A DNA stretch of 64,000 bases. Source: an uncultured Clostridia bacterium (GTDB lineage: Bacteria; Bacillota; Clostridia; Christensenellales; UBA1242). The stretch covers positions 1 through 64,000 of the forward strand of contig CALWKD010000020.1 of NCBI GenBank assembly GCA_944381175.1, in the 5' to 3' direction. Under the pieces are notes generated by a model. It saw nothing but the letters and a program-made list of their open reading frames with translations. It was not told the origin of the DNA and did no database searches. Position numbers and translations under genes: made by a program. Positions 1 to 64,000 of the stretch are shown here, in pieces; the first letter of the stretch is position 1; every line of letters starts with the position of its first letter.

Positions 1-1
1 C

Positions 2-1043
<1,042 letters not shown>

Positions 1044-1081
1044 ATCTTGACACTTTGAGCCAATCATTTTCTAAACTAATA

Positions 1082-1118
1082 AAAAGATAGTGAGCAGTTT
1101 GTCACTATCTTTTGTTTT
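1082..1118 (+). terminator. Intrinsic terminator of the collagen-like gene
   Basis: A perfect 12-bp stem, AAAAGATAGTGA against TCACTATCTTTT, encloses an 8-nt loop and runs into a T-rich tail. It lies about 40 nt after the stop codon. Confidence 0.85.
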
Positions 1119-1174
1119 ATTATTTGTAAAGGCTACGAGCCTTGCGTCTTTTTATTCTCAATTATTGCCAGAAA

Positions 1175-1203
1175 TTGTTAGGAAGAATTTTTTCGTTTAT
1201 GAT
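1175..1203 (+). promoter_or_regulatory. Sigma-A-type promoter of the 1234 lipoprotein gene
   Basis: TTGTTA at 1175-1180 and TATGAT at 1198-1203 are separated by 17 nt. A second possible -10, TATACT at 1203-1208, has no matching -35. Confidence 0.5.
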
Positions 1204-1233
1204 ATACTATTCTTATAAAACTAAGGAGAGTAT

Positions 1234-3246
1234 ATGAAAAAACTTTTTGTTTCATTTGCAATTTCGTGTATGATTCTTATCGCGGGTGTGACGCTTGCTT
1301 CTTGTGGCAAGGAATACACCAATGTGGCGATTTCTGTTGATGCTGAAAGCGACAGTTTAATGCAACTGGTGGTGAAAGTTGACGGAAAGGAAATTGAGGG
1401 CAGGGGCTACAACTTCAACATTGAAACAGGCTCAAATGTGAGAGTGGAACTTGTTGCAAAGGAGCACGGTGTTGACTTTTCCGAGGCAACAGTCACGGTG
1501 AACGGCGTCGGCAGGTCCATCATCAAAAACAGAGATTATGATATGGCGTATGGAAGCGAAGATTTGGTCTACGGCAATTTCACTTTGCCAAATCTTGACG
1601 AAGACTTGAATGTGGTGGTTTCTGGTGTGAAACAAATTTCCATAACCTATGATTTTGATGTCCAAAATGTTGAGGACGAGACAGCGATTGCAAATATGAA
1701 ACTTGCTTATATTGATCCAGATGGAGACGGAGGTTACGAAAGTCTTTATGACTTTGTGACAAACCCTGAAAGCAAAATAACCAGAGAGTATTCAGCGGAG
1801 AATTTCAATTCTTTCAAAATTATTTTTGGAAGAGTTGAAAATGGTGCAGAGATTTTTGACTTAACAAACTCAACTTCCGTTCCTTTCAAATTGAGAGACT
1901 CGGACGGAGTGGAGCAAAACGCGACTTATTCACTTATGAGCAGTGGAGAGTATGTGGTCACTCTTCCAGATGTGACTGAGCAAAGTTACACAATCGTTGT
2001 TGATTTTGCAGATTTGAAATATCAAGAATTTTCAATCACAGTGCCTGACGACAATTTGAATTTTTCGGTCACGGCCCCAGTGTCACTGAATTATTTCACA
2101 GGAGGTGAAGTTGTCGTGGCGAAGAGTGCAGTGAGAGACTCTCTTGTCTATGACAATATGAAGATCTTCTTAAACGACCTCGAACTCCAACTTGACCCAG
2201 AATGCGATGTGGCGGAGGACTCAAACTTAATCTTCCTCATCCCAGAAAATATTACTCCGATTTCGACTTCAATGTATGGTGAAGTATATTACACTTTAAG
2301 AGTCGAGGGAATTGAATACAATGCCGAAAGTTATGAGGTGAGCATTGTGGAAAGCCAAAATCCTGATGTTTTAGCGATGATGAGTCCGAGTCTTTGCTTG
2401 GTCGGTGACAATGGCGAAAATTTGGGAGAAATTCCAAAACAAGACGGCAAATATGTTGTTGTCAAAGGCGAGAAGGTTGCACTGTTTTGGGAGTATAATT
2501 TGAACTCTCAAAATCAAATTATCTCAAAATATGATTTGTATGATTTCGATATACAAATGGGAGATATTGTGCTTGTTGAAGAAACTCCGACACCAGAAGA
2601 GCCAACCGAAGAACCAGTAGAACAGACACCAGAAGTGTTGCTGGATGAGGACAGCGAGCAGGGCACACAAGAACCAGAGGACACTGAGGACGGAGAAGAA
2701 GAGGAAATTCCAACTTATCAGACTGTCATCACAACTCTTTCAATCGGCGGAAAATTGGCTTTGACAGGCGAGACCGATGAGGTTGTGGAACTTGCCGACG
2801 GCTACAATTTGAGAGCGATTTACAATGCAAGCACAGGACGGTTTGACAGTTTGCAACTTGAGTTTAGTTGTGAAAATGACAAAGAAATAAGTTTTTCAAA
2901 TTTCAAAGTTTACAGCGAAGATATCTTGGTCACTCACGATGTGGAAGACGGAAGATTTTCAAGCGTGGAATTTGCTGTGATTTCTGAAGAGACGCTTTGG
3001 AGTCCACTTGAAAAAGGCTCGCAAAAACAAATTGAAGTTGAGGTGGGGCAGGTGGTTGCCTTCAGACTTGTCGGAAGCACATATGCCCTTTCCACCGATT
3101 TCGGCGTGACAGATAATGGGCTTGTCGAAGATGAGGTTGAGGTGGTCACTTACAATCAGGGAGAAAACTATTACACAGAATACAGATTTAAAATCTCTCC
3201 AGTGCAGTTTACCACCACTCCAGAACTTAAGTTTGTTGCGATGTGA
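1234..3246 (+). CDS. Large secreted lipoprotein of unknown function
   Basis: A 670-residue protein beginning with a lipoprotein signal peptide (basic MKK, hydrophobic core, lipobox LASC with Cys at about residue 24), so it should be lipid-anchored on the outer face of the membrane. The ATG is preceded by AAGGAG at good spacing. The body is beta-strand-rich and shows repeated modules of roughly 80-90 residues, probably immunoglobulin-like. A Pro/Glu-rich acidic linker lies at about residues 449-490 (repeats of TPEEPTEEP type) and is followed by one more beta domain. No enzyme motif is visible. It is close in style to the giant lipoprotein at 24505. The next gene starts 10 nt downstream, so the two may be co-transcribed. 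I do not recognise a specific family. Confidence 0.8.
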   Translation: MKKLFVSFAISCMILIAGVTLASCGKEYTNVAISVDAESDSLMQLVVKVDGKEIEGRGYNFNIETGSNVRVELVAKEHGVDFSEATVTVNGVGRSIIKNRDYDMAYGSEDLVYGNFTLPNLDEDLNVVVSGVKQISITYDFDVQNVEDETAIANMKLAYIDPDGDGGYESLYDFVTNPESKITREYSAENFNSFKIIFGRVENGAEIFDLTNSTSVPFKLRDSDGVEQNATYSLMSSGEYVVTLPDVTEQSYTIVVDFADLKYQEFSITVPDDNLNFSVTAPVSLNYFTGGEVVVAKSAVRDSLVYDNMKIFLNDLELQLDPECDVAEDSNLIFLIPENITPISTSMYGEVYYTLRVEGIEYNAESYEVSIVESQNPDVLAMMSPSLCLVGDNGENLGEIPKQDGKYVVVKGEKVALFWEYNLNSQNQIISKYDLYDFDIQMGDIVLVEETPTPEEPTEEPVEQTPEVLLDEDSEQGTQEPEDTEDGEEEEIPTYQTVITTLSIGGKLALTGETDEVVELADGYNLRAIYNASTGRFDSLQLEFSCENDKEISFSNFKVYSEDILVTHDVEDGRFSSVEFAVISEETLWSPLEKGSQKQIEVEVGQVVAFRLVGSTYALSTDFGVTDNGLVEDEVEVVTYNQGENYYTEYRFKISPVQFTTTPELKFVAM

Positions 3247-3256
3247 GAGGTCTAAA

Positions 3257-3601
3257 ATGGAAGGATTTTTTGATAAAGTTTACAGCCTTGTGAAAGAAAT
3301 TCCAAAAGGAAAGGTCGCAACTTATGGGCAGATTGCAAAAATGTTGAACGCACCTCGTTTTTCGCAAATCGTGGGCTTTGCACTGCACTCAAACCCAGAC
3401 CCAAAAACCATTCCTTGCCACAGGGTTGTAAATCGTGAGGGAAGAATTTGCTCTGGTTTTGCCTTTGGCGGAGACGAGGCACAAAGAAAACTTCTCGAAA
3501 GCGAGGGTGTGCGAGTGGATAAAGATGGAGTTGTCGACCTGAAAAAATATCTTTGGAATCCAGAAACCGAAAACAACCCAATGAATGATTTGATGCTTTG
3601 A
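3257..3601 (+). CDS. MGMT-type O6-alkylguanine-DNA alkyltransferase, catalytic domain only
   Basis: A 114-residue protein equivalent to the DNA-binding/catalytic C-terminal domain of Ogt/MGMT. It shows the helix-turn-helix region KVATYGQIAKML and the active-site motif IPCHRVV with its alkyl-acceptor cysteine near residue 54. The N-terminal domain of full-length Ogt is absent. Because the cysteine is kept, this is not a PWHR-type ATL protein; direct repair of O6-alkylguanine by transfer to Cys is expected. The start chosen is the ATG with GAGAGG 7 nt upstream; the longer upstream frame would overlap the lipoprotein gene and does not match the family. It follows the 1234 gene by 10 nt and ends before a shared terminator facing metK. 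Confidence 0.85.
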   Translation: MEGFFDKVYSLVKEIPKGKVATYGQIAKMLNAPRFSQIVGFALHSNPDPKTIPCHRVVNREGRICSGFAFGGDEAQRKLLESEGVRVDKDGVVDLKKYLWNPETENNPMNDLML

Positions 3602-3650
3602 GAGTGAAAGATTTTGAATTTTCTTGAGCAGTTAAAAATTAAAAAAATCA

Positions 3651-3700
3651 AAAAAAAGAGAGGACGGATTGCGTTTTTTGGCAAATTATCCTCTTTTTTT
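3651..3700. terminator. Bidirectional terminator between the alkyltransferase gene and metK
   Basis: An A-rich/GAGAGGA arm pairs with TCCTCTTTTTTT across a loop of about 20 nt. Oligo-A and oligo-T tails on both sides allow use from either strand in this convergent gap. Confidence 0.65.
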
Positions 3701-3757
3701 ATTTGTTTTTTATAAGAAAATGATTTGAGAAATGCTTAGATTTGATAAGAAAAAAGA

Positions 3758-4840
3758 TTAAAGCGAGATGATTTTTTCCCAAGGGAAATTCTCTCTTCCG
3801 AAATGTCCATAACAAGCAGTCTCTTTGTAAATTGGACGCAAAAGGTTGAGTTCTTTTATGATGTTGTCGGGCGAGAAATCAAATCGTTTGTTTACAAGGT
3901 TGTAAATTTTTGTCAGCGAAGTTTTTTCTGTGCCAAAGCAGTTTATGTTCATCGAAAGAGGTTTGTCTAGCCCAATTCCGTATGAGACTTCAATTTCACA
4001 TCGGTCACAAAAACCATTTGCGACGAGATTTTTTGCGACATATCGAGCATAATATGCCCCACTTCTGTCCACTTTTGTGGCGTTTTTGGAACTAAAACAG
4101 CCACCGCCAACTTTTCCGACTCCGCCATATGTGTCCACGACGATTTTTCTCCCCACGCAACCGCTGTCACTGAAACTCCCCCAGATTGTGAATTTTCCGC
4201 TTGGATTGATTATGTATTTTGTAGATTTCTTGACAAGGTTTGCATATTCATCCAGCACAGGAGTGACAACATTTTGCATTATGCGTTTTTGGAGATTTTG
4301 GCAAGTTTCGCTGTGGCTTACGCTGATAAGAATGGTGTCAAAATATATCGGTTTGTCGTTTTCATAACAAACTGAGATTTGGCATTTTGCGTCAGAGAAG
4401 AAATCTGGCTCATTTTGGATGAAGTCATTGTATTTTTTCATCATTTTGTGAGCGACGAGAATAGGAAGAGGCATAAATTCCTTGGTCTCGTTGCAGGCGT
4501 AACCAAAGACAATTCCTTGGTCGTTTGCACAGAGTTTGTCTTTGACGACCGCTTGGTTTATGTCTGGGCTTTGGACGGAGAGTTCTTCAACAATCTTAAA
4601 TTTGTTTGTGTAGCCAATCTTTTTCAAAAAACCTCTTGCGATTGATTTATAATCAATTTCTGCCTTGGTCGTCGCTTCGCCATAGATGAAGAGTTTGTCG
4701 TTTTTAATTGAACATTCCACCGCCATTTGACTGTTTGGGTCTTGTGCCAAAGCCTCATCCAAAAAGGCATCTGCCAAAAAGTCACAGGTTTTGTCGGGGT
4801 GGCCGATATTTACGCTTTCGCTGGTGATAATTTTCTTCAT
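3758..4840 (-). CDS. metK: S-adenosylmethionine synthetase (divergent)
   Basis: A 360-residue MetK that makes SAM from methionine and ATP. Family motifs are present: TSESVNIGHPDK at the N-terminus, SVQSPDIN, DQGIVFGYA, the phosphate-binding region around TYGGVGKVGGGCFSSKN, KVDRSGAYYARYVAKN, and the C-terminal YGHFGRENFPWEK. It is about 25-30 residues shorter than typical MetK. Several otherwise near-invariant positions differ: the usual GAGDQG reads ANDQG, and the usual ARHGGGAFSGKD reads GKVGGGCFSSKN, so an Arg-His pair becomes Lys-Val. The lysines of SSKN and TKVDRS are kept, so activity is still likely. GGAGGG precedes the ATG. Expression is probably controlled by the SAM-I riboswitch immediately upstream. 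Confidence 0.93.
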   Translation of the reverse strand: MKKIITSESVNIGHPDKTCDFLADAFLDEALAQDPNSQMAVECSIKNDKLFIYGEATTKAEIDYKSIARGFLKKIGYTNKFKIVEELSVQSPDINQAVVKDKLCANDQGIVFGYACNETKEFMPLPILVAHKMMKKYNDFIQNEPDFFSDAKCQISVCYENDKPIYFDTILISVSHSETCQNLQKRIMQNVVTPVLDEYANLVKKSTKYIINPSGKFTIWGSFSDSGCVGRKIVVDTYGGVGKVGGGCFSSKNATKVDRSGAYYARYVAKNLVANGFCDRCEIEVSYGIGLDKPLSMNINCFGTEKTSLTKIYNLVNKRFDFSPDNIIKELNLLRPIYKETACYGHFGRENFPWEKIISL

Positions 4841-4861
4841 AATTTTCCCTCCAAATCTAAA

Positions 4862-5047
4862 ATTTGCTTTCTTTCAAAATAAAAAATCCATCAAGAACGA
4901 TGGACTGTTTTCAATATGAACCATCGTTTCAAGCATTAGCACCTTACATTTACTAAATGCGACAACTTGCGAAAGTGTCACAACTATTGCTGTAATGCAG
5001 GTTGCTGTGTGGTCATCGGGCTTGTCCCTTGCACACTCTTTATGGAT
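4862..5047 (-). promoter_or_regulatory. SAM-I (S-box) riboswitch controlling metK
   Basis: Read on the minus strand, the conserved S-box core is present in order: AGGGACAAGCCCGATGA (about 5012-5029), GCAACC (5000-5005) and AAGGTGCTAATGC (4933-4945). P2 closes through GCA/TGC. The P1 3' strand (ATGGTTCAT, 4916-4924) overlaps the antiterminator strand AACGATGG (4921-4928), which can pair with CCATCGTT (4896-4903). That same segment forms the terminator stem TCCATC/GATGGA. When SAM binds, P1 should sequester the antiterminator and let the terminator form, turning metK off. This is the normal S-box logic. Confidence 0.93.
4881..4904 (-). terminator. Riboswitch-controlled terminator of the metK leader
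   Basis: On the minus strand the stem TCCATC/GATGGA has a 6-nt loop and a T-rich tail. It is mutually exclusive with the AACGATGG/CCATCGTT antiterminator. Confidence 0.8.
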
Positions 5048-5053
5048 AGATTC

Positions 5054-5083
5054 ATTTTACATCAATCGTTTTTCTCCTGTCAA
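5054..5083 (-). promoter_or_regulatory. Promoter of the metK leader transcript
   Basis: On the minus strand TTGACA (5078-5083) and TAAAAT (5054-5059) are 18 nt apart, giving a start near 5047, just before the S-box core. Confidence 0.7.
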
Positions 5084-5122
5084 ACATTTTTCGGACAAAT
5101 ATAGGTTTTGCTTTCTTTTCGC

Positions 5123-5151
5123 TTGCCAATTTGTCGAAAAAGTTTTATGAT
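5123..5151 (+). promoter_or_regulatory. Promoter of mscL
   Basis: TTGCCA (5123-5128) and TATGAT (5146-5151) are separated by 17 nt. A perfect palindrome, TATGTTTAAACATA (5151-5164), lies at the expected transcription start, between the -10 and the AGGAG ribosome site. Confidence 0.7.
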
Positions 5152-5174
5152 ATGTTTAAACATAGGAGAAAATT

Positions 5175-5816
5175 ATGAAAAAGAAAGGAAGAATCAAGGC
5201 GTTTTTCGCTGATTTCAAAAAATTCATAAGTAGAGGAAATGTTTTGGATATGGCGGTCGGCGTCATCGTCGGGGGTGCGTTTTCGGCGATTGTGACCGCG
5301 TTTACAAACAAAATCATTATGCCACTGATAAACGCCCTTTTGTCCGCAATTTCGGGAGGTAACGGGCTTGAATCGGCTTACACCTTTTTGAAGAAGGCAT
5401 ACACTGTTGACGGGGCAGGCGAGAGAGTTATTGACCTTGCAAACAGTATTTACATAGATTGGGGAGCATTCATAACGGCGGTTTTGGACTTTTTGATTAT
5501 CGCATTCACTCTTTATGTCGTCTTGAAGATTGCGATGAATGCGAGTGGTTATTTGAAAAAGGCGCAAAAAGTAAGACCAACAAAACAGGAAAAGAAGATT
5601 TTGGCGGAACAAGGCGTGAATATGAAAGACTACAAAGCGGTCATTGCTGCGACTGCAGAACTTCGTGAGAAAAACAAACCTGCACCAGTTCCACCAAAAC
5701 CAACCCAAGAGGAACTTCTTGCAAGCATTTTGGAAGAACTTAAAAAGCAAAACGCTCCAAAGATAGAAGACAGCGTGGCTTCTCAAATTAAGGCACAAAT
5801 TGAGGCGAAAGAATAG
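5175..5816 (+). CDS. mscL: Large-conductance mechanosensitive channel MscL
   Basis: A 213-residue channel protein that opens under membrane tension to release solutes during hypo-osmotic shock. The N-terminal amphipathic helix FKKFISRGNVLDMAVGVIVG and the first membrane helix with its Gly/Ala-rich pore lining are typical. The second membrane helix (about residues 96-118) follows a periplasmic-type loop. The cytoplasmic helix EELLASILEELKKQ near the C-terminus matches the usual bundle helix. MscL is usually 130-150 residues; here there is an extra charged segment of about 50 residues (KKAQKVRPTKQEKKIL and onward, ending in a Pro-rich stretch) between the second membrane helix and the bundle helix. 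AGGAG precedes the ATG. The next gene starts 56 nt downstream. Confidence 0.95.
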   Translation: MKKKGRIKAFFADFKKFISRGNVLDMAVGVIVGGAFSAIVTAFTNKIIMPLINALLSAISGGNGLESAYTFLKKAYTVDGAGERVIDLANSIYIDWGAFITAVLDFLIIAFTLYVVLKIAMNASGYLKKAQKVRPTKQEKKILAEQGVNMKDYKAVIAATAELREKNKPAPVPPKPTQEELLASILEELKKQNAPKIEDSVASQIKAQIEAKE

Positions 5817-5872
5817 GACAAAAAAGATACTCTTAAATTTTTGCTTTTTTGTGACAACATTTGGAGGGGAAA

Positions 5873-6301
5873 GTGAAAGACGGGACAAAAAAGATTGCAC
5901 TTGTGATGGATATTATTTCAGCGGTTGTTACAACTATTTCGACTTCGGTCATTCTAATACTGCTGTTTATTGGGCTTTTAAATGTGAAAGTTAAATCCAT
6001 AGATGTAATTGGAATTTTTATAATTTTGTTTATTATTGTAGCGTTGGCGTTGAGCATTGCGACGATTGTGTTTGGAAGAAGAAGTTTGCGTGATATGAAA
6101 AATGGAATGCGACTTTCAGGTGCGAAAAAAGTTGCCATAATAAGTTTAGTAAATTCTATTGTGCTTTGTAACTTGGCAATAGTATCTTTTGTTAGGAATA
6201 CCGAATCAGTTGTCTTTGTTTCACTTTTGCTGGCAATAATCATTTTTGTTTGCTCAATAATTTTATTTGTTGGAATTAAGGAAGAGAAAAATCAATATTA
6301 A
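5873..6301 (+). CDS. Small multi-pass membrane protein, unknown function
   Basis: About 142 residues with four hydrophobic segments (roughly residues 8-33, 44-64, 84-104 and 112-132) separated by short basic loops such as FGRRSLRDMKNGMR. The layout resembles small DUF4190-type membrane proteins, but I do not claim the family. The GTG at 5873 is preferred because GGAGGGG sits just upstream; the in-frame TTG at 5861 lies before that ribosome site. It lies 56 nt after mscL with a terminator after its own stop, so it may be read through from the mscL promoter. Confidence 0.7.
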   Translation: MKDGTKKIALVMDIISAVVTTISTSVILILLFIGLLNVKVKSIDVIGIFIILFIIVALALSIATIVFGRRSLRDMKNGMRLSGAKKVAIISLVNSIVLCNLAIVSFVRNTESVVFVSLLLAIIIFVCSIILFVGIKEEKNQY

Positions 6302-6309
6302 GATTTTTT

Positions 6310-6336
6310 AAAACCGCTTTAACAAGTGGTTTTTTA
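6310..6336 (+). terminator. Intrinsic terminator after the 5873 gene
   Basis: AAAACC-g-CTT pairs with AAG-t-GGTTTT around a short loop and is followed by a T run. Confidence 0.7.
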
Positions 6337-6360
6337 TTGTAGACATTAGATTTAGAGAAT

Positions 6361-6396
6361 AAAAAAAGCACACAAGACATTGATTTTCTTGTATGC
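6361..6396 (-). terminator. Intrinsic terminator of tRNA-Ala
   Basis: On the minus strand a 10-bp stem, GCATACAAGA against TCTTGTGTGC with one G-T pair, is followed by seven T residues. It lies directly downstream of the tRNA. Confidence 0.85.
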
Positions 6397-6408
6397 CAAA
6401 ATTGCATC

Positions 6409-6485
6409 TGGTGGAGATAGACGGATTCGAACCGTCGACCCCCTGCTTGCAAGGCAGGTGCTCTAGCCAACTGAGCCATACCCCC
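6409..6485 (-). tRNA. tRNA-Ala (anticodon TGC)
   Basis: On the minus strand the 5' end is GGGGGTATGGCTCAGTTGG and the 3' end TATCTCCACCA. A 7-bp acceptor stem with two G-T pairs, a D arm with AGTTGGCTAGAGC, an anticodon stem CCTGC/GCAGG around loop CTTGCAA (anticodon TGC), and a T arm with GGTTCGAATCC are all present. CCA is encoded. Its own terminator follows at 6361-6396. Confidence 0.97.
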
Positions 6486-6655
6486 ATATGCTCTTAAATA
6501 TTACCATTTCAGAAAAGATATGTCAAGAGAATTTTGAAAATTTTGGAATTTTTTTATCATAATGTGCATTAGATGGGCGAGGGAAACGGCAGAGAAAAAG
6601 AAAAAATGCCCAAAGAACAGGCATTTTCGAGTTAAATTTTGCGACAACTTTCCGA

Positions 6656-7042
6656 TTATGTGTAAAACTCTGTGACATTAACGCCGTGAATTTGTCTTTC
6701 TTGTTCAACATAGTTTGAAAGCATATCTCTCACTCTGAATGGGTCTTTGATGTTTTTCAAAACGAGAGTTGGTCTGGTCTCATCGTTGCTTTGCAAAACG
6801 ACAGTGCCAGTATTCACCAATTTCCCAAACAGAGATTGTCTGAGCACGATGTCGCAAACTCTGTAAAGGTTTACTTCTTCAATGTGTGAATAGGTGAATC
6901 CAACATCTGAGAAAATTTTAAACCAAGCACCAGGTTTTCTTACCAATCTATATCTTGTGAAAGAGAGAGGCATACCCCAAAATCTTTTTCTGTCCTTCCA
7001 AACGAGTTCTGTTCCTTCTCCATATTTCTTTTCAACGTTCAT
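6656..7042 (-). CDS. Bacterial PH-domain protein (YdbS/YdbT-like bPH2)
   Basis: A 128-residue soluble protein matching the bacterial PH-like domain family: a tryptophan-containing first strand, a central segment HIEEVNLYRVCDIVLRQSLF, then GTVVLQS and LKNIKDPFRVRDML. This order (beta strands with the I-x-L-x-R-I-x-D-V-like helix turn, then NI-x-D/N-P) is typical of bPH2. The start at 7042 is chosen because AAAGGAG lies 8 nt upstream; an in-frame extension upstream is hydrophobic and lacks a ribosome site. Unlike many bPH2 proteins it has no membrane helices. Its role is unknown; membrane-associated signalling or stress response is common for the family. Confidence 0.75.
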   Translation of the reverse strand: MNVEKKYGEGTELVWKDRKRFWGMPLSFTRYRLVRKPGAWFKIFSDVGFTYSHIEEVNLYRVCDIVLRQSLFGKLVNTGTVVLQSNDETRPTLVLKNIKDPFRVRDMLSNYVEQERQIHGVNVTEFYT

Positions 7043-7165
7043 TTGCAAATCTCCTTTTATTAGATATAATACACCAAATTGACGAAAAAGTAAAGAGAAT
7101 GCAAAAAATTTTTGCTTTGTATGCAATTTCTGCTCAGAAATTTGCAAGTTTTTGCAAAGAAAAAA

Positions 7166-7199
7166 AATAAAGCCCCAAAAAAGATTTAGGGACTTTATT
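7166..7199 (-). terminator. Terminator of the Cys-rich mini-protein gene
   Basis: On the minus strand AATAAAGTCCC pairs with GGGGCTTTATT around an 11-12-nt loop, followed by a T run. It begins 15 nt after the stop codon. Confidence 0.8.
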
Positions 7200-7213
7200 T
7201 CGGTTTTTATGGA

Positions 7214-7414
7214 TTATTTACAGCCGAAGCCACAGTTTGAGAGCAAGAGCAAAATCAAAATTGTTCCGCAATCAACATTTATGCCGTCTTTCATAAACCC
7301 ACAGCCACAGTTTTGTAAGAGCAAAAGCAAGAAGATAAGCGAACAGCAGTCAAATCCGCCGTTGCAGTTGTCTCTGCCTACATCTCCACAGTTTGAGCCT
7401 CCGAAAAAGTTCAT
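7214..7414 (-). CDS. Cys/Gly-rich mini-protein with two hydrophobic repeats
   Basis: A 66-residue protein with a near-perfect ribosome site (AGGAGG, 6 nt before ATG) and its own terminator, so it is very likely real. It contains two copies of one unit: Asp-Cys, an 8-10-residue Leu/Ile run, Asn-Cys-Gly, then Gly/Phe/Cys (CCSLIFLLLLLQNCGCGF and CGTILILLLLSNCGFGC). Eight to nine cysteines flank the hydrophobic runs. Small Cys/Gly proteins with a central hydrophobic run occur in spore-forming Bacillota (for example YjcZ-like proteins), but I do not assign this one. Possible roles are a spore-coat or membrane mini-protein. A longer frame on the plus strand across the same bases lacks a ribosome site and is low-complexity, so I reject it. 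Confidence 0.72.
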   Translation of the reverse strand: MNFFGGSNCGDVGRDNCNGGFDCCSLIFLLLLLQNCGCGFMKDGINVDCGTILILLLLSNCGFGCK

Positions 7415-7543
7415 TTGTGCCTCCTAAAAAATTTCTTATGTACGACTTTTATGTGTAAAAGGTATCTACACATTAACAATGTATTAAATTGCATAAAAAA
7501 ATGTGAAAGAGAACACAATAAAAAAAGAAAATGTCAAAATTGC

Positions 7544-7575
7544 TTGACGCGGGGAGGGGGGGGGATTTTGATATC
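7544..7575 (+). promoter_or_regulatory. Possible promoter with a G-tract in the spacer
   Basis: TTGACG (7544-7549) is followed by a run of 14 bases that is G except for one A (7551-7564) and then by weak -10 candidates (TTTGAT at 7567 with a 17-nt spacer, or GATATC at 7570 with 20 nt). The gene begins at 7595. Confidence 0.4.
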
Positions 7576-7594
7576 CTATGCACAGGAGGTATTT

Positions 7595-8047
7595 ATGAAG
7601 AAAAAGATTTTAACCATTTTGGCTTGCTTTGTGTTTGTCTTTGTTGGAGGGTTTGCTTTGACGGCGTGCGGAGATGAAGAGTCTGCACCAGAAGTTGTGA
7701 CTGATGTGACCCAATTGTTTGAAAATGGAGTGGTTGACCAAGCAGGTTATGCCGAAAACGACGGGGAACAAACTCTCAACAATGTTAATATTATTTTCAG
7801 AAAGAGTCCGACTGATATGGATGTGACATATCAAGGCGAAGAGATTGAGATGGAGGTGTCAACAGTTGAAGATTATGACGGACCAGACTCTGGCGTGACA
7901 GTCTACAACTATTTGTATGAATTTGAGACTCCTGTTGACAAAACTGCTTATGATGCAAATCCAATCACAATTCGCTGCACAGTTGATGGCACAACATATG
8001 AGTTTACTCTCACAACTGACTTGACCGAGAGGATGTTCGGTTTTTAA
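7595..8047 (+). CDS. Small secreted lipoprotein, unknown function
   Basis: A 150-residue protein with a classical lipoprotein signal: MKKK, hydrophobic core, lipobox LTAC with Cys at about residue 25, then GDEES. The mature part of about 125 residues is acidic and beta-rich and matches no family I know. The ATG is preceded by AGGAGG (in CACAGGAGGT), which is why the longer upstream frame is not used. It is a single-gene transcript with a terminator after it. The upstream region contains an unusual G-tract that may affect promoter strength. Confidence 0.8.
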   Translation: MKKKILTILACFVFVFVGGFALTACGDEESAPEVVTDVTQLFENGVVDQAGYAENDGEQTLNNVNIIFRKSPTDMDVTYQGEEIEMEVSTVEDYDGPDSGVTVYNYLYEFETPVDKTAYDANPITIRCTVDGTTYEFTLTTDLTERMFGF

Positions 8048-8092
8048 GTCGGAATAGTTGCTTTCGACAAGCATAAATATTGAATAATGAAA

Positions 8093-8124
8093 AAAGACTT
8101 TGCGTTTTTGCAGAGTCTTTTTTT
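8093..8124 (+). terminator. Intrinsic terminator of the 7595 lipoprotein gene
   Basis: AAAGACTTTGC pairs with GCAGAGTCTTT (one mismatch) around a T-rich loop, followed by a T run. Confidence 0.85.
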
Positions 8125-8157
8125 GTTCCGAGGTTGAGAGTTGTTTGTTAGAGAGAA

Positions 8158-8949
8158 TTACTTGTTTTTGTAGGTTTTTTTAAATTGTTGTTGGTGTTCC
8201 CAAACGGACATAACCAAACTGTGAGGAAGAATTTTCACCATTGCCACTTGTGCCTTGGAGACAAACCCATAAAGCACAACTTCTTTTCTTTTGATTGCAC
8301 CTTTCATTGCACGCTTAACCACTTTGTCCGCATCATACAGTGCCGCATATTTTTTGATGACGGTGTTTTTCATTTTGACATCTGTCGCTCTGTCAAGAAA
8401 TGGTGTTTTTGTCCAAAATGGGCAAATGCAAGTCACGCTTATTTTCCTTGATTTAAGTTCCCTATTCAAAGCCCTTGAGTATGACAAAACATATGCCTTT
8501 GTCGCACCATACACTGCGATATATGGGACAGGTTGGAAAGAGGCGACAGAGCCAAACTGCACAATTCTTGCTCCTTCTTTCATAAATGTCAAAGACAAGA
8601 GTGTCAGATGAGTGAGTGCTTTGCAGTTTAGGTCAATCATACCAATTTGCGAGGCGATGTCTGTGTCATCATATCTTCCAAACTTTCCATAACCGCTTGC
8701 GTTGACCAGCCACTCAATCGAGACCTCTTCTTTTTTAAGTTCGTCCTCAATCACTTTGAAGCTCTCATCTTTTGTGAGGTCAAGGTCGAAAAATTTGAAA
8801 GGGGTTTTGAGCTCCTTTTTCATATTTTCCACATTGTCAGTGTGAAGTGCGACGCCCCAAATTTCGTCCAAGCCCAATTTGTCAATTTCAAAACAAAAAC
8901 TTTTCCCCATACCAGAGGATGCTCCAGTGACCAATGCAATTCTTTTCAT
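8158..8949 (-). CDS. Short-chain dehydrogenase/reductase (SDR)
   Basis: A 263-residue classical SDR, an NAD(P)-dependent oxidoreductase of unknown substrate. It has the Rossmann cofactor motif TGASSGMG near residue 8, the N-A-S-G motif (NASGYGKFG) in place of NNAG, a catalytic Ser in FGSVASF, and the catalytic pair YGATK. Further on, CPFWTKTPF fills the usual PG-x-x-x-T position. The C-terminus (about residues 225-263) has a hydrophobic/basic helix that could touch the membrane. The ATG at 8949 has AAAGGAG 8 nt upstream; ten in-frame upstream residues are excluded for that reason. It is transcribed away from the neighbouring SPFH operon. Confidence 0.9.
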   Translation of the reverse strand: MKRIALVTGASSGMGKSFCFEIDKLGLDEIWGVALHTDNVENMKKELKTPFKFFDLDLTKDESFKVIEDELKKEEVSIEWLVNASGYGKFGRYDDTDIASQIGMIDLNCKALTHLTLLSLTFMKEGARIVQFGSVASFQPVPYIAVYGATKAYVLSYSRALNRELKSRKISVTCICPFWTKTPFLDRATDVKMKNTVIKKYAALYDADKVVKRAMKGAIKRKEVVLYGFVSKAQVAMVKILPHSLVMSVWEHQQQFKKTYKNK

Positions 8950-9036
8950 ACAAAAATCTCCTTTGGACAATGATACCATTTTTTCGCAAAAACAACAAAT
9001 ATTTGGCGGTTTTTTGCTTTAATTTTCGCGTTATCT

Positions 9037-9064
9037 TTGACATTTAAAAAATAATTGTGATAAT
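9037..9064 (+). promoter_or_regulatory. Extended -10 promoter of the ESCRT-like operon
   Basis: A perfect TTGACA (9037-9042), a 16-nt spacer and GATAAT (9059-9064) preceded by TG-t at 9056-9058. AAGGAG at 9074-9079 belongs to a possible 5-codon leader frame and AAGGGG at 9097-9102 is the ribosome site of the first gene. Confidence 0.8.
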
Positions 9065-9107
9065 ATTAACTTGAAGGAGAATACTTTTTGCAATTTAAGG
9101 GGTGACA

Positions 9108-9956
9108 ATGGAACAAAATGTTATAACTTTCTCTGGTGACAATAAACAACTCTTCAATCGAATCAAAATTGAAGAACTCTCTCCAAGACTAAATCTTTTG
9201 GTGCCAGAAACTCACAATGCAATTCTCATAAAAGACGGGCAGATGCTCCAAACTCTGTCGTCTGGAAAATACCTCATAAGCAAATTTGTCGACCTAAAAA
9301 CTGAGGCGGACAGCAATTTGGAGGTTTTGTTTATGTCAAAGACGGCGAAACTGAATCTTTTGTGGGGAACTGCTCAGAAATTTTTGATGTATGATGCAAA
9401 TTTGCAAGAAAATTTCAAAATCGGAATGAGTGGTGATTATGATGTGCAAATTGGCGACCCGAGGAAATGCTATCTCTATCTGATTGGTGCGGACAACAAC
9501 TTGACCACTTCTGCACTTCAGGACAGGTTGCAGACGACGGTGGTGGCGGTCGTGGAGAATGTCGCCGTTGAGTATGTGAACGAACACAAGATTTTGTTCA
9601 ATCAAGTGACCGTCAAAAAGAGAGAAATCTCTGCGAAAATTCTTGAAAAACTCAATCAAAAACTTATGGGAGAATACGGAATTGCTGTTTATTCTTTCAA
9701 TATTGCAAATATTATCATTGACGAAGCCGATTACGAGAAGATGTTGAAAAGTTTGAAAAAGATTGAGGATGAACCACAACCACAAACGGATGTGCAAACT
9801 GAGACTTGTCCAAATTGCGGAGAGAAGTTGCTCCCAGGTGCAAAATTTTGCAACAACTGCGGAACAAAAATTGGCGGAGCAAAGGTTTGCCCAGATTGCA
9901 ATTTTGAAAACTTGGCAAATGCAAAATTCTGTTCAAATTGCGGAAGGAAATTTTAA
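9108..9956 (+). CDS. SPFH/Band-7 domain protein with C-terminal zinc ribbons (YdjI-like)
   Basis: A 282-residue protein. Residues 1 to about 215 fit the SPFH/Band-7 fold of the YdjI type ('virion core protein' in many annotations): early strand ETHNAILIKDGQMLQTL, a central region with DYDVQIGDPRKCY, and helices ending in GEYGIAVYSFNIANI. The last ~55 residues hold two C-x2-C...C-x2-C zinc ribbons (CPNCG/CNNCG and CPDC/CSNCG). SPFH proteins form membrane-associated platforms. In Bacillus the related YdjI is encoded beside the PspA homologue, itself an ESCRT-III superfamily member, which fits the present neighbours. ATG 9108 is chosen because AAGGGG lies 5 nt upstream; a GTG two codons earlier overlaps that site. 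It is the first gene of a seven-gene operon. Confidence 0.85.
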   Translation: MEQNVITFSGDNKQLFNRIKIEELSPRLNLLVPETHNAILIKDGQMLQTLSSGKYLISKFVDLKTEADSNLEVLFMSKTAKLNLLWGTAQKFLMYDANLQENFKIGMSGDYDVQIGDPRKCYLYLIGADNNLTTSALQDRLQTTVVAVVENVAVEYVNEHKILFNQVTVKKREISAKILEKLNQKLMGEYGIAVYSFNIANIIIDEADYEKMLKSLKKIEDEPQPQTDVQTETCPNCGEKLLPGAKFCNNCGTKIGGAKVCPDCNFENLANAKFCSNCGRKF

Positions 9957-9965
9957 GGAGGAGAT

Positions 9966-10382
9966 ATGATTGCTGTTTATATAATTATCTTGTTGGCGGT
10001 GCTTGGACTTGCGGTGTTCTTCATTTGGAAAGAATATGGAAAAAAGTGGACAAAAAGAGGCGACGGAGAAGAGACCGGAAGTCGTGGTGTGCTTAAAAAC
10101 AAAAAGTCCATTGAGAAAATGGTGGCAAATGTGGAGAGCATAATCGTTTACGCAAACGGAAATGACGAACTTTGCAGAAGACTTGTCGAAGTCAAGGACA
10201 ACATCAGGTTTTTCAACCCAACGACCGACCAAAAAGTTTTGGCGGTTGATGCAAAACTTGCAAACAAACTTGATGATTTGAAAATTCTTGTTGCGAAAGA
10301 CAACACCCAAGAGACTTGTTTCCGTATGCTTGAAGAAGTTGAGGCATACATAGTTCAGAGGAAAAAGGAAGAACAGGTATAA
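9966..10382 (+). CDS. Single-pass membrane protein of the ESCRT-like operon
   Basis: A 138-residue protein with one N-terminal membrane helix (about residues 3-22) followed by a basic stretch KEYGKKWTKR and a cytoplasmic helical domain (about residues 45-135). There is no known domain. The N-out/C-in topology would place a roughly 115-residue helical domain on the cytoplasmic side, where it could recruit partners to the membrane. GGAGGAG precedes the ATG, the gap to the SPFH gene is 9 nt, and its TAA overlaps the next ATG by one base (TAATG), so translation is coupled. The function is inferred from context only. Confidence 0.75.
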   Translation: MIAVYIIILLAVLGLAVFFIWKEYGKKWTKRGDGEETGSRGVLKNKKSIEKMVANVESIIVYANGNDELCRRLVEVKDNIRFFNPTTDQKVLAVDAKLANKLDDLKILVAKDNTQETCFRMLEEVEAYIVQRKKEEQV

Positions 10383-10741
10383 TGAAAAGGTTGTATGAGG
10401 CGTCGAGCGGTGTCAGTGAAGAGACAAAAGAGAGTGTTGTGAAGGAACTTCGCCTTGGGTATATGAATTTGGACGAGGGGATGTTTGAGCAAGCACGAAT
10501 AAATTTCCAATTGGCGATTTCGCTTGACCCGAAATGTGCGGATGCTTATTGGGGACTGATGCTTTTGAAGTTGAACATTCAAAACGAGGACGATTTGACG
10601 GAAAACCCAGTCACTTACAAAAATGCCATAAATTTGCCCGAATACCAAAAAGCAATGGAGACTGCGAGTGAAGAGAAAGAGAAGATCTATGACACGCTTA
10701 TGGAAGGGGTGAGGGCTGTCAATGCTGGCGACAACTATTAG
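10382..10741 (+). CDS. TPR-like adaptor protein of the ESCRT-like operon
   Basis: A 119-residue soluble protein with at least one recognisable TPR: LGYMNLDEGMFEQARINFQL then AISLDPKCADAYWGL, with the Gly/Ala/Pro spacing typical of the fold. The C-terminal part (YKNAINLPEYQKAMETASEE) also looks helical. The wording resembles the TPR segment found in zinc-ribbon/TIR proteins such as the one encoded at 13122. Likely a protein-protein adaptor. It overlaps the upstream stop by one base and is followed by the first ESCRT-III-like gene after 11 nt. Confidence 0.75.
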   Translation: MKRLYEASSGVSEETKESVVKELRLGYMNLDEGMFEQARINFQLAISLDPKCADAYWGLMLLKLNIQNEDDLTENPVTYKNAINLPEYQKAMETASEEKEKIYDTLMEGVRAVNAGDNY

Positions 10742-10752
10742 AAGGAGAATAT

Positions 10753-11364
10753 ATGTGGTTATTTAGGAGAAACAAGTTCAAAAAACTCAATCGTGAAGAT
10801 TTGGTAAATTCCATTTGCGAACTTGAAAGGCAGGAAAGGACAGTTGAGGCGGAGGTCTTGCAGAAAGTTAAAGAGATTGACGCTTTGATGGAGAAGGGTA
10901 AGAAGGAAAAGAGCAAAGATTTGCAACTTTTCTACGCCAAGAAAATTGCACACTTAAACGAAGAAAAGCAAACTTGTGTGGAAAGAGGGATGTATTTGCT
11001 TTACAACATAAGGCTTATGAACAAACTCAAGGACGCATACGACAGCAACACCTTTTTCAAGACACAAACCAAAGTTCCGCTCAGCGAACTTCTCAAAGAC
11101 CAAGTGGGGCTTGCAAAATTCTTAAACAAGGCACTTAGGACGAGGATTTCAAGCGAAGAGGTTTTGACGAGTGCGGATGAAGTGTTTTCGGAAGTTCAAT
11201 CAGCATACGATTTAAACCAACCAATCTATGGTGTTGGGAAAAGCGAAGAGGAAATTCTTGCAATGTTTGAAAAAGAAAATCAGTTGGCTGACGAACAGGA
11301 ACTTTCCACTCCAAAAGAGCGGACAGAGCCTGTTAAAAAGAAAAAATTAAAAATGGAGGAATAA
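10753..11364 (+). CDS. Candidate ESCRT-III-like coiled-coil protein (first copy)
   Basis: A 203-residue helical protein without a membrane segment. It starts with a short basic/aromatic amphipathic segment (MWLFRRNKFKKL), then a long helical hairpin: helix 1 about residues 14-48 and helix 2 about residues 52-97 (containing KDLQLFYAKKIAHLNEEKQ and ERGMYLLYNIRLMNKLKDAY). This is the layout of the Snf7/ESCRT-III core (basic alpha-1/alpha-2 hairpin). The C-terminal half is acidic (KSEEEILAMFEKENQLADEQ) and ends in a Pro- and Lys-containing tail, as ESCRT-III proteins have autoinhibitory acidic helices and MIT-binding tails. The fit is weaker than for the next gene. AAGGAG precedes the ATG; only one base separates its stop from the next start. 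Confidence 0.6.
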   Translation: MWLFRRNKFKKLNREDLVNSICELERQERTVEAEVLQKVKEIDALMEKGKKEKSKDLQLFYAKKIAHLNEEKQTCVERGMYLLYNIRLMNKLKDAYDSNTFFKTQTKVPLSELLKDQVGLAKFLNKALRTRISSEEVLTSADEVFSEVQSAYDLNQPIYGVGKSEEEILAMFEKENQLADEQELSTPKERTEPVKKKKLKMEE

Positions 11365-11365
11365 A

Positions 11366-11962
11366 ATGGGATTGTTTAAGTCAAAACAGGAAAAAGAAAT
11401 TGAAAAAAAGATGTTGGTGAAAAGGACTATCAACACAATGAACAAGCAAATCAACAGGCTTGAGGACCAAAAACAGGTCTTTATTGATGCTGCAAAGAGA
11501 GCAAAGGAGAAGGATCTTGATGCACAATTCAAACTTGCACTGAGTGGTTACAAGATGACTGTCCAACAGCAAAGAAGAGCACAGGAGATGCTTTTGAACT
11601 TTGAAATCACTGCACAGATGAAAGATGTGACGATGATGACATCTGATTTTCTTCGCGGAATGAGCGAAATCAGCAAGGATATGTCAAAACTTGCTGACGC
11701 AAAAGAGTTTGCAAAGATTCAAACACAATTTGAGGAGGCTATGGCTGCTGTTGAGACTCAAACCGACCAAATGGACAACTTTATGGAGATGAGCCAAGAG
11801 ACTTTCTATAATGCTGGAAAGGACAAGAAAGGTGCTGGAATGACGGACGAAGAGTTTGAGAAGTTCATCGAGGAGCAGGCAAGCCTTGACAATTTGTCAA
11901 GTGAGAGCATTGACAAAGAAATGGAAGAATTGAAGAAAAAGATTGATTCAACACAAGAATAA
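11366..11962 (+). CDS. ESCRT-III-like protein, Vps2/CHMP1 type (second copy)
   Basis: A 198-residue, all-helical protein with the charge switch of ESCRT-III: basic N-terminal half (MGLFKSKQEKEIEKK, then a long helical hairpin at about residues 10-85) and acidic C-terminal half. Residues 122-140 (FEEAMAAVETQTDQMDNFM) resemble the alpha-4 region of eukaryotic CHMP1, as I remember it. Near the end, residues 181-193 (SIDKEMEELKKKI) fit the hydrophobic/charged spacing of the MIM1 peptide that binds Vps4 MIT domains. Expected role: a membrane-bound polymer that deforms or cuts membranes and is disassembled by the ATPase encoded next. GGAGG precedes the ATG. PspA/Vipp1 are the known bacterial members of this superfamily, but this protein looks closer to the archaeal/eukaryotic type. 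Confidence 0.72.
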   Translation: MGLFKSKQEKEIEKKMLVKRTINTMNKQINRLEDQKQVFIDAAKRAKEKDLDAQFKLALSGYKMTVQQQRRAQEMLLNFEITAQMKDVTMMTSDFLRGMSEISKDMSKLADAKEFAKIQTQFEEAMAAVETQTDQMDNFMEMSQETFYNAGKDKKGAGMTDEEFEKFIEEQASLDNLSSESIDKEMEELKKKIDSTQE

Positions 11963-11977
11963 AGAGAGAAGAAAGAA

Positions 11978-13111
11978 TTGAAAGAGACGAGTATAACGGT
12001 TTTGTCTGACACCTTTGAACTCTATATGAGAAAAGGGAAGGAAGCGAAAGAAAAGGGAAACTTAAATCTTGCAAAGAAAAACTTCTTGCTTGCGGGCGAG
12101 ACGATGATGCAAATGGCAAAGCAGAGTCAAGGAAAACTTAAGGAAGCAAGAATGCAAAGGGCAAGGACTCTTGTGAATTTGGCGGAGAACCTCGGCAAGA
12201 AACCTCTCAAAGTGGAGAAAAAGACCGACGAAAGTGGCGAAGAGGATGAAGATGTCAAAAAATGGCAAACTGCAAAAATTCCAGATGTCAAGTTTTCTGA
12301 TGTCGCTGGGCTTGAGGATGTCAAGAAAGCCATCACAATCAGAATGATAAATCCAATCAAATATCCAGACAAATACAAAATGTATGGCAAGAAGACTGGC
12401 GGTGGAGTGCTTTTGTATGGGCCACCTGGGACAGGAAAAACGATGATTGCCAAGGCGATTGCAAATGAGGTTGGGGCGAAGTTTTATGCTGTGAAAGGCT
12501 CGGACATTGTCAGCAAATGGGTCGGCGACAGCGAGAAAAACATAAACTCGCTTTTTGAAGAAGCAAACAAGCAAGACAGGGCGATTATCTTTATTGACGA
12601 AATGGACAACCTTCTTGGACGCCGTGGAGTTGACACTCACAATGACAAGCGTGTCAATGAGTTTCTCCAGCAGATTGACGGTTTTTCTGGAAGAAATCCA
12701 AATTTGCTTCTTCTGGGGGCGACAAACAGACCTTGGGACATCGACAGTGCGGCGATGCGTTCGGGAAGATTTTCGCAAAAAATTTATCTGCCTCTTCCAG
12801 ATGCTCCAGCAAGAAAGTTTATGCTTGAGAAGAATATGAAAGGCGTGCCAGTTGCTGATGATTTTGATATTGACAAAATTGTTGCACAGACGGAAAATTA
12901 CAGCGGTGCGGACATTGAGGAACTTTGCGACAGGGCAAAGGATGATCCGCTTTTGGAAGCGATTGCAACCGACAGCATTGTAAAAGTTACAAACGAAGAT
13001 TTTGACAAGGTTTTGAAGATTTTTCCACCGAGCGTCACGCCGAAAGAAATTGAAAAGTTTGAAAGATACAATCAAGAAGTGAATGGACTTATAAAAAAGA
13101 AACAAAATTGA
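11978..13111 (+). CDS. Vps4-like AAA ATPase with N-terminal MIT-like domain
   Basis: A 377-residue AAA protein. Residues about 8-72 form three predicted helices (FELYMRKGKEAKEKGN, LNLAKKNFLLAGETM, RARTLVNLAENL) with the spacing of an MIT domain. After an acidic linker, the AAA module starts at KFSDVAGLEDVKKAI. Walker A is GPPGTGKT (148-155), the pore region SDIVSKWVGDSEKN, Walker B IIFIDE (203-208), sensor-1 Asn 250 (GATNRP), and arginine fingers at 261/264 (RSGRF). PLPDAPARK and the C-terminal helix region DFDKVLKIFPPSVTPKEIE match Vps4. The Vps4 beta-domain insertion appears absent. Likely role: ATP-driven remodelling of the ESCRT-III-like polymers encoded just upstream. A TTG start is used with an A/G-rich ribosome site; no better start is visible before the MIT region. 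Confidence 0.85.
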   Translation: MKETSITVLSDTFELYMRKGKEAKEKGNLNLAKKNFLLAGETMMQMAKQSQGKLKEARMQRARTLVNLAENLGKKPLKVEKKTDESGEEDEDVKKWQTAKIPDVKFSDVAGLEDVKKAITIRMINPIKYPDKYKMYGKKTGGGVLLYGPPGTGKTMIAKAIANEVGAKFYAVKGSDIVSKWVGDSEKNINSLFEEANKQDRAIIFIDEMDNLLGRRGVDTHNDKRVNEFLQQIDGFSGRNPNLLLLGATNRPWDIDSAAMRSGRFSQKIYLPLPDAPARKFMLEKNMKGVPVADDFDIDKIVAQTENYSGADIEELCDRAKDDPLLEAIATDSIVKVTNEDFDKVLKIFPPSVTPKEIEKFERYNQEVNGLIKKKQN

Positions 13112-13121
13112 GGGATAAAAA

Positions 13122-16100
13122 TTGAGAGAACGCGTTTGCAAAAATTGTGGAGGAAGACAATATGAAGTTGTTGGGCAGAATATGGTCAAGTGCCAATTCT
13201 GCGGGACTTTGTATGTCGACGAACACGCTTCAAAAGAGGAAGAAACGCTGACTGTTTGGGCTTATGAAAAAGTTAGGGAATTCAAGTTTGAAGAGGCAGT
13301 AGACGAATTTGAAAAAATTCTTTCAAGATATCCAATGTCTTTTGAGGCGTATTTCGGAAAAGTTTTGGCGAAAAACAAAATAATTTTGTATTCACGAAGA
13401 GGCACTTCCAGAAAGCGTCCTCGTTTTTTTGGTGACGGCGTTCCAAGTATAATTGACGACGAAGATTACAAAAAGGCGATTGAAAACGCTCCAGACGAGG
13501 TGAAGAAGTCTTACGAGGAGTCGGCAAATCGAATTGACAGAATCTCAAAGGCGTATTCGCAAAATGTTGGAAAAGTTTCGTATGATGTCTTTCTGACGGT
13601 TATGGATTTTGACAAGAAATCTCCAAACAAAAAGGTGGAGAAACTTGTTGAACTGTTGGAAGAGCGAGGTCTTTCCACTTATTTTGTTCAAGGGCTGGAG
13701 GTGAAAGAAAAGGAAGAGGACACTTTCAACGCACTCAAAACCGCCAATGTCCTTGTGCTTTATGCGAACAAAAAGACGGGCTATAACGAGTCAGAGGTCA
13801 AAAACTTTTTTGATAGATACACCTATTTTATTTCTCAAAAAGAAAAGACCTCTTCAAGTTTTATTATCGTCTTTGACAATCAAATCACCGAAGAGGACCT
13901 GCCAAAAGACCTCAGAGTGTTTAAAAACAGCGTTGATTTAACTGGGGATGAAATTGTCGACGACTTGGCAATAAAAATTTCAAATGAGAATGAGAAATCA
14001 AAAAGAGAGATTGCAAAAATTGAGAAAGTCAATGTTGAACATATCTCATCTGTCAAGAAAGAGAATGTGAATGTCGAGTCCATAAACACGACCGACCTCG
14101 GCTCTTACAAAGTGGAAAACATCGAGATGAGCGAGGCGAACAAAATCAAGTGGATTTTTGTCAGTCTCAAGAATGGAGATTTTGAAACCGCAAAAGAAAT
14201 CACGGAAAAGGAGTTGAAAAACGACCCAAACAATGCCGAACTTCTTTTTGCTTCGCTTTTGTGTGACAACAAAATCAGGACCGCAGGAGAATTTTTCTCA
14301 AGCATCTCAAACTTCAAAGAAAAGGACAGAATCGACCTTATTTTGAAGTATGCGTCCAAAGATTTTGCGGAGATGATTGTTGACAACTGGGAAAACCTTG
14401 TCATAAGCCTCGACAGCGAAGAATATTACAATGCTTTCCTGCTTTATCTTGCCCAATTCAACACTCCAAACCGAGACAAATTTATAAAGTGTGCAGAAGA
14501 GAAGGCTTTGGAGACGCTTGATGATTCGCTTATTGACAAAGTTCTTAGATGTTTCAAGAGCGATGAAGTCGACCGATTTGTAAATTTCTATTTTATGCTT
14601 GCCCAAAAGAGTGGCGATGACGAATATTACAAAAAGGTGCTTGACATCGACGTAGGGCACGAGCAAAGCAATATTGCTCTTCTTTTGAGGCATTTCAAGA
14701 CCGCCGATGACATATTGAATTACAGAGACAAAAGGCAGGTCGAGGACGTATTGAAATATCTCGGCAAAGACACGAGAGGACAACTTGTCTTTTCAATCGT
14801 CAATTTGATTTTGCCAGTTTCCTACATCGACTTGGATAAGGCACAAGGGCAGTTAGATTTTTATCTTGCATATGTTGAAGACGACAAAATGCTCGTCAAA
14901 ATTCTCAAGGCGATTGCGGTCTATTTTCAACAGATGAGATTTTTCAAGGCGGCAGAAAAATATATTTCCATTGCCATTTCCAAGGATAAGACGGATGCGA
15001 AACTATATTGGATTTTGATTCAAATCAAGTGCCATTGCGAGACAGAGTCCAAACTGATCAAGACAAATGTCAAACTCATCCAAATGCCAGAGTGGGAGAG
15101 TATGCTTGCTTGTGCCAACGAAAAGCAGACGGAAGCCTGCAGCGAGATTGTCAGCAAGGCAAACGCTTACACAGGTGCAAAATCCGAGATAACTGACGAA
15201 TGGCTCGACAAAAAGACCTTGACTGAGAAACTTGAAGATTTTGTTTTGAGAAACAACAAAATTTTGCTTGAATTGGTTGCTGAGGACAAAAACGCTATCT
15301 CAAGAGGTGCAAATTATTACAAATTGCAACTCGAGCCTTTCGAGAAATATTTGGAAGAGTTGAAGCAAGATTTGTCGCTTGAGAGTTATTCAAAGTTGTC
15401 AAAAAAGATTGCCACGAGGCTAGATCTTTTGGACTTGAGTTTGGATATGTCCATCAATGTGACAAAACTTTCTGGAAAGGAAGAATCTTTAAAGACTGTC
15501 AACATTGAAAAATTTGGCACAAAACCTGGCAAAAAGCGAAAAGAAAAACCAGCGTATGACCCATTGCAGATTGAGAAGCACAAAAAATTCACCAAGAGAT
15601 ATTTGTATGGATTTTTGGAGTTGTTTCCAGTCCTGTTTACAATGCTTCTGCTTGCGGTCATAATTGCTGTTCCAAAACAAGTCTACCTTTATTTTGGACA
15701 AAACTTTGTCATAGGACTGGTTTGCCTCAGTGCTGGAATTGGGCTTGTAAATTTGATTATTTATCTTATTAAGAAAAAGAAACTGCACAAAAATTGGAAA
15801 ATTGCTAACGTCTTTTTGATTGTGCTTGCTTTTTTGAATGTTGGACTTATGTGTGTCGGTTTTTATCTTATGCCGAATGTCATTTCAATTCAAAATGAAA
15901 AAGAATTTAGGACACTTATCCACAACGCACCATATGCAGAACTCCGACTAGACTCAGATTTGGATATGGAGGGAATTGAGTGGAAACCGTGCTTGTTTGA
16001 CGGAATCCTTGATGGAAACGGGCACAAAATCGAAAATTTAACAATCAAATCAGAAAAAAATATTTCGCTTTTCACAAAAAATTCTGGAGAAATAAAGTCG

Positions 16101-16949
16101 CTTGAAGTGTATTATTCCACATCGGCACTTGATGACATTTCAAACTTTGCAGGAATTGCTGTCAAAAACACAGGAAAAATCAAAGATTGTGCAGTTTACG
16201 CAGACGGAGCAATCACAATTTCGACAGGCAAAGATTTTGTATTTGGAGGGATTGCGTCCACCTCAAGCGGAACGATATTAAGGTGCAAAGTCGGGCTTAA
16301 CATTTTGATAAACTACACTGGAGACGACATCACTTTTGGTGGAATCGTCGGCGGTGTATCTGGCGGGAAAATTCCAAGAGTTGAGAAAAATGATGCCTCA
16401 ATTTATCTTTCGTTGGTCACAACAGGTGGGGCAGATGTTGAAGTCGGAGGACTGGCTGGGCTTGTCGATAGATTCGACGCAGATGAGATAACTCTTTGCA
16501 GAAACCACGCAAGCGTCACTTTCTCAATGAGCGGAACGGCAGATGAGATGTATGTTGGTGGACTTATTGGGAATGGTTTGAGCGGAAGTGAAAACAATTA
16601 TGCGACTGGAAGTATTGAGATTTTGACCACAGCAAAAGGATATGTCGGCGGTTTGTATGGCGAATACCTAAATTCTGACACCGAAGCCTCAATTTCTCAC
16701 AGTTATTCCACCGTGGCGATTGAGTGCGAGAGTGGATTGGAAGTTGATGGGCTTGTTGGAGCGTTAAGCGGAATTGTCAGATATAGTTTCACAAATAATT
16801 CCCGTCCAGTCTGTGCAAATATGCTTTCCTCTTTTGCAAATGCCGACCGATATGTTGAAAACAATGTGACCCGTTACGGCTCAAGGTTTCAGTTTGATGA
16901 TGAGATTTGGGATTTGTCAAACATAAACGGACTTCCGACTTTGCTGTGA
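13122..16949 (+). CDS. Zinc-ribbon/TPR/TIR-like/transmembrane/GLUG fusion protein
   Basis: A 1275-residue protein. Order: zinc ribbon (Cys 6, 9, 24, 27); TPR-like region 45-90; TIR-like domain about 153-290, starting YDVFLTVMDFD; long helical TPR-like region about 330-800; three membrane helices near 827-850, 861-882 and 895-918; and an extracellular C-terminal domain 925-1275 with GLUG-type repeats (LDGNGHKIENLTIKS, VGGLAGLV, VGGLIGN). The N-terminal half follows the zinc-ribbon/TPR/TIR architecture common in Bacillota, but where those proteins have N-E-W with the catalytic Glu, this one has N-F-F (about residues 228-230), so NADase activity is doubtful. TTG start with GAGGG 7 nt upstream, overlapping the ATPase stop. 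Last gene of the operon; likely a link between the cytoplasmic machinery and the cell surface. Confidence 0.82.
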   Translation: MRERVCKNCGGRQYEVVGQNMVKCQFCGTLYVDEHASKEEETLTVWAYEKVREFKFEEAVDEFEKILSRYPMSFEAYFGKVLAKNKIILYSRRGTSRKRPRFFGDGVPSIIDDEDYKKAIENAPDEVKKSYEESANRIDRISKAYSQNVGKVSYDVFLTVMDFDKKSPNKKVEKLVELLEERGLSTYFVQGLEVKEKEEDTFNALKTANVLVLYANKKTGYNESEVKNFFDRYTYFISQKEKTSSSFIIVFDNQITEEDLPKDLRVFKNSVDLTGDEIVDDLAIKISNENEKSKREIAKIEKVNVEHISSVKKENVNVESINTTDLGSYKVENIEMSEANKIKWIFVSLKNGDFETAKEITEKELKNDPNNAELLFASLLCDNKIRTAGEFFSSISNFKEKDRIDLILKYASKDFAEMIVDNWENLVISLDSEEYYNAFLLYLAQFNTPNRDKFIKCAEEKALETLDDSLIDKVLRCFKSDEVDRFVNFYFMLAQKSGDDEYYKKVLDIDVGHEQSNIALLLRHFKTADDILNYRDKRQVEDVLKYLGKDTRGQLVFSIVNLILPVSYIDLDKAQGQLDFYLAYVEDDKMLVKILKAIAVYFQQMRFFKAAEKYISIAISKDKTDAKLYWILIQIKCHCETESKLIKTNVKLIQMPEWESMLACANEKQTEACSEIVSKANAYTGAKSEITDEWLDKKTLTEKLEDFVLRNNKILLELVAEDKNAISRGANYYKLQLEPFEKYLEELKQDLSLESYSKLSKKIATRLDLLDLSLDMSINVTKLSGKEESLKTVNIEKFGTKPGKKRKEKPAYDPLQIEKHKKFTKRYLYGFLELFPVLFTMLLLAVIIAVPKQVYLYFGQNFVIGLVCLSAGIGLVNLIIYLIKKKKLHKNWKIANVFLIVLAFLNVGLMCVGFYLMPNVISIQNEKEFRTLIHNAPYAELRLDSDLDMEGIEWKPCLFDGILDGNGHKIENLTIKSEKNISLFTKNSGEIKSLEVYYSTSALDDISNFAGIAVKNTGKIKDCAVYADGAITISTGKDFVFGGIASTSSGTILRCKVGLNILINYTGDDITFGGIVGGVSGGKIPRVEKNDASIYLSLVTTGGADVEVGGLAGLVDRFDADEITLCRNHASVTFSMSGTADEMYVGGLIGNGLSGSENNYATGSIEILTTAKGYVGGLYGEYLNSDTEASISHSYSTVAIECESGLEVDGLVGALSGIVRYSFTNNSRPVCANMLSSFANADRYVENNVTRYGSRFQFDDEIWDLSNINGLPTLL

Positions 16950-17017
16950 AGATTTTGAATATTAAAATCAGCAAGACTTTGGCAATGTTCGCAAACAGCA
17001 GAAAAATTGGTTAAAAC

Positions 17018-17042
17018 AAAAAAGTTCTTCGGAACTTTTTTT
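17018..17042 (+). terminator. Terminator of the ESCRT-like operon
   Basis: AAAAAAGTTC pairs with GAACTTTTTTT around a stable TTCG tetraloop. It is the first strong terminator after the seven genes, about 70 nt beyond the last stop. Confidence 0.9.
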
Positions 17043-17083
17043 GACCAAATGTCATAAAAATTTTGAGATGATTCATAAAATCA

Positions 17084-17113
17084 GTTGACAAGTCAACGAA
17101 AACTTGCTAAGAT
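17084..17113 (+). promoter_or_regulatory. Promoter of the ABC exporter operon with overlapping palindromic operator
   Basis: TTGACA (17085-17090) and TAAGAT (17108-17113) are 17 nt apart. The -35 lies inside the inverted repeat GTTGAC-AA-GTCAAC (17084-17097), the kind of short dyad bound by MarR-type repressors that often control two-gene ABC exporter operons. No MarR gene is adjacent in this window. Confidence 0.65.
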
Positions 17114-17182
17114 AAAAAAGCCGATTTTCATATGAGGTGTTTTTATTTATAAAAATATAGATTACAACAACAGGAGAGCGCT

Positions 17183-18907
17183 GTGGGAAAAATTTTTAGA
17201 AATTTTAAATGGTATGAATACCTATTGATTTTGCTCAATGTTGCTATAGTTGTCACTCAGGTTTATTTTGAGATGGAACTTATCGACAAAATGGCAGAAT
17301 TGATTGGCAAGGTGCAAGCGGTTGAAACGGTTGCATCAATTTGGAGGTCTGGAAGGATGATGCTCTTGTATGCGGGCATAATTATGGTTGCGAGCATTGC
17401 CTCTGCTGGACTTGTGACATACATCTCTTCCAAATTTTCAGAAAGGCTAAGAGCGGACGTGTTTAGGACTGTGAATGGCTTTTCTCAAGAGGAGATAAAC
17501 AAATTCTCAACCGCCAGCCTTATCACAAGAAGCACAAACGATGTCACACAAATTCAAACAACAATGCAAATGGTTTTGCGTGCTGGAATTATGGCTCCAA
17601 CAATGACGATTTTCTCAATTATCAATATGGTGAACAGCAGTGCCCAACTCAGTTGGACGACGGGGATTTCTGTTATTGTGATGTTTGTACTTTTTGGGCT
17701 CTTGTTTTTCTTGGTTGTGCCAGCCTTCAACAAAATTCAAAAGCAAACAGACCGCTTAAACTCAGTCACAAGAGAAAACCTGACTGGTGTGAGAGTCGTC
17801 AGGGCTTACAACACCGAAAAATTGCAAGAAGAAAAGTTTGACGGCGTAAATAAGGAACTCACAAAACTCAACCTTTACACAGGGAGAGTTATGAGTATGA
17901 TGAACCCTTTTATGAACCTCATCTTCAATGGCTTGACTTTGGCGATTTATTGGCTTGGTGCACACCTTATAAACACCACCTCTTTGGTTTATTCTGATTT
18001 GGTTGCGTTCACGCAGTATGGAATGCACATTTTGATGGGCTTTATGTTTTTGTCAATGATCATTGTGATGTTGCCAAGAGCGATTGTCAGCGGAAAGAGA
18101 ATTGGCGAGGTTTTGGGGACAAAAACAAAGATTGTTCCAGGAACATTTGACGGCGAGACGGAAGTTAAAGGGAAAGTTGAGTTTAGAAATGTTTCCTTTA
18201 GGTATCCAGATGCCGAAATGAATGTCCTTGAAAACATAAATTTTGTTGCAAATCAGGGCGAGACGGTTGCGTTTATTGGTTCGACTGGGAGTGGGAAGTC
18301 CACTTTGGTGAACCTCATCCCAAGATTTTTCGATGTATCTTATGGGCAAATTTTGATTGACGGCGTTGATGTCAAAGAATACACTCACGATGCATTAAAC
18401 AAAAAACTCGGCTTCGTTCCGCAGAAAGGGGTTTTGTTCAGCGGGACAGTTGAGGAAAATGTCAAATATGGCGCGGAGGATATTTCGGAAGAAGAAGTTC
18501 AAAGAGCACTCAAAATTTCTCAATCAGATTTCGTGAAGAAACTTGATGGCGGGTTGCAATATGAGGTTGCTCAAGGCGGAACAAATGTCTCGGGTGGACA
18601 GAGACAAAGATTGTGTATTGCAAGAGCAATTGCAAAATCTCCAGAAATCTATGTTTTCGATGACAGTTTTTCTGCACTTGATTACAAGACCGACAAGAAA
18701 TTGAGAAAGGCACTTGCAAAAAACACCAAGGATGCAACAAAAATCATTGTCGCACAAAGAGTTGGGACCATTATGGATGCAGACAAAATCATCGTGTTGG
18801 ACAACGGAAGAATGGTTGGAATGGGCACACATAAAGAGTTGCTGGAAAATTGCGATGTTTACAAAGAAATTGCCCTTTCACAACTTTCAAAGGAGGAACT
18901 GCAGTAA
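17183..18907 (+). CDS. ABC exporter half-transporter, degenerate-site subunit
   Basis: A 574-residue type IV ABC exporter half: six membrane helices in residues 1 to about 310, then an ATPase domain. Walker A is GSTGSGKST, the Q-loop LGFVPQKG, the signature NVSGGQRQRL, and Walker B ends in VFDDSFSALD. The residue after the Walker B Asp is Asp, not the catalytic Glu, as in the degenerate-site subunit of heterodimeric exporters of the TM287/288 or LmrCD type. It should pair with the next gene product to export drugs, lipids or peptides. The GTG start has AGGAG upstream; its TAA overlaps the next ATG by one base. Confidence 0.93.
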   Translation: MGKIFRNFKWYEYLLILLNVAIVVTQVYFEMELIDKMAELIGKVQAVETVASIWRSGRMMLLYAGIIMVASIASAGLVTYISSKFSERLRADVFRTVNGFSQEEINKFSTASLITRSTNDVTQIQTTMQMVLRAGIMAPTMTIFSIINMVNSSAQLSWTTGISVIVMFVLFGLLFFLVVPAFNKIQKQTDRLNSVTRENLTGVRVVRAYNTEKLQEEKFDGVNKELTKLNLYTGRVMSMMNPFMNLIFNGLTLAIYWLGAHLINTTSLVYSDLVAFTQYGMHILMGFMFLSMIIVMLPRAIVSGKRIGEVLGTKTKIVPGTFDGETEVKGKVEFRNVSFRYPDAEMNVLENINFVANQGETVAFIGSTGSGKSTLVNLIPRFFDVSYGQILIDGVDVKEYTHDALNKKLGFVPQKGVLFSGTVEENVKYGAEDISEEEVQRALKISQSDFVKKLDGGLQYEVAQGGTNVSGGQRQRLCIARAIAKSPEIYVFDDSFSALDYKTDKKLRKALAKNTKDATKIIVAQRVGTIMDADKIIVLDNGRMVGMGTHKELLENCDVYKEIALSQLSKEELQ

Positions 18908-20724
18908 TGGAACGACAAACAAGAAAAGTTTCACCTATGCGTGGTCCAGGCGGACACGGAATGGGTTCGACAGCGAGAGCAAAGAATTTTAAAAAGAGCT
19001 TCATCCAACTTGGAAAATCTCTGAAATCTTTCAAATGGATGATCATAGTGGCACTTGTGTTTGCGGTTGCCAGCACCGCCTTGAACATTATCTCACCAAC
19101 GATCATCAAAAATTTGGGTGAGGTTATCATTGTCGGCGGAAAGAACATTGATATGAACAGAGTGATGCACTATGGAATCGTGCTCATCTGTATGTATGTT
19201 GGAAGCGGTATATTAAACTTTTTGCAAGGTTTTATTATGGCGAAAGTAACTGCTGTTGTGACAAAACAATATCGAACTGACATTAGTAAAAAGATAAACC
19301 GTTTGCCACTTAAATATTTCGACAACAATCAAATCGGCGACACTTTGAGCCGTGTGACAAACGATGTTGACACGCTTGGTCAAAGTTTGGCAAACAGTTT
19401 GAGCAGTGCCATTTCGAGTGTAACGATGATTATCGGTGCAGTCATAATGATGTTTGTAAACAGTTGGCTTTTGACACTCGTCACTTTTGCAATTATGCCA
19501 ATCTCAATTGGGCTTGTGCTTCTTATCGTCAAGTTCTCACAGAAGCATTTCGTTAAGCAACAAGATGATTTGGGTGAGATAAATGGCCAAATTGAAGAAA
19601 TTTATTCTGCGCATAATGTTGTGACAGTTTTCAGTGGTGAGAAAAAGGCTCAAAAGAAATTTGATAAGACCAATTTGGGACTTTTCAAGTCTTCATTCAA
19701 GGCAAACTTTCTAAGTAGCCTTATGCAACCCATGATGAATTTTATTGGAAATTTGTCATATGTTGTGATTTGCCTTTTGGGCGGATATATCGCAATCAAA
19801 AACGGGGATCCAATTTTCGCGGCAACAATTGTTACTTTTGTGACCTATATGAGAATCTTCAATAACCAAGTGAGCAATATCGCAAACATTTCAAGCACAT
19901 TGCAATCAACCGCTGCAGCAAGCGAGAGAGTGTTTGAGTTTTTGGAAGAGGAAGAGCAGGAAGAGGAACACAAAGAATGGCAACTTCAAACTGTCAAAGG
20001 TGATGTTGAATTTAAAAATGTTTGCTTCGGCTATAACCCAGACAAGATAATCATTCACGATTTCAATGTGAAAGTTAAGGCGGGGCAAAAAGTGGCAATT
20101 GTCGGCCCGACGGGAGCAGGAAAGACCACTCTTGTAAATTTGCTTATGAGATTCTATGAAGTGAACAGTGGAGACATTTTGATTGACGGAGTCTCAATCA
20201 AGGATATGCCAAGAGAAGAAGTGCGAAGTTACTTCGGTATGGTTTTGCAGGACACTTGGCTTTTTGAAGGGACAATCAGAGAAAATGTAAGTTACGGAAC
20301 AGAAGGTTTGACAAACGAACAAATCGAAAAGGCCTGCAGTTTTGCTCATATTGACCACTTCATCAGGTCATTGCCAGGTGGATATGATATGGTGATTGAC
20401 GAAAAGGCGAACATCAGTCAGGGGCAAAGACAACTTTTGACCATTGCGAGAGTTATGGTAAACAACGCCCCAATGCTTATTTTGGATGAGGCGACAAGTT
20501 CGGTGGACACCAGAACAGAAGAAATCATCCAAAAGGCGATGGATAAACTCTCCGAAGGCAGAACTTCATTTGTCATTGCACACAGACTTTCGACAATCAA
20601 AAATGCAGATATCATCCTCGTGCTTAAAGACGGCGACATTGTTGAAAGTGGAAACCACGAAGAACTTTTGGTAAAGGGTGGTTTCTATGCAGACCTATAC
20701 AACAGCCAATTTGAAGAAACTTAA
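18907..20724 (+). CDS. ABC exporter half-transporter, catalytic-site subunit
   Basis: A 605-residue partner of the preceding protein. A Gly-rich cytoplasmic leader (MRGPGGHGMG) precedes six membrane helices. The ATPase domain has Walker A GPTGAGKTT, Q-loop FGMVLQDTW, signature NISQGQRQLL (with Gln in place of Gly, common in this class) and a canonical Walker B LILDEATSSVD with the catalytic Glu. The H-loop is IAHRLST. The two genes are translationally coupled (TAATG) and share the operator-controlled promoter at 17084. The substrate cannot be read from the sequence. Confidence 0.94.
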   Translation: MERQTRKVSPMRGPGGHGMGSTARAKNFKKSFIQLGKSLKSFKWMIIVALVFAVASTALNIISPTIIKNLGEVIIVGGKNIDMNRVMHYGIVLICMYVGSGILNFLQGFIMAKVTAVVTKQYRTDISKKINRLPLKYFDNNQIGDTLSRVTNDVDTLGQSLANSLSSAISSVTMIIGAVIMMFVNSWLLTLVTFAIMPISIGLVLLIVKFSQKHFVKQQDDLGEINGQIEEIYSAHNVVTVFSGEKKAQKKFDKTNLGLFKSSFKANFLSSLMQPMMNFIGNLSYVVICLLGGYIAIKNGDPIFAATIVTFVTYMRIFNNQVSNIANISSTLQSTAAASERVFEFLEEEEQEEEHKEWQLQTVKGDVEFKNVCFGYNPDKIIIHDFNVKVKAGQKVAIVGPTGAGKTTLVNLLMRFYEVNSGDILIDGVSIKDMPREEVRSYFGMVLQDTWLFEGTIRENVSYGTEGLTNEQIEKACSFAHIDHFIRSLPGGYDMVIDEKANISQGQRQLLTIARVMVNNAPMLILDEATSSVDTRTEEIIQKAMDKLSEGRTSFVIAHRLSTIKNADIILVLKDGDIVESGNHEELLVKGGFYADLYNSQFEET

Positions 20725-20779
20725 AATTTGATGTATACAAAGAAAAGTATTAGTCAAAATAACAACAAGGAGTTTTGTT

Positions 20780-21346
20780 ATGATGAGAGTTCTTTTCTTT
20801 TTTATGGGAGTGCCAATGATGATAGTATCTTTTTTTCAAGCGACACAGGCTTTGCCTTACGCGACAGATTACAACGTTTATGTGAATGGAAATGTGGTTG
20901 AGATTTCCGAGGCGGACAAGGAAGTTATCAAGGAAAAAGTGGAGACGATTTTTGAAAATTCCCACACTTTACCCGCCTTTGCAGTCACAACCGACGAGAT
21001 TTTTCACGAGCAAATCAAGGACGGGATTTTTGTGTCCATAAAGTTTGACAACGTCTTGCACATAAACGAATTGCCGTTCGACGAACTGGTTTTCAAGATG
21101 GAAAAAGACACACACGGTTTCAATTTGTTTAGAGGAATGAATGGAATTTTCCAAGGCAGATGCATTTATATTGATATGATGGACGGCAATATGAACGATT
21201 TGTATGACTTTTTGACCAAGTTTGATAAAGAAGAAAGTCTGGAACAAGAAAGCGAAGAAGAACAACTTCCGAGCGGAGACGGCAGTGTGGTCGAGGAAGA
21301 AAAATCCGACTTGTCAAATGGAGAAGTGTTGCAATCTGAGGAATAA
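20780..21346 (+). CDS. Secreted or membrane-anchored acidic protein, unknown
   Basis: A 188-residue protein with an N-terminal hydrophobic segment (about residues 3-24, ending near QATQALPYA) that could be a signal peptide or anchor. The mature part (residues 25-150) looks alpha/beta with short charged helices. The last ~35 residues are a low-complexity acidic tail rich in Glu and Ser. AAGGAG precedes the ATG. It lies 55 nt after the ABC exporter and before a terminator, so it could belong to the same transcript. I recognise no family. Confidence 0.65.
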   Translation: MMRVLFFFMGVPMMIVSFFQATQALPYATDYNVYVNGNVVEISEADKEVIKEKVETIFENSHTLPAFAVTTDEIFHEQIKDGIFVSIKFDNVLHINELPFDELVFKMEKDTHGFNLFRGMNGIFQGRCIYIDMMDGNMNDLYDFLTKFDKEESLEQESEEEQLPSGDGSVVEEEKSDLSNGEVLQSEE

Positions 21347-21348
21347 AT

Positions 21349-21380
21349 AAAAAGGGATTTCAATATAGAAATTCCTTTTT
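21349..21380 (+). terminator. Intrinsic terminator after the 20780 gene
   Basis: AAAAAGGGATTTC pairs with GAAATTCCTTTTT around a 6-nt loop with one mismatch. Confidence 0.8.
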
Positions 21381-21416
21381 TGTTTAATTTTCACTCGCAA
21401 TGACAAAAATCTCTTT

Positions 21417-22082
21417 GTGGATTATATTTTGATTGCGCTGATGATAATTTATGGTATTAAGGGATATAGAAAAGGATTTTTTTACGCATTTTTATCCCTT
21501 ATTTTCTTTTTTCTGAGCATTTTTTTGTCTTTCAAATTGCGCGAATTTGGCTCAGATATTTTGAGAAATGTGAGTTTTTTAAGCGATTTTGCTGAAAACG
21601 CCCTGCCAAATTTGTTAAATGATGTCATTCCAGGAGTTTTCACTTCGGTGGAAGGGTTGATTGAATTTTTGTCAGTCAAGCAATCGCTTTTTTATTTTCT
21701 TTTGTTGAAACTTGCAAATGGCATAAATTTTGAGGGAGAACTCACGAGCGGGCAGATTTTGGGTGGAACGGTTGCAGACCAATTTTTCAACTTGGTGTCA
21801 TTTCTTTTGATTTATCTTTTGCTGACGATAGTGTTTTTTGTAATAAAAAAAATAATAGTGAAAATTTTAGTTAGAAACAAGTTGTTGTCTTTTGATAGAG
21901 TGATTGGAAGTTTGTTTGGTCTTCTAAAAGGTGCAATTTTCGCTGTTTTTGTGCTTTTTGTTGTGATTTTGTTTTCAAATTTGACTGCAAATCAATCGGT
22001 TTTTCAGTTTGCCACTTCGGGAAACTTTTCAAAATTTTTGTATGAGAATTTTATAATAAAAATTATTGATCTTATATTTTAA
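21417..22082 (+). CDS. CvpA-family membrane protein
   Basis: A 221-residue membrane protein that fits the CvpA (colicin V production) family: N-terminal MDYILIALMIIYGIKGYRKGFF (Asp-aliphatic start, G-x-x-K/R-G-F motif), a second helix with SLIFFFLSIFLSF, and a late segment FDRVIGSLFGLLKGAIFA that matches the family's D-R-x-x-G-x-x-x-G-x-x-x-G motif. Four membrane helices are visible. Bacterial CvpA proteins are linked to envelope homeostasis; the biochemical role is unknown. The start is GTG with no clear ribosome site, so an internal start is possible. The last bases overlap the convergent gene at 22072. Confidence 0.75.
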   Translation: MDYILIALMIIYGIKGYRKGFFYAFLSLIFFFLSIFLSFKLREFGSDILRNVSFLSDFAENALPNLLNDVIPGVFTSVEGLIEFLSVKQSLFYFLLLKLANGINFEGELTSGQILGGTVADQFFNLVSFLLIYLLLTIVFFVIKKIIVKILVRNKLLSFDRVIGSLFGLLKGAIFAVFVLFVVILFSNLTANQSVFQFATSGNFSKFLYENFIIKIIDLIF

Positions 22083-22341
22083 AGTCAATAATCTTTTTCA
22101 TATATATTTGTTTTAAACCTTCTTCAGTTGTTGGAGGAGTTTCCTCTTCTTGATTTTCCTCATCGTCTGGCAAAATGTCCTCAAGTTCATCATTTTTGTT
22201 TTTGGTGTCTTCTGTTCTGTTCTTTAGGTCGACGATTATTGCAATTGTGACAATGATTGCAATCACAAACAAAATTATCAAAACAAATGAAACTATTTGA
22301 AAGGTGCTAAACTTTTTCCACCATTTTTTTTCTTCTTGCAT
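22072..22341 (-). CDS. Small single-pass membrane protein at the divIC position
   Basis: An 89-residue protein: basic N-terminus (EEKKWWKKF), one membrane helix (about residues 14-37), a short charged helix (DLKNRTEDTKNKNDELEDIL) and an acidic, Pro-containing tail. It follows yabP and yabQ, the place occupied by divIC in Bacillus, and has the topology of FtsB/DivIC, but the coiled coil is much shorter than usual, so the assignment is positional and tentative. AAAGGA precedes the ATG; its first 35 nt overlap the 3' end of yabQ. Confidence 0.55.
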   Translation of the reverse strand: MQEEKKWWKKFSTFQIVSFVLIILFVIAIIVTIAIIVDLKNRTEDTKNKNDELEDILPDDEENQEEETPPTTEEGLKQIYMKKIIDFKI

Positions 22342-22666
22342 CTCTTTTTCCTTTGGCTGTATTGTACCATTTTATTATAAGATTTGCAAGAAATTTTTGG
22401 GAAACAAATCTTTCAATTGAAAATGCAAGGAAAAATATAAAAATAGTGAAAAACCTTATTTCTCCATAATTTATTTTTAAATTAACAAAAAAATATATAA
22501 AAAAAACAAAAATAATAGCAAAAAACAATAAAATTTGATTTAAAATCTTATTTTTTTTTAAAAAATACATTAAAATATTTTTTAAATCAAAAATAATTCC
22601 CGAAAAAAGCCCAACGCACGATAAAATGAGGCAAATAATTGGTTGGGATAATGATTCATAAAGCAT
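22307..22666 (-). CDS. yabQ: YabQ-like spore cortex biosynthesis membrane protein
   Basis: A 119-residue membrane protein with three hydrophobic segments. After an N-terminal stretch SLSQPIICLILSCVGLFSGI comes the F-D-L motif region (FDLKNILMYFLKK), typical of YabQ, which is needed for spore cortex formation in Bacillus. The position directly after yabP (2 nt gap) matches the conserved sporulation order. The C-terminus is strongly basic (KGKRDARRKKMVEKV). Confidence 0.72.
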   Translation of the reverse strand: MLYESLSQPIICLILSCVGLFSGIIFDLKNILMYFLKKNKILNQILLFFAIIFVFFIYFFVNLKINYGEIRFFTIFIFFLAFSIERFVSQKFLANLIIKWYNTAKGKRDARRKKMVEKV

Positions 22667-22668
22667 TT

Positions 22669-22917
22669 TTATTTGAATAACCTTTTAATTAAACTTGTTT
22701 TTTCTGCTTTTTTTGAATATTTTAGTGAATTTATTGCACCTCTAATATTTACTTCTTTATTTTCCAGATCCAATTTTGTTATTTCCAAATTTTGCCCTGA
22801 GATGATTATGTTACAGTCACCGACTTCCACGACCGATTGGTTTTCGGTGGAAGAGACCATTTTTGTTGCACCAGTCAAAACGACAAAAGACCTATTTTCG
22901 ATTGTTATGTTTTCCAT
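22669..22917 (-). CDS. yabP: Sporulation protein YabP
   Basis: An 82-residue protein matching YabP/YqfC: ENRSFVVLTGATKMVSSTEN, then VGDCNIIISGQNLEITKLDLEN and a C-terminal segment with INSLKYSKK. This small beta-rich protein is made in the mother cell and needed for spore envelope or cortex assembly. The start at 22917 is chosen for AAAGGAG just upstream; a longer frame upstream is hydrophobic and would overlap the divergent pseudouridine synthase gene. Upstream, CATATT and CGATATCT on the minus strand resemble a sigma-E-type promoter with a short spacer. This is direct evidence that the organism's lineage makes endospores. Confidence 0.82.
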   Translation of the reverse strand: MENITIENRSFVVLTGATKMVSSTENQSVVEVGDCNIIISGQNLEITKLDLENKEVNIRGAINSLKYSKKAEKTSLIKRLFK

Positions 22918-22934
22918 TTTAAACTCCTTTTTGT

Positions 22935-22962
22935 TTGAAAAATTTGAGATATCGGTTATAAT
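22935..22962 (+). promoter_or_regulatory. Promoter of the pseudouridine synthase gene (leaderless transcript)
   Basis: TTGAAA (22935-22940), 16 nt, then a perfect TATAAT (22957-22962). The start codon at 22970 lies at the expected transcription start, and no ribosome site is visible. Confidence 0.6.
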
Positions 22963-22969
22963 ATAAAAT

Positions 22970-23788
22970 ATGAACAAGAAAGAGATAATAGTAGAAAAAA
23001 ATAAAAAACTTGTGACAATTCTTCAAGATTTCGGCTTTTCTTTTGCTGATGTAAACAAAATGCTTCGAAACAAAGACGTCAGGATAAATGGAAAAATTGA
23101 AAAGGGAAATCCAGAGGTCCAAGCGGGAAGTGAAGTTGCGTTTTATTATTCGGATGATATGCTCGAAAAGAAGTATCAAATTGTCTTTGAGTCTGAGAAT
23201 GTTGTTATCGTCTACAAGAGTGCAGGAATTGAAACGGCGGGAGATTCGGGACTTGAGAAAATTATCTCTGGGGCGATTGCGGTTCATAGGCTCGACCGAA
23301 ACACTGAGGGGCTTGTGATTTTTGCAAAAAACAGCGATGCGGAAGAAAAACTTAACACGGCTTTCAAAAACAAACTCGTGCACAAGTTTTATGTCGCGGA
23401 GGTTGTCGGAGATTTGAATTGCTCTGGGAAGATTTTTTCTGCTTATCTTTCCAAAGATAGCGAATCCTCTTTTGTTAAGATTTCGGACAAAAAAGTGCCA
23501 AATTCCACAAAAATTCAAACAAAAATCACCACAATTAAGCACGGCAGTCAAAGTAGTCTTGTTTGCGTGGAACTTTTAACTGGTAAAACTCATCAAATAA
23601 GAGCACATCTTGCTTTCCTTGGACACGCGATAATCGGTGACGGCAAATATGGAAAAAATGAAGACAACAAAAAGTTTGGGCAGTCAAGGCAAAAGTTGGC
23701 GTGCTTCAAATTGGAGTTTGATAAGATTGGAATTGAGGAATTGGACGGGAAAACTTTTGAAAAGAAGCCGAAGTGGTGGAATTTTTAA
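22970..23788 (+). CDS. RluA-family 23S/tRNA pseudouridine synthase
   Basis: A 272-residue protein with an N-terminal S4-like RNA-binding region (residues 10-60, with VNKMLRNKDVRINGK) and the RluA catalytic domain. The catalytic Asp is in HRLDRNTEGLVIFAKN (about residue 108). Later family motifs include LLTGKTHQIRAHLAFLGH and IIGDGKYG. It converts uridine to pseudouridine in rRNA or tRNA; the target position cannot be told from sequence. The ATG is 7 nt after a perfect -10 box, so the mRNA is probably leaderless. Divergent from yabP. Confidence 0.92.
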   Translation: MNKKEIIVEKNKKLVTILQDFGFSFADVNKMLRNKDVRINGKIEKGNPEVQAGSEVAFYYSDDMLEKKYQIVFESENVVIVYKSAGIETAGDSGLEKIISGAIAVHRLDRNTEGLVIFAKNSDAEEKLNTAFKNKLVHKFYVAEVVGDLNCSGKIFSAYLSKDSESSFVKISDKKVPNSTKIQTKITTIKHGSQSSLVCVELLTGKTHQIRAHLAFLGHAIIGDGKYGKNEDNKKFGQSRQKLACFKLEFDKIGIEELDGKTFEKKPKWWNF

Positions 23789-23819
23789 CAACATTCGACT
23801 TGAAATCATATAAACCTAT

Positions 23820-24293
23820 ATGGGTGAGATTTTGAAGGTCAACTCTTATTATGAGGGGTTGTTGCAAAACCTTTTTGGAGGGGCAAGGGGATGCTTTTCC
23901 AACTTTATGAATTTCTTTTATCAATACAATCAAATTTTGCAATTTGCTCCAGAAAATTGCAACTGTATGCAATTTTTGTTCAAAAAAGAGTTGGAAAACT
24001 GCGAAATTTTGTCACAACTTTTGATTAAAATTGGCGGAGATAACAGATTTTATTCAAGTTCAAGAAAATATTTGTCGGGATACAATGTTGACTACTGCAA
24101 ATCTGTTTCAAAAATGTTTATTTCTGATGTGGAACTGCTTGAAATTGGTGTGATTGAGACCAAAAATGCCATCCAAAAGATTGAAAATGCGGTCATTAAA
24201 AAAGAGTTAAAGAAAATTTTGGAAAATAAAAAACAAGAATTAAAATTCTTAAAAGAGACATTTTTCAGAAATAATTTATTAAAAAATCAATAA
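23820..24293 (+). CDS. Degenerate ferritin-like protein
   Basis: A 157-residue helical protein. The segment LENCEILSQLLIKIGGDNRF followed by YSSSRKYLSGYNVDY corresponds to the E-x-x-H-x-E...LGGDPR-Y region of ferritin-like proteins found in spore formers (YhjR/rubrerythrin-type). The histidines normally expected in the two E-x-x-H motifs are replaced (ELENCE and ENKKQE), so di-metal binding is probably lost. A small Cys cluster (CNC at about residue 48) is unusual. No ribosome site is seen before the ATG; the start is the first ATG in frame. The role is unknown; a structural role in the spore is possible. Confidence 0.6.
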   Translation: MGEILKVNSYYEGLLQNLFGGARGCFSNFMNFFYQYNQILQFAPENCNCMQFLFKKELENCEILSQLLIKIGGDNRFYSSSRKYLSGYNVDYCKSVSKMFISDVELLEIGVIETKNAIQKIENAVIKKELKKILENKKQELKFLKETFFRNNLLKNQ

Positions 24294-24415
24294 AAACTGC
24301 ATCCGTTTGCAATTTTTTATTTTTTTAAGCATTTTTCTGCTAGATTTTTACGAAGATTTCGGGTTTTTAGGAATTTATATTTAATAAATATAAATATTTT
24401 TTCTTTGCTTTTTGT

Positions 24416-24445
24416 TTGATAAATTCATCAGATAAGTGGTAAAAT
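24416..24445 (+). promoter_or_regulatory. Promoter of the giant lipoprotein gene
   Basis: TTGATA (24416-24421) and TAAAAT (24440-24445) are separated by 18 nt. The ribosome site GAGGGAGAG lies at 24490-24498. Confidence 0.55.
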
Positions 24446-24504
24446 ATTTTCAAGGTTATAACACACTTTTTACTGCAAGAAAAATTGACGAGGGAGAGTT
24501 TCTT

Positions 24505-27500
24505 ATGAAGAAATTTAAGATTGTGTTGATGTCGGCGTTTATGCTGATGCTTGGGTCATTTTTGGTGGCTTGTGACTTTAAAAGTCCAGAGGCGTCATTC
24601 ACCAACGAAGAACTCGTTGTCTCTATTGACGAAAACATAAATTTGGACGAGTATTTGACTGTTAAGGAAGTTGAGAAATCTTCCATTGACTATAAACTCG
24701 AAAATTCCAGTCTGTTTGATGTTGACGGAAGAAATATTATTGCTAAGCAGTCTGGCAAGTCTTATGTCTATGCGACATACAAAAACAACATTCTCTCATC
24801 AATGCAAATCATCGTCAAAAGCAGTTTTCCTTCACCAACTTTTTCAAGTGAGCCTTTGTCAGATGACGGAATTTTGACTTGGGAGCCTGTGTTTGCTTAT
24901 TATGACGGAGAACTTGTCACTCCAAGCCAGTATAGGGTTGAGGGTGTTTGCGTGGTGTATTCGGCTGATGATCCTTCAGTTGTTGAAGAGAAAATTGAAA
25001 TCAACGAAACGACCACCACAAACTCTCTCCAATTGGAAAATTATGGCTTGTACAGCGTCACCGTCACCGCTCTTGGCACAGGTTATTTTGACGATAGTGC
25101 CCCGTCAGTGCTTTTGGAAGATTTGGCGTTTGGATATGTTGAGCCTGCAAAAGACTTTGCGTTGAGTGAAGACGGAGTTCTCTCTTGGTCTGGCGAAGAC
25201 GGAACAAATTTCGCAGTCAAATTCGACGGTGTGGAACTTGCACAAAGACAAACTGAGATGTCTTTCGACTTGTCAAGTTATTTGGCATCGGAAGAGGCAG
25301 GCGTGCATACGGTGAGAGTGATTTCTTATGACCCGAACGGGCTTTTGCTTGCGACGGAGAGTGAGGAAATTTCCATAACAAAATACGATTTGCCTACCGC
25401 ACAATATAGCTACAACTCGACATCGGGAGGAAATATTGAGGTTTCGGTGCAAGAGAGTGTCGGAAGATATGAATTTGAATTTGTCAGCGAAACTGACCAA
25501 ACCTCAGAAAAATTTGTTGTTGAAAATGCGGGAGAAAACATTCTTTCTTCGTTTGATGAACTTGAGACTGGGCTTTACACGCTCAAGGTCAGAGCATTGC
25601 CGAACATCACATCATCAAATATTGAAGGTGAGTTCTTCTTCAAGAGTGATGCGTTTGAACTGGGAAAGGTTTATAAACTTCCAACCGCTGAAATCGACGG
25701 TGCTGGCGGAAATGAAATTGACGGAGAAAATTTTGCTGTCAATCTTTCAAGTGAAGAACTTCCATTTGATGTCCTGTTGAACATCGAGGGGCTTGGAACG
25801 ACGACATTGGTTGAGGGATTTGAAAAAGGACAAACATATTTCAATTTCTTAATGCAAATTTCAAACGCTGGTGTCTATGACATTTCTTTAAGACAAATTC
25901 CAACTTCTGAGACGAACCTGGTTGGAGAGGAAAATGTTTACGTGCTGAACTCAAGCAAGAGCAACACTCTCAATGTTACAAAGGTCGGAACGATTTCTGG
26001 TGAGATTGCACACAAATACAATGAAAATGTTTCGGAATTTACTTTCGCAAAAGTGGGAAATGCCACAAATTACATATTGCAAATCGGTGGCGGCTCAAAT
26101 TATGCCGATGTGCCAAATGAAAATTATGAAGTGGAAATCGGCGAAGAAGATGTGACAATCAAATTGACAGCAAAAATTGAAGATTTGTTTGACACAATTT
26201 CTGTGGAAGGCAAGAACATTTTTGACTTTAGGGTGATTGCAAAGACCGCAAATGACACACTTGCAATAAATTCTTCAAAAATTAAACAAATTGAAAGGCT
26301 CAACGCACCTTCCTCTGCGGGCAGTGGAAATACGGAAAGCAAAATTTACTCGTGGACAAGTGCTGAAGAAGGGGTTGGAAGTTTCAAAGTGGAGCTTTAC
26401 AAAATCGACAAAGACCTCTACGAAAGCAATCAGGATGAGATAAACATCGACACTTCTTCTCTCTCTGACATTGGCAGTGTGACAGAAGAGACTCAGATTG
26501 AGATTGTGGAAGTGGGATATTATTATGCAAAGGTTTATTCTTTGACCGCTGATGAAAACAATTACATCTCTTCAGCCGATGCTCTTGAAGAAGTTTTCTA
26601 TATCTGTGAGCAGTTGAAAGTGGAGGATGTGAAGTTTGGAAACAACGGAACAAATTATTTGGTTTCAATTCTCAACTCCGAAAATGTTGACGAATACGAA
26701 ATTTTGCTTAATGACGCTCCACTTGGAAGAGCGTCTGTCACAAGTGATGAAAGAACTCCTTTCCTTGTTGCAGAAAACTTTGATGTCAGTGGCGAAGAAT
26801 ACAGAATTTCAGTTGTTGCACATTCGGATGACGAAAGAATTTACAATGCCAGCACGGCATACGAGTTTATTGTGGAGAGATTGCCACGAGTGGTGCGAGG
26901 AGATATCCAACTTGGAGGACTTTCGCTTGTTGCAGACCCAATAGATATGACTGCGACAAGTTTTGCACAAGATATTTCAATCTCGGCGATTGAAGGCGCA
27001 AAAGGCGTGAGAATTTGGAATGGAAGTGGCACTTCTGCGGGTAGTGAGACGGAGACCTCTGCAAAATTGTCAATTGCAAACAAATCAAATGTTGAATTGA
27101 ATTTCAGATTTTTTGGCTCGGCAATGGAAGATGAGTTTTATGTTATGGAAGCGAACAAGATTTATCTGACTGGCGAAACCTCAACTTTCACATTCACTCG
27201 TTTGCAAACTCCAACAAATCTTGCCTATTATGACGGAAAGTTGAGACTTGAACACACAAGCACAACCTCAACTTCATATTATGTGTTGACACTCGTTTGC
27301 GTTGGGCTCAACAATCAAGCGCAATACATAACCATTCAACTTGACAACACGACAGCATCAATCAGTGGGAATGTTGTCACGATTGATATTGAAAAAGTGA
27401 TTGAAAACCTGACTGCTGAGCAGGAAGCGATTTACAATCAAAGTGCGGAAATTGGTTTTGCGGTTTTTGCTTATGCAGACAGACTCGATGGAAGCGTTGT

Positions 27501-30500
27501 GACGTTCTGTTCAAACTATGCGACGACGAGACTGGACAACAGCAGTGTTATTTGTGTTGTGGACAAAATGGCGTCGACAACACTCTCGATAGATTATCAG
27601 ACTTCTCAGACTGATTACATTTTGAGTTGGAGTGCGATTGGGACAAATTCGGCTTACGAAAGCGAAACAAAATACAGCGTTTTGCTTGACGGCAGTGAGG
27701 TGGGAGAAGATGTTTCCTCACTTTCAAGGAGTTTCTCTGTTGATGAGTTTGACAACTCGACATATTATGAATTTTCAGTCATTGCAAAAAATCCGTATTA
27801 CATCCAATCTGACACCTCAAACATAATAAGAATTTACAAATTGAACTCCATTTCAAGACTGAGACTTTTTGAGACGGGAGAACTTGGATTTGATGTGAGT
27901 TCATCCGAGCAAGATTTTGTTGACTATGTCAATGTGACCACAAACAGCGGAGTTGAGAACAACAAAACTGGAAAGATTTCCATTTCAGAAGACGGGAAAA
28001 TTTCTTTGCAAGTGGTTGGGCTTAAGGGCGTTGAGAGCGGAGAAAACAGGACAACCTATTATATTGACAGTGTGAAAACTGAGTGGACTTTGGCAAATAT
28101 GAGTGTGTTGAAGCCTGAAGATGAGACGGTGTCTTATCAAAACAACACGATTTCTTGGGATGCTTTTGCTTCGACGGAGAATTTGCAGTGTTTGAGATAC
28201 ATTTTGATGTTTGTGGATGAAAATGGAAACAAGGCGACATACAAGACGACAAACACAAGCGAAAACTTGACGACAAACACAGATTTATACAACTCCATTT
28301 CCGCTTTGTCGGGAGAGGTGTCCATTTATGTTTCGGCTTACCTTGAAACGACGGCGGACTCAGTCAGCGGAGACAACGCCTATGTGGTCGACGCTGGGCA
28401 GACGATTTATTATGCACTCAATACTTCTCTTCCTACCGAGGAGACGAATAACAATTATTATGTTTACAGCAATCACGCAACCATAACAAAATACTCGACG
28501 CCAAAGATTTCGGATGTTGTCTTTGATGACGGGGAGTTGGAAAATGCACAATTCTCTGATATAGAGATTGTGTTTGAGGGCAATTATGGTGCGTCTGGAA
28601 GATTTAATATTTATCTCAATGACCAGTATTTGAGATATGAGGACATAACCGCTTCTGACGGAAAATATAGTTTCACTTTGACGGCGGATGATTACAACTT
28701 GAAAGTGGGAGCAGGTGAGACTTTGAAAGTTGGAATAATCGCTTTGAGCGAAGAGAACATCCCTTCTTCAATTGGCAGTGTAAACATCATCAGAGCAAAT
28801 GAGATTGAGAGTGTGGAGTTTGTGCAGAGCGAAGCGGGCGAATTCTCACACAAAATCAAGATTGAGTTCTCAACCACTGATTACACAAGTGGTGGAGTTG
28901 TGCTCAAGTTTACATACAAACCTACTGGAGCGGACGAGGAAAGTCAATATATTCTCATTCCAATCAATGAGGTTTTGGAAGGTGCTGAATATGACCTCGG
29001 AGATGTTATAAATCAAGTGGTTGAGGGCAACAAAATTTTGGCAAATGACGGAACAGTGCAACTTTCTGCTTTTGTTGGGAATTATTCTTATGCAGGAGAA
29101 GAGCAAGGCACTTTCTATTTGGCTTGTCCAACCTCCACAACAAGCCAAGAGTATCAAATTCTTGAGGCGGTTGGGGAAGTTGAGAAAGCGTCAGGAGGAT
29201 TTGTTATTTCCGACGCCATAAACAGCGACGAGACGATTTATGTGGTTGAGTGTAATGGGGTTTTGTTTGAGGTGACAAAGACAAACGGGCAGTTCTACTT
29301 TGAGTTTCCACGTGGCGGAGAGTGGACAAATGGACAGTATAACTTGACGATTTACGCAAAACAGGCAAATTTCTTAAACTCTGTGACGAACGAAGTTTCT
29401 TTCGAGTTGAACAGAATGCCGTCGGTTTCAAATGTTATTCTTTCTAGACCAAATGCTGACGATTTGTCAGAAATCACAATCACTTGGAATGATGTCGCTG
29501 GGGCGACTGGTTATGTGTTTAGGCTGTATTTGGCGAGTGACATAGAAAGAGAAAACTTGCTTTATGAGTACGTTGAGGACAGAACAAAATCGACAGGCTC
29601 GACGATTGTGAACTCTTGCACTTTTGTCGATATGTTTGGTGAAGGATACGAAAAACTTCTGCAAGCAGGGCAGATTGATGTCTTTGATTTGATGGTTGAC
29701 CAAAAACTCGTGATTGATTTGTTTGTCAAAGGAACAACTGAAGATAACGACTCAAACACCTTCTCGTTTAATGCGACAATAAAAGGAAATGCTATTGAGA
29801 TTGATGATATTGATGTGAATGAATATGGAAATATCACCTTTAACGCTGTTGCAGGAGAAACATATCTTTATAGGTTTGTTGGAGTGGACGGAACAGTCCT
29901 TCAAAATTGGACAAAAGTTGTTGCAGACAGCGACAACATCAAAATTGACACCGACAAAATAACTGCAGAGGGCGGAACTTATTATAATATGGAAATTTTT
30001 GTGGTTGGTGGAATTGTGGAGTCACCAGTTTCAGCGACCTTTGACGGCTTGACCTTTGACTCGGTGTCATTCACGACCTATGGGACTGGGAGGTCCTTTG
30101 TTGTGGGCACGGATATCGTCGACCTAGGGTATATTGAAGCGGAAAACAATGTTGATTTTGCTTTTGAACTTATGACTGGGACATATTCAAAACTTTTTGT
30201 TGGCTTGAGCGAAGATGCGTTGATGAATGGGCAAGTTGCTGGGTTTGTTCCGACATTGGTGACTTCTGGCTCTGACAATTTGCAAGAAATTTGTTCTTAC
30301 CCACTTTCAATGATATTTGATGCTCTGAATGATATTGGACAAAAAGTCACACCAAGTGAGTCGGATATTGTGCTTTACTTCTGGGCTTACAAGGAGTATG
30401 CCCCTGACGATTTGGAAAACAGTTACACAATTTCGCACGCAAGTTCTTGTGCGGTGAGATACACAAGTGATGTCGACTTTATTGAGATCAAAAAACTTGG

Positions 30501-33500
30501 CGAAGTTTCCGACAATTCAAAATATATGGAGGACTATGCAAACACCTTTGCATTGTTTGAAAACAACGACGACTCAAACAATACAACTGTCGGAATTTAT
30601 GTCAAAATCTCTTCCATAACTCTCGATGAAATCGCACTTGACGATGAGGACGAAGAAAGTCAAGAGGGTGAGGAAGAATTGCCGAGTGACACAAATGAGC
30701 CTTTTGAAACAATCTATTTTGTCGAGAAGGCAGACCTTTTGAGTGTTGATTATTTCTTGGAAGACGGGAATTTTGTCATAAACTTGACCTCTTTGTTTGA
30801 GCAGGGCGAACTTGCCTCGCTTTCTGGCAAGTTTAAGATTGAGTTTGCAGTCCTTTCCACCACCAATGACACAGGTGAGACCAAGTTTGTTTTGAGCGAC
30901 TGGTTGGGACAGGCAAATGGCAAAGAATTTATCTTTGAGAGATTGAAGAGAGTCGAGGCGTTGATTCTCTCGGCAGGAAATCTCAGTTGGACAAATGAAG
31001 AAGAAAACGCTCAAAGATATTATGTTTACTTCATTGAAGAACTCAATGACGACAATTCGCTTGGAGACGCATATGTCTACGACACAACCACAGTGACAAT
31101 TTATGACGCTTCAAGTTTTGTTGGAGTTGGAAACAGTTATTATTTGGCGGTGAGAAGCGTAAACGAAGACCCGTATGTGATTTCTTCGCAGTTGGTGTTT
31201 GTGACCTCAAATTCAATTCCAATCAAGGTGCAAAAAAATCAAATCAACTCACCACTGAAACTTGAAAATGGAAAACTTTATTTCGAGTTGGAAGAGGGGC
31301 AAGATTTTGTAAACTATATCAAGTCTTGTGCGGAGACCACGGATGCAGTTGAGCAACTTCTTGAGCAGACATTCACTTCACCATTCACTTTCAACTTGAC
31401 TGACCTTGTGAACGGCACAATTTTTGCTCGATTAAGGTTCACTTCTCTTGCACAGGGGGTTGAGGGGAAAGCCCAAACCTTTGATATAAACGCAAGAGAT
31501 TTGATTTCAAGTATTTTTGACCTTGGAGAACTTTACAGCACAAAACTTGACGCCTTGATTTCAAATGCTGGAAGTAGTGACGCTATTGCAAAGTTGACGG
31601 CATTCAAGACCTTGATGGAAGACGGAAATATGGGCGTTGGAAACTATAAACTCCTTTTCGACGACCGTTTTGAGTCTTTGCAAACTGGCGAATATAAACT
31701 TGACTATTGCCTGCTTGGAAATTCGAGCACCCTCACATCAATTTGGTACAATTATGAAAACGAGAACGGAGAAAACAGCATTTACATCAACAACGAGCCA
31801 AAGGTTCAGGCGCTCAAGCAAGCCGACGCAAACTACAAAGCGATAAATTATTACAAAGTTTTGGTGAAGAAGAGTGAGATTTATTCTCAGGTTGGTGGAG
31901 AACTTGTTTCTTCTCTCGCTGAAAATTATGTGATGAAAATTTACAATGATGTTGGCGAATATTATTCATTCTCAATAACAAAAGGTGTAAACAATTACAG
32001 TCTCTATCTGATTGGAAGTGAGACAGACCAAACGGTGAGCGTTTATGAAGCAAATGAGAATGGCGTGCAGACCTCTGGTGGCGACTATTTGATGTTCTAT
32101 TTGAACCAAAACAACAGCAATTCAATTTTGGGTCGATACGGAGACGAGATTCCAATCGGAACATACAAAATGCAAATTTTTGCAGTCGGAAACAATTATT
32201 CTGTGTCGAGTAAGTCAAGCCTTTTCAATCTCGTGCTTTACGGATTTGGAAGTGATTTCCAACTCAACAACGGTGAGTTCTCTTGGACGGCACAGAGAAA
32301 CACAAAGACAACGGTTGTTTACAAGAAGCACACGAGCGTTGGAGAAGATTTGGTGCAAGTTGAGACCACGGCAGCGACGGCAAGATATTCTCTTGATGAC
32401 GGCGGATATGGACTTTATGATTATGTTGAGTTCCTTGTTGTCGGGGATGTTTACTCAAACAACATCTTTGTCGACAGCGAAATTTATTACGTACCAAATG
32501 TCTACAAACTTGCAAATCCAGTTCTCTCAAACACAAATGGCTTGATTGAGATAAACGACACGCAAAACGCAAACTTTGAAGGCTTGAATGGATGTTATTC
32601 AGATATCGGACTCTACAATTATAGACTCTACAACGACGTCTCCACCTCTTCAAATTTCTACACATTCACAGACCAAAACAATGCCCAATCTTCAATCTTC
32701 TATGAGACGGGCACGACGGGCTTGTCGCAAACTTCGTCTTATTATTCCTACAAGAGCACTGAAAAAGATGCATCACAATTCTATGTGGCAAGCATTGGAA
32801 GTTCGGCGACTTTTGAGATTGAAGACTTTATGCTTCAAACTGGTGGAAGCGAGTTCTATATGAAAAATGTCTACTGCATAGACAGCACCACTGGCGAACC
32901 TATCAAAGACAGTTCAATTGGCGTGGCAGTGAGGAGCAATTTTGCCACTCTCGACGCAAGGATGATGGATGAAATCACAAATGTCGAGATTGTCGATGGG
33001 GTTATGACTTGGAATGCGGTCACTGGAAGAGCGGAGGACGGTTTGACCATTCCGACAACTGGAGACCAAAGAGTTGTTTACAGAGTCATCATAAAGCAAT
33101 ATGATTTGTCAAATGGTGAGAGTGGAGAAGTTGAGAATGAATATCCAAATGTAATTCAACACTACACACTTGAAACAGAATTTGACTTTGCAAGAATTGC
33201 AGAGGAAGAACTTGTCAAATCTGCAAAATATATGAAAGCGACAATTCAGGCGTTTTCTATGAACTTCTCGGAAGATATTCCTGCATCGTCGTCATATATA
33301 GAACTTGTTGAAGGCGGATATGCATATGGGAATGTGACATACGAGGGAAGCACAACCTTTGTTCTTATGGGAGAAGGTTACCTTATCAATTCGATTGAGA
33401 GGTCGACTTCAATAGATGAGGGTTCATTGCACACCGAAAATGGAGACCTTGTTTGGACCTTTACGACTGATATTCAAATGCTTCCGTCAGAGGTTTTGGA

Positions 33501-35769
33501 CAATTACATTTTCACGGTTGTCGACGAAGATTTCAATGAAATTCAAGGCGAATTTGTTGTCTCAGAGGGCGAGGCCGAAAGACAAGTCAAAGTGACCTTC
33601 AGTGAGTTCGACGGTCAAGTTGAGGCAAAAGTTCAAACTTTGACGGTCTATGTGACGAGAATAAACACACTAAACAGCGTCATCAAATCATTTGGGCAAT
33701 CTTTGGAAATTACAAAACTCAAGACCATTGAGCCAAGTGATTATGTCATCACCTCAGATGACAGAGATCCAAATGTTGAGGTGCTTGATTTGTCAGATTA
33801 CTTCACACAGAACCCATCAAATGAGGTCACACTTTTGGTTTATCAAACTCCAGAAAAGACCGACACACCTTTGTCATTCACATTCACTGCAAGCAGAAAC
33901 AAACTCTATATTCTTGGAGAAAAGGATGAGTCGATCGGCGGAATGACGGATGGCTTTGTCGGAAAGATTGTCGTTGGGCAAGACTCAAGGACCACTTTGG
34001 TCTTCAGTGTCAAGAATGTAAGTTTGGCAAACTGCCTGTTCAGCGATTTGAGTAATGACATAATTCTCCAGCGTTCGACTTGGCAGGACGGTTCAATCAC
34101 TTGGAATGGAGAAAAACAACAATTTGAATGGACTTATGAAGGATACAATGCACTTGGACCAAGACAAAGTGCAACTCAAGTCAAAGTCTCTATCAAGACA
34201 AATAAAGAGGCAACTCTGTATGTCGACCAAGACCTTTCTATTGAGGCGACCGAGGGTGAGACAAGTATCCCTGAAAACACAGAAATCACTATTGATGAGA
34301 CCTATGAAAACTCTTCAAAGGTGACCTATCTTGGAAATTCTTATTACATAAGCAATTCCGACTTTGGCGAAGTGATTGATGTGGTTGAGGAGACCGAACT
34401 TCCTGCTGGGGCGTTGTACAAAGTTGTTGAGGTTATTTCGGAAGACCAGACACTTATTCAAGAAGAGAATGGCAACCTCTACATCATCCCGACATCTGCA
34501 GTTGTCAGCCCAGTGTACATCATTGAAGCAACTTATGGTGAGGGAGATTCTCAAATTGTCAGAACTTATACCACAACAAACACCTATTTTGTTCCGACGA
34601 TTGTTGGAAAGGTCGGAATCACAATCAAAATTAAATTGGGTGAGTCAAACATTCAGTCCGATGCGATTGCATACAATGACGGCGAAATGGTTGATTTCAA
34701 CTTGTTTGACGGCGGTCAAGGAACTGCACAAAGTCCATACTTGATTTCCACTGAAGAACAATTCAAAAACATCTCTTACAGGCTCTCAAAAGAAAGTTAT
34801 TTGACCCAATACTCTGAAAACGGAAATATGAGGACAGAGGAAGGAAAATATTATTTTGCTTTGCAGGGCAACATCACTTTGACCGAGAATTTGCACGGAA
34901 TTTTGTTTGAGGGAGTCTTCACTGGGCAGATTGACGGAAATGACTTCACTCTTGAATATGTAAACAATGGAGTGTCCCAACTCAAAAATGGTGCAGTGAC
35001 AATCAGCGAAGGGAATGTTGTGAGTACAAGCGACACTTCAAGCACCGCCATAAGTTATGGTGCGGCAGTTTTTGAAACCTTTTCTTCAAGTGCGGTTGTG
35101 CAAAATCTAAACTTGAAAGTGACTTTAAAGACTCCACTTCCAGAAGACCCGTCGGGCACAACTTCGACCGTTTACATCACAAGAAATTCCCTCATTTCTG
35201 GGCTTGTCATAACAAACTCGGGAAGAATTGAGAATGTGAATTTGACAAGTTTCTCAAGTGATTTTGTGGGACTTGCGAGCAGGACTTCAAGAGTTATGAT
35301 GATTTACAGTGGAATTGCCTCAATAAACACTGGGGTAAACGCGACAATCACAAACTGCTCGATGAATGCAAATATGACGATAAGCGACTACAATATCGCA
35401 CAGTTCATCTTCGTCGGCGGAATTGCGTTCACAAACTATGCGACGATTGACAGATGTTATGCTGGAGATGACTCTTCGGTTAAGTCAATAAATGTCATTG
35501 GACAAAACGAGTCTGATGTTGTGCAAGTTGCTGGAATTGTTGTGACAAATGCGTCCTACTCCACTTTGCAAAACTGCATAAATTATGCAAATTTGACAGT
35601 TTCTGCACAAAATGAAAACGCAGACTTCGTTGCATACATTGCTGGTGTGACAGATTATGCAAGCGGAACGGTGCAGTACAATCAAAACTTGGGGGCAATT
35701 TCCGCAAGCAATATCTTGGAGAACAAACTTCACAAGGGTGATGTTTACGTCGGAGACAGCGACAATTAG
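24505..35769 (+). CDS. Giant FN3-like lipoprotein with C-terminal GLUG domain
   Basis: A 3754-residue lipoprotein. Signal peptide with lipobox LVAC (Cys near residue 24), so it is anchored by lipid at its N-terminus outside the cell. Residues ~30-110 look like a bacterial Ig-like (BIG2) domain. A long chain of Trp-containing beta modules of about 90-110 residues follows, resembling fibronectin type III: examples DGVLSWSGEDGTNFAV, NTISWDAFASTENL, EITITWNDVAGATGYVF, GNLSWTNEEENAQRYYV. From about residue 3400 the protein becomes a GLUG-type repeat (FDGGQGTAQSPYLISTEEQF, FTGQIDGNDFTLEY) to the end, without a membrane anchor there. The chosen ATG has GAGGGAGAG 6 nt upstream; an extension of 23 residues upstream lacks a ribosome site and would hide the signal peptide. 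Likely a stalk-like adhesin or polysaccharide-binding surface protein. Confidence 0.88.
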   Translation: MKKFKIVLMSAFMLMLGSFLVACDFKSPEASFTNEELVVSIDENINLDEYLTVKEVEKSSIDYKLENSSLFDVDGRNIIAKQSGKSYVYATYKNNILSSMQIIVKSSFPSPTFSSEPLSDDGILTWEPVFAYYDGELVTPSQYRVEGVCVVYSADDPSVVEEKIEINETTTTNSLQLENYGLYSVTVTALGTGYFDDSAPSVLLEDLAFGYVEPAKDFALSEDGVLSWSGEDGTNFAVKFDGVELAQRQTEMSFDLSSYLASEEAGVHTVRVISYDPNGLLLATESEEISITKYDLPTAQYSYNSTSGGNIEVSVQESVGRYEFEFVSETDQTSEKFVVENAGENILSSFDELETGLYTLKVRALPNITSSNIEGEFFFKSDAFELGKVYKLPTAEIDGAGGNEIDGENFAVNLSSEELPFDVLLNIEGLGTTTLVEGFEKGQTYFNFLMQISNAGVYDISLRQIPTSETNLVGEENVYVLNSSKSNTLNVTKVGTISGEIAHKYNENVSEFTFAKVGNATNYILQIGGGSNYADVPNENYEVEIGEEDVTIKLTAKIEDLFDTISVEGKNIFDFRVIAKTANDTLAINSSKIKQIERLNAPSSAGSGNTESKIYSWTSAEEGVGSFKVELYKIDKDLYESNQDEINIDTSSLSDIGSVTEETQIEIVEVGYYYAKVYSLTADENNYISSADALEEVFYICEQLKVEDVKFGNNGTNYLVSILNSENVDEYEILLNDAPLGRASVTSDERTPFLVAENFDVSGEEYRISVVAHSDDERIYNASTAYEFIVERLPRVVRGDIQLGGLSLVADPIDMTATSFAQDISISAIEGAKGVRIWNGSGTSAGSETETSAKLSIANKSNVELNFRFFGSAMEDEFYVMEANKIYLTGETSTFTFTRLQTPTNLAYYDGKLRLEHTSTTSTSYYVLTLVCVGLNNQAQYITIQLDNTTASISGNVVTIDIEKVIENLTAEQEAIYNQSAEIGFAVFAYADRLDGSVVTFCSNYATTRLDNSSVICVVDKMASTTLSIDYQTSQTDYILSWSAIGTNSAYESETKYSVLLDGSEVGEDVSSLSRSFSVDEFDNSTYYEFSVIAKNPYYIQSDTSNIIRIYKLNSISRLRLFETGELGFDVSSSEQDFVDYVNVTTNSGVENNKTGKISISEDGKISLQVVGLKGVESGENRTTYYIDSVKTEWTLANMSVLKPEDETVSYQNNTISWDAFASTENLQCLRYILMFVDENGNKATYKTTNTSENLTTNTDLYNSISALSGEVSIYVSAYLETTADSVSGDNAYVVDAGQTIYYALNTSLPTEETNNNYYVYSNHATITKYSTPKISDVVFDDGELENAQFSDIEIVFEGNYGASGRFNIYLNDQYLRYEDITASDGKYSFTLTADDYNLKVGAGETLKVGIIALSEENIPSSIGSVNIIRANEIESVEFVQSEAGEFSHKIKIEFSTTDYTSGGVVLKFTYKPTGADEESQYILIPINEVLEGAEYDLGDVINQVVEGNKILANDGTVQLSAFVGNYSYAGEEQGTFYLACPTSTTSQEYQILEAVGEVEKASGGFVISDAINSDETIYVVECNGVLFEVTKTNGQFYFEFPRGGEWTNGQYNLTIYAKQANFLNSVTNEVSFELNRMPSVSNVILSRPNADDLSEITITWNDVAGATGYVFRLYLASDIERENLLYEYVEDRTKSTGSTIVNSCTFVDMFGEGYEKLLQAGQIDVFDLMVDQKLVIDLFVKGTTEDNDSNTFSFNATIKGNAIEIDDIDVNEYGNITFNAVAGETYLYRFVGVDGTVLQNWTKVVADSDNIKIDTDKITAEGGTYYNMEIFVVGGIVESPVSATFDGLTFDSVSFTTYGTGRSFVVGTDIVDLGYIEAENNVDFAFELMTGTYSKLFVGLSEDALMNGQVAGFVPTLVTSGSDNLQEICSYPLSMIFDALNDIGQKVTPSESDIVLYFWAYKEYAPDDLENSYTISHASSCAVRYTSDVDFIEIKKLGEVSDNSKYMEDYANTFALFENNDDSNNTTVGIYVKISSITLDEIALDDEDEESQEGEEELPSDTNEPFETIYFVEKADLLSVDYFLEDGNFVINLTSLFEQGELASLSGKFKIEFAVLSTTNDTGETKFVLSDWLGQANGKEFIFERLKRVEALILSAGNLSWTNEEENAQRYYVYFIEELNDDNSLGDAYVYDTTTVTIYDASSFVGVGNSYYLAVRSVNEDPYVISSQLVFVTSNSIPIKVQKNQINSPLKLENGKLYFELEEGQDFVNYIKSCAETTDAVEQLLEQTFTSPFTFNLTDLVNGTIFARLRFTSLAQGVEGKAQTFDINARDLISSIFDLGELYSTKLDALISNAGSSDAIAKLTAFKTLMEDGNMGVGNYKLLFDDRFESLQTGEYKLDYCLLGNSSTLTSIWYNYENENGENSIYINNEPKVQALKQADANYKAINYYKVLVKKSEIYSQVGGELVSSLAENYVMKIYNDVGEYYSFSITKGVNNYSLYLIGSETDQTVSVYEANENGVQTSGGDYLMFYLNQNNSNSILGRYGDEIPIGTYKMQIFAVGNNYSVSSKSSLFNLVLYGFGSDFQLNNGEFSWTAQRNTKTTVVYKKHTSVGEDLVQVETTAATARYSLDDGGYGLYDYVEFLVVGDVYSNNIFVDSEIYYVPNVYKLANPVLSNTNGLIEINDTQNANFEGLNGCYSDIGLYNYRLYNDVSTSSNFYTFTDQNNAQSSIFYETGTTGLSQTSSYYSYKSTEKDASQFYVASIGSSATFEIEDFMLQTGGSEFYMKNVYCIDSTTGEPIKDSSIGVAVRSNFATLDARMMDEITNVEIVDGVMTWNAVTGRAEDGLTIPTTGDQRVVYRVIIKQYDLSNGESGEVENEYPNVIQHYTLETEFDFARIAEEELVKSAKYMKATIQAFSMNFSEDIPASSSYIELVEGGYAYGNVTYEGSTTFVLMGEGYLINSIERSTSIDEGSLHTENGDLVWTFTTDIQMLPSEVLDNYIFTVVDEDFNEIQGEFVVSEGEAERQVKVTFSEFDGQVEAKVQTLTVYVTRINTLNSVIKSFGQSLEITKLKTIEPSDYVITSDDRDPNVEVLDLSDYFTQNPSNEVTLLVYQTPEKTDTPLSFTFTASRNKLYILGEKDESIGGMTDGFVGKIVVGQDSRTTLVFSVKNVSLANCLFSDLSNDIILQRSTWQDGSITWNGEKQQFEWTYEGYNALGPRQSATQVKVSIKTNKEATLYVDQDLSIEATEGETSIPENTEITIDETYENSSKVTYLGNSYYISNSDFGEVIDVVEETELPAGALYKVVEVISEDQTLIQEENGNLYIIPTSAVVSPVYIIEATYGEGDSQIVRTYTTTNTYFVPTIVGKVGITIKIKLGESNIQSDAIAYNDGEMVDFNLFDGGQGTAQSPYLISTEEQFKNISYRLSKESYLTQYSENGNMRTEEGKYYFALQGNITLTENLHGILFEGVFTGQIDGNDFTLEYVNNGVSQLKNGAVTISEGNVVSTSDTSSTAISYGAAVFETFSSSAVVQNLNLKVTLKTPLPEDPSGTTSTVYITRNSLISGLVITNSGRIENVNLTSFSSDFVGLASRTSRVMMIYSGIASINTGVNATITNCSMNANMTISDYNIAQFIFVGGIAFTNYATIDRCYAGDDSSVKSINVIGQNESDVVQVAGIVVTNASYSTLQNCINYANLTVSAQNENADFVAYIAGVTDYASGTVQYNQNLGAISASNILENKLHKGDVYVGDSDN

Positions 35770-35813
35770 GCAAAAGAAGAATACGCAAAGAAATGAAAGA
35801 GTATAAATAGAGT

Positions 35814-36686
35814 ATGAAAAAAACTATTTATGCTCTTTTTTTGTTGATTTTGTGCGTAGGTATTTTTCCTTGCAACTTTGCATCGGCAGAAAATGACGAA
35901 ATTTTTGAAAAAAATGCTTTCAGAATAGTCAGAAAATCATATTTAACTGGTGAAATTTCGCTTTCTTACATCTTTCCATTGAATTCCGAGTTAATGGAAG
36001 CGGAAAGTTTTTCTGAAAACGAAATTCAAACGTTCAGATTCTATCTCGCCTCATATGTGAATGCCTTGGCAAAGTCAAACTCCGAGAAAACTCTTGACGG
36101 GGTCTTGGTGAGCGGGTGCGAATATTACACAGATGTTGACGGAATAGGTTTTTCGATTATGTTTGAAAATCTTGAAGCACAAAAAAAGTTTTTTGGCGTA
36201 ACTGACGAGAGTTCTCAAAGTGGACAAAATCAGACCTCTTCTGGTTTTTTTATCAAAAAAACTGAAATCAAGACCACTTTTCCAATCTCTTCCTCAAAAT
36301 CTGCTGGAGATTTGAAAATGGTTTGCTTGATGGCAGTTTCCTCTTGGTGCAACAATTTTGACCTTTCGGAAGAGAAAAAGAGCGTTTTAAGTGGGAGTTA
36401 TGAAAACTCAATTTTTATCTATGATTTCGCGACGCAAGTGAGTGGGCTGAAATCGGAAGTTATGTATGAGGACGAAAACTTTTATCACAATGTCTTTTGC
36501 AAGTCGCTCGGGGAGATTGAGTCCGACCCAAGCATCACCTTTTGGGTCACGAGCGTAAATAAAGGAGTTTGGTATATCTTGGCGATTGTGGTTGTGATAA
36601 CGGGGATGATAGTGGCTGGAGGAGTGCTTTATTTGAAGAAAAACAAGAAAAAATCGCAAAAAATCAACACTAATAAAAATATTTAA
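35814..36686 (+). CDS. Secreted protein with C-terminal membrane anchor, next to the giant lipoprotein
   Basis: A 290-residue protein with a cleavable signal peptide (ending near NFASAEN), an extracellular alpha/beta domain of about 220 residues, and a single C-terminal membrane helix (about residues 250-272) followed by a basic tail KKNKKKSQK. It begins 44 nt after the giant lipoprotein gene without an intervening terminator, so the two are probably co-transcribed. No family is recognised. Its type I topology suggests an assembly or anchoring partner of the giant protein; that is inference from position. The ribosome site is weak (GAAAGAG region). Confidence 0.7.
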   Translation: MKKTIYALFLLILCVGIFPCNFASAENDEIFEKNAFRIVRKSYLTGEISLSYIFPLNSELMEAESFSENEIQTFRFYLASYVNALAKSNSEKTLDGVLVSGCEYYTDVDGIGFSIMFENLEAQKKFFGVTDESSQSGQNQTSSGFFIKKTEIKTTFPISSSKSAGDLKMVCLMAVSSWCNNFDLSEEKKSVLSGSYENSIFIYDFATQVSGLKSEVMYEDENFYHNVFCKSLGEIESDPSITFWVTSVNKGVWYILAIVVVITGMIVAGGVLYLKKNKKKSQKINTNKNI

Positions 36687-36696
36687 GTTTTTTCTA

Positions 36697-36725
36697 TTGT
36701 TTTTTGTTTCAAAAAATGGTAAAAT
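36697..36725 (+). promoter_or_regulatory. Promoter of typA
   Basis: TTGTTT (36697-36702) and TAAAAT (36720-36725) with a 17-nt spacer. Confidence 0.55.
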
Positions 36726-36760
36726 AATTTGGTTATTTACGAAAAAAGGACAAGAAACAT

Positions 36761-38593
36761 ATGGAACAAAACAACATAAGAAATGTGGCTATTATTGCAC
36801 ACGTTGACCACGGCAAGACTTCGCTCGTCAACGAAATGCTTAAACAAGGAAATGTATTCAGAGAAAATCAGGTGGTTGAGGACAGGGTTATGGACTCAAA
36901 CGCACTTGAAAGAGAAAGGGGCATAACAATTCTTTCAAAAAATACCTCTTGCTTTTTTGACGGCGTGAAAATCAATGTGGTGGACACTCCTGGACACGCT
37001 GATTTCGGCGGAGAAGTTGAGAGAGTCTTGAAGATGGTCGATGGTGTGCTTTTGGTAGTTGATGCTTACGAGGGACCAATGCCTCAAACCAGATTTGTTT
37101 TGGAAAAGGCACTCTCATTGAAACTTAAGGTCATTGTCGTTATAAACAAGATTGACAGACCAGACGCAAGAGTGAAGGAAGTTGTTGATGAGGTCTTGGA
37201 ACTGTTTTTGGAACTTGATGCAGATGAGGAACAACTCAATTCTCCTTTTGTTTTCGCTTCAGCAAGACAGGGAATTGCATCCACCGACCCAAACACTTTG
37301 GGAAAAGATATGAAACCACTGTTTGAAACGATAATAAGTTACATCCCAGCGCCAGAGGGAAGTGCGAGCGAACCTTTGAAAATGCTTATCTCTTCTGCAG
37401 AACACAATGATTATGTTGGAAAACTTGCTGTTGGGAAGATTGAAAGAGGAACAATTAAGGTTGGGCAAAATGTCGTTGTGTGCAACTATCACGAGCAAGA
37501 CAAAAAGAAAAAGTCCAAGATTGTCAGTCTGTTTGTTTATGAAGGGCTCAAGCGTGTGCCTGTCGAAAGTGCAAGCGTGGGCGAAATTGTTTGCGTTGCA
37601 GGACTTGAAGATGTCCAAATCGGCGACACAATTTGTGATGAGAACAACATTGAACCAATCGAATTTGTCAAGATTGCAGAGCCAAGCGTTGAGATGACAT
37701 TTATGGTTAATGACAGTCCGTTTGCTGGTCAAGAAGGCAAATTTGTCACCTCAAGACACCTTAGAGACAGGCTTTACAAAGAGGCTGTCAAAGATTTGTC
37801 ACTCAGAGTTGAGGACGGAGACACCGCTGACAAGTTTAGGGTTAGAGGCAGAGGCGAAATGCATCTTTCAATTCTTATTGAGAATATGAGAAGAGACGGA
37901 TATGAGTTTCAAGTTAGCCAGCCGAAAGTTTTGATTAAAGAGATTGATGGCGTCAAATGCGAGCCTGTTGACAGACTTTTTCTTGATGTTCCAGAGGACT
38001 GCGTCGGCACTGTTATGAACAAAATGGGCGTGCGAAAAGGTGATTTGCAAAATATGACACCGCACGGAAGCAGAATGAGAATGGAATTTTTGATTCCTTC
38101 TCGTGGACTTTTTGGCTTCAAGTCGGAATTTTTGACAGATACAAGAGGAGAGGGTGTGATAAACTCAATCTTCTTTGAATACCAACCATACAAGGGCGAG
38201 ATAAACAGAAGAGAGGTTGGCTCTTTGATTGCGCACGAGACGGGCAAAGCGATTGTTTATGGACTTTACAACGCGCAGGAGAGGGGGGAACTCTTCATCG
38301 GGCCTGGCGTTCCAGTTTATGGTGGGATGGTCGTTGGGAGCAACCCAAAAGGCGGAGATATTGTCGTGAATGTCTGCAAAGAGAAACATCTTTCAAACTG
38401 CCGTTCTTCTGGGGCTGACGAGGCACTCCGACTTACTCCTCCAAGAGTTATGAGTCTTGAAGATTGCATAGAGTTTTTGGGAGATGATGAATATCTCGAA
38501 GTGACTCCAAAATCAATTCGCATAAGAAAAATCATTCTTGACCACAATATGCGTTTGCGTGAGAGAGGCAAGGCAATTCGTGGCGAAATTTAG
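36761..38593 (+). CDS. typA: Ribosome-associated GTPase TypA/BipA
   Basis: A 610-residue translational GTPase of the EF-G/LepA superfamily. G1 is AHVDHGKTS (residues 14-22), G2/switch [10 protein letters not shown]3 [16 protein letters not shown]4 NKIDRPDAR and G5 SARQG. The BipA-specific C-terminal domain is present ([18 protein letters not shown] and the final [11 protein letters not shown]). The length matches the family (about 605-615). It binds the 70S ribosome and helps 50S assembly, especially at low temperature or under stress. It has its own promoter and terminator. Confidence 0.97.
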
Positions 38594-38594
38594 G

Positions 38595-38620
38595 AAAAGA
38601 GCAATTTGCTCTTTTTTTCT
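38595..38620 (+). terminator. Intrinsic terminator of typA
   Basis: AAAAGAGCAA pairs with TTGCTCTTTT around a tight loop, followed by T residues, directly after the stop codon. Confidence 0.85.
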
Positions 38621-38695
38621 TTTTGGTGTTTGAGAGGGTATTACAATTTTGAAGTTAAATTGCAATATAATTGCCTTTTAAATCTTTCTTAAAAA

Positions 38696-38724
38696 TTGAC
38701 AAAAGTGATAATTGCTGGTATACT
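38696..38724 (+). promoter_or_regulatory. Promoter of the 38744-dnaB operon
   Basis: TTGACA (38696-38701), 17-nt spacer, TATACT (38719-38724). One of the best sigma-A matches in the window. Confidence 0.8.
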
Positions 38725-38743
38725 AGTTTTCAATAAAGGAGAA

Positions 38744-38998
38744 ATGGTGAGGTCAAGCGAAAAACAAGAACTTAAAAAGAAAATCCAAAGACTTGGGCTT
38801 TTTTTGCTCATAGTCTTTTTGCCAGTGCTTGTGGTTGCAATTGTGCTTGCTTATCTGCAAGTGTCACAATGGCTGAATATTTTGGTCTTGGTGATATTGC
38901 TTTTTCTTTTGTTTTTCCTATTTTCGTTTGTCTGCGGGAAACTTGATGCTCGAAAAAAGGCGAGAATGGACAAAAAGAGAGACCCATTTTCTGATTAA
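38744..38998 (+). CDS. Small two-helix membrane protein upstream of dnaB
   Basis: About 84 residues: a basic N-terminus (SSEKQELKKKIQRLG), two membrane helices (about residues 19-39 and 45-64) and a charged C-terminus (KLDARKKARMDKKRDPF). AAAGGAG sits only 2 nt before the ATG, so the GTG one codon later (38747) may be the true start. A 16-residue upstream extension overlaps the promoter and is rejected. It lies 11 nt before dnaB, in the same transcript. No family recognised. Confidence 0.65.
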   Translation: MVRSSEKQELKKKIQRLGLFLLIVFLPVLVVAIVLAYLQVSQWLNILVLVILLFLLFFLFSFVCGKLDARKKARMDKKRDPFSD

Positions 38999-39009
38999 AG
39001 GAGAAATTT

Positions 39010-40368
39010 ATGGCTGATTACAAGGTTTTGCCAAACAGTTTGGAAGCGGAACAAGCGTTGCTTGGTTGTATTCTTTTGGACAACGATGCACAACTTGATA
39101 TTTTTGGGAAGTTGGAAGCCGATGATTTTTATTCTGAGGCACACAAAAACATCTACCAGAGTATGACAACAATTTTTGAGAAAAGTATTCCTGTCGACTT
39201 TGTAACGCTTACAAACCAACTTGAGATTGACAAAAAACTGGACACAATTGGTGGAATTGACTATGTGACATATCTTACAAATGTTGTGCCGTCTGCTGCA
39301 AACTATGAGCATTATCTTGATATTGTCAAAAACTGCTCGGCAAGACGACATTTGATTTCTGAGGCTCAAAACATAATTAAAAACGCTTTTGATGCTGAAG
39401 ACGGTCAGCAAGCGATGCAATTTGCTGAGAAAAAGATTTTCGATTTGTCTCAAAAAGAGACCTCTTCCGAACTTGAACTTGTTGGCAGGCCTGGCGGAAC
39501 GCTTACAAATGTCTTGAAACAGATTTCAGAACTTGCCGAAAACAAGGGAAAAATGAGAGGGATTCCGACTGGTTATCGAGATTTTGATGCGATCACAAAC
39601 GGACTTCAAAAAAGTGACCTCATTTTGCTTGCGGCAAGACCTGGTGTCGGAAAAACATCCTTTGCGATGAATATTGCAGAATATGCAGCCATAAACGAAG
39701 GGAAGAAAGTTGCCATTTTCGACCTTGAAATGTCGAGAGAACAACTTATGCAAAGGGCGCTCTCTTCCGTAGGAAAGATTCCTCTCGGGAATGTGCTTAA
39801 AGGCACAATGGACAATGAGGAGTGGAAGAGACTTTGGACGGCGGAGAAGAAACTTGCCCAAAGTTCGATTTATGTCGACGACTCGTCAATGGTCACTCCT
39901 TTTGACATAATCTCAAAGTGTAGAAAACTCAAAATGACAGAAGGACTTGATTTGATTGTTATTGACTATCTTCAACTTATGACAATGGGAAAAGGTGGAA
40001 GAGAGTCTCGAACTCAAGAGGTCAGCGATTTGACAAGAACGCTGAAAGTTGCGGCGAAAGAACTCAATGTCCCAATCATATTGCTGTCACAGTTGTCTCG
40101 TGCGGTTGAACTTCGTGACGACCATAGACCAGTGCTCTCAGACTTGAGAGAGTCTGGGTCAATCGAACAAGATGCCGACATAGTTTTGTTCCTTTACAAC
40201 CCAGAAAAATACAACGATGTCACCAGCGAGGACGAACCAGGAACGGTTTATCTTCTGATTGCAAAACACAGAAGTGGAAGCACGGGTGAAGTCAAACTTA
40301 GGTGGGTTGGCGAATACACAACTTACTTCAATATTGATGACAAGATTCAAATTGAAGAGCAGAGTTAG
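39010..40368 (+). CDS. dnaB: Replicative DNA helicase DnaB
   Basis: A 452-residue hexameric helicase. The N-terminal domain begins PNSLEAEQALLGCILLD and includes DDFYSEAHKNIYQSM; the RecA-like domain has Walker A ARPGVGKTSFAMNIA, the H1a/Walker B-type motif LIVIDYLQLM, and H4 LSQLSRAVELR with SGSIEQDADIV. All hallmark motifs are intact and there is no intein. It unwinds DNA ahead of the replication fork. AAAGGAG precedes the ATG. It lies between the small membrane protein and two helical envelope proteins, not in the usual rplI-dnaB order. Confidence 0.97.
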   Translation: MADYKVLPNSLEAEQALLGCILLDNDAQLDIFGKLEADDFYSEAHKNIYQSMTTIFEKSIPVDFVTLTNQLEIDKKLDTIGGIDYVTYLTNVVPSAANYEHYLDIVKNCSARRHLISEAQNIIKNAFDAEDGQQAMQFAEKKIFDLSQKETSSELELVGRPGGTLTNVLKQISELAENKGKMRGIPTGYRDFDAITNGLQKSDLILLAARPGVGKTSFAMNIAEYAAINEGKKVAIFDLEMSREQLMQRALSSVGKIPLGNVLKGTMDNEEWKRLWTAEKKLAQSSIYVDDSSMVTPFDIISKCRKLKMTEGLDLIVIDYLQLMTMGKGGRESRTQEVSDLTRTLKVAAKELNVPIILLSQLSRAVELRDDHRPVLSDLRESGSIEQDADIVLFLYNPEKYNDVTSEDEPGTVYLLIAKHRSGSTGEVKLRWVGEYTTYFNIDDKIQIEEQS

Positions 40369-40376
40369 GAGGAAAT

Positions 40377-41204
40377 ATGAAGAAGAAAGGCATTATCATT
40401 GTGGTGATATTGGCGGTGATTGCGATTGTGCTTGCGGTTGTCTTTATTATGCTTTTCAGGGATAAAGACACAACTGACTTATCGAAAGACCTAAACCAAT
40501 CTGTCACTCAGGGTTATTTGGCGGAGGAGAAAGAAGAGTATCAAAAGGTTTACGCTTACCTTGTCGACTTTTCTGGTGTTGCAGGCACGGACAACGAGGC
40601 ATATGTTGAGGCAACAAACTTTTACAAGGCGTATGAAGCGTGTGCAAATATTGCTGAATTTTTCAACAATGAATTGCCATATATGGAGTATACAAAGACT
40701 TACAAAACCAGCCGAAAGGACATAAAAAACAACCTCGAATCAGCACAGGAGTCTGCCGAGAATCTTATTGAAAAAATTGAGAAGTATAGCGAGGCGACTG
40801 GCGGAAGCGAACTTTGGCAGAGAGTCGTTTGGAACAACTGCAAAGAGTATGTTGAGGACATAATTTATGACACAATGAATGCACTGGAACTTTTGGCGGA
40901 AGTCTACAATGATTCGGTGGAGTCCGACCTATTGAACAACGATTTGACCGATGTGCTTTTTATGGGAATGAGATATTTAAACAAATCGTTTAGGAAAAAT
41001 GTCTCAGTTTCAAACGAAAATGTTGGGGATAAACTTCTCACTTTCAGTCAGAATGCCTTTTCTCCAGACAATGTTGAACAAGCAATTATTTCATATTCTT
41101 ACAGTTCTGAGGCAAACAAAAACAAGATGAAAGACATTTTAGATAAGGGTAGTGAAAGCGGTTATTGGCCAGATGTTTTGAGTGGAAACATTTTGTATTT
41201 TTAG
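40377..41204 (+). CDS. Membrane-anchored helical envelope protein, unknown
   Basis: A 275-residue protein with one N-terminal membrane helix (about residues 6-27, uncleaved or signal-anchor, no lipobox) and an extracellular all-helical domain rich in Glu, Lys, Asn and Tyr. AGGAGG overlaps the dnaB stop region, with an 8-nt gap, so it is co-transcribed with dnaB. It pairs with the next gene, which has a similar helical composition on a lipid anchor. No family recognised. The two may form a complex; that is inference. Confidence 0.7.
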   Translation: MKKKGIIIVVILAVIAIVLAVVFIMLFRDKDTTDLSKDLNQSVTQGYLAEEKEEYQKVYAYLVDFSGVAGTDNEAYVEATNFYKAYEACANIAEFFNNELPYMEYTKTYKTSRKDIKNNLESAQESAENLIEKIEKYSEATGGSELWQRVVWNNCKEYVEDIIYDTMNALELLAEVYNDSVESDLLNNDLTDVLFMGMRYLNKSFRKNVSVSNENVGDKLLTFSQNAFSPDNVEQAIISYSYSSEANKNKMKDILDKGSESGYWPDVLSGNILYF

Positions 41205-41216
41205 TGAGGGAAAAGT

Positions 41217-42302
41217 ATGAAAAAGAAGTTTAAAAGTGTAATCTTGGGAATTGTTGTCGGAGTTGTTGGAATTTTCACCGCAGTTGGACTTTCAGGTTGC
41301 GGAGCAGATTTGGACACATTGAAAGAGAATTATTCGGCGATGCAATCGAAGATTGAAAAGTATGATGAGGTTTTCAAAACTGAAACTGTCGATGGAATCC
41401 AGACGAACCTTAAAGTCGACTACGGCACTTTTGTAAATGGGAAACTCACGGATGGCGTGAGTGACAGTTTTGACGAATTGGAAACAAAATATAACTCAAT
41501 TCTCATCATTTCAAATGACTACATCGTGCAAAATATAACATACATCCAAAATTATAACGAGAAAAATCTCTCAAAAGCGGCAAAAAATTCGTTGGAGGAT
41601 CTTTGCGATGATATTGAGGAATTCACTGATTATCTGAAAACTTTTGTTTCGGACAGAAATGCATTAAACAATTATTTCGAGCAGTTCCAAGGAGAAAATG
41701 AAGCACAAACACAGACAAAACTTGTCACATTCAAAAAGTCATATGGCAAACTCGTAAGCAAAAATTTGAGCATTTCAATGAGTTTGGCGTCTTGTATTGA
41801 GGCGACTGAAATTTATGACAGCCTCGAAAAAACTGAGGTTACTCCAACGACATTAAAAATTGTCAAAGAGTACACAAGAGCAAAAATGCTTCCGATTTTC
41901 AGCAGATTTATGTTGAATGAGATTTCAAACCAGTTCAACTGGGCAAACTACAAAGATACAACAGAAACTCTTGTTGAGATTGACGCACTCCTTACAAATC
42001 TTGAGAGCGTTTTCAACAATTCTTACAAGACCACTTTTGTGACAAGTCCAGACCCAACAACATTGCGAAAGGGGACGGTGAAGGAACTTTTTGAGACGGT
42101 TGATGAATTTTTGATCGAGGCGGACAATTATTTTTCAGCGTTGAGTGACCTCGATATAAGGGAATTTGCAGTTTCGTATGAGGGAGATATGCAAGAGTAT
42201 CTCAAAGACAATGAATTGGCAGAGATTGATATTCACAAAATTGACCAATTCATAAAAATCACAATGCCAGCATTTATAACAGAATTTTCAAGCAGAATTT
42301 AG
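41217..42302 (+). CDS. Helical lipoprotein, unknown
   Basis: A 361-residue lipoprotein: basic start, hydrophobic core, lipobox LSGC (Cys near residue 28), then GADLDTLKENY. The mature protein is almost entirely predicted helix with regularly spaced Leu/Ile/Phe, and resembles a long four-helix-bundle or coiled-coil array. It follows the 40377 gene by 12 nt and precedes gltX by a few bases, so it belongs to the dnaB transcript. No enzyme motif is visible. Confidence 0.75.
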   Translation: MKKKFKSVILGIVVGVVGIFTAVGLSGCGADLDTLKENYSAMQSKIEKYDEVFKTETVDGIQTNLKVDYGTFVNGKLTDGVSDSFDELETKYNSILIISNDYIVQNITYIQNYNEKNLSKAAKNSLEDLCDDIEEFTDYLKTFVSDRNALNNYFEQFQGENEAQTQTKLVTFKKSYGKLVSKNLSISMSLASCIEATEIYDSLEKTEVTPTTLKIVKEYTRAKMLPIFSRFMLNEISNQFNWANYKDTTETLVEIDALLTNLESVFNNSYKTTFVTSPDPTTLRKGTVKELFETVDEFLIEADNYFSALSDLDIREFAVSYEGDMQEYLKDNELAEIDIHKIDQFIKITMPAFITEFSSRI

Positions 42303-42311
42303 GAGATGAAT

Positions 42312-43943
42312 ATGGATTATCAAAAATTGGCAGACTTGTTGTTTCCAGACAACAAATACACTGTTGAAGAAATAGAGAAAAAATATCCAAAGAGACAGTT
42401 GGAAAAAGGTGCTTATGTGACAAGATTTGCACCAAGCCCAACAGGGTTTATGCATCTTGGTGGTTTTTTCTCGGCACTTATTGATTTCAACATCGCAAAA
42501 AGAAGTGGTGGAGTTTTCTATTTAAGAATTGAGGACACGGACCAAAAAAGAGAAATCTCTGGTGCAAGCGCGGTCATTATGAACATTTTGACAGGTTATG
42601 GACTCACGCCAGATGAATACGAACTCAAGGGCGGTGTCACTGTCGGAGATTATGGTCCGTATTATCAAACGGAAAGAAAGGAAATCTACAAGGCATATGC
42701 AAAAAAACTTGTGAGCGAAGGAAAGGCTTTTCCGTGCTTTTGTAAAAAGACGGAGGGGCTGAACGATGTTAAAAAGAAGAGAGAGAAGAAGTTTTCTGTC
42801 GGAATCAATGAAGATAAAGACCCTTGTCGAAATTTGACTCTTGAGCAGATTGAAAAAAATCTGAAAGAAAAGAAAAAGTTCGCAATTCGTTTGAGGTCGA
42901 ATGGTGATGGTGTTTCAAAAGTTAAACTCTATGACACAGCAAAGGGTGAGATTGAGATGACAGCGAATTGCATTGATGCAATCTTGCTTAAAAACGACCT
43001 TATGCCGACATACCACTTTGCACACGCAATTGATGACACACTTATGGGGACAACGGTTGTTGTCAGAGGAGAAGAGTGGCTCCCGTCTTTGCCGTTGCAT
43101 TATGAGATTTTCAATGCACTTGGTTTTTCTCAACCAAAATATATTCACACGCCACTTATCTACAAATTCAACGAAAAAGGAAACAAAATCAAACTCTCCA
43201 AAAGAAAGCACCCGGAGGCTGATATGCGATTTTATGAGAAAGAGGGTTATGACAAGCAGGCTGTTATGGAATATCTCATAAATCTCATAAACTCAAATTT
43301 TGAAAATTGGCGAAGAGCAAATCCAACTGCAGAACTTTCGGAATTTCCTTTCAACGGCTTCAAAATCACTGCAAACACACCTATTTTTGATATTGTGAAA
43401 TTGAATGATATTTCAAAAGATGTGATTTCAAGATATTCTGCAGAGAAGTGTTATGAAGAACTTCTTGCGTGGGCGAGAGAAAATTCCGCAGAAAATGTTG
43501 ATTATCTTGTGAAAGACAGGGAATATGTCACAAAAGTTTTGAACATTGACAGAGAAAAACCAAAACCAAGAAAAGACATTTACAAGTGGAGTATGTTTTT
43601 TGATTTGTTTGATTATATGTTTGGAAAACCTCACAATTTTGAAATTGAGGAAAACAAAAAATCTGACTTTGAAGATGCTTTGAGAGAATATAAAAAATAC
43701 TTAAACCTAAGTTCAAAAGATGCGTGGTTTGAGAATGTCAAAAAAATGGCAAATGCTCTTGGTTATGCAACAGACAACAAAGATTACAAACAAAATCCAG
43801 AAAAATACAAAGGCAATGTTGCAACTGTTTGTGAGTATATAAGAGTTGCCATCACTGGAAGAAAAAACTCTCCAGATTTGTTTGAAATTATGACATTGTT
43901 GGGAGAAAAAGAGGTTTTGGAAAGAATTTCAGAATTTGCATAA
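42312..43943 (+). CDS. gltX: Glutamyl-tRNA synthetase
   Basis: A 543-residue class I aminoacyl-tRNA synthetase that charges tRNA with glutamate. The HIGH region is TRFAPSPTGFMHLGG (about residues 37-51), followed by RIEDTDQKR. The Zn/tRNA region and the signature MPTYHFAHAIDDTLMG are present, and KLSKRKH provides the KMSKS loop. The C-terminal anticodon-binding domain ends near the stop. It is longer than most bacterial GluRS (about 470-500) by an extra N-terminal leader of ~35 residues and an insertion near 360-420. ATG 42312 is preferred because AGGAG lies 6 nt upstream; the ATG two codons earlier overlaps that site. Whether it is discriminating (Glu only) cannot be told. Confidence 0.95.
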   Translation: MDYQKLADLLFPDNKYTVEEIEKKYPKRQLEKGAYVTRFAPSPTGFMHLGGFFSALIDFNIAKRSGGVFYLRIEDTDQKREISGASAVIMNILTGYGLTPDEYELKGGVTVGDYGPYYQTERKEIYKAYAKKLVSEGKAFPCFCKKTEGLNDVKKKREKKFSVGINEDKDPCRNLTLEQIEKNLKEKKKFAIRLRSNGDGVSKVKLYDTAKGEIEMTANCIDAILLKNDLMPTYHFAHAIDDTLMGTTVVVRGEEWLPSLPLHYEIFNALGFSQPKYIHTPLIYKFNEKGNKIKLSKRKHPEADMRFYEKEGYDKQAVMEYLINLINSNFENWRRANPTAELSEFPFNGFKITANTPIFDIVKLNDISKDVISRYSAEKCYEELLAWARENSAENVDYLVKDREYVTKVLNIDREKPKPRKDIYKWSMFFDLFDYMFGKPHNFEIEENKKSDFEDALREYKKYLNLSSKDAWFENVKKMANALGYATDNKDYKQNPEKYKGNVATVCEYIRVAITGRKNSPDLFEIMTLLGEKEVLERISEFA

Positions 43944-44128
43944 AAGATAAATAAAAATAAACAAAAAATATGCAAAAATAAATATTTTTAATTTATTTTA
44001 AAATTAAATAAATAAGAAAAAAATAAATTAAAAAATAATAAAAACCATATTTTTAAATATTTTTCGGTTATAAAATACGCAATTTTTAATATTTTTTAAT
44101 TTTTAATTTAATTTTTGGAGAAAAAATT

Positions 44129-45118
44129 ATGAAAAAAAGAGTTTTGACAGGAATTAAACCGACGGGTTACGCACATTTAGGGAATTATTTTGGTGCAATA
44201 AAACCTGCAATTGAACTCAGTAAATCGGAGGAGTTTGAAAGTTATTATTTTATTGCAGATTATCACGCATTGACCACTTTGAAAAGCAAAGAGGAGATGC
44301 AGGAATATTTTTACAATATTGCTTGCACCTGGCTTGCGTGTGGGCTTGACCCGAACAAAGTTGTCTTTTACAGACAGTCTGACATTCCAGAGGTGTTTGA
44401 ACTCAATTGGATTTTGAGTAATGTCACTCCAAAAGGGCTTATGAACAGGGCTCACGCCTACAAAGCGATTGTGGAAAGAAATGAGGCTGAGAAGCAAGAA
44501 AAAGATTTCGGCGTGAATATGGGTTTGTATAACTATCCAATTTTAATGGCGGCGGACATTTTGTTGTTTGAAACAAATCTTGTGCCTGTTGGACTTGACC
44601 AAAAACAACATATTGAAATTGCCAGAGATATCGCAAATAGTTTCAATAAAAAATATGGTGAGACTTTTGTTATGCCTGACGGACTGATTGAAGAAGAAGT
44701 TTGCACATTGGTTGGGCTTGACGGGAGAAAAATGAGCAAAAGTTATGGAAACACAATTCAATTATTTACCTCAGAGAATGTTTTGAAGAAAAGTATAAAC
44801 CGAATTGTCACAGACAGCAGACTTCCAGGAGAACCTAAAGATGCAGATTGCACAGTGAACAAACTTTACAAATTGTTTGTTTCGGCGGAAGAGGCGAAGA
44901 TTTTTGAAAAGAAATTGTTGGACGGGCTCTCTTGGGGAGAGGCTAAAAAGGAACTTTTTGAGGTTGCAAACAGATATATTTCGCCAATGAGAGAGAAATT
45001 TGAGTATTTCCAAGCACATAAAAATGAGGTTGATGAGTTGTTGAGGCTTGGTGCGAAGAAGGCGAGAGTGGTTGCGAGAGAGGTTTTGGACAGGGTTAGA
45101 AAAGCAATTGGAGTATAG
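44129..45118 (+). CDS. trpS: Tryptophanyl-tRNA synthetase
   Basis: A 329-residue class I synthetase. The HIGH motif region reads GIKPTGYAHLGNYFGAI; the KMSKS loop is GLDGRKMSKSYGN (about residue 195). Other family segments are LNWILSNVTPKGLMNRAHAYK and YPILMAADILLF. Length and motifs are normal. It lies 185 nt after gltX across an extremely A/T-rich gap containing only weak promoter-like boxes (TATAAAATA near 44070), and is followed by a strong terminator. GGAG precedes the ATG. Confidence 0.96.
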   Translation: MKKRVLTGIKPTGYAHLGNYFGAIKPAIELSKSEEFESYYFIADYHALTTLKSKEEMQEYFYNIACTWLACGLDPNKVVFYRQSDIPEVFELNWILSNVTPKGLMNRAHAYKAIVERNEAEKQEKDFGVNMGLYNYPILMAADILLFETNLVPVGLDQKQHIEIARDIANSFNKKYGETFVMPDGLIEEEVCTLVGLDGRKMSKSYGNTIQLFTSENVLKKSINRIVTDSRLPGEPKDADCTVNKLYKLFVSAEEAKIFEKKLLDGLSWGEAKKELFEVANRYISPMREKFEYFQAHKNEVDELLRLGAKKARVVAREVLDRVRKAIGV

Positions 45119-45146
45119 AAAAAGTGCGATTTTTGCACTTTTTTAT
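45119..45146 (+). terminator. Intrinsic terminator of trpS
   Basis: AAAAAGTGC pairs with GCACTTTTT around a 7-nt loop, followed by further T residues. Confidence 0.9.
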
Positions 45147-45286
45147 TTTTAAAGAAAGAAAAAAGTGTTGATTTTTGATGTTTTTTGATAAAAAGAGATT
45201 TTTCAAGGTTGAAATTTTCAGTCGCTAAATGCGGTTAAAAGTCCGATTTATATATATATTAAAATATATATATTTTTCTCAAAAAC

Positions 45287-45316
45287 TTGCTTATTCAACG
45301 ACGTTTGTTGTAAAAT
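45287..45316 (+). promoter_or_regulatory. Promoter of the 6173-residue surface protein gene
   Basis: TTGCTT (45287-45292) and TAAAAT (45311-45316) with an 18-nt spacer. Just upstream (45248-45275) lies a run of alternating A/T. A strong ribosome site AAGGAGAGGG (45348-45357) precedes the ATG. Confidence 0.5.
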
Positions 45317-45359
45317 GAAACTGAGGATGTCTAACTATATTTAGGCTAAGGAGAGGGTT

Positions 45360-48300
45360 ATGAAAAGAAAATCCATTTTTCTGTTTTTGTCGGTCTTTGT
45401 TTTGAGTCTGTGCACAACACTCGGACTTGTCAAACTTGGAGACGAGGAAGTTTATGCAGAAAGCACAACTGCAAGCGTTTGGGACGGCACTTACAAATCT
45501 GAAACCTATGGAAGTGATTATTACACTGAGGGGACAGAGGTGCACATCTTGACGGCGGACGGCTTCAGTTATTTCGCGAAAAGGGTGGCTGACGGCGTCA
45601 CTTATCTAAATCAGACAATCATTCTTGAGAGTGACATTGATTTGGCGTCGCACGAATGGACACCAATTGGCACTGCCAGCAACTCTTTCAGAGGCACTTT
45701 CGACGGAAATGGACACACTATTTACAATTTGAAGATAACCAACTCAAGCACAGATGTTGGACTTTTTGGATACACAACTGGGGTTGTCAACAATTTGGTT
45801 TTGGAGGACATTGACATAAATGTCTCGGGTGCGACTTCTGTTGGAGGACTTATCGGAAATGCAAATTACCAATCTAAAACTCTCTCAAACATTTCTGTTT
45901 CAGGAAATATCGTTGCGACAAATGTCAGGTATGTCGGCGGTGTTGTCGGTTGCAGTCAAACGCAGTTAATCAGAAATGCTTCAACAATTCTCTCCAGAGT
46001 GGACATTGAGACTTCATCTATGCCGTCAAACTCAGCGGTGGGCGGAATTTTTGGAAGTTTTTCAGCTGGTGTTGGCACTTTGGAGCAGTTGGCATTTGAG
46101 GGCTCTATAAACAGTGGTGCAAGTTATATCGGCGGTCTTTTTGGAGAACTTGGGTCATTCTCGACCTTGAGAAATTCTTATGTAAAGGCAGATATGCATA
46201 GGACATATGACATCAATTTGATCACAACATATTTGGGCGGAATTGTTGGAAATATAAACAATACACTTGATGTTAATGCTGAGCTTTACAATTTATACGC
46301 TGATATCTATCCTTTCATTTTCATACCAATTGAGGGTGAGGAAGGAGCCTATTATATGGATAATAATGATCCAGAAAATCTGTACCAATCTGGTTTATTT
46401 GGAAATATTAGGAACAATTCACAAGCTTCGTTTACTATAAAAAACAACTTGGTACTTGTTGAAAAGGTTAACACTAAAGATAGTTCCTACACTTTCAATA
46501 ACTTCTTTTACAACCCAAATGGAGCATCTGTCACCGCGTCGAACAACTGGATTTCTGCGGACTCTCTTGATGAGATTTCGGATGATTCAATTCTTTCTTT
46601 GGAAGACTTTTATTTACAGCAGAGTTTTTATGCAAATGAAAATTACTTTGATCAAAGTGACAAATATAAATGGGATTTTGAAGACGTTTGGTATGTAGAC
46701 AAGACAATGGGTTGGCATCCAAAACTTATTTCATTGAAAAATATCGGAAATCCAAATAATGATACGGATTATTCATATGAGGACCGATTGCAAGGTGATG
46801 GCTCAGCTGGAGCTCCGTATTTAATAAGGACTGCAGCAGATCTTGGATATTTGTCTGTAAATTATTCTGAAGATTATCAAGACAAATGGTTTTCGCTGGA
46901 AAATGATATTAACTTGATTGGAAAAACCTGGCAGCCTATCGGAGCAAACCCAAGTGTTCCGTTTTCGGGTGTTTTCTTGGGAAATGGTCACACGATCTCT
47001 GGAATAACCTGTTCACTTCAATACCAATATTCTTACCATGGACTTTTTGGTGTGACTGAAGATGCTCTTATTTGCGATCTTACCATTGAAGATATAAGAT
47101 TTATCAATGAGGGCACTGGTGACACAAACAATACATCAGACAAAAATGGTTATATGGGGGCGTTTGTTGGATACGCAAAAGCGGGAACATATCTCGACAA
47201 TTGCGTCGATAACTCTGGAGTTGATGGCCTTTATTCAGTGGGGAAAGTTGATGGAAATACTCCTCGTGCTTTGACAATTATTTATGGCAAAAAGAATTAC
47301 AACGGAACCAGTACGGCAGTCAACACACTGAAATTGGAGAATGTTTCCGATTATGGAATTGGATACGATGTTGAAATTGACTATGACGGTGGAGTGTTGT
47401 ATTATGGAAAAACTTTTAATTTAACAGATATTGCAAACAACTACACAGATTACATAAGTCTTGAGCATAGGTACGGAAACAGAATGTTGTTCTTACAAAA
47501 TCCATCGACTGGAAACTTTCTTGAGAACATTCGTCCAGTTAGTGCGTTTAATGACAAAAATAATATTTATGGAAGAGTTTGGTGGTGGGATCAATTTTTG
47601 CTTGCAAACAGCCTCCCTCAATCTTCTGATTTAGCGGGATATGTCGATCTACTTCTTATCAAAAAAGGAAGCAGAGTGGTTTCTTATTCAAAAGTCTCTG
47701 ATGGAACAGTTGTAACACACAATGAGTCGGCTAATTTTGATGAGGGAGAATTGGTCAGTCAAGATTATATAAGATTTCTGCCAGGATATGGAGTTATAAA
47801 CATTGATGCAACTTGGCTTGCGGGAATTAAAGCTAACTATGAAAAGATGCCAAACAAGACGGTTGAGGTCCATTACAACGAGTATGAAAAAACACACTTT
47901 GGAGCAGAATCTGACGCAGACTATCTTTCCAAGACCTTTGAAGTTGAATACGATTCAATTCTTTGGAACGATTATAATGAAATTTTTGACAGATATCCAA
48001 CCAAAGACGGAAGAGCGCTTTTGAGAGGTGAAGATTTTTATATTGAAGATTTCTATCTTGATGCTGAGTTTGAGGAAAGACTCGAAGGAGGAATAGACTC
48101 CAACGGCGAATTGGAAAATATGGAATTAGGAAAGTTGAGCAAGGGATCTTTCGTCAATAACACATTTTTCCCTGAGGACACAATAAACTTGTATGCAAAG
48201 TGGGTTGGAAGCGAAGATGCGATTTACCAACTTAAAATCAAATTCTCAACTGTGGAGGATATTGCACTTGGGAATTTGGACTTGTCGCAAGCCATTGAGA

Positions 48301-51300
48301 GTGTCAGCCTTTCAAGTTTTGATGGTGACAATCAAGTCCTTCTCAAATCACAACAGGAATTTACAGTGGAAAGTGACGGAACTGTCATTGTCGACTTCGA
48401 CTACAACACTCTTTACAGCAACTTGGCGACGAATGGACTTCAACTTGTCATCAAACTTAAGACAGGTTATGAGTTTTCTCAGCCAGTTTCGCTTGTTGAC
48501 TTTGCAAGCGGAGAAGGTGGTTCGTCCTATGACTATAGTTTTGGACATTTGACAATCAAAGGTGAAAGTCAAGACACAATCATCACATCTTCAAACACCT
48601 TTTCACAATCGGCTTTTGAAAGGGGAATAAGTTTCTTGAACCTTGTCGGCGACTATCAAATTGATGTGACGATTCAGAAACAATCTTTCAGCACCAAACT
48701 CAACATAGTGCCTGACGAAATTTATTTCTCACTTGCACCGAATGTTGGGAATGTCACAGAGGTTGCGGTTTATGAAAAGGGGATGACTTCTGACCCGAGC
48801 ACGACGACTCCATCCACCACTTACAGCATAAACAATGCTGACGGAGAATATGTCGGACTTGATGTTTTAAACAATGTTCTCATTTACTCTGACGATATGG
48901 TGGGTGCAAATGCAACACTTGGCGAAGGACTTAGACTTGGAGAATCGGGATTTGTTTTATTTAGATACACGCTTTTGGACGGCTCAACTAGGTATTTCGG
49001 ATATGTGAGAAGTGAGTCTTCCGAAACAGTGGAAGGAATTTTGACCAATTACACAATTTACACTTTGCAAGAGGTTGAATACACAAATGGCGAGTGGCAA
49101 ATCGTGGACATTTTGGCATCTCTTACACTCAATGAGTCGGGAGAAGATTATCTTTCGGTGACATACCTCACAAATGCGGAATTTGTTTTCTTGACGACGG
49201 TGAGAGACCTTGAGTCTGAAAGTTTCTATTCAGATTACACTGTGTTTGGAGAGAATTGTCCAAATGCAACCACCGAAGTTCTCGCTCGTGCTGAGACGGG
49301 AAATACAGCCAAATTTATGCACATCTTCACGGTGACAGATATTTTGAGTGAGAGCGTGACAAATTCTTCTTCCCAGATTTGGAGAGACTCTAGGACAAAC
49401 CCAGATGTTGTCGAAACAATAAACATTGTCACAAAATACACAAAAGTCACATTTGGCTTCAAACTTGTCGACCAAGAGGGGAACACTTTTGCAAACGCTC
49501 CAGCAGGAGGAATCAATGCATCTTCTTCAAGTTTCTCAATTTCGCAGAACGGTGAAGTCATTTCTGTTCCAATTCAGGTTACGGCTTCAAACTATTACAG
49601 AATGTTTGAGATTTTTGACAACCTCAATCGTGCAAGGACCTTGGTGTTTAAGGATCAAAGCGGAAGTTATGACGGCGAGTATAATATATATGTTGAGGTG
49701 GAGGCAATAAGCGTCGATGAAGATTCATTTGAGACTCCAGAAGATGCTCAGCAAGATGCGGATAATTATATCGCAAGTTTCAATGCAAACAACACGCAAT
49801 ATTTGGGAGCAAGTTCGTTCACTTTCAACACTGGCGCAAGGGAAGATGGAAATGGTCGTTATGCTGGCGACAGTTACACATTTAACCTCACCTATGGAAA
49901 CAACAGTTATGACCTTCGACCAGGAAGATACACCATTTATGTGGTTTGCGAGCCAATAAATTATTCTTTGACATATCAGACAAAGTTTGTTGAGTATAAA
50001 GAAGACGGATACACAAAAGACCAATTCAAAGACGAGAGTGGAGAAAACGCTCCGACAATTTCAGCAACAAAAGTTATCTCAGATGAGGAATCGACCACAA
50101 TAAAGCAAGGGCAGTTTGAATTGTCCTATGACGATTCCATTTCAATGGACACTGCTCTTGGAGAAAACAAGGCATACTCTTTCTATGATTGGTATGTTCA
50201 GGGTGAGAACTGGGAAGGTTTCTTGAGCAACATTGCCTCTTACGACAAAGACGACTTCTCTTTCACTTACAATGACATTTATGACCGCTTGTCAATAGGG
50301 GGAGTTTCAAACAGCATCACAACGACAAGAAGATCGTATGGAATGACGCTCACCGCGGTTTATGTCAGAAAGGAAGTTCATTTTACTCTTGACGAGCAAA
50401 TCTCCATTGTCGGCGAAGATTTGAATGTTGACCCGACAAGTTATGGAATGGAAATCAATTTTGTTGATGTGAGGCAATATGATTACATATATCAATATGG
50501 AAAATCTCCAGAGATTGAAGTGGCATTTGAAAAAACTGGAAATTCGGCTGACGCGTATTACTTTGTTGGATTTAACATAAACAATTCAAATGGCGACACT
50601 GTTCAGACATACAAACTTGAAGACGGGCAAATTTTTGAGTCACAAGTTATTGACGAGTGGATACTTGACAAGCTGGAAAACGAAGACACAATGGCGGTGA
50701 CCACGACTTATTCAATCGTTCCAATTCTTGCAAGAAAACAAACAAACATCTATTTCCTCTCTGGCACTGGAGAAGGAATTGATGGGCATTACACTGACGG
50801 CAGAGCGGGGAAGGTTTTTGATGTTGATGAAAATGAGACCACAGACACTCAAGTGCTTATTCAAAATGTCAATGTCAATGACAGACTGTATCTAAACGGA
50901 GAAAACTCTGCTATGGTTGGCGGGCAGTTGGAGACGAATATCATTTTGGACGAGGTGTTTGCAAGCCGAACAGGCTATTCGCTTCCAGACAACGGCTATT
51001 GGGTTTTGTCAAACGGCACAAACACTTGGAATGATATAAATGGTTCAACCTTATATATTACAAGCAACTATTTCCTTGGAACAAGCGATGAAGAGATTTT
51101 GATTGATTTGTACGTTTACAGAACTTGGACTCCAAACAATTTTAATGTGATTTTCAACAGAAATGGCGGAACATTTACTGGCGAATTGGGCGGAAACGAG
51201 TCCATCACAATCACTGCAACATACGACTCACCAATTTCAAACATCCTCACCGCTGACGACATCACAGTCACTGGGCAACAACTCTTGGGTTGGACGATTG

Positions 51301-54300
51301 AACAGGACAATGAAGCGACTTTGATTTTTGACGAGAGTGGAGAGGCTCAAACTTATGTTGATGTGATTGACGAGGACGGCAATTATATCCGAGCAGACGA
51401 CTTGAATGTTTATGCTCTTTGGGGCTCAAGACAATACACTGTCCGACTTGTCACAAATGGCGCAAACACAATTGCTGGAGAGACGGCGGAAGAATTTATT
51501 GATTTTGAAATTTATTATGGCGACACCTTTGCCGAAGTGTTTGAGGAATATGGGCTGACCGCTGGGGATAATGCTCCAACTCGTGAAGGGTTCAACTTTG
51601 TTGGAGTTTACGCAAGTGGCGTCTATGTGCAGACGATCACCTCTGACACCATTTTCAACACAGACATTCCAGGCTGTGCTCTGAACGAGGGAAGCGGAAT
51701 TTCATTGACACTTTACATTGAGTGGGAGTTTGACGAGGATTACCTTGATTTGCAGTTGACAAATCCGACTCTTGAAAGACAATACTCTGGCTTGGATGAG
51801 GTTTTCACTCTTGGAGAATTTTTCGCAAACGGATACACGGCGAATGGATACATCGTCGAGGTGGAAGATGACCAAGTTTCCATCACTTTGGATGAAGATG
51901 TTCACGCACAGGTTAATGTCAGCCTCACCTCTGACAACTTGGCTGTTTTGGCTGACAGTTCTCTCAGAGTGAAGAATGTCGGAAGTTACAGCGCAAATTT
52001 GGTTTTGACGGTGGAGGACTTGATTTCTGCAGGAACAATTCTTCACACGCAGTCGTTGACCTTGTATGTTGAAATAGGTCAAGCAAGTCTTGATGTTTCC
52101 ATTGAAAGAGATAATGAGACGGTTTGGCTTTCAAATGTCAAACGCATAATGAAGAGTTTTGTGAGCGCTTCTGTTCAGGTCAGAATTGAGAGCGTGAGCA
52201 ATTTCGACGCATTTGTGAACAATGTTATGAAATCTCTCGACAGCACAATTCCTGAACAGCCGTCAAATTCTGATGTGTATCAATTTGTTATGTATAAGCA
52301 TTATCAGATGATGACATCGCAAAATTACACATTGTATAAAGAAATGACATATGCTGACTTTGCAGAACTCAAGCAAACTTCACAACAAGAAATCGAAGAT
52401 TTGGTTGATGTGCTCTACTTCTTTGAGTTTTATGATGATGATGCGGAAGAAACCATTGAAATAGATTATTACAACAGTGCGATTGTTATGACCTCAGAAT
52501 CGGTGTCAAATCCTAGGTCCGAGATTGCCATTGACAGAGTGGAGATTTTCAGTGAGTCATCATTGAATGTGGGAGCAAGTTATTATTTCGCTGCTTACCT
52601 AAAAAATGCTGGAAGTTCAGACTGTCTAAACAATTATGTCTTGAATTATAATGCAAACGGCGAGGCGTATGTTTACATCGGCGAGGTTTATATCTTGCCA
52701 GAGTTGTTGGTGGTTGAGAATCAGTCTGAGACGAAGGCGATGTATCACAGTTCAAATGCAGACACCATTTCGCTTGAATGGCAGGGCGATAGACAGTCGA
52801 CCAATGATTATGGAATAAACACTTACTATCAGATTGGAGAAGACCTTTTCGCCTTTGCAAATCTTTACACCTCAAACACTGGAAAGGAACTTGAGGATGT
52901 TGAATTTAGCTTTGTAAATGACGAAAACTATCTTTACTATTCTGATGTGTCCATAATCAGAAGAGTCTTGGAGAACGGCGAATATGTTTATTATGATGTC
53001 ACATACTATTTCAAACTGATTCTTGACGAAGATGACATCTTCACGATTTTGAATATTGACGGGGTTGCTCTTGTCGAAATTTCAGCAAGATTCTTGACAA
53101 TGAACGACGGAATGATTGATTTGACTGACCTTCCATCGTCCGTTTCGCAAGAGCTCTTGCGTATCACTCAAATTACCTATGATTTGGGCGACGGGCAAGG
53201 CGAGAGAAGACTTGTTGATTCTGAAAATGGGTATTTGCAAGAGGGGATGCTTGAAGTTGGTGGATATGTTATCGCCGAAATCGAGCAAAACAACAGCAAC
53301 ACCATTTCCGCAACGCTTTCAAAATTTGTCCAAACGGTCACAATTGTGACGACAGAGAAAGATGCAAGTCAGTATATCAGTCTGTATAAGTGGACGAATG
53401 AAACGCTTTACAACATCGACGGAACAATGGAGTCAAACACAAGTTACACCATTGAAAAAGACGAGATTGAGACCACGGAAGGCGAGGTCACAACTTACAA
53501 TATGTCTGCAATTTACACTGATTTGGTCTATGTGAGTTACAATCTCAATTTCCCAAGCAATCACACAACCACTTCACTTGATTATTCTTGGCTTCAACTT
53601 GGGCAGTCCACGGTGGACGATTTATTCTTGCCAGCGGAAGACGGCTTCAAACTTGCGACATTGACCGCACAAAAGCCAGACGGAACAACCGTTTCATACG
53701 AAGAATTGTTTGACAGCACAGACGGAATTTTCAGAGGGATTTCAAACACTGCACGACACACCAAGGTTGTGCTTGACGCAAAGTGGGAAATTGATGACAT
53801 TCAATACTCCCAACTTATGACAGAATACAAGACAAGTGTTCACGGGTTTGATTATCTTTCGGTAAACAGCATTGTGACGATTTTGAACTTGAACCCAGAC
53901 CTATTCACTTACACTTACGAGTGGTTTAAGGGTGATGAATTGATTTCTATGGGAGCAACTTTCACTTTGGAAAGCAATGGTGTTGTTGAGGACAGCGGAC
54001 AATATAGTCTTGTTGTGACAGCGACAGTCAAAAAAGAATTTTTGTCGACTGCATTTGTAAGCAGTGAGGGCGCAACAAAATCAATCGAACTTTCATTCTC
54101 TTTGGAGTTTATCAAAAACAAATTGATGGGACTAACCTTTGAGGGAGAACAAGAATTTGATTATGATGCCACCGACCATATTGGCGACTGGTATATTGTG
54201 GCAGAGTATCTTGTTTACGACTCAGCATTAGGAGACTATGGGACAGTTGAAAATTACATCGTGGAGTACTTCACAGGTGCAACAAACCTCGATTTCTCAA

Positions 54301-57300
54301 TCTCCTTCAAAGACGAAGAAGTTTCGCAAATGAGAAACGCGGGCACATACATCATCAGCGTTTCAGGTTTGGATTTGGTTTATTCAAACGCAGCAGAGTT
54401 CGGCTCAGAGACTTTTGAGGTTACGATAAATCCATATCAAGTTGAACTCTCCGAAAACAACATTTCTTTCAGCAAATATTTCAACACAGACGACCAATCG
54501 CTCACAAGAGAAATCTTCTTTGTTGAGACGGTTGGACTCACCTTTGAAAGAGAGGCGGGAGAGGATGTCGGAGAGTATGAAATTTATCTGAGTGCAGTTT
54601 CTGATTCAATAAAAGAAAACTACATTTTCAAGATGAATGATGTTGTTGTGTTTGAAAATGGGGCTCAGACCGAGAATGGTGCTTCGACAAGCGTTGGAAC
54701 TTTTGAAATTCTGACAAGCGGAAATTTGAGAGTTTATTATGAAGAGACGGAAGAAAATCCTCAGACGATTGAGACAAGTTACAGTGCTGAGGGCTTCAGT
54801 ATTGAACTTGACGGCTTTGTTCTGAAGATTTACAACGGCAGTTCGTTGTTTAAATCAATCGACCTAAAACTCTATGATGTGACTTTGGGCGAAGATGTCG
54901 AAGACGAAGAGATTTTGGCAATCATTACAGAGAATTTTTCAGATGTTGTCATAAATTTCTTTGACACCAGCGCACATCAGAGCGTGACAAACAGCGGGAC
55001 TTATTCATATTCGTTTATAAATTTGGACGGAATTTCAAAATATTATTCTGATGTCGTTTTTGCACCAGGTTATCAGTTTATCATTGGAAACAACGCAATT
55101 GATGTTTCGACGATGTCTTTTGACAAGGTCTATGACGGCGAAACTCAAGCATATTTCACAATTTCTGGAACAAAAATTGAGGACATTGACAGTTTTTCAG
55201 GAATTTACATCTCAGCGACATATGCAAATGCTCACGTGGGACAGACCTCTGTTTCGTTGAGTTTGATGAACAAAGACTCGGGAGAAAGCATTGCAAATTA
55301 TCAACTTTCTTCGCAATTTACAACGGCAAACATAACAAAACTTTCTGCTCGATTGACAATTTCGATGGATAAGCAAACTTATGAATATGGCGAGATTTCC
55401 ACAAACAATCTAAATTCTCACATCTCAACCACTTATCAAGTGGAAGATTTGGAAGGAAATGATGTTTCAGACTTGCTTGTGAATGGATATTTCAACATCA
55501 CATTCACATTGCCGACAGAGATTATGACAAATGCAAACGGATTTGTTTACAAAGGCGAGTATCAACTCCAAGCAAGTGGAAGTTTTGACGATTTCAATAT
55601 GACAATCGTCACTCCAAGTTTCACCATTGCAGAAAAGACAATTGAAAAGACGATTTCTGCTGGACAATTCAGCATTCTTTCAAGTGAGAATGTTGCTTCG
55701 TCCTACACAGAGACCTATCTTCTCAATGAGACTGGTGACACAATCAATCTTTTATACTATGTTGTTGGGCTGACGGCGGGACAGCCTGCAAGCATCGGCT
55801 TCTATGATGTCGCACTCTCGGAAGACACATATGTAAGTGGAAGCGTTGTGTTTGTCATAAACACTGACAATGACGGCTTTGCGGTCAAGGCGGAAGAAAA
55901 TCTTGTCTACATTGTGCTTGACACTTCAATTTTGACAACGCAATATAATGGTGCAGATTATGTTTTAAGTGTTAATGTCTCAAACAAAACTCTCTCAGTC
56001 ACAAATGGAACAGATATCAAGACGGGTGCAATAAGTTTTGTTTATGCCGACACTGACCTTGAAGTTGAGGACATAATTTTGGAGTCACTTGAAATTTATT
56101 ATGGCTCTTCGACGAAAAATTTCGTAAATGTAGGGACATACAGATTAAATTTCTCTGCAACATCAGCAACACACTCAAATCTTATGTTCAAGGAAGAATA
56201 TGATTTTGTAATCACGGAAAAAGAGATTGATGCGTCAAAGATTGAAATCAAACAGACTTACAATGGCGGAGACAATTTTGTTATCACCGATTTTGAAGGG
56301 AAAGTGCCTTCGGACAATGTTTCACTTTTGGCAAAATACGCAAGCACGGATGTTGGGACAGAAATTGACGTGAATTTGTATCTCCAAGGTTCAAGTGCAT
56401 CAAACTATGTTTTGATAAATGCTGAAAATCTCAAGGGAGAAATTGAAAAAGCAAACGCCTATGTCGAACTCTCACAAACATCTTTTGTGTATGGAAGTTT
56501 GACTCTGAATTTGGGCGTGCCATACACTGTGACCTCGGGTGGAGTTACGGTTTCTTCATCTCAGCACAATATAACTTTGAACATTGTTGGTGCCACCTAT
56601 TCTGCGATTGGGTATTTGGAGAGCGGGACATATGATGTCACTTTGGATGGTTCTTCAACCTCAGCAAATTACAACCTGATTTTTGATGCGGACCAAACAA
56701 TCACGGTGTCTGCTTACTCCATTTCGGTTGTTTTGGCGACAAGCGGACAATATTCATTTGTTTACGGTTCTGCAGAGAGCAAGTCCACAACTTTCACTGG
56801 GACATATTTGACATCTTTGAACGAATACATTTCGTTGACCTTCACAAGAGAAGAGGGAATCGAAGTTGGATATTACAAAGTGATTTCTGCAGTTTCAAAT
56901 TCAAAGAATTACACAGTTTCAAGCACTGTGGATGGAAGTGACGGAGCGTTCAGAATCACAAAAGCAAATGAAACGATTTACATCTTGATGAGCAGTGATG
57001 CGGTTGTTTCTGGAGATACAAGACAGGTTGCGACCATTGTCTATGACGGAAACCTTTATGACAGAGTTTCTGTTGCAAAGAAGACGGGCGATGACATTTA
57101 CCAACTCGTCTTTGAGAGCAGTGAAAATTCTTCTGCAACACAGTATTATGATTTGAATTATTACTCGTATGACATCGAGACAAACGAATACACACTTCTT
57201 TCTGACACTGTTATCGACGGATTGAAGGCGACTTTAATCTTTGCAAACGGCATTGGAGCGGGAAATGTTGGAGAATATTTGATTGCTGTGCAAGATGCGA

Positions 57301-60300
57301 CTGCCGACAACTTTATGGTAAGCCTCGGAATGTATGGGCAACAAAACTTCTACTTGCAAATTGAAAAGAGAAACCTCTACTTCAAAGAGCAAATCGTCAC
57401 CAAGGTGTTTGACAATGAGGATGCTGAGTTTGACTTTGACGATGTGTCGGAAATCCTCGACGGAGTTTTGGCAAAAGACCTTGAGAGCCTTTCACTCAAC
57501 ATAAGACTTACCGAAAATGGAGCGGTTGCAAAATATGTTGGATATTCCTACACTGTGGAAGCAACACTCTTTGGTGGAGATGCAAATTACACCCTGAATC
57601 TGACGACTTCTGAAGGAATTGCAGTTATTGGAACGATCACTCCAGCGGACATCACAATCACGATTGACAGCCAGGCATTTGTCTATGGAGAAGATATTGT
57701 GCTTGAATATACATACTCGACAGATATTGATTTGACCTACTATGAAAAAGGCATAAGCATCAATGTCGTTCCGATTGCTTCGGATGATGATTATTCAACA
57801 AGTGGGGCTTTGAAAGTCGGAGAATATGATGCTGTTTGCGTGCTCAGCAGTCCAGATTTCAAAGCGGTTTATGTTGTGAATGGCGAAGAGTCGGATGTTC
57901 TTGACCAAATTCAAATCACGATTATCAAGAAGGAACTTTCTTTGCAAGGTGTCACTGAGGCTTTGCAGGAAATATTCACAAAGACTTACGATGGATCAAA
58001 TGAAGTTAAACTTCAAAACGACGACGGAACAAGCAGAGTGAACCTTCTTGGAGTTGTAAGCAAGCAGCAGTCTGCAGGAGAAGGTGAGGAAGTTTCTGTC
58101 TTGACAGATGATGTCACTTTGGTTTCGGCAACTTATGCGTCCGAATATATTGGACAATCTATCGAAATCGTATTCAATCTCTCAGGTGTTGATGTTGAAA
58201 ACTACAACTTGACCTCTTGGAACTATGGTGTGATTGAGGCGATTGTGGTCGGATTGAACTTCAACTATAACGCAGAGGGCAATAATGTCAAGTCAAATGT
58301 TGAAAACGCAAATTTGCAACAAATAAACATTCTTGCTTTCCCATTTATGTCGCAGGCGAACTTGACCTCAAACTCTGCTGACACAAACACCACCTCAATC
58401 AGAAACTTCCCAACAATGCTCACAGGAAAGACTGGAAACACCTTTGTTGGTTGGACGATGTCGTTTGGAAACATCGCTGAGGGCAGTGAAAATTACAACT
58501 ATCTTATGGCAGTTTTGAAAAACATTGGGATGGAATACACTTATTCTGCCGATGCGGAAGAGTTTGTGGTGAATGTTGGCAATGACGCGGACACGGTTGA
58601 ACTTTTGAATTCGTTGCTTCAAAACGAAGCCGACAATTTGGGATATTATTACAAAAACCACGAAGACATCTCTTTCCAATTTGATGCGGTTTGGGATATT
58701 AACAAAATCACCGTAAATATCAAGATTGCGGATGAAAATGGAGAAGATTCCACTTATGGAGTTGTCCAACTTGAGACCAGCAGTGGCGTAAGCACTGAGA
58801 TTACCTCGACTTACAGCGGAACATTTGATTATGGCACGAGGTTGGTTTTGACAGCAAAGGCAAATCCGCATTGCACATATTATGGCTTCTACAACGCAAC
58901 AGGAAGCATACACTATGACAACAATGTCGCAAGCGGAGTGACAGTCTCCACAGGTGAGGACGGAGTTGTGTTGGCGGTGGAGAGCCTTGGCACTGCTTAC
59001 AACTTTGTCGCAAGATTTAAAGCGGACGAAGTTCAGGTCAATGTTGATTTGACGGACGCAACAAACGCGACAATCTCCTCATCTGGCTTTGTCAGCAACT
59101 CGCAAGGACTTTACACTTGGAACACCACTTATCTTGCTTTGGAAGATTTCACCTTGGCGGATATTGGCTTGAGCAGAGTTGGATACAATGTCAATAGTTT
59201 CAGCGACGGACAGACCACCATAACAAGCACCGATTTTGAGAGCACAAACATCAGTGACCTGCTTTCAGAACAGCAGAGTTCAATCACTCTCACGCCAGAA
59301 TTTGAGGCGGTTGGAGTTGTTGTGACGCTGGATTTCAACGACGACACGACGGAAGATATTCAAATCAGCGTTCCATTTGGACAGAACTATGCAAGTGCGT
59401 CAGGTTGGATTGAGACGCCGACTTATCTTGGACACAAGTTTGAGGGCTGGTATGATTCCTTCTCTGGAGAGATCGTGACGGGGCAGACCGTTCTCACGAC
59501 GACCGACAGTCGAACACTCACGGCGACTTGGTCAAAAGAAAAATACAGCGTGACCATAACGACGGAAAATGCGGACATCACTTCGGAGGTTTTGACTGGA
59601 GCAGAAAATGTTTACACTGCGGCTGAGGTTGAATTTGACAGTTCAGTAAGTTTCAAAGTCACTCCAAAAGCGGGTTACACTTTGGAAAATGCTGAAGAGT
59701 GGAACGAAAACTTCCAAATCACGCCAGAAGATGACGGCTCTGTGACAGTAAACTTCAAAATGCCAGCAGGAAACATCGAATGTCAGATTGTTGCCACAGC
59801 AGTCAAGAACAATGTGACAATAAGTGGCGACCATTTGGGAGAAATTTTGGCATATGATGTGACTGGAGAAGAGACGCCGATTGATTTTGAGGGCACAACC
59901 ATACCTATTGAGACGGGGAAAGTCTTGAAATTGGTTGTCTCTGCCACATATGGCTTCCAGATGACTGACGAAGTTTCTTGTGATGACGAAAATGTTTCGA
60001 TTTTGAGAGAAGTAAGCGGTGGAGTGCTCACCTTGACGATTTCAAACATTGTTGGAGACACAAATATCACACTGAATACCATTGAGACAATCAATGATGT
60101 GACAATCAAGTTCAGTGACAGCAGTGTGATTGAAGACTTGATTGTTGGCGGTGTGAATTACAGAGATTTTGCAAATCTTGCACCTTTCCAAGTCAACACT
60201 GGTGACGAACTGGAGATGTATTTGAAGTTTGTGCACGGGTTTGAGTATGATTCTTACTTCACGGACGGAGAATTTGAAGTTGTTTCCGCTCTTGCAACGG

Positions 60301-63300
60301 AAGGCGATTTTGCAACTGAAGGATATTACAAAGTCGTTGTTTCAAATGTCACCGATGACGGAGAGATAACGCTCACAAGCAAACTCTCCAAATTCACTTT
60401 GAATTTTGTGGTTAGGTCTTTCGACGAAAATAAAGTGGAAGTGACAGAGCCAGAAAACAAGATTTTGGTTGACGGAGAAGAGGCTGGGGCTGAGATTGAG
60501 GCTGACTTTGGCTCGACTGTCACACTCACCTATTCGATGTCTGACATTTACAGTTTTGCAGGTTGGAGCAAAGACGGCGTCAATGTGTTCAGTATGGAGA
60601 GTGAGTTGGAATATGAAATTTCTGACAATGAAACCATTTATGCAATCTTCTCTTCGATGATATTCAACATAAGATTCTCGACATACAACTACTATGTGCT
60701 GAACTCCGAATATGGTGATCCATCTGCAGAAAGAATTGTTTATCAAGAGATTGCGGGAAGAGGTGAGAGTTTTGTTGATGTCGACACAAATCAAACCATT
60801 TCCTCTTTGGAACTCTACTTTGGCTCGAGCAAGACTCTTCGATACACCGTTCCGACTGGATACAGATATTATGGAATTGGATACAGAGATGGAAACGATT
60901 TTGTTATGCTTGAAATCGACGAGACAAGTTCGAGAACGGTTGAGTTCACTCTTTCAAGTTTGACGCTTGATGAAGACTTGGCAAATCTGACAATTTACGC
61001 AGTCGTTAGGGCATACAGTTTCGACATAAACATCAACACTGCAGTGGACATTGACAGCGTCAGAGAGTCGAATGAAGATGTCGGCGGAGTGAGACTGCAA
61101 AGTTCTTCAGGAGAAGAGACAAACCAATATGGTTATGTTGACGGCACAAGAGTGCATTACAGTGAAAACGACTTTGTTGACGGAAGTCTTGTTGATGACA
61201 GGCAGTTCACTGTTGTCGGCTACACTGGAGAAGATGTTTACATCCGCGTGGATGTGAAGAAAGCGGGATACAGGTTCTACGATATTGTGTCAAACACAGA
61301 CTCTGTCACACTGTCCGAAGTGGAACGCGGAGAAAACTATGTTATCTATGTCATCAGAGGTGCTGTTGGAGGCACAACGATTGATATTGATGTGCTGTTT
61401 AGACCAAACTTAAACAACATTAAAATAGGCTTTAAATATGCAGAGAACGATGTCAACGGCGGGGCAATCACATATGCGGTTGACAGCGAAAATGCAAACA
61501 AAGTCTGGGCATCGGGAAGAGATTATTCCTCAATCACCGTTGCGGGCTACACGGACAGTTTCTTTGAAGTGTATGTGTATGTCAAACTTGGCTATTATGT
61601 TGACCCAAGCAATATTGAAATTCTTTGTGCGGATGATATAATCGACAGAGACTCAATCGAATACACAGCACTTTCTGTCGAGGACGGATACACGGGAAGA
61701 ATCAAGTTTGTTGTCAAAGATTATTTGCAGGCGAGCGAGATTTACATAACCTTGAAAGCCTATTCTTACACAGTCAAACTTGTGGAAGATGAAGAGACTT
61801 TGGTTGTGATAAGAAATGTCGAGTTTGGCTCGCGTATGAATCTCTATCAACAAAACCAAGACAACATTGAGATTTCCGAAACAGAAGAGAGGATAATGTT
61901 TGTCGACGGAAAGTTGGCGTTCAATATGCAAAGAGAGAATTACAACTTTGAGGGCTTCTTCACAAGCGAAAATGGTGTTGGCGTGAGATATATTGACGGA
62001 AATGGAGATGTTGTGCTGGAGTGGAACGAAAGTGGTTACCGCCAGAACACAATCACCTCGAAATACGAACTCACCGAAAACGCCTTCTTCAACACTGAAA
62101 CAGGCGAAATGGAAATCACACTTTACTTGTATTGGTCTTATTACAAAACAAGAATCAGTTTTGAACTTGTTCCAAACGCAAACTTCAATGTCACAGCACA
62201 AGATATGGTGACGGGCGTTGATTATGCAAATTCGTGGTTCTATCCGACATCGCCGATGTATATTGAGGTTGCGTTCAACACCAATATCTATATCGTCGCT
62301 CCAGAACTCAGCGGATACAAGTTCTACAAGTTCATCATCCAGCAAAGAGATATTGACGGGAATTGGCTTGAGGAAGTTGTCACATTCTCAGACGAAGTGC
62401 CTTGGTCGACAAACGAAAGCGACAAGATTGTCGAGGTCAACATTCAAGTTGTTTACTTTGCAATGGTTGAAGTTGTGGTGTATGGCGGTGAAGGAAGTTT
62501 CACAATCGTTCAAGACTCGTCGGATGCACAGGCGGTGGCTCTTGTGGAACAGAACTATGTTGACACCACAAAACCATTCGACCTTGTTGCAGTTTTTGAT
62601 GAAAACAACTTTGAATTTGTCAGATGGAACAACCTCACAAATGGACAATCTTGGGCAGGGCAGACTTGGGCAGGGCTGATGATTGACTCAAAGACCACTC
62701 TCATTATGAACATCCAAGGCAAGACCTTTGTGATAAGTTTTGCAGATGAGGCAGACCAGATGTATGATTACACCTTCGGACGAATCTTGTCAGTGATGAC
62801 CGAATCGGCGGACGGAACGTCACGGGCATACAGCCTTGGCTCTTACGTTGCAAACAACTTCACTCCGACAAGGACTGAGGTTGAGGCGAGAGTTGGAGAC
62901 AAAGTGACCTTTGTGCTCTCAATTGACTATGGATTTGCAGTTGTGTGGAACAGAGATGACATAACATTTGCAAATTACACGGGCGGATTGTATTACTTTG
63001 AGATGACGGTCGGGGATTGTCCTCCAGATTCACTTATGCGAATTTTGCCTGAGTTTGAAAATGAAATTGTCTCAATTTACATAAACAGAGATTTCATCGA
63101 GTCTGACATAGAGGAAAACACAATTGATATGAACTCCGTTTCAATGGCAGGTTACACGACCTACAACGGAACTCGAACGGACTTTGTGTCAAGTGCATAC
63201 AATGTGGAGAGCATTTTGATTGGACTTGTGACAAATGACAGATACGGCGTCGCTTCGATCGTGGTGAGAAACTATGAGAAGGAGTTTAGGAACATCTCAG

Positions 63301-63881
63301 ATTTCACTGATGAAGACGGAAACATTATCTTCACAAAAGAGTTCCTTGAAGGAAACGGAATTGTCGGAGTTATTCAAATTGACATCAAATACCAAAGACT
63401 GCACTGGGAAGATGAAAGTTATGTTGGCTTGCTCTTTGAGGGTGAGGGAACAGATGATGACCCATTCAGAATTTCTTCCGCTGAGGAGTTGGCTCTTATG
63501 ATGCAATTGTGCAACTCTGGGGCGACTTACGGAAACGGCAAGATGTACAGAAGTGCAAGTTACATCTTGACAGACGACATTGTTTTGTCTGAGCGATTCT
63601 GGACACCAATCGGGACTGTTGAATATTCATTCAATGGCTACTTCAATTTCAATAACCACACTGTGAAAGGAATCTACAACGCTTATTATTATGACACTGT
63701 AAGTTATGGAGGATTGTTTGGCGTGTTGTCGCCAAATGCGGTCATTGTTATGAGAGTTGAAAACCTTTGGTATGTCTATTTGATAGTTGGAATTGTTGTG
63801 ATTTTGATTGTGATTTTGGTCACCTCAATTCTGGTTTCAAGAAAGAAGAAGAAAGCAAGACAAAGGCTTGCAAACAAGTAA
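45360..63881 (+). CDS. Giant GLUG/InlB-repeat/MBG-YDG surface protein with C-terminal membrane anchor
   Basis: A 6173-residue secreted protein with a signal peptide (MKRKSIFLF..., cleavage near VYAES). GLUG repeats follow at about 60-260 (FDGNGHTIYNLKITNSS) and 475-620. Large beta modules occupy 700-1900. InlB/Listeria-Bacteroides-type repeats appear near 1920-2080 (NVIFNRNGGTF) and again near 4640-4740 (FEGWYDSFSGEIVTGQTV). Between about 2920 and 4250 MBG- and YDG-type domains alternate (FDKVYDGETQAYF, FTKTYDGSNEVKL, SQTSFVYGSL). A last GLUG-like segment near 6030-6110 precedes a single membrane helix (about 6136-6159) and a basic tail SRKKKKARQRLANK. There is no LPXTG motif, so anchoring is by the C-terminal helix. 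Likely an adhesin or outer-layer protein. No frameshift is seen across 18.5 kb. Confidence 0.9.
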   Translation: MKRKSIFLFLSVFVLSLCTTLGLVKLGDEEVYAESTTASVWDGTYKSETYGSDYYTEGTEVHILTADGFSYFAKRVADGVTYLNQTIILESDIDLASHEWTPIGTASNSFRGTFDGNGHTIYNLKITNSSTDVGLFGYTTGVVNNLVLEDIDINVSGATSVGGLIGNANYQSKTLSNISVSGNIVATNVRYVGGVVGCSQTQLIRNASTILSRVDIETSSMPSNSAVGGIFGSFSAGVGTLEQLAFEGSINSGASYIGGLFGELGSFSTLRNSYVKADMHRTYDINLITTYLGGIVGNINNTLDVNAELYNLYADIYPFIFIPIEGEEGAYYMDNNDPENLYQSGLFGNIRNNSQASFTIKNNLVLVEKVNTKDSSYTFNNFFYNPNGASVTASNNWISADSLDEISDDSILSLEDFYLQQSFYANENYFDQSDKYKWDFEDVWYVDKTMGWHPKLISLKNIGNPNNDTDYSYEDRLQGDGSAGAPYLIRTAADLGYLSVNYSEDYQDKWFSLENDINLIGKTWQPIGANPSVPFSGVFLGNGHTISGITCSLQYQYSYHGLFGVTEDALICDLTIEDIRFINEGTGDTNNTSDKNGYMGAFVGYAKAGTYLDNCVDNSGVDGLYSVGKVDGNTPRALTIIYGKKNYNGTSTAVNTLKLENVSDYGIGYDVEIDYDGGVLYYGKTFNLTDIANNYTDYISLEHRYGNRMLFLQNPSTGNFLENIRPVSAFNDKNNIYGRVWWWDQFLLANSLPQSSDLAGYVDLLLIKKGSRVVSYSKVSDGTVVTHNESANFDEGELVSQDYIRFLPGYGVINIDATWLAGIKANYEKMPNKTVEVHYNEYEKTHFGAESDADYLSKTFEVEYDSILWNDYNEIFDRYPTKDGRALLRGEDFYIEDFYLDAEFEERLEGGIDSNGELENMELGKLSKGSFVNNTFFPEDTINLYAKWVGSEDAIYQLKIKFSTVEDIALGNLDLSQAIESVSLSSFDGDNQVLLKSQQEFTVESDGTVIVDFDYNTLYSNLATNGLQLVIKLKTGYEFSQPVSLVDFASGEGGSSYDYSFGHLTIKGESQDTIITSSNTFSQSAFERGISFLNLVGDYQIDVTIQKQSFSTKLNIVPDEIYFSLAPNVGNVTEVAVYEKGMTSDPSTTTPSTTYSINNADGEYVGLDVLNNVLIYSDDMVGANATLGEGLRLGESGFVLFRYTLLDGSTRYFGYVRSESSETVEGILTNYTIYTLQEVEYTNGEWQIVDILASLTLNESGEDYLSVTYLTNAEFVFLTTVRDLESESFYSDYTVFGENCPNATTEVLARAETGNTAKFMHIFTVTDILSESVTNSSSQIWRDSRTNPDVVETINIVTKYTKVTFGFKLVDQEGNTFANAPAGGINASSSSFSISQNGEVISVPIQVTASNYYRMFEIFDNLNRARTLVFKDQSGSYDGEYNIYVEVEAISVDEDSFETPEDAQQDADNYIASFNANNTQYLGASSFTFNTGAREDGNGRYAGDSYTFNLTYGNNSYDLRPGRYTIYVVCEPINYSLTYQTKFVEYKEDGYTKDQFKDESGENAPTISATKVISDEESTTIKQGQFELSYDDSISMDTALGENKAYSFYDWYVQGENWEGFLSNIASYDKDDFSFTYNDIYDRLSIGGVSNSITTTRRSYGMTLTAVYVRKEVHFTLDEQISIVGEDLNVDPTSYGMEINFVDVRQYDYIYQYGKSPEIEVAFEKTGNSADAYYFVGFNINNSNGDTVQTYKLEDGQIFESQVIDEWILDKLENEDTMAVTTTYSIVPILARKQTNIYFLSGTGEGIDGHYTDGRAGKVFDVDENETTDTQVLIQNVNVNDRLYLNGENSAMVGGQLETNIILDEVFASRTGYSLPDNGYWVLSNGTNTWNDINGSTLYITSNYFLGTSDEEILIDLYVYRTWTPNNFNVIFNRNGGTFTGELGGNESITITATYDSPISNILTADDITVTGQQLLGWTIEQDNEATLIFDESGEAQTYVDVIDEDGNYIRADDLNVYALWGSRQYTVRLVTNGANTIAGETAEEFIDFEIYYGDTFAEVFEEYGLTAGDNAPTREGFNFVGVYASGVYVQTITSDTIFNTDIPGCALNEGSGISLTLYIEWEFDEDYLDLQLTNPTLERQYSGLDEVFTLGEFFANGYTANGYIVEVEDDQVSITLDEDVHAQVNVSLTSDNLAVLADSSLRVKNVGSYSANLVLTVEDLISAGTILHTQSLTLYVEIGQASLDVSIERDNETVWLSNVKRIMKSFVSASVQVRIESVSNFDAFVNNVMKSLDSTIPEQPSNSDVYQFVMYKHYQMMTSQNYTLYKEMTYADFAELKQTSQQEIEDLVDVLYFFEFYDDDAEETIEIDYYNSAIVMTSESVSNPRSEIAIDRVEIFSESSLNVGASYYFAAYLKNAGSSDCLNNYVLNYNANGEAYVYIGEVYILPELLVVENQSETKAMYHSSNADTISLEWQGDRQSTNDYGINTYYQIGEDLFAFANLYTSNTGKELEDVEFSFVNDENYLYYSDVSIIRRVLENGEYVYYDVTYYFKLILDEDDIFTILNIDGVALVEISARFLTMNDGMIDLTDLPSSVSQELLRITQITYDLGDGQGERRLVDSENGYLQEGMLEVGGYVIAEIEQNNSNTISATLSKFVQTVTIVTTEKDASQYISLYKWTNETLYNIDGTMESNTSYTIEKDEIETTEGEVTTYNMSAIYTDLVYVSYNLNFPSNHTTTSLDYSWLQLGQSTVDDLFLPAEDGFKLATLTAQKPDGTTVSYEELFDSTDGIFRGISNTARHTKVVLDAKWEIDDIQYSQLMTEYKTSVHGFDYLSVNSIVTILNLNPDLFTYTYEWFKGDELISMGATFTLESNGVVEDSGQYSLVVTATVKKEFLSTAFVSSEGATKSIELSFSLEFIKNKLMGLTFEGEQEFDYDATDHIGDWYIVAEYLVYDSALGDYGTVENYIVEYFTGATNLDFSISFKDEEVSQMRNAGTYIISVSGLDLVYSNAAEFGSETFEVTINPYQVELSENNISFSKYFNTDDQSLTREIFFVETVGLTFEREAGEDVGEYEIYLSAVSDSIKENYIFKMNDVVVFENGAQTENGASTSVGTFEILTSGNLRVYYEETEENPQTIETSYSAEGFSIELDGFVLKIYNGSSLFKSIDLKLYDVTLGEDVEDEEILAIITENFSDVVINFFDTSAHQSVTNSGTYSYSFINLDGISKYYSDVVFAPGYQFIIGNNAIDVSTMSFDKVYDGETQAYFTISGTKIEDIDSFSGIYISATYANAHVGQTSVSLSLMNKDSGESIANYQLSSQFTTANITKLSARLTISMDKQTYEYGEISTNNLNSHISTTYQVEDLEGNDVSDLLVNGYFNITFTLPTEIMTNANGFVYKGEYQLQASGSFDDFNMTIVTPSFTIAEKTIEKTISAGQFSILSSENVASSYTETYLLNETGDTINLLYYVVGLTAGQPASIGFYDVALSEDTYVSGSVVFVINTDNDGFAVKAEENLVYIVLDTSILTTQYNGADYVLSVNVSNKTLSVTNGTDIKTGAISFVYADTDLEVEDIILESLEIYYGSSTKNFVNVGTYRLNFSATSATHSNLMFKEEYDFVITEKEIDASKIEIKQTYNGGDNFVITDFEGKVPSDNVSLLAKYASTDVGTEIDVNLYLQGSSASNYVLINAENLKGEIEKANAYVELSQTSFVYGSLTLNLGVPYTVTSGGVTVSSSQHNITLNIVGATYSAIGYLESGTYDVTLDGSSTSANYNLIFDADQTITVSAYSISVVLATSGQYSFVYGSAESKSTTFTGTYLTSLNEYISLTFTREEGIEVGYYKVISAVSNSKNYTVSSTVDGSDGAFRITKANETIYILMSSDAVVSGDTRQVATIVYDGNLYDRVSVAKKTGDDIYQLVFESSENSSATQYYDLNYYSYDIETNEYTLLSDTVIDGLKATLIFANGIGAGNVGEYLIAVQDATADNFMVSLGMYGQQNFYLQIEKRNLYFKEQIVTKVFDNEDAEFDFDDVSEILDGVLAKDLESLSLNIRLTENGAVAKYVGYSYTVEATLFGGDANYTLNLTTSEGIAVIGTITPADITITIDSQAFVYGEDIVLEYTYSTDIDLTYYEKGISINVVPIASDDDYSTSGALKVGEYDAVCVLSSPDFKAVYVVNGEESDVLDQIQITIIKKELSLQGVTEALQEIFTKTYDGSNEVKLQNDDGTSRVNLLGVVSKQQSAGEGEEVSVLTDDVTLVSATYASEYIGQSIEIVFNLSGVDVENYNLTSWNYGVIEAIVVGLNFNYNAEGNNVKSNVENANLQQINILAFPFMSQANLTSNSADTNTTSIRNFPTMLTGKTGNTFVGWTMSFGNIAEGSENYNYLMAVLKNIGMEYTYSADAEEFVVNVGNDADTVELLNSLLQNEADNLGYYYKNHEDISFQFDAVWDINKITVNIKIADENGEDSTYGVVQLETSSGVSTEITSTYSGTFDYGTRLVLTAKANPHCTYYGFYNATGSIHYDNNVASGVTVSTGEDGVVLAVESLGTAYNFVARFKADEVQVNVDLTDATNATISSSGFVSNSQGLYTWNTTYLALEDFTLADIGLSRVGYNVNSFSDGQTTITSTDFESTNISDLLSEQQSSITLTPEFEAVGVVVTLDFNDDTTEDIQISVPFGQNYASASGWIETPTYLGHKFEGWYDSFSGEIVTGQTVLTTTDSRTLTATWSKEKYSVTITTENADITSEVLTGAENVYTAAEVEFDSSVSFKVTPKAGYTLENAEEWNENFQITPEDDGSVTVNFKMPAGNIECQIVATAVKNNVTISGDHLGEILAYDVTGEETPIDFEGTTIPIETGKVLKLVVSATYGFQMTDEVSCDDENVSILREVSGGVLTLTISNIVGDTNITLNTIETINDVTIKFSDSSVIEDLIVGGVNYRDFANLAPFQVNTGDELEMYLKFVHGFEYDSYFTDGEFEVVSALATEGDFATEGYYKVVVSNVTDDGEITLTSKLSKFTLNFVVRSFDENKVEVTEPENKILVDGEEAGAEIEADFGSTVTLTYSMSDIYSFAGWSKDGVNVFSMESELEYEISDNETIYAIFSSMIFNIRFSTYNYYVLNSEYGDPSAERIVYQEIAGRGESFVDVDTNQTISSLELYFGSSKTLRYTVPTGYRYYGIGYRDGNDFVMLEIDETSSRTVEFTLSSLTLDEDLANLTIYAVVRAYSFDININTAVDIDSVRESNEDVGGVRLQSSSGEETNQYGYVDGTRVHYSENDFVDGSLVDDRQFTVVGYTGEDVYIRVDVKKAGYRFYDIVSNTDSVTLSEVERGENYVIYVIRGAVGGTTIDIDVLFRPNLNNIKIGFKYAENDVNGGAITYAVDSENANKVWASGRDYSSITVAGYTDSFFEVYVYVKLGYYVDPSNIEILCADDIIDRDSIEYTALSVEDGYTGRIKFVVKDYLQASEIYITLKAYSYTVKLVEDEETLVVIRNVEFGSRMNLYQQNQDNIEISETEERIMFVDGKLAFNMQRENYNFEGFFTSENGVGVRYIDGNGDVVLEWNESGYRQNTITSKYELTENAFFNTETGEMEITLYLYWSYYKTRISFELVPNANFNVTAQDMVTGVDYANSWFYPTSPMYIEVAFNTNIYIVAPELSGYKFYKFIIQQRDIDGNWLEEVVTFSDEVPWSTNESDKIVEVNIQVVYFAMVEVVVYGGEGSFTIVQDSSDAQAVALVEQNYVDTTKPFDLVAVFDENNFEFVRWNNLTNGQSWAGQTWAGLMIDSKTTLIMNIQGKTFVISFADEADQMYDYTFGRILSVMTESADGTSRAYSLGSYVANNFTPTRTEVEARVGDKVTFVLSIDYGFAVVWNRDDITFANYTGGLYYFEMTVGDCPPDSLMRILPEFENEIVSIYINRDFIESDIEENTIDMNSVSMAGYTTYNGTRTDFVSSAYNVESILIGLVTNDRYGVASIVVRNYEKEFRNISDFTDEDGNIIFTKEFLEGNGIVGVIQIDIKYQRLHWEDESYVGLLFEGEGTDDDPFRISSAEELALMMQLCNSGATYGNGKMYRSASYILTDDIVLSERFWTPIGTVEYSFNGYFNFNNHTVKGIYNAYYYDTVSYGGLFGVLSPNAVIVMRVENLWYVYLIVGIVVILIVILVTSILVSRKKKKARQRLANK

Positions 63882-63930
63882 TAAAATATTTTCGCGACAT
63901 CGCAAATATAAATAGAGCAAGGAGATAAGT

Positions 63931-64000
63931 ATGGAAATCCTTGCTTTATTTTTTTTGGGGCTTGTCCAAGGCTTGACGGAGTTTTTGCCAGTTTCATCCT
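63931..64000 (+). CDS. uppP: Undecaprenyl-diphosphatase UppP (3' partial)
   Basis: The first 23 codons give MEILALFFLGLVQGLTEFLP and then VSS, the characteristic start of UppP/BacA with the G-L-V-Q-G-L-T-E-F-L-P-V-S-S catalytic segment. The enzyme recycles undecaprenyl pyrophosphate for cell-wall synthesis and confers bacitracin tolerance. AAGGAG precedes the ATG; the gene starts 49 nt after the giant gene and runs off the window. Confidence 0.92.
   Translation, partial: MEILALFFLGLVQGLTEFLPVSS

Follow-up and report, generated by a model that had tools for sequence, protein, structure and literature searches.

The window analyzed here, a stretch of 64,000 nucleotides from an uncultured Clostridia bacterium (UBA1242; assembly GCA_944381175.1, contig CALWKD010000020.1), holds seven open reading frames on the forward strand between positions 9108 and 16949, named A to G and separated by gaps of −1 to 15 nt in the ORF list. 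Upstream lies an extended −10 promoter of the σ70 type (positions 9037 to 9064, +), in which TTGACA and GATAAT are 16 nt apart and a TG precedes the second hexamer; its score of 11/12 is the top one among the 32 sites listed, with 17.3 expected in shuffles. Downstream, a hairpin with a TTCG loop and a T run (approximately 17018 to 17042, +) resembles an intrinsic terminator, with a folding z-score of −4.5 for positions 17008 to 17050; the list from a terminator scan of the window does not include it. These features agree with the initial annotation, which had described a tightly packed seven-gene operon between such a promoter and terminator.

The first gene, A (9108 to 9956, +), encodes the SPFH/zinc-ribbon protein claimed at the outset, with Pfam matches to Band_7_1 (1.6e-15) and DZR (1.8e-10), the latter a C-terminal double zinc ribbon at 9804 to 9947. 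Among A relatives longer than 240 amino acids, 69 of 70 carry at least two CxxC motifs in their last 90 residues, and A is likely a membrane platform or recruiter. Protein B (9966 to 10382, +) is small and, as annotated, single-pass, with one hydrophobic segment by hydropathy (residues 2 to 20); this segment is missing in 22 of 36 B relatives from loci without C. For the small, subtype-specific protein C (10382 to 10741, +), the proposed TPR nature is backed by a Pfam TPR match (5.4e-4), which nevertheless stays below the cutoff (20 versus 26.8 bits).

Conservation was surveyed in 80 related loci, mostly from Clostridia MAGs, that were retrieved using protein E as the query. The gene run of E also holds F in 78 of the 80 loci, D in 75, A and B in 72 each, G in 65, and C in 37. 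Thus, F and E co-occur beyond chance, and the gene set travels together in relatives, the point that the proposed neighborhood survey was to check; the seven-gene operon is confirmed as real and conserved.

Protein E (11366 to 11962, +), the second of the two ESCRT-III-like proteins, provides a link to archaea. When 72,556 plasmid records were searched by tblastn, a single protein passed E ≤ 0.001, one encoded on a plasmid of Thermococcus peptonophilus (2e-8). E aligns with it at 3e-16 in pairwise BLASTP and at 4e-10 in hhalign, and the E profile gives it 45 bits, an E-value of 2.4e-12 for Z = 5000, compared with 11.1 bits for the best of 4,816 decoys. The neighbors of the Thermococcus gene encode a Vps4-type ATPase, in which Vps4_C is matched at 7.7e-9, as well as a Ser/Thr kinase and a PP2C phosphatase. 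Such a content of kinase, phosphatase, and Vps4 genes has been published for ESCRT loci of the archaeal “Main” clade (available part of PMC10936438), and we infer that the plasmid locus is one of them. These alignments indicate that E has a homologue in an archaeal ESCRT-type locus, while homology to ESCRT-III is reached at one remove, through a Thermococcus protein that is itself Snf7-like only below the cutoff (weak Pfam match, 4.2e-4). Snf7 also leads the Pfam matches of the E family, matching 18 of the 57 members at E ≤ 1 with 3.3e-4 as the best value; since an unrelated Pfam family matched as many members of the D family (21 of 60), these counts are not taken as proof. A Pfam Snf7 search of the bacterium’s own genome returned nothing at E ≤ 1, and because 14 control genomes, Sulfolobus included, gave no match above the cutoff, this Pfam family is a poor test. 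In a Foldseek search with the E model (pLDDT 69), run without a control fold, CdvB was the top match (E = 0.093), the top rows had TM scores of 0.25 to 0.28, and 15 of the 50 rows listed were chains of the ESCRT-III superfamily, many from few entries. Close to its C terminus (residues 182 to 193, IDKEMEELKKKI; positions 11909 to 11944, +), E carries a conserved MIM1-like helix, a putative MIT-interacting motif. The pattern, defined after inspecting E tails, is present in 56 of 57 family members and in about 5% of shuffled tails; compared with the MIM1 consensus given in the available part of PMC5141497, the tail carries Glu where MIM1 has Arg.

Protein D (10753 to 11364, +) is a probable ESCRT-III-like protein as well, less certain than E, and its assignment draws on fold ranking, weak sequence links, and its recurrence across the loci surveyed. 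The D model (pLDDT 67.5), likewise searched without a control fold, has CdvB2 as its top match (probability 0.97, E = 0.15), top rows with TM scores of 0.42 to 0.45, and 26 chains of the ESCRT-III superfamily among the 50 rows listed, many from few entries. No match in the fold searches of D and E reaches E ≤ 0.001. Profiles of D and E searched against PDB sequences reached no ESCRT-III chain, even when widened to include archaeal proteins, and neither did the two Thermococcus proteins when searched by sequence in the same way. Against the archaeal locus, D scores 10.8 bits in HMMER, while a decoy scored 11.4, and hhalign puts the probability at 48% for one of its proteins but finds no link to the second (0.2%); a small Chloroflexota protein from a Vps4-bearing locus is matched at 15.4 bits. 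A profile comparison of D with E yielded no convincing alignment between them. The pair of ESCRT-III-like proteins first proposed, and the structure search suggested as a check on it, are therefore borne out in part: E is homologous at one remove and CdvB and CdvB2 rank first, but the fold E-values are nonsignificant.

The ATPase F (11978 to 13111, +) had been described as an MIT-AAA protein. It matches Pfam AAA (2.9e-42) and Vps4_C, an oligomerization element at residues 336 to 367 (12983 to 13078, +), with 22.4 bits against a cutoff of 21.3; Vps4_C is found in 11 of 11 members of the F family at E ≤ 0.1 and in none of three bacterial single-AAA relatives at E ≤ 0.005. F aligns nearly end to end with Thermococcus Vps4 (29% identity across residues 13 to 370) and is matched by the CdvC model NF041006 from residue 8 to 366, with 214.7 bits where the curated cutoff is 650. 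Its MIT-like region (residues 8 to 75; 11999 to 12202, +) rests on alignment to Vps4 and CdvC, and a profile of this region matched one haloarchaeal Vps4 N terminus at 5.8e-5 and four others weakly. Pfam MIT is not among the matches listed for F (25 of 46 and 25 of 56 families), and the region alone has no significant match in the PDB, where its top chain is a designed protein at E = 0.087 and an oomycete chitin synthase reaches 0.26. The AAA part of the description is thus matched, with Vps4_C above its cutoff, whereas the MIT part is seen by alignment. The AAA phylogeny that had been called for gives F no firm position. In this tree, in which long branches were flagged, F, Vps4, and the bacterial single-AAA proteins form a group separate from Cdc48/FtsH (98/94), and F sits nearest to the bacterial single-AAA proteins (99/95); by the AU test, neither F+Vps4 (0.193) nor F+Cdc48 (0.152) is rejected. 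According to the available part of PMC10936438, Vps4 is recognized by an MIT domain or by ESCRT genes in the neighborhood, and through E, F has such a neighbor in 78 of 80 loci. As judged from its sequence, F is homologous to the Vps4 encoded in the Thermococcus locus of archaeal ESCRT type. In the PDB, sequences of Cdc48/p97 rank highest for F, as they also do for Thermococcus Vps4. Together with structural E-values that are all nonsignificant, this would fit an AAA chaperone whose substrate is a coiled-coil membrane scaffold outside ESCRT-III, with helical hairpins that are similar by convergence. We find this quite unlikely in view of the homologue of E in an archaeal locus with Vps4, the Vps4_C element in F, and the conserved MIM1-like tail.

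The last gene, G (13122 to 16949, +), encodes a CxxC pair resembling a zinc ribbon, a TPR/helical region, a degenerate TIR domain (residues 152 to 266; 13575 to 13919, +), hydrophobic membrane segments clustered by hydropathy at residues 832 to 923 (15615 to 15890, +), and a large C-terminal part. A profile of relatives’ TIR domains recognizes the TIR domain at 3.4e-14 (Z = 1000). Of the zinc-ribbon/TIR/TM/GLUG order proposed earlier, the CxxC pair, TIR domain, and membrane segments were recovered, but the GLUG part had no Pfam match at E ≤ 1. The Glu of the WVKNEW motif has a catalytic role in TIR domains. In the window’s G, this residue is replaced, which leaves a TIR fold outside the catalytic type.

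Relatives of G bring in another purpose for the same core, namely, a defense or cell death system on an ESCRT-like scaffold that would sense membrane damage by phages or toxins and act through TIR, trypsin-like protease, and BrxL-like effectors. Each of the four scanned relatives of G has TIR_2 (9.4e-11 to 2.4e-8), and a WVKNEW-like motif occurs in 25 of the 79 G-type proteins listed; a trypsin-like gene, H, belongs to the gene run in 24 of 80 loci (the one H scanned is Trypsin_2, 1e-28), and a BrxL-like gene is found in 7 of 80. Presence is also patchy, with F found in 10 of 25 same-genus genomes and not in the other 15 (E ≤ 1e-60). Against this purpose, the window’s TIR domain lacks the Glu and its operon has neither H nor a BrxL gene. 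In PADLOC, the models that match F are those of IetA, at 133 bits for the best, which we read as general AAA similarity because F scores 112.7 bits against NCBIfam IteA, where the cutoff for an IetAS ATPase is 510; the window operon has no Pfam match to a protease that could serve as the IetS partner. Moreover, among loci of the subtype with A to G, 27 of 36 share one and the same ABC gene downstream, which looks more like inheritance than mobility. A comparison with six genomes of the genus without a detected F, made to look for an empty site, found the downstream ABC genes and, in one genome, an SDR gene 30% identical to the upstream one, but next to other neighbors, so that no clean empty site emerged. 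Phage records gave no match to E at E ≤ 0.001. Overall, we regard a defense role as somewhat unlikely. The same patchiness within the genus, along with the presence of FtsZ in the genome (438 bits), bears on whether this could be a primary cell division machine like archaeal Cdv, as the top-ranked CdvB and CdvB2 folds might suggest; division as the main role was rejected on these two grounds and is highly improbable.

We consider it probable that the operon encodes a bacterial ESCRT-III/Vps4-type membrane-remodeling machine. Computation supports this reading through the operon itself, its conservation, the homology of E and F to proteins encoded in an archaeal ESCRT-type locus, and the conserved MIM1-like tail, whereas polymerization, the MIT-MIM contact, the membrane role, and the purpose of the operon are what we infer. 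A, with its SPFH domain and zinc ribbon, and the membrane protein B would form a platform at the cytoplasmic membrane, on which the coiled-coil proteins E and D may assemble into ESCRT-III filaments. F would dock through its N-terminal MIT region on the MIM1-like C-terminal helix of E and extract subunits from the polymer, leading to remodeling and recycling, while the membrane-spanning G, with its degenerate TIR/TPR part, and C could act as sensor or adaptor. Envelope maintenance or repair seems the most likely job by analogy with PspA and YdjI: in B. subtilis, PspA is recruited by the SPFH/Zn-finger protein YdjI (available part of PMC8581546). PspA itself matched none of 41 sampled genomes; PspA_IM30 has no match in the bacterium’s own genome, nor do D and E match it in Pfam, which places the operon outside the PspA/PSP systems. 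Alternatively, the polymer might bud vesicles or sort G-like surface proteins. The membrane segments of G, followed by its large C-terminal part, would suit this, and archaeal ESCRT loci with SPFH/zinc-ribbon proteins have been proposed to sort proteins into vesicles (available part of PMC10936438); extra steps would be needed in a walled cell, and we judge this purpose unlikely.

Several described systems resemble the probable remodeling machine in part. The archaeal “Main” clade (Thermococcales and others; Makarova 2024, PMC10936438, available part) is the probable home of the Thermococcus plasmid locus with the homologues of E and F; both there and in the window, small genes for coiled-coil proteins accompany an AAA gene with Vps4_C, whereas the window operon is bacterial and has the SPFH/zinc-ribbon protein, B, and G where the clade has kinase, phosphatase, and winged-helix partners. 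“Meth_adaptin” loci of Methanobacteriales, compared by description in the available part of the same paper, include an SPFH protein with a coiled coil and a zinc ribbon, as in A, but the window operon has no Pfam match to their adaptin-like, GOLD, and ProX parts. The pspA-ydjGHI operon of B. subtilis likewise unites an ESCRT-III superfamily protein, an SPFH/Zn-finger protein, and membrane proteins; in contrast, the available part of PMC8581546 describes no Vps4-like ATPase there, and PspA was not detected in the genome of the bacterium studied here. Bacterial operons with Vps4-like or AAA+ ATPases, some with Snf7 or PspA, appear in the available part of Ravi 2024 (PMC11237479), but there a TPR/6TM gene replaces snf7, or transporter and OmpA-type proteins serve as partners. 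Finally, in a plasmid locus of Candidatus Chlorohelix (Chloroflexota), two small coiled-coil-like genes immediately precede that of a Vps4-like ATPase; it differs in that a kinase gene follows and no SPFH gene is annotated in the part of the locus examined, and its Vps4-like protein has no Vps4_C match at E ≤ 0.005.

In archaea and eukaryotes, the ESCRT machine cuts and mends membranes with filament proteins and a motor that disassembles them, a set not expected in bacteria. In its available part, one 2024 survey confines such ESCRT systems to archaea and eukaryotes (Makarova 2024, PMC10936438), while Ravi 2024 (PMC11237479, available part) reports that VPS4-like ATPases are scattered over several lineages of bacteria and that PspA/Snf7 genes lie beside AAA+ ATPases. 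The claim that no bacterial system of this kind had been described should therefore be softened; the set A to G itself did not turn up in searches of the open-access literature or in that part of PMC11237479. The completeness first suggested was not borne out, the window operon having no Pfam match to ESCRT-I/II or to a winged-helix partner. The core of the initial annotation holds: two ESCRT-III-like proteins, a Vps4-like MIT-AAA ATPase, an SPFH platform, and a conserved operon. Of the three outcomes named in advance as refuting it, none was observed, although the fold matches are nonsignificant and the AAA tree gives F no firm position.

It is tempting to speculate, as a rather unlikely extension, that this is a self-contained bacterial ESCRT pathway whose SPFH platform, two ESCRT-III subunits, and Vps4 motor are linked by MIT-MIM1 contacts to interchangeable TIR, protease, and BrxL-like partners. 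It would then form a Clostridia module for membrane damage surveillance and immunity, either obtained from archaea or common to both groups. If the remodeling machine proposed here is real, it would extend the Vps4-driven ESCRT machine to a third domain of life and would bear on whether that machine arose in archaea. It would also open the link between ESCRT-III and SPFH proteins to testing in a small gene set, and the operon would be a compact system for reconstituting MIT-MIM-driven remodeling.

The seven genes of the operon (A to G, 9108-16949) all lie on one strand with spacings of -1 to 15 nt, and are framed by an extended -10 promoter at 9037-9064 and a TTCG hairpin at about 17018-17042. 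Gene A encodes a protein that combines SPFH and double-zinc-ribbon domains, and F encodes an AAA ATPase whose Vps4_C element scores over the Pfam cut-off. For the two coiled-coil proteins, Pfam gave no match at E ≤ 1 (D) and no family reaching its cut-off (E); a TPR match in C is likewise below cut-off. There is one hydrophobic segment in B and a cluster of them in G, and a profile of G's relatives matches a TIR domain (3.4e-14, Z = 1000) in which the glutamate of the WVKNEW motif is replaced by another residue. The operon is followed by an ABC transporter pair (17183-20724), downstream of which G+C falls to 0.30-0.32 (21001-24000), compared with about 0.40 in the operon. Of the 36 loci holding C and G, 27 have the first ABC gene at most two genes beyond G (two of the other nine end at G), and the pair has different neighbors in genomes where the operon was not found.

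The assignment of E to ESCRT-III draws on an archaeal plasmid. When 72,556 plasmids were searched by tblastn (E ≤ 0.001), the sole match to E was a plasmid protein of Thermococcus peptonophilus (2e-8, 26% identity), a relationship also seen by pairwise BLASTP (3e-16), by hhalign (4e-10), and with a profile of the E family (score 45 bits; E = 2.4e-12 with Z = 5000), for which the top decoy among 4,816 scored 11.1 bits. The Thermococcus protein, whose match to Snf7 is below cut-off, comes after a Ser/Thr kinase, a Vps4-type ATPase carrying a Vps4_C element, and a phosphatase of the PP2C type, with two more small proteins encoded upstream. Main clade ESCRT loci, including those of Thermococcales, are described by Makarova et al. 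(2024) as combining Vps4 and ESCRT-III, with kinase/phosphatase genes in many genomes, and we infer that the plasmid locus belongs to this clade. The predicted model of E (pLDDT 69) has helices at residues 7-48, 52-107, 112-151, 161-175, and 178-197. Foldseek placed S. islandicus CdvB at the top, yet at an E value of 0.093 (TM-score, 0.25-0.28). Of the best 50 rows, 15 were chains of the ESCRT-III superfamily, a small number of entries supplying many of them; ferritins and BAR domains were also among the 50.

We are less sure of D as an ESCRT-III protein than of E. Its fold search returned CdvB2 chains at the top (probability 0.97, E = 0.15, TM 0.42-0.45) and ESCRT-III superfamily chains in 26 of the best 50 rows. 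By sequence, D is linked weakly or not at all to the small proteins encoded in the archaeal and Chloroflexota loci.

The ATPase F aligns with the Thermococcus Vps4 over residues 13 to 370 (29% identity) and with the CdvC model over residues 8 to 366, the latter with a score below the model's cut-off. Vps4_C was matched in all 11 aligned F members; at E ≤ 0.005 it was found neither in three bacterial single-AAA relatives nor in the ATPase of Candidatus Chlorohelix. A profile of the F N-terminal region matched one haloarchaeal Vps4 at 5.8e-5 and gave weak matches to four other Vps4 proteins (0.06 to 0.65, where the best among 4,000 shuffles reached 0.2). In an AAA tree of 47 rows, 34 of them F, whose Vps4 rows came from non-TACK archaea and Chlorohelix, F joined the bacterial single-AAA proteins (99/95), and this group next joined the Vps4 rows (98/94), separate from Cdc48 and FtsH; the program flagged long branches, and AU tests rejected neither F with Vps4 nor F with Cdc48. 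One relative's F (L027:9857-11875) has an additional AAA domain with AAA_lid_6 between its MIT-like region and the Vps4-like AAA.

At E ≤ 1e-60, F was found in 11 of 41 relatives searched, namely, 10 of 25 genomes of the genus (own genome counted) and 1 of 16 others of the order. An E profile, built partly from the same genus and order genomes in which F was sought, matched 33 of the order's 297 genomes, spread over 19 of 125 genera; eight of these 33 have more than one E-like match (two or three). In the class it picked up 3 of 341 genomes, each belonging to the own genus, and a later profile matched only the own genome among 398 of the phylum. A scan of 84,980 species, one genome apiece, found 94 relatives, of which 80 were kept; by their titles these are mostly uncultured Clostridia MAGs, with Christensenella, Candidatus Coproplasma, and Candidatus Caccovivens represented. 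In the run of genes surrounding E, F is present in 78 of the 80 loci and D in 75; A and B each occur in 72, G occurs in 65, C in 37, and the trypsin-like protease gene H in 24. The exact order A-B-C-D-E-F-G occurs in 32, some others being truncated at contig ends. Comparison with six near relatives shows D, E, and F to be the best conserved (73-89%, 71-91%, and 77-88% identity, respectively); identity is 52-82% for B, 49-76% for A, 46-59% for C, and 40-61% for G. Among the B genes of fetched loci L060-L139, a hydrophobic segment is present in 37/37 loci with C and 14/36 without it. Downstream of the cluster, 7/80 loci (e.g., L080:13029-14468) carry a gene for a BrxL-like (BREX Lon-like) protein; in one of them the contig end truncates this gene. 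At L058:1495-3030 an E-like protein seems to be fused with a long stretch resembling an ATPase, its likeness to FtsK judged only by eye.

A 2024 survey restricts systems of this kind to archaea and eukaryotes. Ravi et al. (2024) had already noted VPS4-like ATPases in several bacterial lineages, as well as PspA or Snf7 genes adjoining AAA+ ATPases; the open-access literature searched yielded no description of the SPFH-B-D-E-F set. A possible second bacterial ESCRT-type locus lies on a plasmid of Candidatus Chlorohelix (Chloroflexota; L144:1-2455, NZ_CP128401.1), where two small coiled-coil-like genes are directly followed by a Vps4-like ATPase and then a kinase.

How might the components work together? 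The C terminus of E carries I-D-K-E-[LMI]-x-x-[LIV]-[KR]-K, with MIM1-like spacing, in 56 of 57 members versus about 5% of shuffled tails, a pattern defined only after the tails had been inspected. Since published MIM1 reads (D/E)xxLxxRLxxL(K/R) (PMC5141497), the tail has Glu in place of its Arg; the expected partner would be the N-terminal region of F. In B. subtilis, the SPFH/Zn-finger protein YdjI is required to bring PspA to the membrane (PMC8581546), and A and B might, by analogy, act as YdjI does. The own genome (1.08 Mb, 21 contigs) encodes FtsZ and gave no match to PspA. Among 41 sampled relatives, PspA was matched in none; the machine may therefore serve envelope maintenance, a reading qualified by the absence of F at E ≤ 1e-60 from 30 of those 41 PspA-less relatives. 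Alternatively, the machine may act in defense, as related loci carry TIR domains along with genes for trypsin-like proteases and for BrxL-like proteins. Either purpose is compatible with the core reading of the operon as a bacterial ESCRT-III/Vps4 membrane-remodeling machine on an SPFH platform.
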